IMG/VR virus record: IMGVR_UViG_3300017917_001373
Coordinates: 1 to 31,830 of that record
Source: a virus
Direction: 5' to 3' (one strand)
Length of the DNA stretch: 31,830 nucleotides
The position numbers were made by a program, and so were the translations under genes. Below, in pieces: positions 1 through 31,830 of this stretch. Positions within the stretch are counted from its first letter, which is position 1, and the number at the start of each line of letters is the position of its first letter. Under the pieces are notes generated by a model. It was not told the DNA's origin and did no database searches. It saw only the letters and a program-made list of their open reading frames with translations.

Positions 1-306
1 ACAGGCGGCGAACAAGCTACTGAAGGCAGGTTTGATGAGCCGCTAACAGGATGGCGCATTGTTTCTAAGAAGCACGATAGCGTTGCTGGTCCTAAGTTTA
101 ATTCAAAGGAAGAAGCACAGAAATATCTTATGACCAAGATGTTTGCTAATCATCAAGATTACAAAGTTGTATCATATGCCAATGAAGACAAGATCAAGGG
201 CGTGGACGGCAAGGCATGTTGGCCAGGCAAGCGTTATGCTGGCAAGGAAAAGAAGGCGGACGGTACTTACAAGGATATCTGCGTGCCAGTTAAGAAGAGC
301 AAGTGA
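1..306 (+). CDS. 3' end of an unrecognised phage protein (partial)
   Basis: Reading frame 1 is open from the first base to a TGA at 304-306, giving 101 residues with the start outside the window. The visible part is lysine-rich and ends in KKSK. It includes a stretch reading GWRIVSKKHDSVAGPKF, then a helix-like segment (SKEEAQKYLMTKMF), then a C-terminal half with Gly, Lys and aromatic residues and two cysteines. I do not recognise the family. The following gene starts inside its stop codon (TGATG overlap), so the two are probably translated together. Confidence 0.7.
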   Translation, partial: TGGEQATEGRFDEPLTGWRIVSKKHDSVAGPKFNSKEEAQKYLMTKMFANHQDYKVVSYANEDKIKGVDGKACWPGKRYAGKEKKADGTYKDICVPVKKSK

Positions 307-731
307 TGCGCGATCTGCTCAATCTGTTTGAAGACGTCAACGAGATATGGTTCAAAGACGGTAGCTTCGAGACTTACAAGCGAGCTACTCCTATCAGCTA
401 CGAGACTGCCACGCAAGATGGAACCATACAGACGCTAGAAGGTCCAGTTGCTTATAAAGCAGGATACAAGATCATCACTGGGCCCAAGGGTGAGAAGTAT
501 CCAATCCCACCAGAGAAGTTTGCAGGCTTGTATGATGTCGACGACGAGAACACTGCTACTCCCAAGAAGATAATGAAGCTGGCCAAGCTAGCTGATCATG
601 ATGGTGCTGTCAAGACCAGCTGGGGAGAAACCCTCAATTATAAAGCAGGTGAAGATTACATCGTGCGTCACGGTGCTAATGATTACGGTGTGGTCAAGAA
701 GGACATCTTTGCCAAGACCTACGTGATGTGA
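306..731 (+). CDS. PGDYG-like small phage protein
   Basis: A 141-residue protein starting at ATG 306, which overlaps the previous stop; an in-frame GTG one codon upstream is also possible. The C-terminal third reads YKAGEDYIVRHGANDYGVVK, then KDIFAKTY. This resembles the PGDYG domain found in phage and bacterial small proteins, where a Gly-Asp-Tyr-Gly-like turn follows a 'yi.r' strand. A related half-motif (YKAGYKIITGPKGEKYPIP) near residues 50-68 suggests two copies of the same fold in tandem. No catalytic residues are evident and the function is unknown. The stop codon abuts the convergent gene that follows with no gap. Confidence 0.65.
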   Translation: MRDLLNLFEDVNEIWFKDGSFETYKRATPISYETATQDGTIQTLEGPVAYKAGYKIITGPKGEKYPIPPEKFAGLYDVDDENTATPKKIMKLAKLADHDGAVKTSWGETLNYKAGEDYIVRHGANDYGVVKKDIFAKTYVM

Positions 732-742
732 TCAAACATCAC
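723..742. terminator. Hairpin over a convergent gene junction
   Basis: GTGATGT (723-729) and ACATCAC (736-742) are perfect inverted repeats around a 6-base loop. The stem contains the stop codon of the plus-strand gene (729-731) and lies over the stop of the minus-strand gene (732-734). The position fits a bidirectional transcription stop or an RNA-end protecting hairpin. There is no clear U-tract on either side, so classical Rho-independent termination is uncertain. Confidence 0.4.
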
Positions 743-1643
743 CTACGCTAGTGCCCTTTGAATGATCAAATCCCTCATAGTCTGCTTTGTAGACAGGCTT
801 GCTGTCATAATAGACAACCTTGTTGGGACACATTGAACAGACAGTCTCTGGACCTGTGCTGAAGAAATCAATCAGATCATCATAGTTAGGATCGTCTAGA
901 GCAAACGGCTTGTAATCAAGATATGGTTGCCAAGCTGGATCATCTAGCTGCTTGGTCTTGGCCAGCGTCTGTTTCAGATAAGCAAGCTTGGTGCATTTCC
1001 AAAGTGCGTTAGCATACAGAGGCGTGCAATACTTCATGCCGCATGCTGCCCAACTGCGCTTGTAGTTTGCTTCATTGACAGGATGTATCTTGCCATTAGC
1101 GTCCATTGGGTGTGGGATTGACCAATGGTAACGCTCGCCCTCGGGCTTGTAGACAGGAAAGCTCACGCCAGTTATCTCATGCTTGATCTTGTGCTTCTTT
1201 AGCAGCAGCACGCCCTTGATGATCTGCTTCTGTATCTTCTCGTCTTGTGTGTGGCTAGAAACTCTCACAGTAACATTGCTGTCACGCAATCTCTCTAGAT
1301 AAGACTCATTGCGTTCGATCAACAATCCGTTGGTGTAGATCACTATGTCGCTCTTGCTCATGCGCTGCTTGGCTAAATCGAATATGTCTAGGAAGTCGCT
1401 GTTGATAAAGGGCTCGCCACCGTATATCACTACTTCATCAACGTACATGTTGAAACGATCTAGCATGTCAGCTAGGTTGTTTACCCAACTCAATCTATCT
1501 TGCAGTGTGTAACCATCCTTGACTGCTAGATTGCTGCCCACGCTACAACCAAGACATTGCAGATTGCAGGACAGAGTAGCAGCGATGTCGATGTTCCTGA
1601 TGCCTAGCCCTTTAGTAGGGTGGACTTCAAAGTTGTGGATCAT
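732..1643 (-). CDS. Radical SAM protein with SPASM-like C-terminal cysteines
   Basis: A 303-residue protein. The radical-SAM iron-sulfur motif CNLQCLGC gives C26, C30 and C33 (CxxxCxxC), and GGEP at residues 75-78 is the SAM-binding loop. The C-terminal part has further cysteines at C201, C206, C217, C269 and C272 (CGMKYC, WKC, CSMC). These could hold an auxiliary 4Fe-4S cluster, as in SPASM or twitch domains of enzymes that modify peptides or proteins. It is the last gene of the minus-strand tail cluster, 34 bases after the 466-aa fibre-like gene. Inference: it may modify a virion protein, but a nucleotide or cofactor substrate is not excluded. The family call is firm and the substrate is unknown. 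Confidence 0.85.
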   Translation of the reverse strand: MIHNFEVHPTKGLGIRNIDIAATLSCNLQCLGCSVGSNLAVKDGYTLQDRLSWVNNLADMLDRFNMYVDEVVIYGGEPFINSDFLDIFDLAKQRMSKSDIVIYTNGLLIERNESYLERLRDSNVTVRVSSHTQDEKIQKQIIKGVLLLKKHKIKHEITGVSFPVYKPEGERYHWSIPHPMDANGKIHPVNEANYKRSWAACGMKYCTPLYANALWKCTKLAYLKQTLAKTKQLDDPAWQPYLDYKPFALDDPNYDDLIDFFSTGPETVCSMCPNKVVYYDSKPVYKADYEGFDHSKGTSVGDV

Positions 1644-1644
1644 A

Positions 1645-1658
1645 ACACTAGTTAGTGT
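1645..1658 (-). promoter_or_regulatory. Hairpin between possible SD and start of radical-SAM gene
   Basis: ACACTA (1645-1650) and TAGTGT (1653-1658) are perfect inverted repeats lying immediately upstream of the minus-strand ATG at 1643. The only purine-rich Shine-Dalgarno-like sequence (GATGAG, around 1659-1666 on the minus strand) sits on the far side of the hairpin, about 18 bases from the ATG. Folding would bring the two close together. The arrangement recalls T4 gene 38, where a hairpin shortens the SD-to-start distance. Confidence 0.4.
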
Positions 1659-1677
1659 AACTCATCAAACAGGTCAA

Positions 1678-3078
1678 TTACCAAGGATTGCCCGACCACT
1701 GTATTCGACGCCATATATCAGAATCAGCTAACGTGATCTTTACTGGGGTACCTAAACCAAAGCTGTCGGTAATATCCAATGTTAATGCCCATTCTGTTTC
1801 ATCTATTTCAGCACTAATAACATTTACTGTTTGGCCGCCAGAATCTGGATTAAATTGAAGCGTTCCACCAGTGGGATCTTGAAACTCATCAAAATCGAGA
1901 ACGTAAAACACGTTAGAATTATTAGTTTCCCTGGTAAGTGCAGTATTATACGAAATGATAGCATAATTGGCAGTACAACGATAGATATAGCTATCATCAA
2001 ATGCCAGATCGCCCACTAGGTCACCTTCGGCTCCTTTACTAGAATTAGGTGGATTGACTATTCTTCCACCAGACCATGCTGTGGTCTGTGTGGTAGCGTC
2101 AGGGAACGTTAATCCGCCATCCTGACCAAATGTCCAGCGTCTTAGGGTGCTGTCAGTGAGATTAACATCAATGTTAATAGCACTCTCGCTACCGATGCTG
2201 CCAGGTATGGTCAGATCACCGTCATTACCAAAGGTCCAATTATATGCGGTAAGCCCAATTCCAAACCCACCGGTTGCGATTTTTACCTCACCCGAATCAC
2301 CTTCATTGAATGATGCCGCTGCTATATTTCCCATAGCAAAAGCATTTTCAGTCCAACCTAGTTGCACGCCGCCACCAACACCCGAGGTTAATAATGCTAA
2401 CTGCTCACTAGGGGCTTGTAGCATTACGGTTCCGTTAATAGGAGCATAATTTCCAATAGGAGATATAGTCAAGTTACCAGGTAAACTAAAGGAACCATCT
2501 TCACCAAATTGCCATCTACGTAGACTTGAATCTGTTAAGTTAATGTCTATGTTGATAGCACTTTCGCTACCAATGTTTCCAGGTATGGTTAAATTACCGC
2601 TACCATCAAATGTCCAAGTGTATTGAAGATCGGTAGTGATAGTTACACGATCATTTGTATCGCTAACACGCACGTTTTGTTGTTCGCCACCAATGAATAG
2701 ATCAGCTGTGCTTTGATCTATCGTGCCGCCTGCTCTGATGTGTATGTGTCCTGGCTCACCTGTGGTAGGTTCTATCACAAGATATTGCTCGCTGCCACTT
2801 TGCCTCAACGCTTCATCAGGAATGAGTTTGATAGTATCAAACGGAATACCATCACCATCAACATCACTGCTGTCAGAATCACCGCCGTAGAACGTGCCTT
2901 TTCTCAAGACCTTGCTGTTGACGTGAGTGCGAACACCATCAAAAATCAGCAGTTCTAGCTTGTCGTTGTCTCCAACATACAATCCAATCTCGCCGCGAGG
3001 GCGAATTTCGAGACTGGTGTTGTCGTTGCTGCTGTTGCCATCAACCTGGCTAGTTGGTATCCTGTATATTCTTGCCAT
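1678..3078 (-). CDS. Tail fibre-like virion protein with internal repeats
   Basis: A 466-residue protein starting at ATG 3078, with an AGGAAAA Shine-Dalgarno about 10 bases upstream. It is rich in Gly, Ser, Thr, Asp and Asn with short beta-strand patterns typical of trimeric fibres. It has two copies of a 36-residue unit built on 'WTF..DG.LTIPG', 'IGSESAINID' and 'NLTDS.LRRW', plus related 'FG.DG...LPG' pieces. A C-terminal segment (FPDATTQTTAW) matches a phrase common in phage fibre proteins. There are no catalytic motifs. It follows the giant tail gene by 16 bases, so the two are co-transcribed. Adhesin or fibre role is inferred from composition, repeats and position. Confidence 0.7.
   Translation of the reverse strand: MARIYRIPTSQVDGNSSNDNTSLEIRPRGEIGLYVGDNDKLELLIFDGVRTHVNSKVLRKGTFYGGDSDSSDVDGDGIPFDTIKLIPDEALRQSGSEQYLVIEPTTGEPGHIHIRAGGTIDQSTADLFIGGEQQNVRVSDTNDRVTITTDLQYTWTFDGSGNLTIPGNIGSESAINIDINLTDSSLRRWQFGEDGSFSLPGNLTISPIGNYAPINGTVMLQAPSEQLALLTSGVGGGVQLGWTENAFAMGNIAAASFNEGDSGEVKIATGGFGIGLTAYNWTFGNDGDLTIPGSIGSESAINIDVNLTDSTLRRWTFGQDGGLTFPDATTQTTAWSGGRIVNPPNSSKGAEGDLVGDLAFDDSYIYRCTANYAIISYNTALTRETNNSNVFYVLDFDEFQDPTGGTLQFNPDSGGQTVNVISAEIDETEWALTLDITDSFGLGTPVKITLADSDIWRRIQWSGNPW
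2134..2241 (-). repeat. 36-codon internal repeat, copy 2
   Basis: This 108-base unit encodes the 'WTFGNDGDLTIPGSIG' ... 'NLTDSTLRRW' segment of the fibre-like protein. It matches the unit at 2512-2619 along its full length, with differences mostly at third codon positions. The pattern points to an old intragenic duplication kept under protein-level selection. Confidence 0.8.
2512..2619 (-). repeat. 36-codon internal repeat, copy 1
   Basis: The partner of the 2134-2241 unit, encoding 'WTFDGSGNLTIPGNIG' ... 'NLTDSSLRRW'. The two are separated by about 270 bases of unrelated fibre sequence, so they are not strictly tandem. Confidence 0.8.
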
Positions 3079-3094
3079 CGTTTATTTTTCCTGA

Positions 3095-6082
3095 TCAATC
3101 CCAAATCTCTGAACCATAGAATACCTTAGCACTCCATTGTATCTTTACGGTGGTTGCGTCGCCATCAATACGTTTGAACTTGAGCTGTCCTTCGTTGTCT
3201 TGATGCCATAGTATCATGTTTTCGCCATCGCTGCCGCCGCTGAAAACTTCAGTATGAGCAACGTTTTCGTCGCCGCTGTCATCGACGATGTGTATGGTTC
3301 CTATCATCGTGCCAGCATTGTTATCGTAGGCGTGATAGTCTATCACAGCGCCACGGAAGTTTGATCCACCACCTGGCAGGTCGTTCCTGTCCCACCATAT
3401 CTGAGGAGCGCCGCCGCTGCGATATCTGAAATAAAGCGTATCACCAGAATTGTAATTCAATTGTGGGTCACCATTGAGGTTGTATCCTCTTTCATTTCCG
3501 CTGTAACTCGTGCTGCCGCCCCAGCTATACCAGTTTATATCATCTATCGAGAATTCTAGATCAGTGAAGGTCAGCACATCATAAGTTGACCAATCACCAA
3601 TTATCGTATCTATGGTAGTGGTGGTTGAATCTAACCAAATTGTATTAGTTGAAGTTTGGTTTCGTGAAACCGTAGCAGTTAAATTTGTAGTAGTAACGGC
3701 GGTAACCGTCACTGCCTTGTAACCATATACTTCCTCGATCCTGCGACTGCCTGTGCTTTCAAGTTTAATACGACCAATTCCATCTGCGGATTTAAGCTTC
3801 GTGCCATCAGCAAAAGTAATACCTTCATTTAGTTTGGTTGTATCTATCTCATAACGAAGATAGCTAAATCCGCCGCCACCGCCCTGCGTCCAACTGAGGA
3901 ACTTGATGGCATAATATGTGTCAGTGTCCTCGATATACATCACGCATTCAGTTCCTACGATCTTGTTGCCAAGGCCGCCGTTACCAAATGTTTCGTAGAG
4001 TGGTCGATAGTTTCTAGTGGTAATGTCTGTTAGATCATCCCAACCATCTATATTCCAAAGCGTGCCGCCTGGGCTAACATCCTCATCCCAGCTACCTTCT
4101 CTGTATGGATTATAGATGCCATTGTTGGTATCTCTGGTGATGCCAATGCCCGCACCGTTACCATCATCTTCAACGAATATGTCTATGGTATCAGTGTCAT
4201 TGTCCGGCTTGAGGAAATAATTGCCAGTATTGATTAACTGCCTAGTATAAGAAAATCCACCGCCGTTGCCGCCCTGCGTCCAGCTGCTGAATTTAACCGC
4301 ATAATACTTGTCATTGATAGTATCATGCATGATTAATTCAGCACCAACTACATTGTTACCAACCTGTCCGCCTAGAGTGTTATAGAAAGTATCGTATGTT
4401 CTCTGCTTTACATCTCTTAGTAATCCCCAACCATCTACATTCCATTCTGTGCCTTCGGGGCTGTCTCTTCCGTCACCTAAGGAACTATAACTTGCTTCCA
4501 ATGCGATGTTATAGATGCTTTGGTTATTTCCTCTGGCGATCGTTAGGTTAGTATCAATTGGATCATTTACTTGTGTTGGATCAGCATATCCTGCTTTAGT
4601 AAACGTAACTGGATCACCAATTGTTGCACCAGTTGTTGGGTTTATCTGTGTTCTCGTATAAGTTACTGGAGCACCTTGGTTTGCGTTGCCCCAAACTGTA
4701 AAATCAAACTTGTAATACTTGTTGTTGGCAACATCTTTCATTATAGCTTCAGCAGCTAAAACGTTGTTACCAAAACGTAGGAATGTTTCATAAAAACTGA
4801 GATATATTCTTTGATCTAGATTAGTTAAATCTCCCCAACCGTCTTTGTTCCATAGTGTGCCAGCTGGGCTTTCTCCGTCGCTGGTTGTGTCATCCCAATC
4901 TGATTCGAGATATGGATTGAATATTCCTTGATTGATGCCTCTGGTGATTGCTAAACTAGTGTCAATCTCATCAACTTCGTCACCGTTGTTTGTTTTTGTA
5001 AATGATACCAGTGGTCCATCATACTTGTTAAAAATAAACGGATCGTTGGTTAATTCTAAGTATGGTTGCACTGCGCCAGTAACGCCGCCACCACCGCCTG
5101 TGAATGGCTCTCCGTTAAGTGTTAGTGATCCAGCATTTGTTAATGCAAATGTATTTTCACCATTAACTAGCTCGCTGATAGCTTTGATTTCGCTGCTAGC
5201 ATCACTATCTTCTGGATCTGGTTCTTCGTTTTCTTCACCTGGGTTAACAACTTTAGTGACTGCTAGCTTGCCATTATTGTTCGTGAGCTTGATGTTATCT
5301 AAGTAGATGCTGCCACCTGCTGTATAAACGTGGCGCCATTGCTTGGTTGGTGATCCTAGATCGTGGACGTTGTCTGAATCTGGGATGATATCTGTAGTGA
5401 CATTAGATAGATTAGGGATAAACGGAGTATTGGTCAGATCAAGGTAGCTACCGCTAAACAAGTTTGGCTTGTTGGCAAGGTTATTGTAATCAAATGCGCT
5501 AAATTCGAGCCCAGTCTCATCGTTCTTGACGCTGACGAACTTGCCAGCTTGGCCTACGAAGCTGTCGGGAGTTTCACGGATGTTCGTGAAGCTGATCTCG
5601 GGAATGCCATCCACGGTTGATATGCTGGTAGGATTATAGTTCCATGCATTCTCGATGGTAACGGGAGTGAATGCACCGTAGTTGTCATCTAGGTAAAGTA
5701 TCTCACCTTCAACAACGGTGCTGCCATCGTTGGGAGGCATCAGCCTAGCGATTATGTGATAGAACCTGTGCTGTAGATTTCGAAGATCAGCTTCGGTGAA
5801 CTCTATGCTAGCTACGCCGCTGGTAGGCGCAGAAACTGTCGCTGTCTTGGTGACGAAATGTTCTTCCGTCTCCCTGTCCACGATCTGCACCTGCACATCG
5901 TAGTTTGTCAAGTCCACCACCTTTTGGGCGTTATTAAACACCACTATCTTGATGGTATTCGCAGTGCCCTTGTAGAGCATGATTGGCTGCTGATAGGCCA
6001 TCCTCCACACTGTGTTTGTGGTGTTTGTGCCTGTGTTAATGGCTGGGTTATAGCTGAAGGCATAGATCGTTTGCATAGTCAT
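3095..6082 (-). CDS. Giant tail/fibre protein with three ~110-aa repeats
   Basis: About 995 residues from ATG 6082 (MTMQTIYAFSY). An in-frame ATG at 6115 would add 11 residues (MIVFIRG...). I prefer 6082 because the protein-like sequence begins there and a GGGG lies upstream, though the spacing is long. The N-terminal ~130 residues (QPIMLYKGTANTIKIVVFNN onward) look like a beta-rich attachment domain. The middle has three diverged repeats of about 110 residues, each running 'DxID', 'TRG.N.GIYN', 'P.GT.WN.DGW', 'GN...A', 'KYYA.KF..W', then a Gly-rich 'GGGFSY.R' loop. The C-terminal ~250 residues are rich in Thr, Asp and Gly. It is the first gene of the minus-strand tail cluster, probably a long fibre or baseplate-associated protein. 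Confidence 0.7.
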   Translation of the reverse strand: MTMQTIYAFSYNPAINTGTNTTNTVWRMAYQQPIMLYKGTANTIKIVVFNNAQKVVDLTNYDVQVQIVDRETEEHFVTKTATVSAPTSGVASIEFTEADLRNLQHRFYHIIARLMPPNDGSTVVEGEILYLDDNYGAFTPVTIENAWNYNPTSISTVDGIPEISFTNIRETPDSFVGQAGKFVSVKNDETGLEFSAFDYNNLANKPNLFSGSYLDLTNTPFIPNLSNVTTDIIPDSDNVHDLGSPTKQWRHVYTAGGSIYLDNIKLTNNNGKLAVTKVVNPGEENEEPDPEDSDASSEIKAISELVNGENTFALTNAGSLTLNGEPFTGGGGGVTGAVQPYLELTNDPFIFNKYDGPLVSFTKTNNGDEVDEIDTSLAITRGINQGIFNPYLESDWDDTTSDGESPAGTLWNKDGWGDLTNLDQRIYLSFYETFLRFGNNVLAAEAIMKDVANNKYYKFDFTVWGNANQGAPVTYTRTQINPTTGATIGDPVTFTKAGYADPTQVNDPIDTNLTIARGNNQSIYNIALEASYSSLGDGRDSPEGTEWNVDGWGLLRDVKQRTYDTFYNTLGGQVGNNVVGAELIMHDTINDKYYAVKFSSWTQGGNGGGFSYTRQLINTGNYFLKPDNDTDTIDIFVEDDGNGAGIGITRDTNNGIYNPYREGSWDEDVSPGGTLWNIDGWDDLTDITTRNYRPLYETFGNGGLGNKIVGTECVMYIEDTDTYYAIKFLSWTQGGGGGFSYLRYEIDTTKLNEGITFADGTKLKSADGIGRIKLESTGSRRIEEVYGYKAVTVTAVTTTNLTATVSRNQTSTNTIWLDSTTTTIDTIIGDWSTYDVLTFTDLEFSIDDINWYSWGGSTSYSGNERGYNLNGDPQLNYNSGDTLYFRYRSGGAPQIWWDRNDLPGGGSNFRGAVIDYHAYDNNAGTMIGTIHIVDDSGDENVAHTEVFSGGSDGENMILWHQDNEGQLKFKRIDGDATTVKIQWSAKVFYGSEIWD
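3845..4195 (-). repeat. Tail protein repeat unit 3
   Basis: Encodes a unit from 'DTIDIFVEDDG' to 'GFSYLRYEID'. It shares the 'GIYNPY', 'GGTLWNIDGW', 'NKIVGTE', 'YYAIKFLSWTQGG' framework with the other two units. Boundaries are approximate. Confidence 0.7.
4230..4565 (-). repeat. Tail protein repeat unit 2
   Basis: Encodes a unit from 'DPIDTNLTIARG' to 'GFSYTRQLI', with 'SPEGTEWNVDGW', 'NNVVGAE' and 'KYYAVKFSSWTQGG'. It is closest to unit 3 in its Gly-rich C-terminal loop. Boundaries are approximate. Confidence 0.7.
4630..4970 (-). repeat. Tail protein repeat unit 1
   Basis: Encodes a unit from 'EIDTSLAITRG' to 'VTYTRTQI', with 'SPAGTLWNKDGW', 'NNVLAAE' and 'KYYKFDFTVWGN'. It is the most diverged of the three, and its Gly-rich loop is replaced by 'NANQGAPVTY'. 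Boundaries are approximate. Confidence 0.7.
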
Positions 6083-6100
6083 ATTTATTGGTAAACCCCT

Positions 6101-6108
6101 AATAAATA
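6101..6108 (+). promoter_or_regulatory. T4-type late promoter element (AATAAATA)
   Basis: AATAAATA differs by one base from the T4 late consensus TATAAATA. It lies 21 bases before the ATG of the first plus-strand virion gene, giving a short leader with a TAGGA Shine-Dalgarno at 6118-6122. The 17 bases from 6101 match those at 13150-13166 at 16 positions, so the bases just downstream are conserved too. Confidence 0.6.
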
Positions 6109-6129
6109 CTATCATAGTTAGGAATCACC

Positions 6130-6453
6130 ATGCGAGCAGTAGACATAATCAGAGGCGTGTTGGACATGATAGACAGCTTGGATGCTGCCCAGCAACCACC
6201 CGTAGAGATAGCAGTAAGCACAGAACCCGCAGTGGATGCACCTCTGCCAGATGAGCTATCGAGGATGAAGCAGATAGCAGGATTGCTGCCACAGCATGAG
6301 CCTGCTGTAGCCAATGAACCCTGCGAGCAGATAGCAGATATCGACGCTGTTACCGTTGATGCAGGCGGCGGAGTTAACGGCCCAAAGCATCCAGCAGACA
6401 TGAGAGCTAACAGCGTGAGCATGTATCCAAACGCACAATGGTCAGGTGAATAA
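6130..6453 (+). CDS. Conserved hypothetical virion-cluster protein
   Basis: A 107-residue protein. The N-terminus (MRAVDIIRGVLDMIDSLDAA) is a predicted helix, followed by an acidic, proline-rich linker, a second helix (LSRMKQIAGLLP), and a glycine-rich C-terminal block (DAGGGVNGPKHPADMR, then SVSMYPNAQW). I do not recognise a function. The start has a TAGGA Shine-Dalgarno 7 bases away. Its stop overlaps the next ATG (TAATG), so it is translationally coupled to the ubiquitin-like protein. Late-promoter control and position among virion genes suggest a structural or assembly role. Confidence 0.7.
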   Translation: MRAVDIIRGVLDMIDSLDAAQQPPVEIAVSTEPAVDAPLPDELSRMKQIAGLLPQHEPAVANEPCEQIADIDAVTVDAGGGVNGPKHPADMRANSVSMYPNAQWSGE

Positions 6454-6869
6454 TGGCCACAGTAACCGTGCAAAGCTTGCTGAACTGTGCCGTGTACGAC
6501 AGCTATACCGTGACTCTTGTGACCGACACGGTCAACAGCTTGAAGGCGCAGATAGCTAGTGCAGATGGTGTGAACGTAGCGTGGTTTGATCTAGTTCTCA
6601 ACGAACTAGTGCTCACGGGCACAGACACGCTGGCAGCAGCTGGCGTCACTGATGGTGCTGCTCTCAGGACGGCCAACAAGATAGACAGCCTCGCTACCAA
6701 GCAGGCCAAGCAGGAAGCCAAACTAGCATTAGCAGCACTAGATAGGGCAGCTTATGGATCACGCCCTAGCACATACGATATTAACAAGTTACCAAATCCC
6801 TATAACGGAAATGACACAGCACCAGACGATGGCGCAAGCACATTAGTAGCTGGTAGGCCTTGGAGCTGA
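6453..6869 (+). CDS. Virion-cluster protein with ubiquitin-like N-terminal domain
   Basis: A 138-residue protein. Residues 1-74 follow the ubiquitin beta-grasp pattern: two strands ending in SYTVTLVTDT, the helix TVNSLKAQIASADGV, then FDLVLNELVLTG, the turn TLAAAGV and a last strand AALRTAN. These correspond to TITLEV, the 'VKAKI' helix, 'QRLIFAGKQLEDG', 'TLSDYNI' and 'TLHLVL' of ubiquitin. Residues 75-100 are a likely helix rich in Ala, Lys and Gln. The tail 105-138 is proline- and glycine-rich and ends GRPWS. There is no C-terminal di-glycine, so conjugation like ubiquitin is unlikely without processing. It lies between two late virion genes, so a structural beta-grasp domain is the simplest reading. 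The fold call is by eye. Confidence 0.6.
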   Translation: MATVTVQSLLNCAVYDSYTVTLVTDTVNSLKAQIASADGVNVAWFDLVLNELVLTGTDTLAAAGVTDGAALRTANKIDSLATKQAKQEAKLALAALDRAAYGSRPSTYDINKLPNPYNGNDTAPDDGASTLVAGRPWS

Positions 6870-6872
6870 TAG

Positions 6873-8216
6873 ATGGCAGGTCGTGAAGGACCATACAGGC
6901 GAGATTATAACTCGACCAACTACATACACCCCAACGAAGAGAACTTGTGGAACCTCCACAAGGCCATGGCATACAATAGTCTTGGTCAGCCCGTTCTCAG
7001 GACTACATCTGGTGCGCTCGTCACATCCAATGATGCTTTTGGTAGATTGAGAGTGAGCTCTCCCTACACATTGTTTGATAGCTTCCATAGATACCAAGAC
7101 AACGGCAAGATAAGCGAACTTAGATCTGGTACTGCAACTAGCGTGCATGATCCAAACTCTAGCTCCATATTGCTGACCATCGGTACTGCCTTGGGCGACA
7201 AGGTCTACAGGGAATCAAACAGGGTATTTGCTTACCAGCCTGGCAAGGCATTGTCCATCCTCGAGACCTTCGTGATGAATCCTGCCAAGACCGGGCTCAG
7301 GCAGCGTTATGGATATTTTGATACCAACAATGGCATATTCCTGCAGATAGAGAACGACGAAGTCGCTTTCTGCATACGCAGCACTAGCCAGTCTGGTACT
7401 CCACAGATAGTAGAAAAGGTCGTGCAAGCTAACTGGAACATCGATCCACTCAACGGAACTGGTACGTCCACGAGAACGCTAAATCTAACCGTGGCACAGA
7501 TCATGTTCATCGACATCGAATGGCTAGGCGTTGGTAGCGTTCGAGTCGGCTTCGTGATCGATGGCGAGTTTGTTCCAGTGCATACCTTCCATCATGCTAA
7601 CATCACAGGCAACACCACTACATACATGGGTACTGCCTGCTTGCCAGTGAGATGCGAGATAGAGAACATCGCTGCTACTGCCAGTTCCAGCAGTCTAAGG
7701 GTGATCTGTGCTACCATCCTGTCAGAAGGCGGCTATGAGCTCAAGGGACGTGCTCGAGCAGCAGGACACGAACTATCTGCACCAAGAACTAATACCAATC
7801 AACAAACAGAATATCGACCTGTGCTATCTATTAGATTAAAAGCCGATAGATTGGGTGCCATAGTTATTCCTAAAAACTTTAGCATAGCACCTGTGGTTGC
7901 TAAGAACTACAGTTATAGATTACTCAATGGTGCTATCACTTCTGGTGGAGAATGGGTTTCAGCAGGCACCGACAGCTCAGTAGAATATAACTTAACCGCA
8001 ACAGACATCACTAACGGATCAATTCTCGAACAAGGTTATATCATCGCCACTAATCAAAGCGGCGCGGCTGTGGCATTGCAAGACTATCCATTTAAGTTCC
8101 AACTAGAAAGAAATTCACTAACTACTCCTGCTACAAGATATGAATTTGTCATAGCCATAGCCTGCACAGATGCCGGTAGCACAGTTAGTTCTGTCAACTG
8201 GGAAGAGATAACCTAG
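6873..8216 (+). CDS. Virion structural protein
   Basis: A 447-residue protein with a GGAG Shine-Dalgarno (6862-6865) and start at ATG 6873. The sequence is mixed alpha/beta to all-beta with many Ser, Thr, Asn and Gly residues, no signal peptide and no membrane segment. An N-terminal stretch (GALVTSNDAFGRLRVSSPYT followed by LFDSFHRYQD) is of a type I associate with large structural proteins of marine T4-like phages. The C-terminal ~120 residues (from NQQTEYRPVLSIRLK) look like a separate beta domain. It is the largest gene in the plus-strand late cluster and directly precedes the acyltransferase gene. The structural role is inferred from context and composition. Confidence 0.65.
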   Translation: MAGREGPYRRDYNSTNYIHPNEENLWNLHKAMAYNSLGQPVLRTTSGALVTSNDAFGRLRVSSPYTLFDSFHRYQDNGKISELRSGTATSVHDPNSSSILLTIGTALGDKVYRESNRVFAYQPGKALSILETFVMNPAKTGLRQRYGYFDTNNGIFLQIENDEVAFCIRSTSQSGTPQIVEKVVQANWNIDPLNGTGTSTRTLNLTVAQIMFIDIEWLGVGSVRVGFVIDGEFVPVHTFHHANITGNTTTYMGTACLPVRCEIENIAATASSSSLRVICATILSEGGYELKGRARAAGHELSAPRTNTNQQTEYRPVLSIRLKADRLGAIVIPKNFSIAPVVAKNYSYRLLNGAITSGGEWVSAGTDSSVEYNLTATDITNGSILEQGYIIATNQSGAAVALQDYPFKFQLERNSLTTPATRYEFVIAIACTDAGSTVSSVNWEEIT

Positions 8217-8221
8217 CATCC

Positions 8222-8725
8222 ATGTTTGAGAACCTCATACTGACCAGCAAGAAGAAGAAACCACAAGAATTCCTCGCTGCTATCAAACTAGAGATCAAGG
8301 ACTGGCCACGAGAACTTGATCAAGATTTCATCGATTACATCATGCTAGCAGAACACAGCGAGAGCCACAGGTTTGACAGCATACAGACGGTCTGCGCAGA
8401 AGTGGTGTGGCCCATGATGCTGAACAACTACTTCCTAGAACGAGAAAACGGTAAGCCAGTAGCCTACAGTTCTTGGGGCTTGTTTGATCCCAAGATAGCC
8501 AAGTCTAAGCTGAGATTGCATGAGGAACTGTTGGTCAGAGAAGATCACGGCTCAGGCAGCGAGCTTTGGTTGCTAGACGTGATTGCTCCTTGGGGTGGCG
8601 CAAGAGACATGATCAAACGACTGGTGCAGATGAAGCACGATCGAGGCATGAGCAAGCATAGGGTGCATTTCCGCAGATGGTACGGGGAACGCAACCTCGA
8701 GCGATTAAATGACGCTATTTGTTAA
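8222..8725 (+). CDS. HlyC/RtxC-family toxin-activating lysine acyltransferase homologue
   Basis: A 167-residue protein, close to the ~170 residues of E. coli HlyC. The HlyC catalytic His (in SPLHRN) aligns with H49 in SESHRF. GKPVAYSSWGLF (77-88) aligns with the 'PVAYCSWA' strand, and SGSELWLLDVIAPWGG (111-126) aligns with 'SGDRKWFIDWIAPFG', placing the catalytic Asp at D119. HlyC enzymes are GNAT-fold proteins that move a fatty acyl group from acyl-ACP to lysines of RTX toxins. No RTX toxin is visible here. The gene starts 5 bases after the 447-aa virion gene, so a virion protein is the likeliest substrate by position. The family call is strong and the substrate is inference. Confidence 0.8.
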   Translation: MFENLILTSKKKKPQEFLAAIKLEIKDWPRELDQDFIDYIMLAEHSESHRFDSIQTVCAEVVWPMMLNNYFLERENGKPVAYSSWGLFDPKIAKSKLRLHEELLVREDHGSGSELWLLDVIAPWGGARDMIKRLVQMKHDRGMSKHRVHFRRWYGERNLERLNDAIC

Positions 8726-8732
8726 AGCATCT

Positions 8733-8740
8733 TATAAATA
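8733..8740 (+). promoter_or_regulatory. T4-type late promoter, exact consensus TATAAATA
   Basis: An exact match to the T4 late promoter box. It lies 20 bases before the ATG at 8761, with an AGGAG Shine-Dalgarno at 8750-8754. No -35 element is needed for gp55/gp33-type late transcription, and none is seen. Confidence 0.8.
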
Positions 8741-8760
8741 ATCCAAATTAGGAGACCGCT

Positions 8761-8922
8761 ATGGCAAAAGCTAAAGGCGGCGCACAAGGCGCCCAGAAGA
8801 CCACATTCAAGCGAGCTGGTGGCAAGAAGAAGACCAGCATTGGGCTGAGCAACTCTAGCCGTCCAACCAGCAAGTCGGGTCGCAGGAACCACAAGCCATA
8901 TCGTGGCCAGGGCCGTCCATAA
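8761..8922 (+). CDS. Very basic 53-aa late protein
   Basis: A 53-residue protein made mostly of Lys, Arg, Gly, Ser and Gln, ending in RRNHKPYRGQGRP. It has the best late promoter in the window and a near-ideal Shine-Dalgarno (AGGAG, 6 bases before the ATG), so high late expression is likely. The strong positive charge and lack of hydrophobic core suggest a disordered nucleic-acid-binding or DNA-packaging accessory protein. I recall similar short basic proteins with 'KTSIG' and 'YRGQGR' in marine T4-like phages, but their function is not known to me. Confidence 0.75.
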   Translation: MAKAKGGAQGAQKTTFKRAGGKKKTSIGLSNSSRPTSKSGRRNHKPYRGQGRP

Positions 8923-8945
8923 TTTTATCTAGACACTATAGTTGG

Positions 8946-8957
8946 GTTTAGCTAAAC
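8946..8957. repeat. 12-base perfect palindrome GTTTAGCTAAAC
   Basis: A perfect 12-base palindrome in the 56-base gap between the basic late gene and the dsbA-like gene, about 10 bases before the latter's AGGAG Shine-Dalgarno. It could be a protein-binding operator, since a hairpin with so small a loop would be weak. No U-tract follows, so it is not an obvious terminator. Confidence 0.4.
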
Positions 8958-8978
8958 TGTTCACACAGGAGATTTCAC

Positions 8979-9248
8979 ATGAGCACACGCAATTTTACTG
9001 CTGAAGAAAAGGCCAAGCTGACCCAGCTGATCCGCGAGGGTTCAACCGTCATGCAGGAAGTCGAGGACCTCAATGGTAGCCTCAGTGATACCATCAAGGC
9101 AGTTGCCGAAGAGCTGGAGATCAAGCCCAGCATTCTCAAGAAGGCAGTGAGCATCGCTCACAAGGGTGACTTTGGTCGCCACGCTGATGATCACAGCTTG
9201 CTGGAGAACATCATGGGCGCAGTGGGCAAGCTCGACGATCAGCCATGA
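8979..9248 (+). CDS. dsbA: DsbA-like small double-stranded DNA-binding protein
   Basis: An 89-residue helical protein with AGGAG (8967-8971) 7 bases before the ATG. T4 DsbA, a dsDNA-binding protein linked to late transcription, is also 89 residues. The layout matches: an N-terminal helix (EEKAKLTQLIREG), a middle helix (LSDTIKAVAEELEI), then ILKKAVSIAHKGDF, which parallels T4 'FNRLLALYHKDN'. The C-terminal helix is acidic. Name given with the T4 protein in mind, not the bacterial disulfide enzyme. In T4 this gene neighbours rnh; here rnh is about 20 kb away. The call rests on length and pattern, not close identity. Confidence 0.55.
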   Translation: MSTRNFTAEEKAKLTQLIREGSTVMQEVEDLNGSLSDTIKAVAEELEIKPSILKKAVSIAHKGDFGRHADDHSLLENIMGAVGKLDDQP

Positions 9249-9463
9249 AACCATACCAGTGGCTAGCTTGGTTAGCAACAGCGATCGTGTTGATCGCTGC
9301 TTGCTTAGCTAGTTTTGTACCTGAACTATACTGGCACCATTGGTTCTTCATCATAGGTAATGCGCTATGGATCATAGTTGGTTATCTATGGAAAGAGAAT
9401 AGCCTGCTATGGTTTAACATAGGACTAACCTCGATCTATATTGTGGGTTTGTTATCACAGTAA
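9245..9463 (+). CDS. Small three-helix membrane protein
   Basis: A 72-residue protein whose ATG overlaps the previous stop (ATGA), so it is translationally coupled. Three hydrophobic stretches (about residues 6-27, 31-48 and 53-70) should each cross the membrane. It is rich in Trp (YQWLAWL, ELYWHHWFF, IIVGYLW, SLLWF). No known motif is present. The pattern resembles single halves of PnuC-like transporters only loosely, so I give no function. It ends within the gp43 promoter region. Confidence 0.65.
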   Translation: MKPYQWLAWLATAIVLIAACLASFVPELYWHHWFFIIGNALWIIVGYLWKENSLLWFNIGLTSIYIVGLLSQ

Positions 9464-9470
9464 ATATAAT
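9441..9470 (+). promoter_or_regulatory. Sigma70-type promoter before DNA polymerase
   Basis: TTGTGG (9441-9446) and a perfect TATAAT (9465-9470) are separated by 18 bases. The expected start, near 9477, is 50 bases before the polymerase ATG. The position suits an early host-polymerase promoter for the replication genes. The -35 box is imperfect. Confidence 0.5.
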
Positions 9471-9476
9471 AGAGTC

Positions 9477-9491
9477 GTGGGCTTTACCCAC
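9477..9491 (+). promoter_or_regulatory. Leader hairpin upstream of gp43
   Basis: GTGGG-CTTTA-CCCAC forms a 5-bp, GC-rich hairpin starting about where the TATAAT promoter would begin the transcript. T4 gp43 represses its own translation by binding a hairpin close to its ribosome site. Here the hairpin is about 30 bases before the AGGAG (9520-9524), so it may be a diverged operator or only a 5'-end stabiliser. Confidence 0.4.
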
Positions 9492-9529
9492 ATGCAGATG
9501 GTGAGCCGCCATAAAGGCCAGGAGAATGA

Positions 9530-12190
9530 ATGAGCTACGTTGATGCCCTGATGGACAGGGAAAGAGATCGCATTTACATCGTTGAACGAGTCAATGGTAG
9601 GCGCGAATACCGAGATTATCCAGCACAATACGTATTCTACTACGACGATCCCAAAGGCAAGTTCAAGACCATCTATGGCACGCCCGTCAGCAGGTTCTCT
9701 ACGAGGAACAACAAGGAGTTCCGCAGAGAGATGGGCATACACAAGGGCAAGAAGCTGTGGGAGAGCGACATCAACCCCGTGTTCCGATGCTTGGCAGAGA
9801 ACTACATGGGCAAGGACGTGCCCAAGCTACACGTGGCGTTCTTCGACATCGAGACGGACTTTGATCCCGAACGTGGGTTTTCTAGTCCGGAAGATCCGTT
9901 TACCAAGATCACTGCCATCACTGTCTACTTGCAGTGGCTTGACCAGCTGGTCACTCTAGCACTGCCGCCCAAGCACATGAGCCGCGAAAGCGCCATGGAC
10001 ATAGCAGGCAAGTTTGACAACACCTTCATGTTCTGGGACGAAGCAGAGATGCTCAAGACTTTCCTAGACTTGATACAAGATGCCGACGTGCTAACTGGGT
10101 GGAACTCAGAGGGTTTCGATATTCCCTATACCATCAATAGGACCATCAAGGTGCTTAGCAAGGATGACACTAGAGCATTCTGCTTGTGGAACCAGTTTCC
10201 CAAGCCACGCGAGTATGAGAAGTTTGGCCTCATGCGCCAGACCTACGACTTGATTGGTCGCATACACGTTGACTACATGAATCTATATCGCAAGTACACC
10301 TACGAAGAGCGCCACAGCTACAGCTTGGATGCTATTGGCGAGTACGAGGAGATCGGTCGCAAGACACCTTACGAAGGTACCCTCGATCAGTTGTACAACC
10401 AAGACTTCGAGAAGTTCATCGAGTACAACAGGCAGGACGTTGCCTTGCTGGGCAAGATCGATGCCAAGCTCAAGTTCATGGATCTATCCAACGTGCTGGC
10501 GCATGAGAACACCGTGTTGATCCAGACAACCATGGGCGCAGTAGCACTGACCGAACAGGCCATCATCAACGAAGCCCATGCGCAGGGATTGATAGTTCCC
10601 AATCGCAAGGACAATTCAGGAGACGAGGGCGCAGCAGGTGCTTATGTTGCCTATCCCAAGAAGGGCATGCATGATTGGCTGGGCGCTATCGACATCAACT
10701 CTCTGTATCCAAGTGCCATCCGTGCGCTGAACATGGCTCCCGAGACCATCGTAGGACAGTTGCGTCCAATCATGACCAATCAATACATACGCAACAAGGT
10801 CGACAACGAGAAATGCAGCTTCGCAGAAGCTTGGGAAGGCTTGTTTGGTAGCTTAGAGTACACTGCGGTCATGGAACAGCAGCGTGGCACAGAAATCACT
10901 GTTGACTGGGAAGACGGAACCGAATCAGTGCATAGCGGCGCTGAGCTATGGAAGTTCATCTTTGACAGCAACCAGCCCTGGATCTTGAGCGGCAATGGTA
11001 CCATCTTTACCTATGAGAAGAAGGGCGTGGTTCCAGGCTTGCTGGAACGTTGGTACAGCGAGAGAAAGCAATTGCAGGCCAAGCTGAAAGAAGCTGTCGA
11101 AGCCAAGGACACTGCGCAGATCGAGTTCTGGGACAAGCGCCAGTTGGTCAAGAAGATTAACTTGAACTCGCTGTATGGTGCAATTCTAAATCCTGGATGC
11201 AGATTCTTTGACAAGCGCATTGGGCAGTCAACCACGCTAACTGGGCGAGTGATCGCTAGGCACATGGATGCTTACGTGAACGAATGCATCACTGGCAAGT
11301 ATGACCACTTGGGCGAAAGCATCGTTTATGGTGATACAGACTCCGTCTACTTCAGTGCTTGGCCCATGCTCAAGAAGGAAGTGGAAGAAGGCAGGATGGA
11401 ATGGAGCAAGGAGATCTGCGTGAAGCTATATGATAGCATAGCTGATCAGGTCAACGGATCGTTCCCTGCATTCATGGAACAGGCTTTCCACTGCCCGCGC
11501 GAGCTTGGTCAGATCATCAAGGGTGGTCGAGAACTGGTTGCCAGCAAGGGCTTGTACATCACCAAGAAGCGTTATGCTGTGCTGATCTATGACAAGGAAG
11601 GCAAGCGGCAGGATGTGAACGGCAAGCCAGGCAAGGTCAAGGCCATGGGCTTGGATCTCAAGCGTTCAGACACTCCCAAGGTAGTGCAGGACTTCCTCAG
11701 CGAGATATTGATGGATGTGCTAAAGGGCGCAGGCGAGAACGAGATACTAGACAAGATCGTTGAGTTCCGTGCCAAGTTCGCAGAGCGTCCAGCTTGGGAG
11801 AAAGGTACGCCCAAGCGAGTCAACAAGCTGACCTACTACAGCGAGCAGGAAAAGAAGCATGGTAGCTTCAACATGCCTGGCCACGTCAGAGCAGCTATGA
11901 ACTGGAACACGCTCAAGAAGATGCATGGTGACAACTACAGCCAGAACATCGTTGACGGACAGAAGGTCATCGTCTGCAAGCTGCGACCTAATCCACTAGG
12001 ATACACATCAGTGGCTTATCCAGTTGACGAGCTACACATACCTCAGTGGTTCAAGGAGCTGCCGTTTGATCAAGATGCCATGGAAGGCACCATCGTGGAC
12101 GGCAAGGTCAAGAACTTGTTAGGCGTGCTAAACTGGGATCTAGCTAGCACAGCTGGCACACAAAATGCATTCAGTGCGATGTTTGGATGA
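9530..12190 (+). CDS. 43: DNA polymerase, family B (T4 gp43-like)
   Basis: An 886-residue replicative polymerase with 3'-5' proofreading. Exo I is FFDIETD (D106, E108), Exo II is VLTGWNSEGFDIPY (187-200) and Exo III is YNRQDVALLG (299-308). Polymerase motif A is DINSLYPSAIRALN (388-401), motif B is KKINLNSLYGAIL (541-553) and motif C is VYGDTDSVYF (599-608). All catalytic carboxylates are present, so the enzyme should be active. T4 gp43 has 898 residues, so this is full length. AGGAG (9520-9524) supports the ATG at 9530. It is followed 3 bases later by a methyltransferase-like gene and then by the clamp gene that would tether it to DNA. The C-terminus (TQNAFSAMFG) should contain the clamp-binding tail. 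Confidence 0.97.
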   Translation: MSYVDALMDRERDRIYIVERVNGRREYRDYPAQYVFYYDDPKGKFKTIYGTPVSRFSTRNNKEFRREMGIHKGKKLWESDINPVFRCLAENYMGKDVPKLHVAFFDIETDFDPERGFSSPEDPFTKITAITVYLQWLDQLVTLALPPKHMSRESAMDIAGKFDNTFMFWDEAEMLKTFLDLIQDADVLTGWNSEGFDIPYTINRTIKVLSKDDTRAFCLWNQFPKPREYEKFGLMRQTYDLIGRIHVDYMNLYRKYTYEERHSYSLDAIGEYEEIGRKTPYEGTLDQLYNQDFEKFIEYNRQDVALLGKIDAKLKFMDLSNVLAHENTVLIQTTMGAVALTEQAIINEAHAQGLIVPNRKDNSGDEGAAGAYVAYPKKGMHDWLGAIDINSLYPSAIRALNMAPETIVGQLRPIMTNQYIRNKVDNEKCSFAEAWEGLFGSLEYTAVMEQQRGTEITVDWEDGTESVHSGAELWKFIFDSNQPWILSGNGTIFTYEKKGVVPGLLERWYSERKQLQAKLKEAVEAKDTAQIEFWDKRQLVKKINLNSLYGAILNPGCRFFDKRIGQSTTLTGRVIARHMDAYVNECITGKYDHLGESIVYGDTDSVYFSAWPMLKKEVEEGRMEWSKEICVKLYDSIADQVNGSFPAFMEQAFHCPRELGQIIKGGRELVASKGLYITKKRYAVLIYDKEGKRQDVNGKPGKVKAMGLDLKRSDTPKVVQDFLSEILMDVLKGAGENEILDKIVEFRAKFAERPAWEKGTPKRVNKLTYYSEQEKKHGSFNMPGHVRAAMNWNTLKKMHGDNYSQNIVDGQKVIVCKLRPNPLGYTSVAYPVDELHIPQWFKELPFDQDAMEGTIVDGKVKNLLGVLNWDLASTAGTQNAFSAMFG

Positions 12191-12193
12191 ACC

Positions 12194-13144
12194 ATGCCGA
12201 CCCTGAGTGATTTGATAAAGATCAGAGAAAGACTAACGACGCTACCGTTGGATGACATGGATGCTAAAGATGCTACCTTGTTAGAAGAAATAGCAAAGAT
12301 AAGCGACGGACTGAGAGATCTTGATACTTCTCATGTCATAAGATTGCTCAAGGAATCTGTTGATCTCAGATCAAAAGCCCTGCACCAATTTAGGCAATCG
12401 CAGATCGAGCGAGTTGATCATGCGATAAAAGAAGCTAACTGGCGTTATCAAAAAGGTAGCAGAGATTGGTGTAACGCCATCGAGCAGCAAGATGATGATC
12501 AGTATAAGACCTTCTTGAAAGAATATTATCCGAACGATGAAGAGTCTGTCTTTTATTGCAAAAACATGATGCAAGCAATGAGCGACTGGACTGATGCTTG
12601 CTTATTGTATCAGATGAATGATTTTAGGTTGGCAGATTTCTTAGGCTTCTATCCATTGTACGTTGTGGATAAGTTCAAGAATGATCTGATCAATAGGTTA
12701 TCTGATCAATCTACTGCTGCGCACTTGCGGAAAGTCCGAGTCTACACACCAGACGAATCTTATGATTGCTTACCAAAGGAAGCCATGGGAATGATCGTTT
12801 CTCGCAATCACTTCACGCACACGAACAGATTTTTCTACGACATCGAGCTGAAACTGTTAGCCAGCCTGCTGAAGCCAGGTGGAACTCTCATGTTCAACTT
12901 CAACGACGTGGAAACAGCAGAAGGTGCGTTGCTGGTAGAATCAAAGATGCGCTCGTATCAGACCAAGACTAACCTCAATGAACATCTGAAAAGCTTGGGA
13001 CTAGAAGTCGTTGATTGGAAAAGGATGCGCCAAGCTCGCACGACCTGGGTAGTAGCTAAGAAACCAGGAAACAAAAAAACCATCAAGAAAGCTGAGATGC
13101 TTGGTCACATCATCAAGAAGAAAACGAATACTTTATTGACTTAA
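12194..13144 (+). CDS. Methyltransferase-like protein of unknown substrate
   Basis: A 316-residue protein. The N-terminal ~180 residues are mostly helical and charged. Residues ~200-290 look like the second half of a SAM-dependent methyltransferase: acidic and aromatic strands, a helix 'ELKLLASLLKPGGTLMFNFN', then a last hairpin ending in TTWVVAKKPG. The usual motif I (D/E-x-G-x-G-x-G) is not evident, so it may be degenerate or bind SAM differently. The C-terminus is very Lys-rich. The codon choice looks a little more AT-rich than in the polymerase gene. It sits between polymerase and clamp genes. Alternatives include a structural adaptor with a dead methyltransferase fold. Confidence 0.5.
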   Translation: MPTLSDLIKIRERLTTLPLDDMDAKDATLLEEIAKISDGLRDLDTSHVIRLLKESVDLRSKALHQFRQSQIERVDHAIKEANWRYQKGSRDWCNAIEQQDDDQYKTFLKEYYPNDEESVFYCKNMMQAMSDWTDACLLYQMNDFRLADFLGFYPLYVVDKFKNDLINRLSDQSTAAHLRKVRVYTPDESYDCLPKEAMGMIVSRNHFTHTNRFFYDIELKLLASLLKPGGTLMFNFNDVETAEGALLVESKMRSYQTKTNLNEHLKSLGLEVVDWKRMRQARTTWVVAKKPGNKKTIKKAEMLGHIIKKKTNTLLT

Positions 13145-13146
13145 AC

Positions 13147-13155
13147 CTAAATAAA
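13147..13155 (+). promoter_or_regulatory. Late-like promoter element before sliding clamp
   Basis: CTAAATAAA lies 35 bases before the clamp ATG, just after the preceding stop. From 13150 the run AATAAAGACTATCATAG matches 16 of 17 bases of the element at 6101-6117. That similarity reaches past the TAAATA box and suggests one promoter class with a conserved initial transcribed region. Confidence 0.5.
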
Positions 13156-13190
13156 GACTATCATAGACATAATTGAAAGGACTCATTCAC

Positions 13191-13922
13191 ATGCGTGATT
13201 ATCTATTAGACGTCGTTAAGCACACGGTTCCGCTCGGTGCTTTCACTAACCTCAGGATCGACGGTACCGATTCTGGCACTGAGATCTCAGCCACAGAAGC
13301 TGAGAGGCTGATGGTGCTGCGCGGTAAGCTGCATGTATCTGTTGATGATTTCAAGGGCACGTTTGGCATTCCCAATCTTCCGCTGTTGAACACGCTGCTT
13401 AACATTCCCGAGTACACTGATGAAGCTGCCAGCTATTCAGTGACAAGGCAGCAGAGGGACGGCGAGGAACAGCCTGTTGCCATCCATCTCGAGAACGTGT
13501 CAGGTGACTTCAAGAACGACTTCCGACTGATGGCAGCTAAGATCATCGAGAGCACTGAACCCAAGCTCAAGTTCAACGTCAATAGCTGGCCCATCGAGTT
13601 CGTTCCAGCTGTGGCTAGCCAGCAGCGTCTCAAGTATCAGACTTCCGCACACCCGGACGAGAAGGCAGTGACCTTCAAGATCGAAGGCGGTAACATCACT
13701 GCACAGCTTGGTGATGCCAGCAGCCACAGCGGTAGCTTTACCTTCCACACTGGCGTTGACAAGACCGTCAAGAAGACCATCTCTGTGCCTGTGCTGTATG
13801 TCAACTCAGTGTTGGCTCTCAGCGGTGACAAGATGATCCATATGGGCGATCTTGGCATGATGATCTCAGTTGACTCTGGCATTGCCAAGTACGACTATAT
13901 CCTTCCCATGCTGACCAAGTAA
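13191..13922 (+). CDS. 45: Sliding clamp (T4 gp45-like)
   Basis: A 243-residue protein, near T4 gp45's 228. The ATG at 13191 has AAAGGA (13176-13181) upstream. An in-frame TTG at 13173 overlaps that site and is rejected as the start. The two-domain beta-rich layout fits gp45: an N-terminal domain with FGIPNLPLLNTLLNIPEY (compare 'YDLNGFLGILSLV' in T4), then a C-terminal domain from residue ~110 with strands AVTFKIEGGNITAQLGD, GSFTFHTG and a final AKYDYILPML. gp45 is a trimeric ring that tethers the polymerase and, in T4, activates late promoters. It lies two genes after gp43. Identity to T4 is low, so the call rests on length, pattern and context. Confidence 0.7.
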   Translation: MRDYLLDVVKHTVPLGAFTNLRIDGTDSGTEISATEAERLMVLRGKLHVSVDDFKGTFGIPNLPLLNTLLNIPEYTDEAASYSVTRQQRDGEEQPVAIHLENVSGDFKNDFRLMAAKIIESTEPKLKFNVNSWPIEFVPAVASQQRLKYQTSAHPDEKAVTFKIEGGNITAQLGDASSHSGSFTFHTGVDKTVKKTISVPVLYVNSVLALSGDKMIHMGDLGMMISVDSGIAKYDYILPMLTK

Positions 13923-13931
13923 GGAAAAAAA

Positions 13932-15476
13932 GTGACAGATACCGTTGATCTCAAATCGAGGCAACGCGATTATGCCGTATTCCTGCCTGCCATAAGCACG
14001 TTCTACTCAACGTTCATTGGCAGGCAGAGATCGTCTAATTACGTTGAACCTTCTAGGATACCTGCAACTCTCACCAATGGCGTGGAGAGCTTGAACTTCC
14101 TGGATCCTAACAAGACAATCTTCTACTATCCCTGGGCATTGTACTCAGCAGGACACGCCGTGCTTGACTTAAACAAGCATGCGCCCAAAGAGGATCTGTT
14201 CAGGCAGCGTCCTCGCAACGGCGACAGCTTGATACTGGGCGACTCGGGTGGGTTCCAGATCGGCAAGGGCGTGTGGGAAGGCGATTGGAAGGATCCTAGC
14301 TGTCCCAAGGCACAGGAAAAGCGTGAGCTAGTGCTCAAGTGGATGGACGGGCTCATGGACTATGGCATGATCCTCGATATTCCTGCATGGGTGGCACGTA
14401 GTCCCAAGGGACAGAAGGCCACTGGCATCTCTAGCTATGCAGAAGCAGTTGCCGCTACTGAGATCAACAACGACTACTTCATGCGCAACAGATCTGGTGC
14501 ATGCAAGTTCCTCAACGTCTTGCAGGGCGAAACCCATGCAGAAGCCGAGGACTGGTACCAGAAGATGAAGAAATACTGCGATCCCAAGCAGTACCCAGGT
14601 ACTCACTTCAACGGTTGGTCAATGGGTGGCCAGAACATGTGTGACGTACACTTGGTGCTCAAGCGACTGGTTGCCATGCGCTTTGATGGGCTATTGGAAA
14701 AGGGCATACATGATTGGATGCACTTCCTCGGCACGTCAAAGCTTGAATGGGCGATCATGCTGACCGACATCCAACGTGCTGTCCGTAAGTACCACAACGA
14801 GAACTTCACCATCAGCTTTGACTGTGCTAGCCCGTTCCTAGCTAACGCTAACGGATTGATCTATACCTATACCAGGATGTTGGATCGCAGCAAGTGGACC
14901 TACAAGATGGAATCATCTGTGGACGATCGCAAGTATGCAGGTGACACTAGGATGTTGGGCGATGTCTTGCGCGATGACAAGATCGTAGAAGACTTCGAGG
15001 ATGGCCCAGTCAGCAAGCTGCTCAAGTGCAACGACATCTGCATCTACAAGCCAGGTGATGTCAACAAGATTGGCAAGGTAGGCAAGACCAGCTGGGATAG
15101 CTTCAGCTATGCTCTGCAGATGGCACATAATACATGGGCGCACATCAATGCAGTACAGCGAGCCAACGATGTCTATGACACGGGCATAGTTCCAGGCATG
15201 CTGGTAGATGAGCGTTTTGATCGCATCATGTTCCGTGACATCGTGGAAGAGATCTTCTCTACCAGCGATCGAGCCAAGGCAGAAGCAGCCATAGAGAAGT
15301 GGGACAAGTTCTATCTGCGCATAATTGGAACACGCGGTGCAACTGGCAAGAAGACCATCAATGCCAAGACTGCGTTCAATGCCATGTTTGATGTTCCAAA
15401 TATCATCGCAGAAGAGGTTGACGAAACGCTCGATGAAGCTAAGCTAGAGCAACTAGAGGACCAAACGGATGATTAA
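13932..15476 (+). CDS. dpdA: DpdA-type DNA 7-deazaguanine transglycosylase
   Basis: A 514-residue TGT-superfamily enzyme. GDSGGFQ (103-109) carries the catalytic D104. SFDCASPFLANANG (295-308) matches the tRNA-guanine transglycosylase nucleophile motif 'FDCVLPTRNARNG', with D297. FLNVLQGE (193-200) and GWSMGGQN (228-235) match the substrate-pocket loops. The C-terminal CxCxxC zinc site of tRNA transglycosylases is absent, which favours the DNA-acting DpdA family. These enzymes swap guanine in DNA for a 7-deazaguanine after replication, protecting phage DNA from restriction. The start is GTG 13932 with AAGGA (13921-13925). FolE, QueD and QueE downstream supply the base. Confidence 0.85.
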   Translation: MTDTVDLKSRQRDYAVFLPAISTFYSTFIGRQRSSNYVEPSRIPATLTNGVESLNFLDPNKTIFYYPWALYSAGHAVLDLNKHAPKEDLFRQRPRNGDSLILGDSGGFQIGKGVWEGDWKDPSCPKAQEKRELVLKWMDGLMDYGMILDIPAWVARSPKGQKATGISSYAEAVAATEINNDYFMRNRSGACKFLNVLQGETHAEAEDWYQKMKKYCDPKQYPGTHFNGWSMGGQNMCDVHLVLKRLVAMRFDGLLEKGIHDWMHFLGTSKLEWAIMLTDIQRAVRKYHNENFTISFDCASPFLANANGLIYTYTRMLDRSKWTYKMESSVDDRKYAGDTRMLGDVLRDDKIVEDFEDGPVSKLLKCNDICIYKPGDVNKIGKVGKTSWDSFSYALQMAHNTWAHINAVQRANDVYDTGIVPGMLVDERFDRIMFRDIVEEIFSTSDRAKAEAAIEKWDKFYLRIIGTRGATGKKTINAKTAFNAMFDVPNIIAEEVDETLDEAKLEQLEDQTDD

Positions 15477-15714
15477 ACTTGAAGGCGATTACCAGTATAT
15501 TCAAACAAACGCAATGCAGGATTACGTGAATGGGTCACCTGCATTAAAGTTTACTGTTGGAGTATCCCCGCAGTTCCGTAGTCTCATTGAACGATTAGAG
15601 AAGATGGATCGTGAATGGCAGGAACAGCAGCGCATCATCGAATCAAATCCTGCTGTTAAAGCTAGCTACGAGCAGTTCCAGACCATGGTTAATCTAGCCA
15701 AGGAAACAGCATGA
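15469..15714 (+). CDS. Small hypothetical protein coupled to dpdA
   Basis: An 81-residue protein whose ATG lies 8 bases inside the end of dpdA. The N-terminal half is a beta-like segment (ALKFTVGVSPQF). The C-terminal half is a long charged helix (from SLIERLEKMDREWQEQQ), which could form a coiled coil. No motif is recognised. Tight coupling to dpdA and to the next gene (ATGA overlap) suggests an accessory subunit, but this is inference from position only. Confidence 0.65.
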   Translation: MIKLEGDYQYIQTNAMQDYVNGSPALKFTVGVSPQFRSLIERLEKMDREWQEQQRIIESNPAVKASYEQFQTMVNLAKETA

Positions 15715-16316
15715 AGCGTGATTACGCTAGTGGCGTTTCAACCAATGCTGACATGTTCGTTGGCATCGAGATCGAACAGACTCCCGCTCACAACATGAAG
15801 ACCTTGTTCGTGGTAGGCATCAAGCCCGTGGATCGAATCTGGGAGATCTGCAACGATCGCAAGATCAAGCATGTCTACCTAGGTGCTAACCATTGCTTTA
15901 GTTTGGATCATCAAGAGGAATACGAGAAACTAGCCAATAGCTTGCTGGACATGGGCTATTGGGTCACCTTGGATCTAGACGTGCGTTATTATGAAGCAGC
16001 TTTGGGCATGCTCGAAGAGCTCAGCAAGCATGACCGATTCATCTTGCAAATATCTGTTAAGCTTCCGTGCTTGACAAAACTCAACTACCATGCTACTCTC
16101 AAGATTGATGACAAGGATTTTAGAGCAAGCAATCCAGGTGTATGGGTGCATCAGATCCACGATCTCATGGATCGCGACAAGTTCACTGACTGGTCGCTGT
16201 ATGGCAAGGATGAGATCATCACAGAAGAACAAAAAGAAGAGCGAGATCCAATATTGGATGCTGCGCCCTTCGCGCCACTGACTAGCATGCAAGGAGTTAA
16301 GAGTGAGCAATTCTAA
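15711..16316 (+). CDS. Conserved hypothetical protein next to dpdA
   Basis: A 201-residue protein starting with ATGA overlap. It has alternating strands and helices: MKTLFVVGIKPVDRIWEICN, KHVYLGANHCF, YWVTLDLDVRYYEAA, FILQISVKLPCLTKLNYHAT. This is compatible with a small alpha/beta barrel or Rossmann-like fold. An N-terminal phrase (DYASGVSTNADMFVG) looks like one I associate with marine T4-like phage hypothetical proteins. There is no CxxxCxxC, P-loop or zinc motif. Its place directly after dpdA makes an accessory role in base modification possible but unproved. Confidence 0.65.
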   Translation: MKRDYASGVSTNADMFVGIEIEQTPAHNMKTLFVVGIKPVDRIWEICNDRKIKHVYLGANHCFSLDHQEEYEKLANSLLDMGYWVTLDLDVRYYEAALGMLEELSKHDRFILQISVKLPCLTKLNYHATLKIDDKDFRASNPGVWVHQIHDLMDRDKFTDWSLYGKDEIITEEQKEERDPILDAAPFAPLTSMQGVKSEQF

Positions 16317-16686
16317 GAAATTCATCTGGGTAACCTTCCAGCAGGAAGGCATCCACAAGTATCCTGCTGCGCTGACTGATCCCAAGTTAGCCACAGGCGA
16401 CTTCTATGACGTCAGCTTCCTAGGTCATCCACACAGGCACATGTTCCACTTCCGAGTGGGCATCCAGGTATGGCATGATGACCGTGAGATCGAGTTCATC
16501 CAGTTCAAGCGTTGGTTGCAGCGCGAAGTGGTATATGAGAAGCAGCTGGATTATAAGAGCTGCGAGATGATTAGCGATTACATCTACAATGAAATCGCTC
16601 GAAAGTATCCTGGACGAGAGGTCCGGATCGAGGTCTCCGAAGATGGTGAGAATGGAGCCCTTTGTGAATACTCACCGGCGCAATGA
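16303..16686 (+). CDS. QueD/PTPS-like T-fold candidate
   Basis: A 127-residue protein starting at GTG 16303, decided by AAGGAG (16291-16296). The order of elements resembles 6-pyruvoyl-tetrahydropterin synthases. HPHRHMFHFRVGIQVW takes the place of 'HGHNY.v.v.v', REIEFIQFKRWL that of 'GMv.DF..lK', SCEMISDYIYNEIARKYPG that of 'PT.EnlA..i...l', and VRIEVSEDGENGAL that of 'v.v.Et...a.y'. The N-terminal zinc-ligand His is not clear. If correct this is a second T-fold protein beside the true QueD at 23803, perhaps binding a deazaguanine or pterin. The resemblance is by eye and could be convergent. Confidence 0.5.
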   Translation: MSNSKKFIWVTFQQEGIHKYPAALTDPKLATGDFYDVSFLGHPHRHMFHFRVGIQVWHDDREIEFIQFKRWLQREVVYEKQLDYKSCEMISDYIYNEIARKYPGREVRIEVSEDGENGALCEYSPAQ

Positions 16687-16697
16687 TGGAGAAACAA

Positions 16698-16904
16698 ATG
16701 CGCAATAACAAGGACGCTGTCAAGAAGGTTTTTGATGATCTTGACGCCTATCGTAACTTCTGTGTGCAGTTTGGCTGGGTCTATGACGAGAAGGACCTCT
16801 ACAAGCCAACTTCGCCGTGGGGCTTCTACTCCAAGTGGAAGCAGGGGGAACGAGTGCCCAACAACTGGAGTAGGGATCGTCATGTCGATCTCCGACAGTC
16901 CTAA
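16698..16904 (+). CDS. Small conserved hypothetical protein
   Basis: A 68-residue protein from ATG 16698, with GGAG (16688-16691) 6 bases upstream. In-frame ATGs at 16683 and 16686 would add up to five residues and overlap the previous stop. It is rich in aromatics and charge: YRNFCVQFGWVYDEKDLY, then SPWGFYSKWKQGERVPNNW. No domain is recognised. The strand-turn pattern suggests a compact soluble protein. Its end overlaps the proposed start of the next gene by 23 bases. Confidence 0.65.
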   Translation: MRNNKDAVKKVFDDLDAYRNFCVQFGWVYDEKDLYKPTSPWGFYSKWKQGERVPNNWSRDRHVDLRQS

Positions 16905-17199
16905 CGACTCTATAGAGATCATTGAGGTCCAGCCCCGAGCGTTTGGGGCTGGCCTTCGTTTGCCATTAGCTGGGAACAGTGGCACAGGGTATCTCTGGGG
17001 CAGGCAGACCAAGATCATGGAATTGACCAAGGCATACCTGACCAACGTGTGTGGTCTCAAAGTAAACGTGGATTTTGAATTTGACGTTGACTTCTACAGC
17101 AATTTTGATCCAATAGTTAAGTTTACTCCCGAGCACGATTCTGTTAAAAGTATGTTGATACTATATTGGAGCAGCCTAGATGACAGTTTACTTGGTTGA
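16882..17199 (+). CDS. Hypothetical protein, start uncertain
   Basis: A frame of 105 residues from ATG 16882. The C-terminal 60 residues (from MELTKAYLTNVCGLKVNVDF) look like a normal acidic alpha/beta protein and could instead be the whole gene from ATG 17017. The longer version translates through a strong GC-rich hairpin (16929-16952). The frame also extends without a stop to an earlier ATG at 16732, but that part has an abnormal Thr, Ser and Arg composition and overlaps the previous gene. The end overlaps the glycosyltransferase start by 20 bases. The function is unknown. Confidence 0.5.
   Translation: MSISDSPNDSIEIIEVQPRAFGAGLRLPLAGNSGTGYLWGRQTKIMELTKAYLTNVCGLKVNVDFEFDVDFYSNFDPIVKFTPEHDSVKSMLILYWSSLDDSLLG
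16929..16952 (+). terminator. Strong GC-rich hairpin, possible terminator
   Basis: CCAGCCCC (16929-16936) and GGGGCTGG (16945-16952) form a perfect 8-bp stem with an 8-base loop. AGG and CCT flanks add further pairs around one bulged base. It is followed by CCTTCGTTTG, a weak U-rich run. It lies 25 bases after the stop of the 68-aa gene, where a terminator would be expected, but also inside the longer reading of the next gene. Confidence 0.5.
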
Positions 17200-18298
17200 T
17201 ATTGAAGCAGTAGACACTCGCTATACCAAACAGTGGAAGGAACACTTACCCAAGCAGATGAGGGCTGCTGGACTTGACGTCATTGTAATTACGGGCGGCG
17301 AGGTACCACAGGCTACCACTCCTGGTGCGTTCCTTAACTTCGCAGGCACCAACAACTACAAGAGCCAACAGATGTTAGAGATATCGCGCATGTTTGCCAT
17401 GGGAGATATCAAGGATGGTGATTACTTCCTGTACACAGATGCTTGGAACCCCACGGTGATCCAGCTCAAGTACATGGCAGAGCTGCTGGGCGTCAAGATC
17501 AAGATCGGTGGCATGTGGCATGCTGGTAGCTATGATCCCCAGGACTTCCTCGGTAGATTGATTGGCGATGTGCCGTGGGTGCGCAACGCAGAAGCTAGCA
17601 TGTTCTACTGCTATGATGACAACTTCTTTGCCACTCGCTTCCATAGCAACATGTTGCTTCGCGAACTGCTGGGCCAAGATGTGCTGTTCTGCGAGGACGA
17701 GACAGAAGAATGGTGTGGACCCAAGCATGCAGACCAACACAGGATCTCAATCGTTGGTTGGCCCATGGAATACCTCAAGGATGTGATGGCACCATATGCT
17801 AACACGCCCAAGAAGAAGAAGATCATATTCCCACACAGGCTTGCACCAGAGAAGCAGGTAGAGATCTTCCGTGACCTAGCTAAAGAGATGCCCGAGTATG
17901 AATGGTTCGTTGCGCAGGATCAGACGCTGACCAAGCAGGAATACCACACGCATCTAGCCGAGAGCAAGCTCATGTTCTCAGCCAACCTGCAGGAAACGCT
18001 AGGCATCTCAGCTTATGAAGCAGCACTAGTTGGTTGCTTGCCTGTCTTGCCCTCGAGATTGAGCTATACTGAGATGTGGGACTTCGATGGATTCTATCCC
18101 AGCGAATGGACCAAAGATTGGAAGCAATACCAAAAGCACAAGGACAAGCTGGTCAAGTTCATACGCTTCATGATGGAAGACATCAACTCGGACATCAGCA
18201 AGTGGGCAACCAATGCTGCTGCCAAGACCGGAGAGCAGTTCTTTGATGGCAAGGCTCTATACGATGCCATCAAGGAGAAGACTGATGCTGGAAGATGA
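17180..18298 (+). CDS. GT-B glycosyltransferase (GT4-like)
   Basis: A 372-residue protein. The C-terminal half is a GT4-type donor domain: IIFPHRLAPEKQVEIF (215-230), a middle strand YEWFVAQD, then SANLQETLGISAYEAALVGC (267-286) containing the EX7E motif (E272, E280) that binds the nucleotide-sugar. PVLPS follows as the usual donor loop. The N-terminal half is a Rossmann-like acceptor domain with FLYTDAWNP. No membrane segment is present. It transfers a sugar from an NDP-sugar; the acceptor could be the modified DNA base, as in T4 glucosylation, or a host or virion component. Its location downstream of dpdA makes the DNA idea worth testing. Confidence 0.8.
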   Translation: MTVYLVDIEAVDTRYTKQWKEHLPKQMRAAGLDVIVITGGEVPQATTPGAFLNFAGTNNYKSQQMLEISRMFAMGDIKDGDYFLYTDAWNPTVIQLKYMAELLGVKIKIGGMWHAGSYDPQDFLGRLIGDVPWVRNAEASMFYCYDDNFFATRFHSNMLLRELLGQDVLFCEDETEEWCGPKHADQHRISIVGWPMEYLKDVMAPYANTPKKKKIIFPHRLAPEKQVEIFRDLAKEMPEYEWFVAQDQTLTKQEYHTHLAESKLMFSANLQETLGISAYEAALVGCLPVLPSRLSYTEMWDFDGFYPSEWTKDWKQYQKHKDKLVKFIRFMMEDINSDISKWATNAAAKTGEQFFDGKALYDAIKEKTDAGR

Positions 18299-18860
18299 TG
18301 TTGGCCAAATCGTTGACATAAGATTCAAGCTACGCTCAACGTTCTGCAATCTCTGGCCAAACTGCAAGATCATCGTCAACGATGAAACGCTGTTCGACGG
18401 GCAAGTAGTAGAGAGACTGGATCTAATCAAGCAGTTCACTATCCGTGAGAACAACAGCATCGTCGTTAGCCACTATGGCAAGAGGTTCGGTGAGAACAGG
18501 ATATGGGATACCAAGTCTGCTGGAGATCAGATAGTCGCAGACAGGACTCTGCATGTGGATGACATGTTGATCATGGGCATATCCATGAAGCCGTGGTGGC
18601 ATAAAGGAAGCATGGACATAGAGTCACAGGTACCTAAGAATTCATCTATCATACATTTCTATTTCAATGCTTCGTATTCTCTTAGCTTCACTGCTCCTTT
18701 CTATGATTGGCTGATTGATTCTAGATATGAGGGCTTCAAGGAAGTGGGCCCTATCTGGAAGATGAGCAGCCTAAATACCAAATCAGATGGGTATAGCAGC
18801 AGCATGCTAGAGCTAGAACCTTTGCTAGATAGAATACAGGACACGATCAACAAGCTATGA
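18285..18860 (+). CDS. Conserved hypothetical beta-rich protein
   Basis: A 191-residue protein from ATG 18285, supported by AAGGAG (18272-18277). A longer upstream frame overlaps the glycosyltransferase gene and is unlikely. The pattern is beta-rich: VDIRFKLRSTF, CKIIVNDETLFDGQVVE, NNSIVVSHYGKRF, then DDMLIMGISMKPWW and a C-terminal FYDWLIDSRYEGF. It is reminiscent of carbohydrate-binding or jelly-roll domains, without a specific match. It overlaps the glycosyltransferase end and is coupled to the radical-SAM gene by ATGA, so the three may act together. Confidence 0.65.
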   Translation: MLEDDVGQIVDIRFKLRSTFCNLWPNCKIIVNDETLFDGQVVERLDLIKQFTIRENNSIVVSHYGKRFGENRIWDTKSAGDQIVADRTLHVDDMLIMGISMKPWWHKGSMDIESQVPKNSSIIHFYFNASYSLSFTAPFYDWLIDSRYEGFKEVGPIWKMSSLNTKSDGYSSSMLELEPLLDRIQDTINKL

Positions 18861-20311
18861 CCAAGACATTGGTATTAACGCCTCCGTTCTTAGAATCATT
18901 CAGGCCGCCTATCTCAGGAGCGATCATATGCGCAGTGGCTAAGTCTTCAGGGCATGATGTCACTGCTTGGGATCCTAACATCAAGCTATTCAACAAGGTT
19001 GGTGGAGACAAGTTCTACGAGCTGATGTTGCAGTTTAACGGCTTGCAAGATCGCACTGACGAAAATAACAAGCTAGTGAACGAGTTCCTCGAGAACTATG
19101 ATTACTCTGGTTATGATTACATACTGATCAGCATATTCAGCCAATATGAGATTGAATGTTCTAAGATCATACTAGACATAATCAAGCGTAGGAACATCAA
19201 GTCAACCGTCATACTTGGTGGTTCTGGTGTTGAGCTCAATTTTAACACTGGGCACGATGAAAAGTTTGGGCAGTCCATGCTCAATCAAGGGCTATGCGAT
19301 CACTATGTGGTAGGTGAAGGTGAAGTTGCTCTCAGCGAGATATTCAATGGTAACACTAACTATCACGGCGTGAATGGTAACCAACCAAAGCAGATTGACG
19401 AGCTTGATACTCTACCGTTTCCAAACTACGACTTCTATGATCGAAGCGAATACAATTACATTGATCCGGACATGCCTGATCTGTTCGTCTATGGCAGCAG
19501 AGGGTGCGTTCGCCGTTGCAGCTTCTGTGACGTTGCGCATTACTGGCCCTTGTATAGGTATCGCAGCGGCAAGAACATCGCTGAAGAATTGCTGGGCTAT
19601 TGGGAGAAGTATGGCGTCAAGCATTTCTTCTTCACTGATAGCTTGATGAATGGTAGCCTCAAGGCTTATCGAGAGCTGCACGAAACGTTGGCCAAGAAGC
19701 AAGGCTTGCCCAAGCTACGCATATCCGGTTATGCCATAATCAGACCTAAGAACCAACACCCTAAGGAACTGTTTGACATGATGCAGAACACGGGTCACCA
19801 CCTGTGGAGCATTGGCATTGAACATGGTAGCGATGCCATGCGACTGGACATGAAGAAGAAGTTTACCAACGACGACATTGATTGGCATCTCGAGCAGAGC
19901 GAACGCATTGGATTACAAAACAATTGGTTGCTTATGCCAACTTGGGTGAACGAGACGCAGAAACATCATCAAGAATACTTGGACATGTTCGTGCGCTGGC
20001 GCAGATACGTAGCCAACGGTGTGATCACTAGCGTGACCATCGCACCGGCTCTTGCTGCATTAAACAATACTCCATTGATGTCAGAGTCGCACATCGACTT
20101 CTATAATACCGACAGCAACGTTCTGCGGGAAATGCTTTGGATGAACGAGAAGAATCCAACCTTGACCGTACAAGAACGGCATCGCAGGACATTGGAAATC
20201 TACAAGCAGGCATTGAGATACAAGTGGCCTGTCAACGAAGCCCAAAGGAAGCTGCTGGCGGTTGAAAGCATAGTCAAGCAAACAATAAACTTGACTAGAC
20301 GATCTAAATAA
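18857..20311 (+). CDS. B12-binding-type radical SAM protein
   Basis: A 484-residue protein with the architecture of cobalamin-dependent radical SAM enzymes. Residues 1-165 form a Rossmann-like domain (LVLTPPFLESFRPPISGAII, YDYILISIFSQYE, STVILGGSGVE, HYVVGEGEVALSEI). GSRGCVRRCSFCDV follows, with C217, C221 and C224 (CxxxCxxC). The TIM barrel continues with HFFFTDSLMNG and IGIEHGSD. The DxHxxG signature for base-off cobalamin is not visible, so it may not bind B12 in the usual way. Family members methylate or rearrange unactivated carbons. The substrate is unknown; position between the glycosyltransferase and folE suggests a nucleobase or sugar decoration. Confidence 0.85.
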   Translation: MTKTLVLTPPFLESFRPPISGAIICAVAKSSGHDVTAWDPNIKLFNKVGGDKFYELMLQFNGLQDRTDENNKLVNEFLENYDYSGYDYILISIFSQYEIECSKIILDIIKRRNIKSTVILGGSGVELNFNTGHDEKFGQSMLNQGLCDHYVVGEGEVALSEIFNGNTNYHGVNGNQPKQIDELDTLPFPNYDFYDRSEYNYIDPDMPDLFVYGSRGCVRRCSFCDVAHYWPLYRYRSGKNIAEELLGYWEKYGVKHFFFTDSLMNGSLKAYRELHETLAKKQGLPKLRISGYAIIRPKNQHPKELFDMMQNTGHHLWSIGIEHGSDAMRLDMKKKFTNDDIDWHLEQSERIGLQNNWLLMPTWVNETQKHHQEYLDMFVRWRRYVANGVITSVTIAPALAALNNTPLMSESHIDFYNTDSNVLREMLWMNEKNPTLTVQERHRRTLEIYKQALRYKWPVNEAQRKLLAVESIVKQTINLTRRSK

Positions 20312-20315
20312 CTGT
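20303..20315 (+). promoter_or_regulatory. Late-like promoter element before folE
   Basis: TCTAAATA (20303-20310) just before the stop-to-start gap, with the 11 bases TAAATAACTGT (20305-20315) identical to 31248-31258. It is 48 bases upstream of the folE ATG and would drive the folE to queD block. Confidence 0.45.
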
Positions 20316-20363
20316 AGAATGCATAATGAAATCGCAATCCACTGCGTTAACATCGGAGATAAA

Positions 20364-21038
20364 ATGAGCATTTCAAACAAGATCAAGCAACGCATCGAAC
20401 ACGCAGGTGCTCGATTCCACTCAAACGACAACATTGCTGAGTTCGTCAACGAGGACGAGATCGAGCAGTTGGTCGATGAGGTAGCTGCGAAGTTCCAAGG
20501 CGTTCTTGAATCGCTGGTCATCGACACCAATCATGATCACAACACACAGGACACAGCCAGGCGCGTGGCCAAGATGTTCGTCAAGGAGACGTTCTCTGGA
20601 CGCTATCGTCCTGTGCCCAAGGTAACTGCTTTCCCTAACATGGGGTACAAGAGCCTGTACACTACAGGCCCAATCTCTATTCGCTCAACCTGCGCACACC
20701 ACTTCCAGAACATCGTGGGCCGCTGCTGGGTTGGCATCGTTCCTGAGGATGAGGTTATTGGTCTTTCAAAGTTTAACCGCATCGTGCATCACATCTGTGA
20801 GCGGCCGCAGATCCAGGAAGAGATGACCACGCAGATCGCAGAAGCGTTGAAGAAGTATGCCAAGACTGATAACATCGCAGTCGTGGTCAAGGCTGAACAT
20901 CACTGCATGACCATGCGTGGCGTTCGTGAGCATGAGAGCGACATGACCACTGCTATCATGCTTGGAGCATTCGAGAAGGATCCTGCGCTCAAGAAGGAGT
21001 TCTACGACATCTGCTTGAGCATGAAAGGACATTCATGA
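20364..21038 (+). CDS. folE: GTP cyclohydrolase I (FolE)
   Basis: A 224-residue enzyme that converts GTP to 7,8-dihydroneopterin triphosphate, the first step to 7-deazaguanines. The start is ATG 20364 with GGAG 5 bases upstream; an in-frame ATG at 20319 lacks a ribosome site. TQDTARRVAKMF (61-72) is the usual N-terminal signature. STCAHHF gives zinc ligands C110 and H113, and HHCMTMRGVRE gives C181. VIGLSKFNRIV (131-141) and RPQIQEEMTTQIA (147-159) are also family hallmarks. The usual Glu of 'CEHH' is Ala here (CAHH). It supplies QueD downstream, and both feed DpdA. Confidence 0.95.
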   Translation: MSISNKIKQRIEHAGARFHSNDNIAEFVNEDEIEQLVDEVAAKFQGVLESLVIDTNHDHNTQDTARRVAKMFVKETFSGRYRPVPKVTAFPNMGYKSLYTTGPISIRSTCAHHFQNIVGRCWVGIVPEDEVIGLSKFNRIVHHICERPQIQEEMTTQIAEALKKYAKTDNIAVVVKAEHHCMTMRGVREHESDMTTAIMLGAFEKDPALKKEFYDICLSMKGHS

Positions 21039-21397
21039 TGATTGAACGCTGCAACTGCGATGCTAGCTGCGGCGAGAACCGATACCACGATGTTGGGTCT
21101 CCAGGATGCAGGTTCGCGGATGACGACGAATACCATGCATACTGGGACTCAAGAAGGCAACAATCTAACATTCCAACCAAAGCAAAGGAAATCAATATGT
21201 CTAAGATCAGCGTTAAGGGCAAGCTCAACACCGTCAACGAGAACTTCACTGTCAACATGTATGACAACGGGTTCATGATTGAGATCAGCGGTCGCGACAA
21301 GAAGAACGAGTATAGGACCAGCAAGATCATGCTGAACTCGGTAGATGAGATGATCGAAGTGATCAAGGAGATCACTGCGATGGAAAGGGATTCATGA
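21035..21397 (+). CDS. Cys-rich N-terminus fused to small conserved protein
   Basis: A 120-residue frame that starts inside the folE stop (ATGATGA). The first 40 residues hold four cysteines (CNCDASC ... GCRFADDDEYH), perhaps a small zinc knuckle. The last 66 residues, from ATG 21197, form a compact beta-alpha protein (KISVKGKLNTVNENFTVNMY, ending in a helix). AAGGAA (21185-21190) precedes ATG 21197, so a shorter product could also be made. The function is unknown. Confidence 0.6.
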   Translation: MMIERCNCDASCGENRYHDVGSPGCRFADDDEYHAYWDSRRQQSNIPTKAKEINMSKISVKGKLNTVNENFTVNMYDNGFMIEISGRDKKNEYRTSKIMLNSVDEMIEVIKEITAMERDS

Positions 21398-21855
21398 GCG
21401 ACGAATCCAAAGACATAAAAGCCAACGACGTCATCGATTACTCGCTAGGCGTTGGTAGCATAACGCTAGGTCCTACAGGTGCAGTGGGTGCTAATGCTAA
21501 CATCTCGCATATCAACGGCATCACTTGGTCAACCAGCGGCACAGGTTCAATAGGGCCGTCTTATGTTCCAATGCCAATGGCTCCAATATATACTGGTTCT
21601 GGGGTTGGCACTAGTTCTCCAACATTCACTTATGGAACCACAACTGCTCCATATGTTAACATCACTTCTCCTTTAGTGATCGACTACAACGGTAGCAAGA
21701 TTGATGTTGGCCAAGCGATAACCATGCTGATGGATAGGCTCTGCATAATCATGCCAAGCATAGAACTGCACGACAAGTATCCAGCATTGAGGGAAGCCTA
21801 TGAAGCTTATAAGTCATTGGAAGCGCTCTGCAAGACGGGAGAGAAAGATGAGTAA
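21394..21855 (+). CDS. Hypothetical protein with Gly/Thr-rich N-terminus and shared C-terminal helix
   Basis: A 153-residue protein coupled by ATGA to the gene before it. Residues 1-95 are rich in Gly, Ser, Thr and Pro and probably extended. Residues 98-125 (DYNGSKIDVGQAITMLMDRL) are followed by the helix HDKYPALREAYEAYKSLEAL. The same helix pattern ends the protein at 22735 (HEKFPALKEAWDIYQSM), so the two share a C-terminal module. No enzyme motif is present. I recall such 'KYPALKEA' tails in marine T4-like phage proteins of unknown function. Confidence 0.65.
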   Translation: MSDESKDIKANDVIDYSLGVGSITLGPTGAVGANANISHINGITWSTSGTGSIGPSYVPMPMAPIYTGSGVGTSSPTFTYGTTTAPYVNITSPLVIDYNGSKIDVGQAITMLMDRLCIIMPSIELHDKYPALREAYEAYKSLEALCKTGEKDE

Positions 21856-22225
21856 CTACGGAGTAAGCACAGGTGTTTATCCTAGCGAGGACTATGGAAG
21901 GAAAGATCCTAGCCAGTCTAAGCTGAGCTTGCGGCAACGTCTAGGCCATTGGTTGCTCAAGACCAAGAAAGAAAAGAACTACAATGATGCGCCTGTAGCT
22001 GTATCTTCCATAGACGGTAGCTCTGCTAACTTCGCTAAGGACTTCAACGGCTGGACCATACGCATCCACAAGGCTAACAATGGTCACATCGTCGAAGCTT
22101 GGAAGGCAGAAGATCATCGTACAGTAAACACTAGGCGCGAGCATGAGATGTTCCTGCTCAGCAACAACGATGACGTGCTAGCTGAGCTACCGCACATCTT
22201 AACCAACATCATGCTAAAGGGCTAA
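21848..22225 (+). CDS. Conserved hypothetical protein
   Basis: A 125-residue protein from ATG 21848, with GGGAG (21837-21841) 6 bases upstream; it overlaps the previous gene by 8 bases. The N-terminal 45 residues are basic and probably disordered (LSLRQRLGHWLLKTKKEK). A beta-rich core follows (FNGWTIRIHKANNGHIVEAW), then a C-terminal helix (LAELPHILTNIMLKG). The function is unknown. Confidence 0.65.
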   Translation: MSNYGVSTGVYPSEDYGRKDPSQSKLSLRQRLGHWLLKTKKEKNYNDAPVAVSSIDGSSANFAKDFNGWTIRIHKANNGHIVEAWKAEDHRTVNTRREHEMFLLSNNDDVLAELPHILTNIMLKG

Positions 22226-22228
22226 GAC

Positions 22229-22738
22229 ATGAGCAAGAAGGTCTATTACAACTGGAACGACATCAACCACCAAGTAGCTGAGCTTGCTCATAAGATCATC
22301 GTAGATGATTGGAAGCCTGACTACATCGTGGGCATCGTGCGAGGTGGTGCTACACCCGCTGTCATGCTTAGCCACTTCCTAGGTGTCAAGATGTACACCT
22401 TAGACGTTAGATTGCGTGACAGCGAGGACGGTCCCGAGTCTAATGCATGGATGGCCGAGGACGCTTATGGTTATAACGCAGATCCAGCTAAAATCTTGAT
22501 CGTAGATGACATCAACGATACAGGTGCTACTTTCAACTGGATCAAAGAAGATTGGAAAGCCAGTTGCTTGCCTGACGATCCTAAGTGGGGCGATGTTTGG
22601 CATAACACTGTTAGGTTCGCAGTGCTGACACACAATCTCGCAAGCCCGGCAGATGTTGATTATGCTGCCAAGGAAGTGAACAAAGCAGAAGAGGATTGCT
22701 GGTTGGTCTATCCTTGGGAAGAATGGTGGAAGATATGA
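22229..22738 (+). CDS. Phosphoribosyltransferase-family protein
   Basis: A 169-residue type I phosphoribosyltransferase. ILIVDDINDTGATF (89-102) is the PRPP-binding signature, with the two acidic residues and the 'DTGAT' loop. PDYIVGIVRGGATPAVMLSH (30-49) is the pyrophosphate-binding loop strand. Family members salvage purine bases with PRPP (Gpt, Hpt). Its place between folE and queD suggests it could act on a guanine-like base or recycle released guanine, but a general salvage role or a regulatory PRPP sensor is equally possible. It ends in an ATGA overlap with the next gene. Confidence 0.8.
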   Translation: MSKKVYYNWNDINHQVAELAHKIIVDDWKPDYIVGIVRGGATPAVMLSHFLGVKMYTLDVRLRDSEDGPESNAWMAEDAYGYNADPAKILIVDDINDTGATFNWIKEDWKASCLPDDPKWGDVWHNTVRFAVLTHNLASPADVDYAAKEVNKAEEDCWLVYPWEEWWKI

Positions 22739-23073
22739 ACCCAGATGATGAAAAAGAGCTGATTGATATCACATCAGACTCTTGGTTATCAAACATACAC
22801 TACGATAACTCTGATGATGTTAGCGTTGACTATTCTGTTGAATACGCTAATCTGAGGATAGCTGTATCAGACACTAGCATTGATTGGACCTCTCCTTTTA
22901 CAACATATGGCGATTATTCAACTACCATGCTAGGTGTAGATCCCCAGATATGTCTCAGCGACAAACAAGCAGAAGCTCACGAGAAATTCCCTGCCCTCAA
23001 GGAAGCGTGGGATATATACCAAAGCATGTACATGATGGTCAAGAACAAGGAGCCAGGCGATGAAATCCTTTGA
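22735..23073 (+). CDS. Hypothetical acidic protein with shared C-terminal helix
   Basis: A 112-residue protein starting at ATG 22735 in an ATGA overlap; the frame runs upstream but that part overlaps the phosphoribosyltransferase gene. The N-terminus is very acidic (NPDDEKELIDITSDSW). The C-terminus, AHEKFPALKEAWDIYQSM, repeats the helix seen at the end of the 21394 protein. A low-level relation between the two is likely. The function is unknown. Confidence 0.6.
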   Translation: MNPDDEKELIDITSDSWLSNIHYDNSDDVSVDYSVEYANLRIAVSDTSIDWTSPFTTYGDYSTTMLGVDPQICLSDKQAEAHEKFPALKEAWDIYQSMYMMVKNKEPGDEIL

Positions 23074-23245
23074 GGAAAACTACAAGAAGTGGCACACAAA
23101 CATCTCCTTTGCCAAGAGCGGCATTAGGTTGATCGGCTGCGCATTAGCGTTGCTGTTCGTGAGCAACCTAACTGTAGCAGTAGTCGCATTATCTCTGAGC
23201 TTGGCCATAGCTGAAGTGCTAGGTATAGCAGAGGAATGGATATGA
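23060..23245 (+). CDS. Small membrane protein
   Basis: A 61-residue protein. The first 20 residues are polar (KSFEENYKKWHTNISFAKSG) and residues 22-56 are hydrophobic, enough for one long or two short membrane helices (IRLIGCALALLFVSNL, AVVALSLSLAIAEVLGI). The end is AEEWI. It overlaps both neighbours by a few bases. I recall short proteins of this layout in marine T4-like phages; the function is unknown. Confidence 0.65.
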   Translation: MKSFEENYKKWHTNISFAKSGIRLIGCALALLFVSNLTVAVVALSLSLAIAEVLGIAEEWI

Positions 23246-23517
23246 GCAAATATAATCATTGGTTTTGGAATAGCTGGGCTTTTAGCAAGTTCAGCTCTAT
23301 GATGACGAGGATTCATGCATGGTGTTGGAACAAGCAATACAACCGATCAGATATGTCAGCCACTTTGACGAGCTCACATGGATCCCAGGAATCATCGACA
23401 GAAAGTTCTTCGAGCTCAGAATTGAATACAACGACCGCGCAAAGTTCCTACAATGGCTTGTACACAACTGCTGCGGAAGTATATACGTCTGGAACGGTGT
23501 CGTCACGCCCTCTCTAG
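23242..23517 (+). CDS. Possible small gene, overlaps the next frame
   Basis: A 91-residue frame that begins with an ATGA overlap, as most genes here do. The first ~38 residues (SKYNHWFWNSWAFSKF onward) look like real protein, rich in Trp and Phe. From residue ~40 it becomes a Ser/Thr run (SSTESSSSSELNTTT), which is where it overlaps the better-supported frame starting at 23319 by 199 bases. The second half may therefore be only a by-product of the other frame, or the two were once one gene. Confidence 0.35.
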   Translation: MSKYNHWFWNSWAFSKFSSMMTRIHAWCWNKQYNRSDMSATLTSSHGSQESSTESSSSSELNTTTAQSSYNGLYTTAAEVYTSGTVSSRPL

Positions 23518-23693
23518 GAGATAGCAACTGGGGCCATAAGATTGCCCCAGATGAAGAGACAGCGTTCCTAGTGTTTGAAGACGCACAAGACGAGACTAGA
23601 TTTACCCTAGAGTTCGTAGGTAACCCAGTTGGCTTAAATGCAAGAATACATCACAATGGGTTTTCTGCCTACCATTCTCGCAGGAGTAAATAG
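23319..23693 (+). CDS. Conserved hypothetical protein
   Basis: A 124-residue protein with normal composition and a mixed alpha/beta pattern: RYVSHFDELTWIPGIIDRKF, ELRIEYNDRAKFLQWLVHNC, GSIYVWNGVVTPSLGD, TAFLVFEDAQDETRFTLEF. The only usable start is ATG 23319; a stop at 23283 closes the frame upstream. It overlaps the gene starting at 23242. It is the last gene before the promoter region of queD. The function is unknown. Confidence 0.6.
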   Translation: MVLEQAIQPIRYVSHFDELTWIPGIIDRKFFELRIEYNDRAKFLQWLVHNCCGSIYVWNGVVTPSLGDSNWGHKIAPDEETAFLVFEDAQDETRFTLEFVGNPVGLNARIHHNGFSAYHSRRSK

Positions 23694-23694
23694 A

Positions 23695-23722
23695 TTGACA
23701 TGCTAAGGTGTGAATCTATAGC
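23695..23722 (+). promoter_or_regulatory. Sigma70-type promoter before queD
   Basis: A perfect TTGACA (23695-23700) is followed 16 bases later by TATAGC (23717-23722). It lies in the 109-base gap before queD, one of the larger intergenic spaces in the window. A second AT-rich box, TATAAACA (23759-23766), could be a late-type element. AGGAG precedes the queD ATG, so queD to queE may be an independent early unit. Confidence 0.55.
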
Positions 23723-23802
23723 ATGTGAGTCACTAAGTGGCCCTGACATTCATCCCACTATAAACATTCTGTGTCATCAAACTCGCTCAAAGGAGACAAG
23801 AG

Positions 23803-24303
23803 ATGGCGAACATTAATAGGACTTACAAGTACACATCAACCAAGGAATACCACAATGCGTTTCCTTGTGCTTACAGGCAGTGGCGTGCAGACAGCCATTG
23901 CAATCTCATCCATGGTTACAGCTTCTCGATGAAGTTCTACTTTGGAACTGACGATCTAGACGTGCGCAACTGGGCTGCTGACTACGGTGGCCTCAAGGAG
24001 CTCAAGAAGATCCTCGAGGATCAGTTCGATCATACCCTGCTGGTAGCAGAGGATGATCCCGAGCTTGAAACCTTCAAGCTGCTACAGTCTAAGAAGATGG
24101 CCAAGCTGACCATCCTTCCTAGGTTAGGTTGCGAAGGCCTCGCAGACATGCTCTACAAGTATGTCAACGGCGTCTACATTCCAGACATGTGGGGGCCTAG
24201 CGAAGCTGCAAGGCTCTGGTGCTATCGTGTAGAAGTGCGTGAAACGATCGCTAACATGGCCTTCCGCGAGGGCCACAGGGAGTGGAACGAGGATCTGATT
24301 TGA
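23803..24303 (+). CDS. queD: 6-carboxy-tetrahydropterin synthase (QueD)
   Basis: A 166-residue T-fold enzyme. It converts dihydroneopterin triphosphate to 6-carboxy-tetrahydropterin, the substrate of QueE. IHGYSFSMKFYF (36-47) replaces the usual HGHNY motif, giving H37 and Y39. DYGGLKELKKIL (60-71), FDHTLLVAEDD (75-85) and GCEGLADMLYKY (109-120, C110) are the family's catalytic region. VEVRET follows near residue 143. This 'HGY' form occurs in a bacterial QueD branch as I remember it. AGGAG supports the ATG at 23803. Its end overlaps the first amidinotransferase start by 4 bases. Confidence 0.9.
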   Translation: MANINRTYKYTSTKEYHNAFPCAYRQWRADSHCNLIHGYSFSMKFYFGTDDLDVRNWAADYGGLKELKKILEDQFDHTLLVAEDDPELETFKLLQSKKMAKLTILPRLGCEGLADMLYKYVNGVYIPDMWGPSEAARLWCYRVEVRETIANMAFREGHREWNEDLI

Positions 24304-25475
24304 GCTCTTTGCGTAAATTCAACGTAAAGAACAAGACAGATCGATTGCGCTCTGTTATGTTGGGTACATTCTTTATGCCTGAGGCATTTACAGGCATAAA
24401 GAACCCCCGCATCAGAGAACCACTTATGCAGGTAGCTGATGAAATCAATCGAGATCTAGAACATTTCGAATCCGTGCTCAAGAGAGAAGGTTGCAAGGTC
24501 GTAAGGACCGTGCAGCCCTCTTCTGACATAACAAGCTATGGAACAAACATCAACACCTGGGCACCTCGAAATTGCCACGTGGTGATAGGCGGCCAGCTCG
24601 TGCAACTACAGAACAATGCAAGCGTCACTGATGCATTAGTCGAATATAGCAATGACATCCTCGATCTAGAATCTAGCAATGATGCCTTCTTTGATTCATC
24701 TATGGCTGCTGCTAAAAGCAACTATAATGCAGACAGAGACACCTGGTATTCTCGGAAGAAGTACGAGGTGCTAGAAGGAAGCGATTGGCCAACATACCAC
24801 GATTACGTCACTGGCAACTATGAGGTAGAAGAACCTATCAAGTTAGAGATGCAATCTTTTGCTGATGACATGATGTATTGGACTAACGAGCTTGGACCAA
24901 TAAATGGTCCTAACGTCATGTGCCTTGATGATAAGATAGTAGTTGATGCTAATGAATATTGTGACTACGCTGGTTGGCTAGCTCGAAGCATTGATGACCC
25001 TAGAACAGTCGTGCAAATCACTACCAGAGCAGGACACACCGACGGTGCCTTCATGATACTAGGTAACAACACGATCATCGGCATCAACAACATAATAGAC
25101 TACCAAGCTACCTTTCCAGGCTATCACGTGATTGGTGTTCCTGAGATCGCATACCAAAATCACATACATGAATTCAATCTCATGAAGTCGAAAGTAAATG
25201 GAAAGTGGTGGATACCCGGCGAGGAATACAACCAAGATTTGATAGATTTCGTTGAGCAGGTTTTAAGCGTGTGGGTTGGTAGGGCAGAGGAATCTGTGTT
25301 TGATGTTAACGTCTTGCCGCTTGATAATAAAACTGTATTTGTCAGCAGAGATGATGCTAACATAAGAGAACAGTTGAAGATGAGAGGAATCGATTCTATC
25401 GTCATACCTTGGCGACATCGTTTTTTCATTGACAACGGCTTGCATTGCATAACATTGGACTTAGAAAGAGAATGA
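24300..25475 (+). CDS. Amidinotransferase/arginine-deiminase superfamily protein, paralogue 1
   Basis: About 391 residues from TTG 24300, supported by GAGGAT 7 bases upstream; a GTG at 24282 is an alternative. The start gives MSSLRKF, matching where its paralogue begins. The fold's catalytic triad is visible: GHTDGAFMIL (H246, D248) and GLHCITLDLER (C383). The WAPRN loop (87-91) takes the place of the family's PRD. Members transfer an amidino group from arginine to an amine (GATM, StrB1) or hydrolyse arginine. It is about half identical by eye to the protein at 25662 over its whole length. Sitting between queD and queE, a role in a deazaguanine side chain is a candidate idea, not shown. Confidence 0.8.
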   Translation: MSSLRKFNVKNKTDRLRSVMLGTFFMPEAFTGIKNPRIREPLMQVADEINRDLEHFESVLKREGCKVVRTVQPSSDITSYGTNINTWAPRNCHVVIGGQLVQLQNNASVTDALVEYSNDILDLESSNDAFFDSSMAAAKSNYNADRDTWYSRKKYEVLEGSDWPTYHDYVTGNYEVEEPIKLEMQSFADDMMYWTNELGPINGPNVMCLDDKIVVDANEYCDYAGWLARSIDDPRTVVQITTRAGHTDGAFMILGNNTIIGINNIIDYQATFPGYHVIGVPEIAYQNHIHEFNLMKSKVNGKWWIPGEEYNQDLIDFVEQVLSVWVGRAEESVFDVNVLPLDNKTVFVSRDDANIREQLKMRGIDSIVIPWRHRFFIDNGLHCITLDLERE

Positions 25476-25672
25476 AAGCTAACTATCCAAAAGATCTCGG
25501 TAACAATCGTTGGATCATTGAAGTCAAGGGCAAGGAAGGGTCAGATGAACTCTTCCTTGAACTACCTCCTGACTCATTGAGCCAGATGGGCTGGCATGAG
25601 GGAGACATCATTGAGTGGATCGATCGCAAGGATGGTTCCTGGGAACTCAAGAAAAAGAGCGATGAACAGTAA
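25472..25672 (+). CDS. AbrB/MazE-like small protein
   Basis: A 66-residue protein from ATG 25472 (ATGA overlap with the first amidinotransferase). The last 40 residues, LFLELPPDSLSQMGWHEGDI then IEWIDRKDGSWELKK, follow the swapped-hairpin AbrB pattern 'i.lP.e.l..lGw..GD...w....dG.i.l'. Such proteins bind DNA as antitoxins or regulators, or act as small adaptors. No toxin is adjacent. It overlaps the second paralogue's start by 11 bases. Confidence 0.6.
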   Translation: MKANYPKDLGNNRWIIEVKGKEGSDELFLELPPDSLSQMGWHEGDIIEWIDRKDGSWELKKKSDEQ

Positions 25673-26846
25673 GCCTGGTTCAAGACAATACCATGTAAAC
25701 GATAAGACTGATAGATTGCGATCGGTCATTCTAGGTACTTTCTTCTATCCAGAATACTTCTCACAGATAAAGAATCCTCGAGTGAGAGAACCATTGAAGC
25801 GGGTATCAGAAGAGATCAACAACGACTTGGATCAATTTGAATCCATGCTCAAGGCCGAAGGGTGCCATGTGGTCAGGACCATACAGCCACAGTCTGACAT
25901 AGACTGCTATGCTAATGACATCAACAGTTGGGCACCTCGCAACAACCATGTGGTCATTGGCAATAAGCTAGTACAGCTAGCAACAAATGCCAGCGTGACC
26001 GATGCATTGGTTGAATACGCACCAAGCATGCTCGACCTGTCAAAAGACAATCAAGCATATTTTGAAAAAAGCATGTCAGCAGCAAGAGGTTGCTACAGTG
26101 CAGCCAAGAACGCATGGTATTCTCGGAAGAAGTACGACATGCTAGCGGGAAGCGATTGGCCGACGTTTGAGGATTTCGTGCAGGGCAATTATTCCGTGCC
26201 AGATGCTATAAGAGATGAGCTTGCGCAATGTGAAGATGATCTGTCTTATTGGACGGATGAGATGCGACCACTCAGCGGCCCAAACGTGATGGTGCTGCGT
26301 GATAGGATCATAGTCGATAGCAACGAATACTGTGCTTATGACGAGTGGATCAGTGAGAACGTGATAAACGATCGGCAGATCTCGAAGATAACGACACGGG
26401 CATGGCATACTGATGGGGTCATGGCCATACTTGGAAACGATACCGTGATCGGTGGATTAGAACTGATTGATTATGAATCAATCTTGCCAGGATACCACGT
26501 GATCGATCTACCTGATGAGCCGCCACAATTTAATATACCTGGCTTCCAGAAGATGAAAGAGTGCGTAAATGGTAGATGGTGGATACCTGGCGAGGAGGAA
26601 AATTCCGAACTCATATCCTTCGTTGAACACATGTTGAGCATATGGGTAGGAAACACGTTGGATTCTAGGTTTGGCGTAAACGTCCTTCCATTAGACGCTA
26701 GCACGATCTTCGTAAGCCACGATGATCCTGATATCAAAGCACAGCTCAAAGCTAGAGGCATAGAAACGATCCTAGTGCCATGGCGGCACAGCTTTTTCAT
26801 TGATCACGGATTACATTGCATAACGTTAGACCTAGAACGGAGATGA
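25662..26846 (+). CDS. Amidinotransferase/arginine-deiminase superfamily protein, paralogue 2
   Basis: A 394-residue protein from ATG 25662. The catalytic motifs are kept: WHTDGVMAIL (H249, D251) and GLHCITLDLER (C386), so both copies look active. It shares KTDRLRSV.LGTFF near residue 15, SWAPRN (89-94), YSRKKYDMLAGSDWPT (153-168), WWIPGEE (306-312) and NVLPLD (340-345) with paralogue 1. The upstream frame extends further but overlaps the AbrB-like gene. Codon choice differs between the paralogues, so the duplication is old. The retained catalytic residues in both suggest different substrates or a heteromeric enzyme. Confidence 0.8.
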   Translation: MNSKPGSRQYHVNDKTDRLRSVILGTFFYPEYFSQIKNPRVREPLKRVSEEINNDLDQFESMLKAEGCHVVRTIQPQSDIDCYANDINSWAPRNNHVVIGNKLVQLATNASVTDALVEYAPSMLDLSKDNQAYFEKSMSAARGCYSAAKNAWYSRKKYDMLAGSDWPTFEDFVQGNYSVPDAIRDELAQCEDDLSYWTDEMRPLSGPNVMVLRDRIIVDSNEYCAYDEWISENVINDRQISKITTRAWHTDGVMAILGNDTVIGGLELIDYESILPGYHVIDLPDEPPQFNIPGFQKMKECVNGRWWIPGEEENSELISFVEHMLSIWVGNTLDSRFGVNVLPLDASTIFVSHDDPDIKAQLKARGIETILVPWRHSFFIDHGLHCITLDLERR

Positions 26847-26858
26847 CGAAAGCGCAGC

Positions 26859-27644
26859 ATGAGTGATCATTACTTTAAAAAATTCTATGATGATGTGAGG
26901 GCGAAAGATTGGCCCGACGCGACAAGTTATGCTGATTATCTGAAGATTCCAGGTTGGATTCAGGAAGAATGCATCAGAGATCACGGCTTAGATAAGCGAC
27001 TGCGTGAGATGGAGGATCATCATCATTGGCGCCGAGTTTCAGGTCCAATCATTGGTTTTAAGAAAGCTGATGTGGTATTCCTCCCTGTGTATAAATGCGG
27101 CAGCTCATATTACACCGAGATACTAGAAACGCAGGGTTGGGAAAAAGCCAACATAGCAGATTTAGATTTACAGCGATTGAATGCTATCGGAGTGATCATC
27201 CATCCGTTAACTCGAAGGTTAAAAGGAATCGCAGAAGGCATACATCGCACGTTCAAGCATGATTATGATAAGATCAATCGTTATATGTCGGATCCTGACT
27301 TCCGAAAGTTTATCAGTTCGATCTCGATACTAGATGATCACAGCATACCTTATTCCGTCGCATTTGGAGAAAAGCTTGATCAGATAGATTGGATACCAGC
27401 TGAACTGTTCACTTATGATCAGATAGATTCTCGCATACGCTCTTTCTGCAAAAGATTTGATGTTGACATAGATTTCCCACAAAACTATAATAGGGGAGAA
27501 AGCGGTGCGTCACAACGAATGCTCTACAACACCATTAAAGATGATTGGTTGCATGATCCAAAAGCATTGGTAGAGACTTACATGCTGTTCGCAGACGATT
27601 TGAAATTTTATCATGCATTGCTACGTAAAGTGAAGGATAGTTGA
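26859..27644 (+). CDS. Sulfotransferase-like protein
   Basis: A 261-residue protein. VVFLPVYKCGSSYYTEIL (72-89) resembles the 5'-phosphosulfate loop of sulfotransferases ('vpKcgsTsl'), with K79. VIIHPLTRRLKGIAEGI (112-128) resembles the 3'-phosphate strand and helix ('vvRdP..RllSay'), with Arg at 119-120 but no Arg-Asp pair. The rest is helical. It would use PAPS to sulfate a hydroxyl or amine. It lies 12 bases after the amidinotransferase pair and overlaps queE by one base, so it is part of the same operon. The fold call is by motif only; a degenerate P-loop protein is the alternative. Confidence 0.6.
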   Translation: MSDHYFKKFYDDVRAKDWPDATSYADYLKIPGWIQEECIRDHGLDKRLREMEDHHHWRRVSGPIIGFKKADVVFLPVYKCGSSYYTEILETQGWEKANIADLDLQRLNAIGVIIHPLTRRLKGIAEGIHRTFKHDYDKINRYMSDPDFRKFISSISILDDHSIPYSVAFGEKLDQIDWIPAELFTYDQIDSRIRSFCKRFDVDIDFPQNYNRGESGASQRMLYNTIKDDWLHDPKALVETYMLFADDLKFYHALLRKVKDS

Positions 27645-28492
27645 TGAGCAAGATCAAGATAGCTGAGATTTTCTACAGCTTACAAGGAGAAGGACAGTAT
27701 GTTGGAGTTCCTAGCATTTTCTTACGTACTTTTGGCTGTAATTTTACTTGCAGTGGCTTTGGTATGCCTATGGGCGAGCTTTCGTCTGAAAGACTGGGCG
27801 TTGATCCTAATAAGTTTGATGACTACCGGGATCTTCCTTTGGTTAGCACTGGCTGTGATAGCTACGCTAGTTGGGACGTAAGATTCAAGCACCTGAGTCC
27901 TATGCTAGAGGTCGGCGCCATTATCGAGCGTTTCAAGGAACTGTTGCCTAACGGTACCTTTGGTCGAGACAAGCATCTGATCATCACGGGCGGAGAACCT
28001 TTGCTGGGATGGCAGCGTAGCTATCCAGAACTGATCGACGAGTGCATCAGGATGGGGCTCACGCATCTCACTTTCGAGACCAACGGCACCCAGATGCTGA
28101 GCGAAGAGTTTACCAAGTACCTGAATGACATTGCTTGCCATCAGGGCGTGGAGATAACGTTCTCCATATCAGCCAAGCTACCTTGCAGCGGAGAGAAGTG
28201 GGAAGATGCAATACGACCTGATGTTGTTAAACATTATTGCGATATACATGGCCATCGTAGTTATTTCAAGTTTGTTGTATCTACGCAGCAGGATGTACTC
28301 GACGCACACCGTGCTGTGGATGAGTATGGAAGTGCTGGCATCAGCATCCCTGTTTACCTTATGCCTGTGGGCGGTGTTAACAGCGTATATGAGCTGAACG
28401 AGAGACAGGTAGCTGACTATTGCAGGGACAACGGCTTGCGCTTCTCGCCGCGCATACAGGTTCCGCTATATAAGAATGCATGGGGTACGTGA
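27644..28492 (+). CDS. queE: 7-carboxy-7-deazaguanine synthase (QueE)
   Basis: A 282-residue radical-SAM enzyme that contracts 6-carboxy-tetrahydropterin to 7-carboxy-7-deazaguanine. The start KIAEIFYSLQGEGQYVG (4-20) is the family hallmark. Cluster cysteines are C32 and C36 (GCNFTC) and probably C71 (STGCDSY), so the third ligand is separated by an insertion of about 35 residues instead of the usual CxxxCxxC. IITGGEPLL (113-121) binds SAM and FETNGTQ is the next strand. It overlaps the sulfotransferase-like stop by one base. The in-frame TTG at 27641 is less likely as start. Confidence 0.92.
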   Translation: MSKIKIAEIFYSLQGEGQYVGVPSIFLRTFGCNFTCSGFGMPMGELSSERLGVDPNKFDDYRDLPLVSTGCDSYASWDVRFKHLSPMLEVGAIIERFKELLPNGTFGRDKHLIITGGEPLLGWQRSYPELIDECIRMGLTHLTFETNGTQMLSEEFTKYLNDIACHQGVEITFSISAKLPCSGEKWEDAIRPDVVKHYCDIHGHRSYFKFVVSTQQDVLDAHRAVDEYGSAGISIPVYLMPVGGVNSVYELNERQVADYCRDNGLRFSPRIQVPLYKNAWGT

Positions 28493-28516
28493 TTGTACCT
28501 AGATGGAGTTTTTGAC

Positions 28517-28900
28517 ATGTTTGACTGGTTCAAGAAGAAGCCAGAGCCTGCTAAGGAAGTTAAGGAAGCTAAACCTAGCAAGTCCAAGAAGACCGAAAAG
28601 GAACTAGCTACTGAGCGCAATGAGCCTTATGTAGCCATCCTCAAGGTTGATCTCGATCCCACCAATCCACGCTACGGCAGCTTTGAGCTAGATTGGAACC
28701 AACCTTTCATCCTCAAGCTAGTCCAGAGTGGATACAGGGGAGACAAGGAAGAAGACATGGTGGACCAGTGGTTCCAGGATGTCTGCCGCCACGTGGTGCT
28801 AGAGACCTACGAGCAAGAACAGGCCAATCTAGCCAAGGGCGATAATGTGCGTTACATCAACCGAAAGAACACAGGCAACGGTCGTTCCGAAGTGTCATGA
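28517..28900 (+). CDS. Conserved hypothetical protein with Lys-rich N-terminus
   Basis: A 127-residue protein from ATG 28517, with GGAG (28505-28508) 8 bases upstream; an upstream in-frame ATG at 28493 lacks a ribosome site. The first 40 residues are a charged Lys/Glu-rich tail. The rest is an acidic alpha/beta core (PYVAILKVDLDPTNPRYGSF, ELDWNQPFILKLVQSGYRGD, then a DQWFQDVCRHVVLETYEQEQ helix). No motif is recognised. It is linked to the next gene by ATGA. Confidence 0.65.
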   Translation: MFDWFKKKPEPAKEVKEAKPSKSKKTEKELATERNEPYVAILKVDLDPTNPRYGSFELDWNQPFILKLVQSGYRGDKEEDMVDQWFQDVCRHVVLETYEQEQANLAKGDNVRYINRKNTGNGRSEVS

Positions 28901-29580
28901 TACTCTACGTCAATGGTGATGAACACACAGCCGCAGCTAAGGCAGTGAACTCTCACTCATTTGCGAACGATGACATCAGCTTCGTGGCACAGGGCAGGAG
29001 ACCTCATCCTGATAACCTTGCTATCAGCTGGGGCATGACCTTGAGCAAGCCGCTAGGACTAGGCTTCAAATGTGCTGCTGAGTCAGAATCGAGCAACGAT
29101 AGGATCATACGGACGACCAATCAATTCATCGATAGCTTGAAGTTCCTTGGCAACCCATACACTGTCGTGGTCATAGGTTGGTCTAGATGGGAGAGGGAAG
29201 AATGGTATGACGAAGATACCAAGGAATGGTATCAGATATCTCCTACTAGCACTGACTGGCCTGACAAGTGGAAGGTGCAGCACAAGCAATGGAAGACCAA
29301 GCTGAATCAAGCTGCTAAGGAAGCAGAAGCACATGGCAAGATATATGACCTGCATCTAAAGCTACAGGAGAGAAAAATCCCTCACTTGTTCTTCAACGCC
29401 CAACAGCACTTCAGCAATAAGCATCAGGCTGATTGGAATGGTTGCTATCTCGAACCATACGATCCAACTCTTTCTTACGCAGCATGGACCAAGCTACACA
29501 ACCTCACAGGCACAGACGCCCAAAGAAGATGGGCCGACATCCTGTTTTCTAGATTGACACCTTTGTTAAACAACGTATAG
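28897..29580 (+). CDS. SGNH-hydrolase-like protein (DUF6071-type)
   Basis: A 227-residue protein. It starts ILYVNGDEHTAAAKAV, the position of the 'GDSxT' block I of SGNH/GDSL hydrolases, but the nucleophilic Ser is Glu. A strand-helix YTVVVIGWSRWEREEW (153 bases later in the gene) parallels block III, and the C-terminal part has further His and Trp residues. Domain length and layout fit the DUF6071-type phage proteins as I remember them. With Ser missing it may be inactive as an esterase or use another chemistry. Confidence 0.5.
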   Translation: MILYVNGDEHTAAAKAVNSHSFANDDISFVAQGRRPHPDNLAISWGMTLSKPLGLGFKCAAESESSNDRIIRTTNQFIDSLKFLGNPYTVVVIGWSRWEREEWYDEDTKEWYQISPTSTDWPDKWKVQHKQWKTKLNQAAKEAEAHGKIYDLHLKLQERKIPHLFFNAQQHFSNKHQADWNGCYLEPYDPTLSYAAWTKLHNLTGTDAQRRWADILFSRLTPLLNNV

Positions 29581-29587
29581 TGGCAGC

Positions 29588-30586
29588 ATGAAATATCTTC
29601 TCGTAGACGCATCAAACACGTTCTTCCGCGCACGCCATGTGGCTGCTCGAGGAGCAGATCAATGGACCAAGCTGGGCTTTGCGATCCACTTAACGATCAG
29701 TGGCATCAACAAGGCTATCAAGGACCTAGGCGGGGATCACGTGGTGTTCTGCCTAGAACGCCGTAGCTGGCGCAAGGACTTATATGCTCCTTACAAGCGC
29801 AACAGGCAAGCGGCTCGCGAGAGCATGACAGACGATCAAGCCGAAGAGGACAAGCTGTTCTACGAGGCTTATGATGAGATGTGCAACTTCTTCCGCGACA
29901 AGACCAACTGCACGGTATTGAAGGTAGAACGTGCTGAAGCTGACGATTGCATCGCACGTTGGATCGCGCTGCATCCCAACGACGAGCATGTGATCGTTAG
30001 CAGCGATTCAGACTTTCATCAGCTGATCACGGACAAGGTCACGCAGTTTAACGGCATTAACAACGAGTGGATCACTCTCAACGGCATCTTCAACGACAAG
30101 ATGAAGCCCGTCAAGGACAAGAAGACTGGCGAGCAGAAGTCAATCGGTGATCCCAAGTTCGTCTTGTTCGAGAAGTGCATGCGTGGTGACGGCTCAGACA
30201 ACGTGATGAGCGCATACCCTGGTGTGCGTACCAACGGCACCAAGAACAAGGTTGGCCTCACCGAAGCCTATGCTGACATGGGCAAGAAGGGCTACAATTG
30301 GAACAACATGATGCTGCAACGCTGGACTGATCCAGATGGCGTAGAGCATCGCGTTCTAGATGACTACGAGCGCAACAAGATGCTGATCGATCTCACTGCG
30401 CAGCCTGAAGAGCTCAAGCTGGCGTTTGATGCTGAGATCAAGCAGCAGGTCGCCCACAAGGCGCAGGGACAGGTTGGTAGCAACCTGCTCAAGTTCTGCG
30501 GCAAGTATGAGCTGACTAGGATCAGCGAACAGGCCGCTAGCTACGCAGAATGGATGAAGCGGGGATATGAAGGGCATCTGCTATGA
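29588..30586 (+). CDS. rnh: RNase H / 5'-3' exonuclease (T4 Rnh, FEN family)
   Basis: A 332-residue FEN-family nuclease. YLLVDASNTFFRARH (3-17) gives the first metal ligand D7. ERAEADDCIARW (114-125) carries E117, D119 and D120. VIVSSDSDFHQLI (135-147) carries D140 and D142. CMRGDGSDNV (197-206) carries D201 and D204. All seven acidic positions of the family look present. In T4 this enzyme removes RNA primers from Okazaki fragments. Length is close to T4 Rnh (305). It has no strong Shine-Dalgarno and starts 7 bases after the preceding stop. Confidence 0.9.
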   Translation: MKYLLVDASNTFFRARHVAARGADQWTKLGFAIHLTISGINKAIKDLGGDHVVFCLERRSWRKDLYAPYKRNRQAARESMTDDQAEEDKLFYEAYDEMCNFFRDKTNCTVLKVERAEADDCIARWIALHPNDEHVIVSSDSDFHQLITDKVTQFNGINNEWITLNGIFNDKMKPVKDKKTGEQKSIGDPKFVLFEKCMRGDGSDNVMSAYPGVRTNGTKNKVGLTEAYADMGKKGYNWNNMMLQRWTDPDGVEHRVLDDYERNKMLIDLTAQPEELKLAFDAEIKQQVAHKAQGQVGSNLLKFCGKYELTRISEQAASYAEWMKRGYEGHLL

Positions 30587-31044
30587 TCGCTAAGGAAGTA
30601 ATGCCGGGCAAGTTCTGGATCCTAGAGGACGGCGAGGGATCCAAGCAGGGAACGATCCAAGCCACGCAGGATGGCAAGTACAATGCTAACCTCAACGGGC
30701 GAGTGATCAGCTTCAAGGATTGGAAGAGCTGCGAGAAGGATCTCAGCCTCAAAGCAGCCAAGGAAACGCAGGAAGAGGTTGAAGACTCGGGCGATGTCTA
30801 TGGCTATCCCTCTAACTGCAAGCCCTACAACACGGTATGGGACGTAAAGAAGAAGCTGCCCCTGTTCACCAAGACGGAAAAGAGCAAGAGCCTGCATGCT
30901 GCGGGCTACTACATCGTCAAGTTCGAGCACGGATGGGTACATAGCTTCTGCCCCAAGCTAACTACGCTTACAAGCAATGAATGGCAGGGTCCGTTCAAGA
31001 CCAAGCTAGAGATGCGGGAAAGGCTGAGATTAGCAGATGGCTAG
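30583..31044 (+). CDS. Conserved hypothetical protein
   Basis: A 153-residue protein coupled by ATGA to rnh. The N-terminal half is a small beta sheet (GKFWILEDGEGSKQGTIQAT, GRVISFKDWKSCEKDL). The middle is acidic (EEVEDSGDVYGYP). The C-terminal half has two strands and helices (GYYIVKFEHGWVHSFCPKL, EWQGPFKTKLEMRERL). I recall similar proteins in marine T4-like phages without a known function. The rnh coupling suggests a nucleic-acid-related role. Confidence 0.65.
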   Translation: MIAKEVMPGKFWILEDGEGSKQGTIQATQDGKYNANLNGRVISFKDWKSCEKDLSLKAAKETQEEVEDSGDVYGYPSNCKPYNTVWDVKKKLPLFTKTEKSKSLHAAGYYIVKFEHGWVHSFCPKLTTLTSNEWQGPFKTKLEMRERLRLADG

Positions 31045-31240
31045 TACCAACGCGATACGTGCTTTCGCAGACAAGGTCAGGGCTGCTAGTGCATCCAAGG
31101 CTAGCAGCGTGATCCTGAATCCGCAGGAAGCTAGGAACCTAAACCATGAGATCGAGCAGCTTCTAGCCCTGCTGGTAGAACTGCAAAGCCAGGGCACTGG
31201 CGGAGATATAGTAGTAGATATCACAGGCGGAAAGTTCTAA
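31037..31240 (+). CDS. Small helical conserved protein
   Basis: A 67-residue protein overlapping the previous gene by 8 bases. Residues 1-50 form a likely helical hairpin (NAIRAFADKVRAASASKASS, then NPQEARNLNHEIEQLLALLV), ending in a glycine-rich beta tail (GGDIVVDITGGKF). The function is unknown. Confidence 0.65.
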   Translation: MASTNAIRAFADKVRAASASKASSVILNPQEARNLNHEIEQLLALLVELQSQGTGGDIVVDITGGKF

Positions 31241-31244
31241 AACT

Positions 31245-31258
31245 GAATAAATAACTGT
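31245..31258 (+). promoter_or_regulatory. Late-like promoter element
   Basis: GAATAAATAACTGT starts 4 bases after the previous stop, 34 bases before the next ATG. TAAATAACTGT (31248-31258) is identical to the folE element at 20305-20315. Confidence 0.45.
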
Positions 31259-31278
31259 GCAGATTTGAAAGTGCAGTT
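31253..31278 (+). promoter_or_regulatory. Hairpin touching the start codon
   Basis: AACTGTGC (31253-31260) pairs with GTGCAGTT (31271-31278), eight pairs of which two are G-U, around a 10-base loop that contains GAAA, the only purine run near the ATG. The ATG follows at 31279. This could control translation. No Shine-Dalgarno outside the hairpin is visible. Confidence 0.35.
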
Positions 31279-31593
31279 ATGAGTAGACCTAAGCCACAAG
31301 TGCTCTTAGAGTACACTAACAAGACCAATTACAAGAGCGAGCAGATCCTTGCCAGCCAGGGCATCTGGGCAGTGTACTACGATGACAAGCCGATCAACCT
31401 AAAGAGCTTCAACAGCCTCGTGGGCTACCCTGGCCCAAAGTACAAGAAGGTCAGCTTCTCGAACCCAGGACACGCTATCAATCTTGCCAAGAAGCTGAAC
31501 AAGCTGTTCAAGACCGAAAAGTTCTCTGTGGTGCTGCTAGATCGCGGCTCTAAGATCTTCCCTGATGACAAGCAAGCGCCACCTAACCCTTGA
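31279..31593 (+). CDS. Conserved hypothetical basic protein
   Basis: A 104-residue, Lys-rich protein with a beta-alpha pattern: QVLLEYTNKTNYKSEQIL, GIWAVYYDDKPINLKSF, KKVSFSNPGHAINLAKKLNK, EKFSVVLLDRGSKIF. It is reminiscent of small DNA- or RNA-binding phage proteins. No family is recognised. Its last 29 bases overlap the start of the next gene. Confidence 0.6.
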   Translation: MSRPKPQVLLEYTNKTNYKSEQILASQGIWAVYYDDKPINLKSFNSLVGYPGPKYKKVSFSNPGHAINLAKKLNKLFKTEKFSVVLLDRGSKIFPDDKQAPPNP

Positions 31594-31830
31594 GTGGAAC
31601 CAGCTGCTGGGTCGAGAGAACAAGAACCTCGACGCCTTCCATAATCAGATCTGGCGGAACATACGGCCCGAGGGCGGATTTAGGCTGACCCAATTTGGAC
31701 ACGAAGTTTTAGAGTCTATCGGGATCAAATCCTGGACCATCAAGATCAAGAACACCCCAACCAACACGGGCAGCACCCTGCTAGCAATGGATCGCTTCCT
31801 AGACAAGCCCTATTACGTGGATAATCGCAG
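31565..31830 (+). CDS. Hypothetical protein, 5' end only (partial)
   Basis: The frame is open from ATG 31565 to the window edge (88 codons plus two bases). It is basic and rich in Trp, Asn and Arg: LTLEWNQLLGRENKNLDAFH, then WRNIRPEGGFRLTQFGHEVL and SWTIKIKNTPTNTGSTLL. I recall 'IRPEGGFRLT'-type segments in marine T4-like phages, with no function known to me. The start overlaps the previous gene by 29 bases. Confidence 0.6.
   Translation, partial: MTSKRHLTLEWNQLLGRENKNLDAFHNQIWRNIRPEGGFRLTQFGHEVLESIGIKSWTIKIKNTPTNTGSTLLAMDRFLDKPYYVDNR

Follow-up and report, generated by a model that had tools for sequence, protein, structure and literature searches.

A twitch-type radical SAM protein encoded behind a phage fibre-gene pair has SpeY as its closest structural match

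SpeY belongs to the spectinomycin pathway, in which it acts on a sugar moiety, and is represented in the PDB by entries 7wzv, 7wzx and 7x0b, titled 'Twitch Radical SAM Dehydrogenase'. A twitch domain is a truncated SPASM domain with one auxiliary cluster and the motifs CX9-15GX4C and CX2C (PMC6231123, PMC9012708), whereas the complete SPASM domain has seven cysteines in the arrangement CX9-15GX4C-gap-CX2CX5CX3C-gap-C and two auxiliary clusters (PMC6231123). In BtrN, a 2-deoxy-scyllo-inosamine dehydrogenase (PDB ID: 4m7t), the auxiliary cluster is ligated by four cysteines (PMC9012708). In phages, radical SAM cassettes near tail fibres have been reported in pelagimyophages, in which a hypervariable host-recognition island contains tail fibres, glycosyltransferases and radical SAM cassettes and has been read as a means of changing the host surface against co-infection (PMC7029224). 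The gene described here lies at the left end of the window, the whole 31.8-kb tailed-phage record that was analysed, which comes from an aquatic phage.

The radical SAM gene is the last of three genes on the minus strand, preceded by fibre 1 and fibre 2 with gaps of 16 bp and then 34 bp (Table 1). This order agrees with the initial annotation, and co-transcription of the three genes is plausible from the sequence. A scan for promoter- and terminator-like sequences around the gene run returned matches at chance level only. Positions 1644-1677 contain a short inverted repeat, ACACTAACTAGTGT, immediately ahead of the start codon of the radical SAM gene. Position 6082, originally given as the start of fibre 1, is an internal ATG; since the alignment to the relative L088 begins at window residue 14, the true start probably lies at about 6076-6082. 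Both upstream genes had been described as encoding large repetitive tail proteins. For fibre 1, this description stands: the three repeats share 40-49% identity, and the tail-fibre label is supported by way of its homologue in L087, the N-terminus of which matches tail-fibre PHROGs (phrog_6320, 1.8e-21). Fibre 2 has no family match, and its putative assignment as a fibre follows from its pairing with fibre 1 and its two similar segments.

Table 1. Coordinates of the features discussed, in window positions.
Feature	Position	Strand	Basis or conservation
Convergent gene, stop abutting the radical SAM stop	303..731	(+)	71% identical to L088:14356-14814; junction sequence
Twitch-type radical SAM protein gene, 303 aa	732..1643	(-)	Pfam PF04055, AF2 model, best PDB match SpeY
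Auxiliary-cluster site, second half (Cys269-X2-Cys272)	828..839	(-)	58/58 relatives
Auxiliary-cluster site, first half (Cys201 and Cys217)	993..1043	(-)	58/58; C...YxGxLxxC pattern also in SpeY alignment
GGEP motif (residues 75-78), SAM binding	1410..1421	(-)	GGE 58/58, P 57/58
CX3CX2C radical SAM cluster motif (residues 26-33)	1545..1568	(-)	58/58 relatives
Fibre 2, fibre-type protein of 466 aa with two similar segments	1678..3078	(-)	ORF; homologues after fibre 1 homologues in 13 contigs
Fibre 1, fibre-type protein of 1006 aa with three repeats of about 110 aa	3095..6115	(-)	ORF, repeats, tail-fibre PHROG matches of homologue L087
TGT-like	13932-15476	(+)	By inspection
FolE-like	20319-21038	(+)	By inspection
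QueD-like	23803-24303	(+)	Family search
QueE-like	27641-28492	(+)	Family search

The encoded protein belongs to the radical SAM superfamily, as originally assigned: it contains the CX3CX2C and GGEP motifs, scores above the cut-off for Pfam PF04055 (48.7 bits against 29.5; E = 1.2e-12) and is modeled with the corresponding fold. The five extra C-terminal cysteines that had been pointed out are real (residues 201, 206, 217, 269 and 272), though only four of them are invariant. Across 58 distinct family sequences, Cys201, Cys217, Cys269 and Cys272 are conserved together with the three radical cysteines, and position 206 is a Cys in just 19. The translation contains neither a CX5CX3C motif nor a Cys beyond residue 272, and the seven-cysteine motif of the SPASM domain proposed in the initial annotation is thus absent. 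Because four of the extra cysteines are invariant, residue 206 is variable and none follows residue 272, the protein is a twitch enzyme with a single auxiliary cluster site. This cluster is predicted to be ligated by four cysteines, as in dehydrogenases of the SpeY and BtrN type. The window copy lacks some residues that are common in the family, namely His35 and the Gly before Cys217, the conserved Gly of the twitch motif being Asn212 in it. No RRE domain was found in the protein; just 25 residues precede the first cluster Cys, and of these, residues 17-25 are the only strand-forming part in the AF2 model. Among the NCBIfam radical SAM equivalogs, the best score was 40 bits, and every listed model fell under its curated cut-off.

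The AF2 model is of medium confidence (pLDDT 72, pTM 0.68). Its best PDB match is SpeY, both by Foldseek (5e-9) and by VIA (Z of 18.8 over 242 residues, with the next entry at 12.9), and a family profile compared with the PDB likewise places SpeY first (3.6e-19, with the next entry at 2.2e-12). The two proteins share the fold, the CX3CX2C motif and an auxiliary site composed of C...YxGxLxxC and CX2C, the latter region being weakly aligned. Unlike SpeY, to which it is approximately 15% identical in the structural alignment, the window protein is phage-encoded and has no antibiotic cluster. BtrN also has a twitch domain but is more distant (Z of 12.5), with a fold score level with those of peptide enzymes. 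The SPASM peptide maturases SuiB and CteB and the twitch maturase SkfB share the radical SAM domain and the first auxiliary site (Z of 10-13). All three, however, have an RRE domain, and CteB and SuiB, though not SkfB, have a second auxiliary cluster, both of which the window protein lacks. Since SuiB and SkfB (Z near 13) share second place with BtrN, the fold alone leaves a peptide substrate possible, yet in this model SpeY is clearly set apart from the other fold matches. The match is at approximately 15% identity and uses a medium-confidence model, and proteins of the same fold may differ in substrate.

A single-sequence scan of IMG/VR with the window protein found no relatives; a three-sequence profile was needed, and it returned 238 matches, of which the best 80 were taken. 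No plasmid relatives were found. The family is common in aquatic phages. In the 82 loci compared (the best 80 of the 238 matches and two GenBank phages, with the window locus counted), a NodU-like carbamoyltransferase is encoded nearby in 56. When 134 neighbours from 30 representative loci were scanned against Pfam and PHROG, the families encountered included carbamoyltransferase, PhoH, exonuclease, 2OG oxygenase, DegT aminotransferase, epimerase and PIG-L, and no tail family was among the 25 commonest. Neighbours of relatives include NAD epimerase, UDP-sugar dehydrogenase and PIG-L deacetylase. In the cultured Synechococcus phage S-SCSM2R, a relative lies amid glycosyltransferases, an aminotransferase, 2OG oxygenases and an amidinotransferase, and one viral locus (L370:7248-8780 (+)) encodes a fusion of a GT2 glycosyltransferase with a twitch radical SAM protein. 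The bacterial relatives, from 45 genome contigs, have mixed neighbours that include glycosyltransferases and housekeeping genes. In the tree, the window gene groups with the phage clades that carry carbamoyltransferase and sugar clusters (98/96, 19-row set), on a long branch of 1.48 changes per column; its best identity is 32%, and no closer relative was found among the viral, plasmid and bacterial sequences searched. No sugar enzyme adjoins the window copy. Because of the long branch, the low best identity and the missing family-common residues, the substrate of the window enzyme may differ from that of its relatives.

In many T4-like marine phages (L021, L016, L037, L065 and others), a second family paralogue of approximately 343-360 aa follows an exonuclease gene, 4-6 genes downstream of the radical SAM gene. 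In L034 (7632-10117 (+)), four tandem paralogues of 189-224 aa start with MKIYFDGCS(N/H)T and are SGNH-hydrolase-like by inspection.

Homologues of both fibre proteins are encoded side by side in 13 other IMG/VR contigs (L085, L087-L096, L098 and L099), and in none of these does a radical SAM gene adjoin the pair; viral records are often fragments, however, so that a gene missing from a record says little, save at the L088 junction itself. L088 is the closest syntenic relative, with 82% identity in the DNA polymerase, 76% in the N-terminus of fibre 1 and 71% in the convergent gene. At its junction, fibre 2 meets the convergent gene directly, with a 4-bp overlap, which leaves the site empty, and no family member was found anywhere in the 95-kb L088 record. 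In L099, the slot behind the fibre pair contains a gene that reads, by inspection, like a fatty-acid desaturase. In the opposite direction, a fibre 1 match appeared in one of 47 records with a family member, and it was short and weak. The idea that these genes travel together is therefore not borne out here. Because the fibre pair recurs without the radical SAM gene and the L088 site is empty, the gene was either gained in the window phage or lost in L088.

The reading that we favor, with moderate confidence, is that the window gene encodes a SpeY-like twitch radical SAM enzyme that oxidizes a sugar or glycan and is carried as host-recognition cargo. Its sugar-oxidation part is based on SpeY being nearest by three measures and on the relatives lying beside sugar-type enzymes, and its cargo part on the empty site in L088 and the other enzyme in the L099 slot. 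A phage gene of a SpeY-like twitch family would have entered the site behind the conserved pair of fibre genes. If the enzyme works as SpeY and BtrN do, its radical cluster would cleave SAM to a 5'-deoxyadenosyl radical, and this radical would abstract hydrogen from a carbon of the substrate, a sugar or a sugar-like compound. The second electron would then pass to the auxiliary cluster, predicted to be ligated by cysteines only, and partner enzymes could aminate, epimerize or carbamoylate the resulting keto-sugar. The product would probably change a glycan on the surface of the infected host cell, with receptor change or superinfection exclusion as the outcome, or another glycan made during infection. 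This account fits the pelagimyophage island genomes, in which radical SAM genes are likewise added close to tail-fibre genes, with sugar enzymes (PMC7029224); that paper states no enzyme class, and the likeness lies in the setting of the genes. Counting against the sugar part are the lack of an adjoining sugar enzyme, the long branch, the low identity to SpeY in the fold alignment and the mixed neighbours of the bacterial relatives.

The empty L088 site, the different enzyme in L099 and the bacterial neighbours, housekeeping genes included, would also suit an enzyme that serves a host small-molecule pathway (cofactor, aminocyclitol or lipid), has no link to recognition and entered a permissive slot by chance. 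This explanation is unlikely, as most relatives in phages are found beside sugar-type enzymes or adhesins.

Modification of residues of the fibre proteins themselves, by a radical-made keto group, crosslink or epimer, was the proposal of the initial annotation and now seems quite improbable. In its favor, the gene ends the fibre transcription run, and twitch enzymes can act on peptides, as SkfB does (PMC6231123), but the proposal is retained mainly because of a separate clade of the family. A different member of the family (1e-44) is encoded in one of the fibre-pair contigs (the L090 record). This member and its relatives, at 41-60% identity to the query used, form a clade with support of 99/93 in which the four auxiliary cysteines are also kept. 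An Mtd_N-type tail-adhesin gene lies directly after the radical SAM gene in all 23 contigs that reach past it, which represents one conserved arrangement and not 23 independent events. Contigs that are long enough show the complete order: exonuclease, radical SAM, tail gene, a gene of approximately 149 aa and nrdA. Genes for three Fe-S assembly proteins, one IscU-like and two IscA-like, lie just upstream of the exonuclease-radical SAM-adhesin run (L329:9480-10988 (-); loci L330-L359), and homologues of these occur in 22-23 of the clade loci retrieved. The product of the tail gene contains an Mtd_N domain, followed in some by a pectate-lyase fold, and ranges from 178 to 556 aa; the first ~100 residues are the sole portion that all of these adhesins have in common.

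The window protein falls outside this adhesin-adjacent clade in the tree, and an Mtd_N domain was not found in the window fibres (E of 1.1 and 1.9), which are unrelated to the adhesins of the clade. In two further contigs, L379 (7952-8738) and, over the same interval, L380, the radical SAM gene between the exonuclease and adhesin genes is broken: the first cluster motif is gone and the C-terminal half is on the opposite strand. The adhesin gene remains open, and so it persists without an intact radical SAM gene in that phage. Together with these observations, SpeY as the best fold match, the sugar-type neighbours, the occurrence of the fibre pair without an adjoining gene in all 13 other contigs, the lack of a family member in L088 and the short N-terminus, which has too few residues for an RRE domain, argue against fibre-residue modification. 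A broader version is similarly doubtful; in it, the twitch family would modify phage adhesins or an attached glycan, and maturation of a virion receptor-binding protein by a radical enzyme would be represented independently by the adhesin-adjacent clade, with its own Fe-S assembly proteins, and by the window gene. Members of the family lie largely away from fibre genes, which the initial annotation had itself named as grounds for rejecting its proposal; the adhesin-adjacent clade is the exception to any blanket statement of this kind. A looser link between the radical SAM gene and host recognition does survive, through the adhesin pairing and the pelagimyophage cassettes (PMC7029224).

The TGT-, FolE-, QueD- and QueE-like genes of the window probably constitute a 7-deazaguanine DNA-modification pathway, and the radical SAM protein could take part in it, contributing to a modified nucleotide or DNA base. 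Such a role is very unlikely: these genes are at least 12 kb away on the other strand, relatives of the radical SAM gene are unlinked to them, and L088 retains a TGT-like gene yet has no radical SAM gene of this family. Action as a RiPP maturase on a small precursor peptide is hardly credible, as the sub-threshold matches to maturases such as WgkB (40 bits against a cut-off of 650) are equaled by those to MoaA and other small-molecule enzymes, the protein has neither RRE nor SPASM domain, and no precursor was noticed among the listed ORFs of at least 60 aa in the unit.

Elsewhere in the window, two tandem paralogues (24282-25475 and 25596-26846 (+)) have distant similarity to amidinotransferases (5wpi, 9e-5), and their homologues occur in 14 loci that carry the radical SAM gene. 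A second radical SAM protein, of the B12 type and with a weak B12-binding domain, is encoded at 18857-20311 (+); its gene lies two genes downstream of one that weakly resembles glycosyltransferases.

A large unnamed family of phage radical SAM proteins thus appears SpeY-like, so that a generic label can give way to a testable hypothesis of sugar oxidation, and a cultured carrier of the family is available in Synechococcus phage S-SCSM2R. The fixed pairing of one clade with the genes for a tail adhesin and for Fe-S assembly is noteworthy in its own right. If true, the sugar-oxidation reading would connect the host-recognition islands of phages with unusual glycan chemistry.

Follow-up and report, generated by a model that had tools for sequence, protein, structure and literature searches.

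Two paralogous phage genes that lie between queD and queE encode proteins with the fold and family signature of amidinotransferases, as supported by profile searches and structure models. They belong to class A, apparently a large, phage-only branch of the superfamily that modifies guanidino groups. The amidinotransferase is a non-core, optional component of dpdA-like gene clusters, and the enzymes are more likely to use a sugar or another amine as substrate than to make the modified base itself, with guanidino-sugar tailoring as the best lead for their role.

The window, the whole stretch of 31,830 nucleotides that we analyzed, is a 31.8 kb fragment of an aquatic phage, and all features described here lie on the + strand. 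The two ORFs are 59% identical: copy 1 occupies 24300–25475 (alternative GTG start at 24282) and copy 2 occupies 25662–26846 (alternative ATG start at 25596). They are bounded by a QueD-like gene at 23803–24303 (phrog_2389, 7.9e-36; 90% identity with that of record G010) and a QueE-like radical SAM gene at 27641–28492 (phrog_2076, 2.4e-49), so both the paralogy and the position claimed in an earlier note hold. The copies are not immediate neighbors. A small ORF of 66 aa (25472–25672, containing GWHEGDIIEWIDRKDGSWELKKK) overlaps the 3' end of copy 1 and the 5' end of copy 2, and a third gene (26859–27644), encoding a 261-aa protein with a WP module (26877–27026) followed by a region that is sulfotransferase-like by motif only, sets copy 2 apart from queE. 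Upstream are genes for a putative DpdA2-like DNA-guanine transglycosylase (13932–15476), a GT-B type glycosyltransferase (17180–18298; EX7E motif, by eye), a 215-aa protein (18213–18860), a B12-binding radical SAM protein encoded directly after it (18857–20311; family match), and FolE, GTP cyclohydrolase I (20319–21038; profile match). No DegT or epimerase gene was seen in the 31.8 kb window, which leaves the acceptor amine without a local explanation.

Neither copy has a family match in Pfam or NCBIfam, and the sole match in PHROGs is phrog_25854, of unknown function. Profile searches against the PDB gave matches from 6.7e-10 to 0.007, among them HsvA (6.7e-10), GATM (arginine:glycine amidinotransferase; 1.6e-9), and SxtG (1e-7). 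The AlphaFold model (pLDDT 82) adopts the alpha/beta propeller typical of the guanidino-modifying superfamily and shares its whole-chain fold with StrB1 (inosamine-phosphate amidinotransferase), GATM, HsvA, and SxtG at Z 20.6–21.9 (21.9 for StrB1, 21.4 for HsvA, and 21.2 for GATM); with the same model, arginine deiminase structures score about 19 and PADs about 15. These comparisons place the amidinotransferase assignment of the earlier note beyond chance. In the tree, class A forms one clade (support 100/99) with the window copies as sisters (100/100), and the branch of copy 2 is the longer one (0.67 vs 0.17). No class A or class B relative was found in 84,980 cellular genomes by two degenerate peptide pattern scans, which more distant cellular relatives could escape. 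Phage-encoded proteins of marine virus AG-345-D19 and the "glycine amidinotransferase" of Synechococcus phage S-SCSM2R share the FDVN and RHR motifs and are 30–37% identical over parts. A literature search found no functional study of class A or class B relatives.

Counting from the starts at 24300 and 25662, copy 1 carries H246/D248/C383 and copy 2 H249/D251/C386, as previously stated. These are the equivalents of GATM His303, Asp305, and Cys407; the His, Asp, and nucleophilic Cys are likewise shared with StrB1, HsvA, and SxtG, and they are invariant across the 20 proteins of class A and the 72 of class B that were aligned. Copy 1 also keeps D335 and R372/R374. The catalytic triad of GATM, however, is Asp254-His303-Cys407 (PMC2844391, PMC3684758), and in the HMM alignment Asp254 corresponds to Asn202 in copy 1 and to Ser in copy 2, while GATM Asp257 aligns with residue 205 of copy 1 (N205, GPN). 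GATM Asp170, in the PRD motif, is Asn (PRN) in both window copies (N91 in copy 1), and the Arg322 position holds Ile/Leu. FDVN and RH(R/K)-F-D motifs take the place of GATM's motifs. The description of both copies as "active-looking" thus stands for the retained His, Asp, and Cys and is too strong otherwise, because Asp254 is Asn or Ser and Asp170 is Asn. The Asp254 position is Q/E/C/L/A in other class A proteins, a family-wide loss that gives no sign of decay. Asp at the Asp170 position is kept in 6 other class A proteins and in 72/72 class B proteins. With Asp254, Asp170, and Arg322 of GATM lost, the donor may be something other than arginine, and the reaction could be a hydrolysis. Copy 2 has further changes, FDVN to FGVN and RHR to RHS, at two residues kept by nearly all phage relatives, and departs from 12 of the 71 columns that are invariant in class A, versus 4 for copy 1. 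On these residues, copy 1 is probably active, and copy 2 is a paralogue that has diverged and probably has a changed specificity or impaired function.

The closest viral homologues point away from the deazaguanine pathway. All 24 adjoin gp46, and none has que genes in the fetched flank, which argues against the earlier proposal of a role in building the deazaguanine base. Class A gp46 loci often also carry SPASM radical SAM, SGNH, and sulfotransferase-like genes, and relatives of the B12 radical SAM gene of the window occur in the gp46 islands where class A amidinotransferases are found. For the ORF at 26859–27644, a single-sequence search returned no relatives; a full-length relative of its 261-aa product lies at 775–1581 of record L077, in a gp46-type region. 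Another paralogue adjoins NodU-type carbamoyltransferase, halogenase-like, and full DegT genes, and jumbo phages carry at least six amidinotransferase paralogues each. Simple arginine metabolism (creatine, ornithine) was also considered as a role and rejected, as no neighborhood that we read points there.

The deazaguanine setting itself is present, with FolE, QueD, and QueE identified by family matches and clustered with the DpdA2-like gene, as in the dpdA/que DNA modification systems of Enterobacteria phage 9g and Vibrio phage nt-1 (PMC6884629). The DpdA-like protein had no hmmsearch match, and no TGT appeared in its profile search against the PDB. Given this and a poor structure prediction (pLDDT 48), its putative identity rests on a DSGGFQ signature invariant in 8 homologues, a fold ranking in which a TGT is the top but weak match (E 0.03), and context, including relatives in the isolates PA5oct and Vibrio phage 2.275.O that lie among QueE/QueF/FolE. 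PA5oct-like Pseudomonas phages carry the DpdA-like and QueE genes, and the part of their genomes that was read holds no amidinotransferase. Clusters of the window kind differ from the 9g and nt-1 systems in that neither the window nor six long related records, which are possibly incomplete and whose hosts may supply these enzymes, yielded QueC or QueF. The phage pathway therefore appears to end at 7-carboxy-7-deazaguanine, with no phage-made preQ0 or preQ1 and no new amine to amidinate. The glycosyltransferase is the constant partner and the amidinotransferase the optional one: among the 80 nearest dpdA-like loci, the 27 complete dpdA-FolE-QueE clusters all have a glycosyltransferase and none has an amidinotransferase, which is absent from the visible flanks of all 80. 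The PDB profile search with the glycosyltransferase gave only a chance-level match to WlaC. Record G025, the closest relative of the cluster, has dpdA, GT, DegT, FolE, and QueE and no amidinotransferase at that site. In each relative, different sugar or modification genes occupy the queD-queE interval; in L227, an amidinotransferase of another subfamily lies there. A dpdA-like gene is carried by 7 of the 8 records of at least 100 kb that have an amidinotransferase. A literature search that did not extend to 2023 work on further phage deazaguanines found no phage amidinotransferase in deazaguanine modification.

A second subfamily, class B, has a real association with these clusters. Its members occur on at least 571 viral contigs, a single phage having as many as six or more such genes (one example lies at 4659–5801 of record L023), and lie inside dpdA-like/que clusters at 17 of 79 loci. 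There, a sugar epimerase and a DegT-type aminotransferase stand on either side of them, with a glycosyltransferase nearby, in a recurrent, near-fixed order (dpdA-GT-epimerase-AMDT-DegT-FolE-QueD-QueE). DegT is found in 14/15 que clusters with class B versus 13/44 without (p 3e-5), and the epimerase in 15/15 versus 21/44 (p 1.6e-4), by Fisher tests that treat related loci as independent. In streptomycin-type logic, a StrS/StsC aminotransferase acts first, followed by StrB1; class B in que clusters directly adjoins a DegT/StrS-family aminotransferase, whereas the window has no aminotransferase. Since class B recurs with sugar-tailoring genes in que clusters and most long records with an amidinotransferase carry a dpdA-like gene, the amidinotransferases may be linked indirectly to the modified base.

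From the family, fold, kept and lost residues, duplication, neighborhoods, and non-core status observed here, we infer a reaction, its donor and acceptor, and a direction of gene transfer, and we tentatively favor the following account. The class A pair, duplicated in the window phage, would have moved with B12 radical SAM and sulfotransferase-like genes, as found in gp46 islands, to a dpdA-like/que cluster with its queD-queE interval as a site of variable cargo. Copy 1 would carry out Cys-dependent amidino transfer. The amidino group would leave a guanidino donor, either arginine or a related compound, pass through an amidino-thioether with Cys383, with His246 and Asp248 taking part, and end up on an amine of a sugar or small molecule that serves for decoration. 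Copy 2 would have diverged in specificity or be impaired. For class B, the acceptor would most likely be an amino sugar from the neighboring DegT-type aminotransferase.

A variant of this account, possible if less probable, has as its target a virion or host-surface glycan or protein rather than DNA, with the que cluster as a convenient cargo site. It is consistent with the 62 of 79 class B loci that have no que gene in view, the many paralogues of jumbo phages, the C-methyltransferase and carbamoyltransferase genes among the neighbors, and the S-SCSM2R homologue, which adjoins KdsA/KdsB and glycosyltransferases, not que genes; the near-fixed order of the class B clusters, however, suggests more than chance cargo. 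We regard as doubtful that the copies are hydrolases, resembling arginine or peptidyl-arginine deiminases or arginine dihydrolases, that deplete arginine or edit protein. The deiminase structural scores are close behind, and the Asp254 and Arg322 equivalents are lost, but the best sequence and structure matches are all transferases and the aminotransferase beside class B could supply an acceptor amine. It is slightly more doubtful that a deazaguanine base in the DNA of this phage lineage, CDG-based and not preQ0-based, is glycosylated by the GT-B enzyme and that amidinotransferases (class B with epimerase/DegT, perhaps class A) add a guanidino group to the sugar. Catalytically dead remnants are very unlikely: Asp254 and, in copy 2, the FDVN Asp and RHR Arg are gone, but each copy retains an open reading frame within a tightly packed operon, and copy 1 departs little from the class A invariant columns. 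Least likely of all is the earlier proposal of direct amidino transfer from arginine to a 7-deazaguanine base such as preQ1, yielding a guanidino or amidine base, a proposal which the queD-queE placement here and in L227 and the dpdA-like genes of long records favor, and which the gp46 setting of the homologues, the 80 dpdA-like loci, G025, and the lack of QueC/QueF matches in the window and six relatives leave unsupported.

As phage enzymes that do without one accepted triad residue, these proteins offer a test case for rebuilding amidinotransferase chemistry. The association of class B with epimerase, aminotransferase, and glycosyltransferase genes in dpdA-like clusters makes a new sugar-bearing DNA base a testable prediction; if true, the guanidino-sugar reading would amount to a positively charged deazaguanine hypermodification.

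Iterated HMM searches located WP modules at 24756–24860 in copy 1 (KKYEVLEGSDWPTYHDYVTGNYEVEEPIKLEMQSF) and 26127–26228 in copy 2, an addition relative to StrB1, GATM, HsvA, and SxtG. This short module, whose alignment is too variable for scanning, recurs in these amidinotransferases and in SGNH and sulfotransferase-like proteins, which suggests that they share a partner or carrier. The SGNH-like gene of the window (28897–29580; DUF6071, weak) has an equivalent position in G010 and G025, and a short partner gene also precedes the B12 radical SAM gene in L213 and L028 (by eye).

The 31,830-base window is a virus record of a T4-like phage, in which a deazaguanine-type cluster is flanked by virion genes and by genes for DNA polymerase B and an RNase H-like exonuclease. 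On the plus strand, this cluster encodes a DpdA-like protein (13932–15476), a GT-B glycosyltransferase (17180–18298), a 215-aa protein and a B12 radical SAM protein (together 18213–20311), FolE (20319–21038), a phosphoribosyltransferase (22229–22738), QueD (23803–24303), two proteins with an amidinotransferase (AMDT) fold (copy 1, 24300–25475, and copy 2, 25662–26846) with a 66-aa ORF between them (25472–25672), a 261-aa protein (26859–27644), QueE (27641–28492), and an SGNH-like protein (28897–29580). From QueD to QueE, neighboring genes overlap or almost abut, as in one operon. Profile searches with the DpdA-like protein did not confirm a TGT/DpdA identity. This putative identity rests on a DSGGFQ motif invariant in eight homologues, a top fold match to TGT that is weak and comes from a poor model, and gene context in isolates, where homologues have as neighbors QueE (PA5oct) or QueF, a COG1738 vitamin-uptake transporter, and FolE (Vibrio phage 2.275.O).

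Pfam and NCBIfam gave no family name for copy 1 or copy 2. Both belong to class A, a phage AMDT subfamily, and a class A profile matched HsvA, GATM, SxtG, and StrB1 in the PDB; a profile of a second subfamily, class B, matched GATM along most of its length (3e-15). For copy 1, the predicted structure (pLDDT 82, pTM 0.82) scored Z = 21–22 against StrB1, HsvA, and GATM versus Z ~ 19 against arginine deiminases, supporting an amidinotransferase fold, the family named in the earlier note. These profile and model matches exceed chance. This is a genuine phage enzyme family, undescribed in the literature that was searched.

The His, Asp, and Cys residues previously assigned to the active sites of copy 1 (H246/D248/C383) and copy 2 (H249/D251/C386) are positioned as described, and they are invariant across 20 further class A proteins and 72 of class B. 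The accepted catalytic triad of GATM is Asp254, His303, and Cys407 (PMC2844391, PMC3684758). HMM alignment places Asn202 of copy 1 and a Ser of copy 2 at Asp254, Asn of both copies at Asp170, and Ile or Leu at Arg322. An Asp254 equivalent is absent almost throughout the other class A and class B proteins, in which the Asp of an FDVN motif is invariant and may partially substitute for the missing Asp254 function. Copy 2 has Gly at this FDVN position, and Ser replaces an Arg retained by every other class A protein. At 71 invariant class A columns, copy 2 deviates 12 times and copy 1 four times; among 17 full-length relatives, each tested singly, only the most divergent (L058, 11 deviations) comes close to copy 2. 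The copies are sisters in the tree (100/100), with the copy 2 branch ~4 times longer. Judged by these deviations and the long branch, copy 1 looks functional and copy 2 looks diverged.

Class A genes typically occupy a different location. In 24 of 24 viral loci the gene adjoins gp46, and wherever the flank is long enough it lies between gp47 and gp46; none of the fetched flanks contained QueD, QueE, FolE, or DpdA. SPASM-like radical SAM, SGNH, and sulfotransferase-like genes occur in a good part of these loci, and several contain a B12 radical SAM gene. A radical SAM protein among the virion genes of the window (732–1643, minus strand) is a distant relative of the SPASM-like proteins of the gp46 islands. 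Among relatives that have a class A gene of their own, G025 is the closest: its DpdA (66%), the glycosyltransferase also present in the window, a DegT aminotransferase, FolE, and QueE cluster together, and the class A gene lies ~75 kb away at gp47/gp46. The window is the sole case seen of class A within a que cluster and holds an unusual, duplicated, relocated instance of the family. Its B12 radical SAM and 261-aa proteins also have relatives in gp46-type regions, and therefore a gene set rather than the AMDT pair alone seems to have moved, in a direction that we infer.

The earlier note proposed amidino transfer onto the deazaguanine base, which is unlikely. Searches for QueC and QueF found neither in the window, nor in six long relatives (G010, G015–G018, and G025; two of ~342–345 kb), records that may be incomplete; these relatives carry QueE and a DpdA-like gene, and most carry QueD. 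Because of this, the phage-encoded path appears to stop at 7-carboxy-7-deazaguanine (CDG), and the gene content of the six relatives suggests CDG rather than preQ0 as the phage-made base. CDG has no added amine, which counts against direct amidination. Among the 80 dpdA-like loci nearest to that of the window, selected blind to AMDT presence, none encoded an AMDT in the sequence in view. The queD–queE interval varies among relatives, holding glycosyltransferase-like, C-methyltransferase, cupin, GDP-mannose dehydratase-like, radical SAM, or SGNH genes. Of the 80 dpdA-like loci (L078–L157), all 27 in which DpdA, FolE, and QueE were seen carry the GT-B glycosyltransferase. Base glycosylation in this phage lineage is a question in its own right, and the constancy of GT-B in complete clusters makes it worth testing.

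An indirect, sugar-based link to the modified base is plausible and testable. Class B occurs in at least 571 viral contigs; among 79 neighborhoods examined, 17 contain que genes, 22 gp46/gp47, and 40 neither. The que-type loci have a near-fixed order of DpdA, glycosyltransferase, epimerase, AMDT, DegT-type aminotransferase, FolE, QueD, and QueE. In a comparison limited to clusters where glycosyltransferase and FolE were both visible, DegT occurred in 14/15 with AMDT versus 13/44 without (p = 3e-5) and epimerase in 15/15 versus 21/44 (p = 1.6e-4), values uncorrected for relatedness of the loci. A dpdA-like gene is present in seven of eight AMDT-holding records of at least 100 kb, all of one lineage, and locus L227 offers another example, besides the window, of an AMDT between queD and queE, this one of a different subfamily. 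In the streptomycin pathway, guanidino sugars form via StrS/StrB1; by analogy, the combination of epimerase, aminotransferase, amidinotransferase, and glycosyltransferase suggests a guanidino-sugar path. Another AMDT paralogue adjoins NodU/TobZ-type carbamoyltransferase, AMP-ligase, tryptophan-halogenase-like, and full-length DegT genes (L068, 3274–13542; L026, 2–6411), a neighborhood reminiscent of a natural-product cluster, but in a phage. Given these sugar genes and neighbors, we therefore favor amine or sugar tailoring; the sugar may end up on DNA, the virion, or elsewhere.

DegT-family proteins of ~195 aa, about half the usual length, recur in dpdA-like clusters (L048, 10987–11571; L063, 11439–12020), and we propose that they are minimal or partnered aminotransferases. 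In several such clusters, though not in the window as seen, FolE is followed by a short HhH-GPD (EndoIII-like) protein (L047, 8851–9279; L023, 7039–7467).

Iterated profiles also revealed a ~35–55 residue element, F-Y-x-x-V-K-D-x-S-W-P ... L-P-x-x-I-x-x-E, inserted in copy 1 (24756–24860), copy 2 (26127–26228), and class B, and beginning the 261-aa protein (26877–27026). Related phages carry this module (SWP..LP..I..E; L074, L075, L076, L077, L024, and L038), including within SGNH, P-loop-like, and sulfotransferase-like proteins. The class A matches are individually weak (2e-11 to 1.5e-3) and emerged only upon iteration; the module may mark a common partner or carrier. The 345 kb jumbo phage record G015 has at least six amidinotransferase-fold genes (at 80900, 82034, 86226, 204258, 205930, and 264474), one of which is of a canonical type that retains the Asp254 position.
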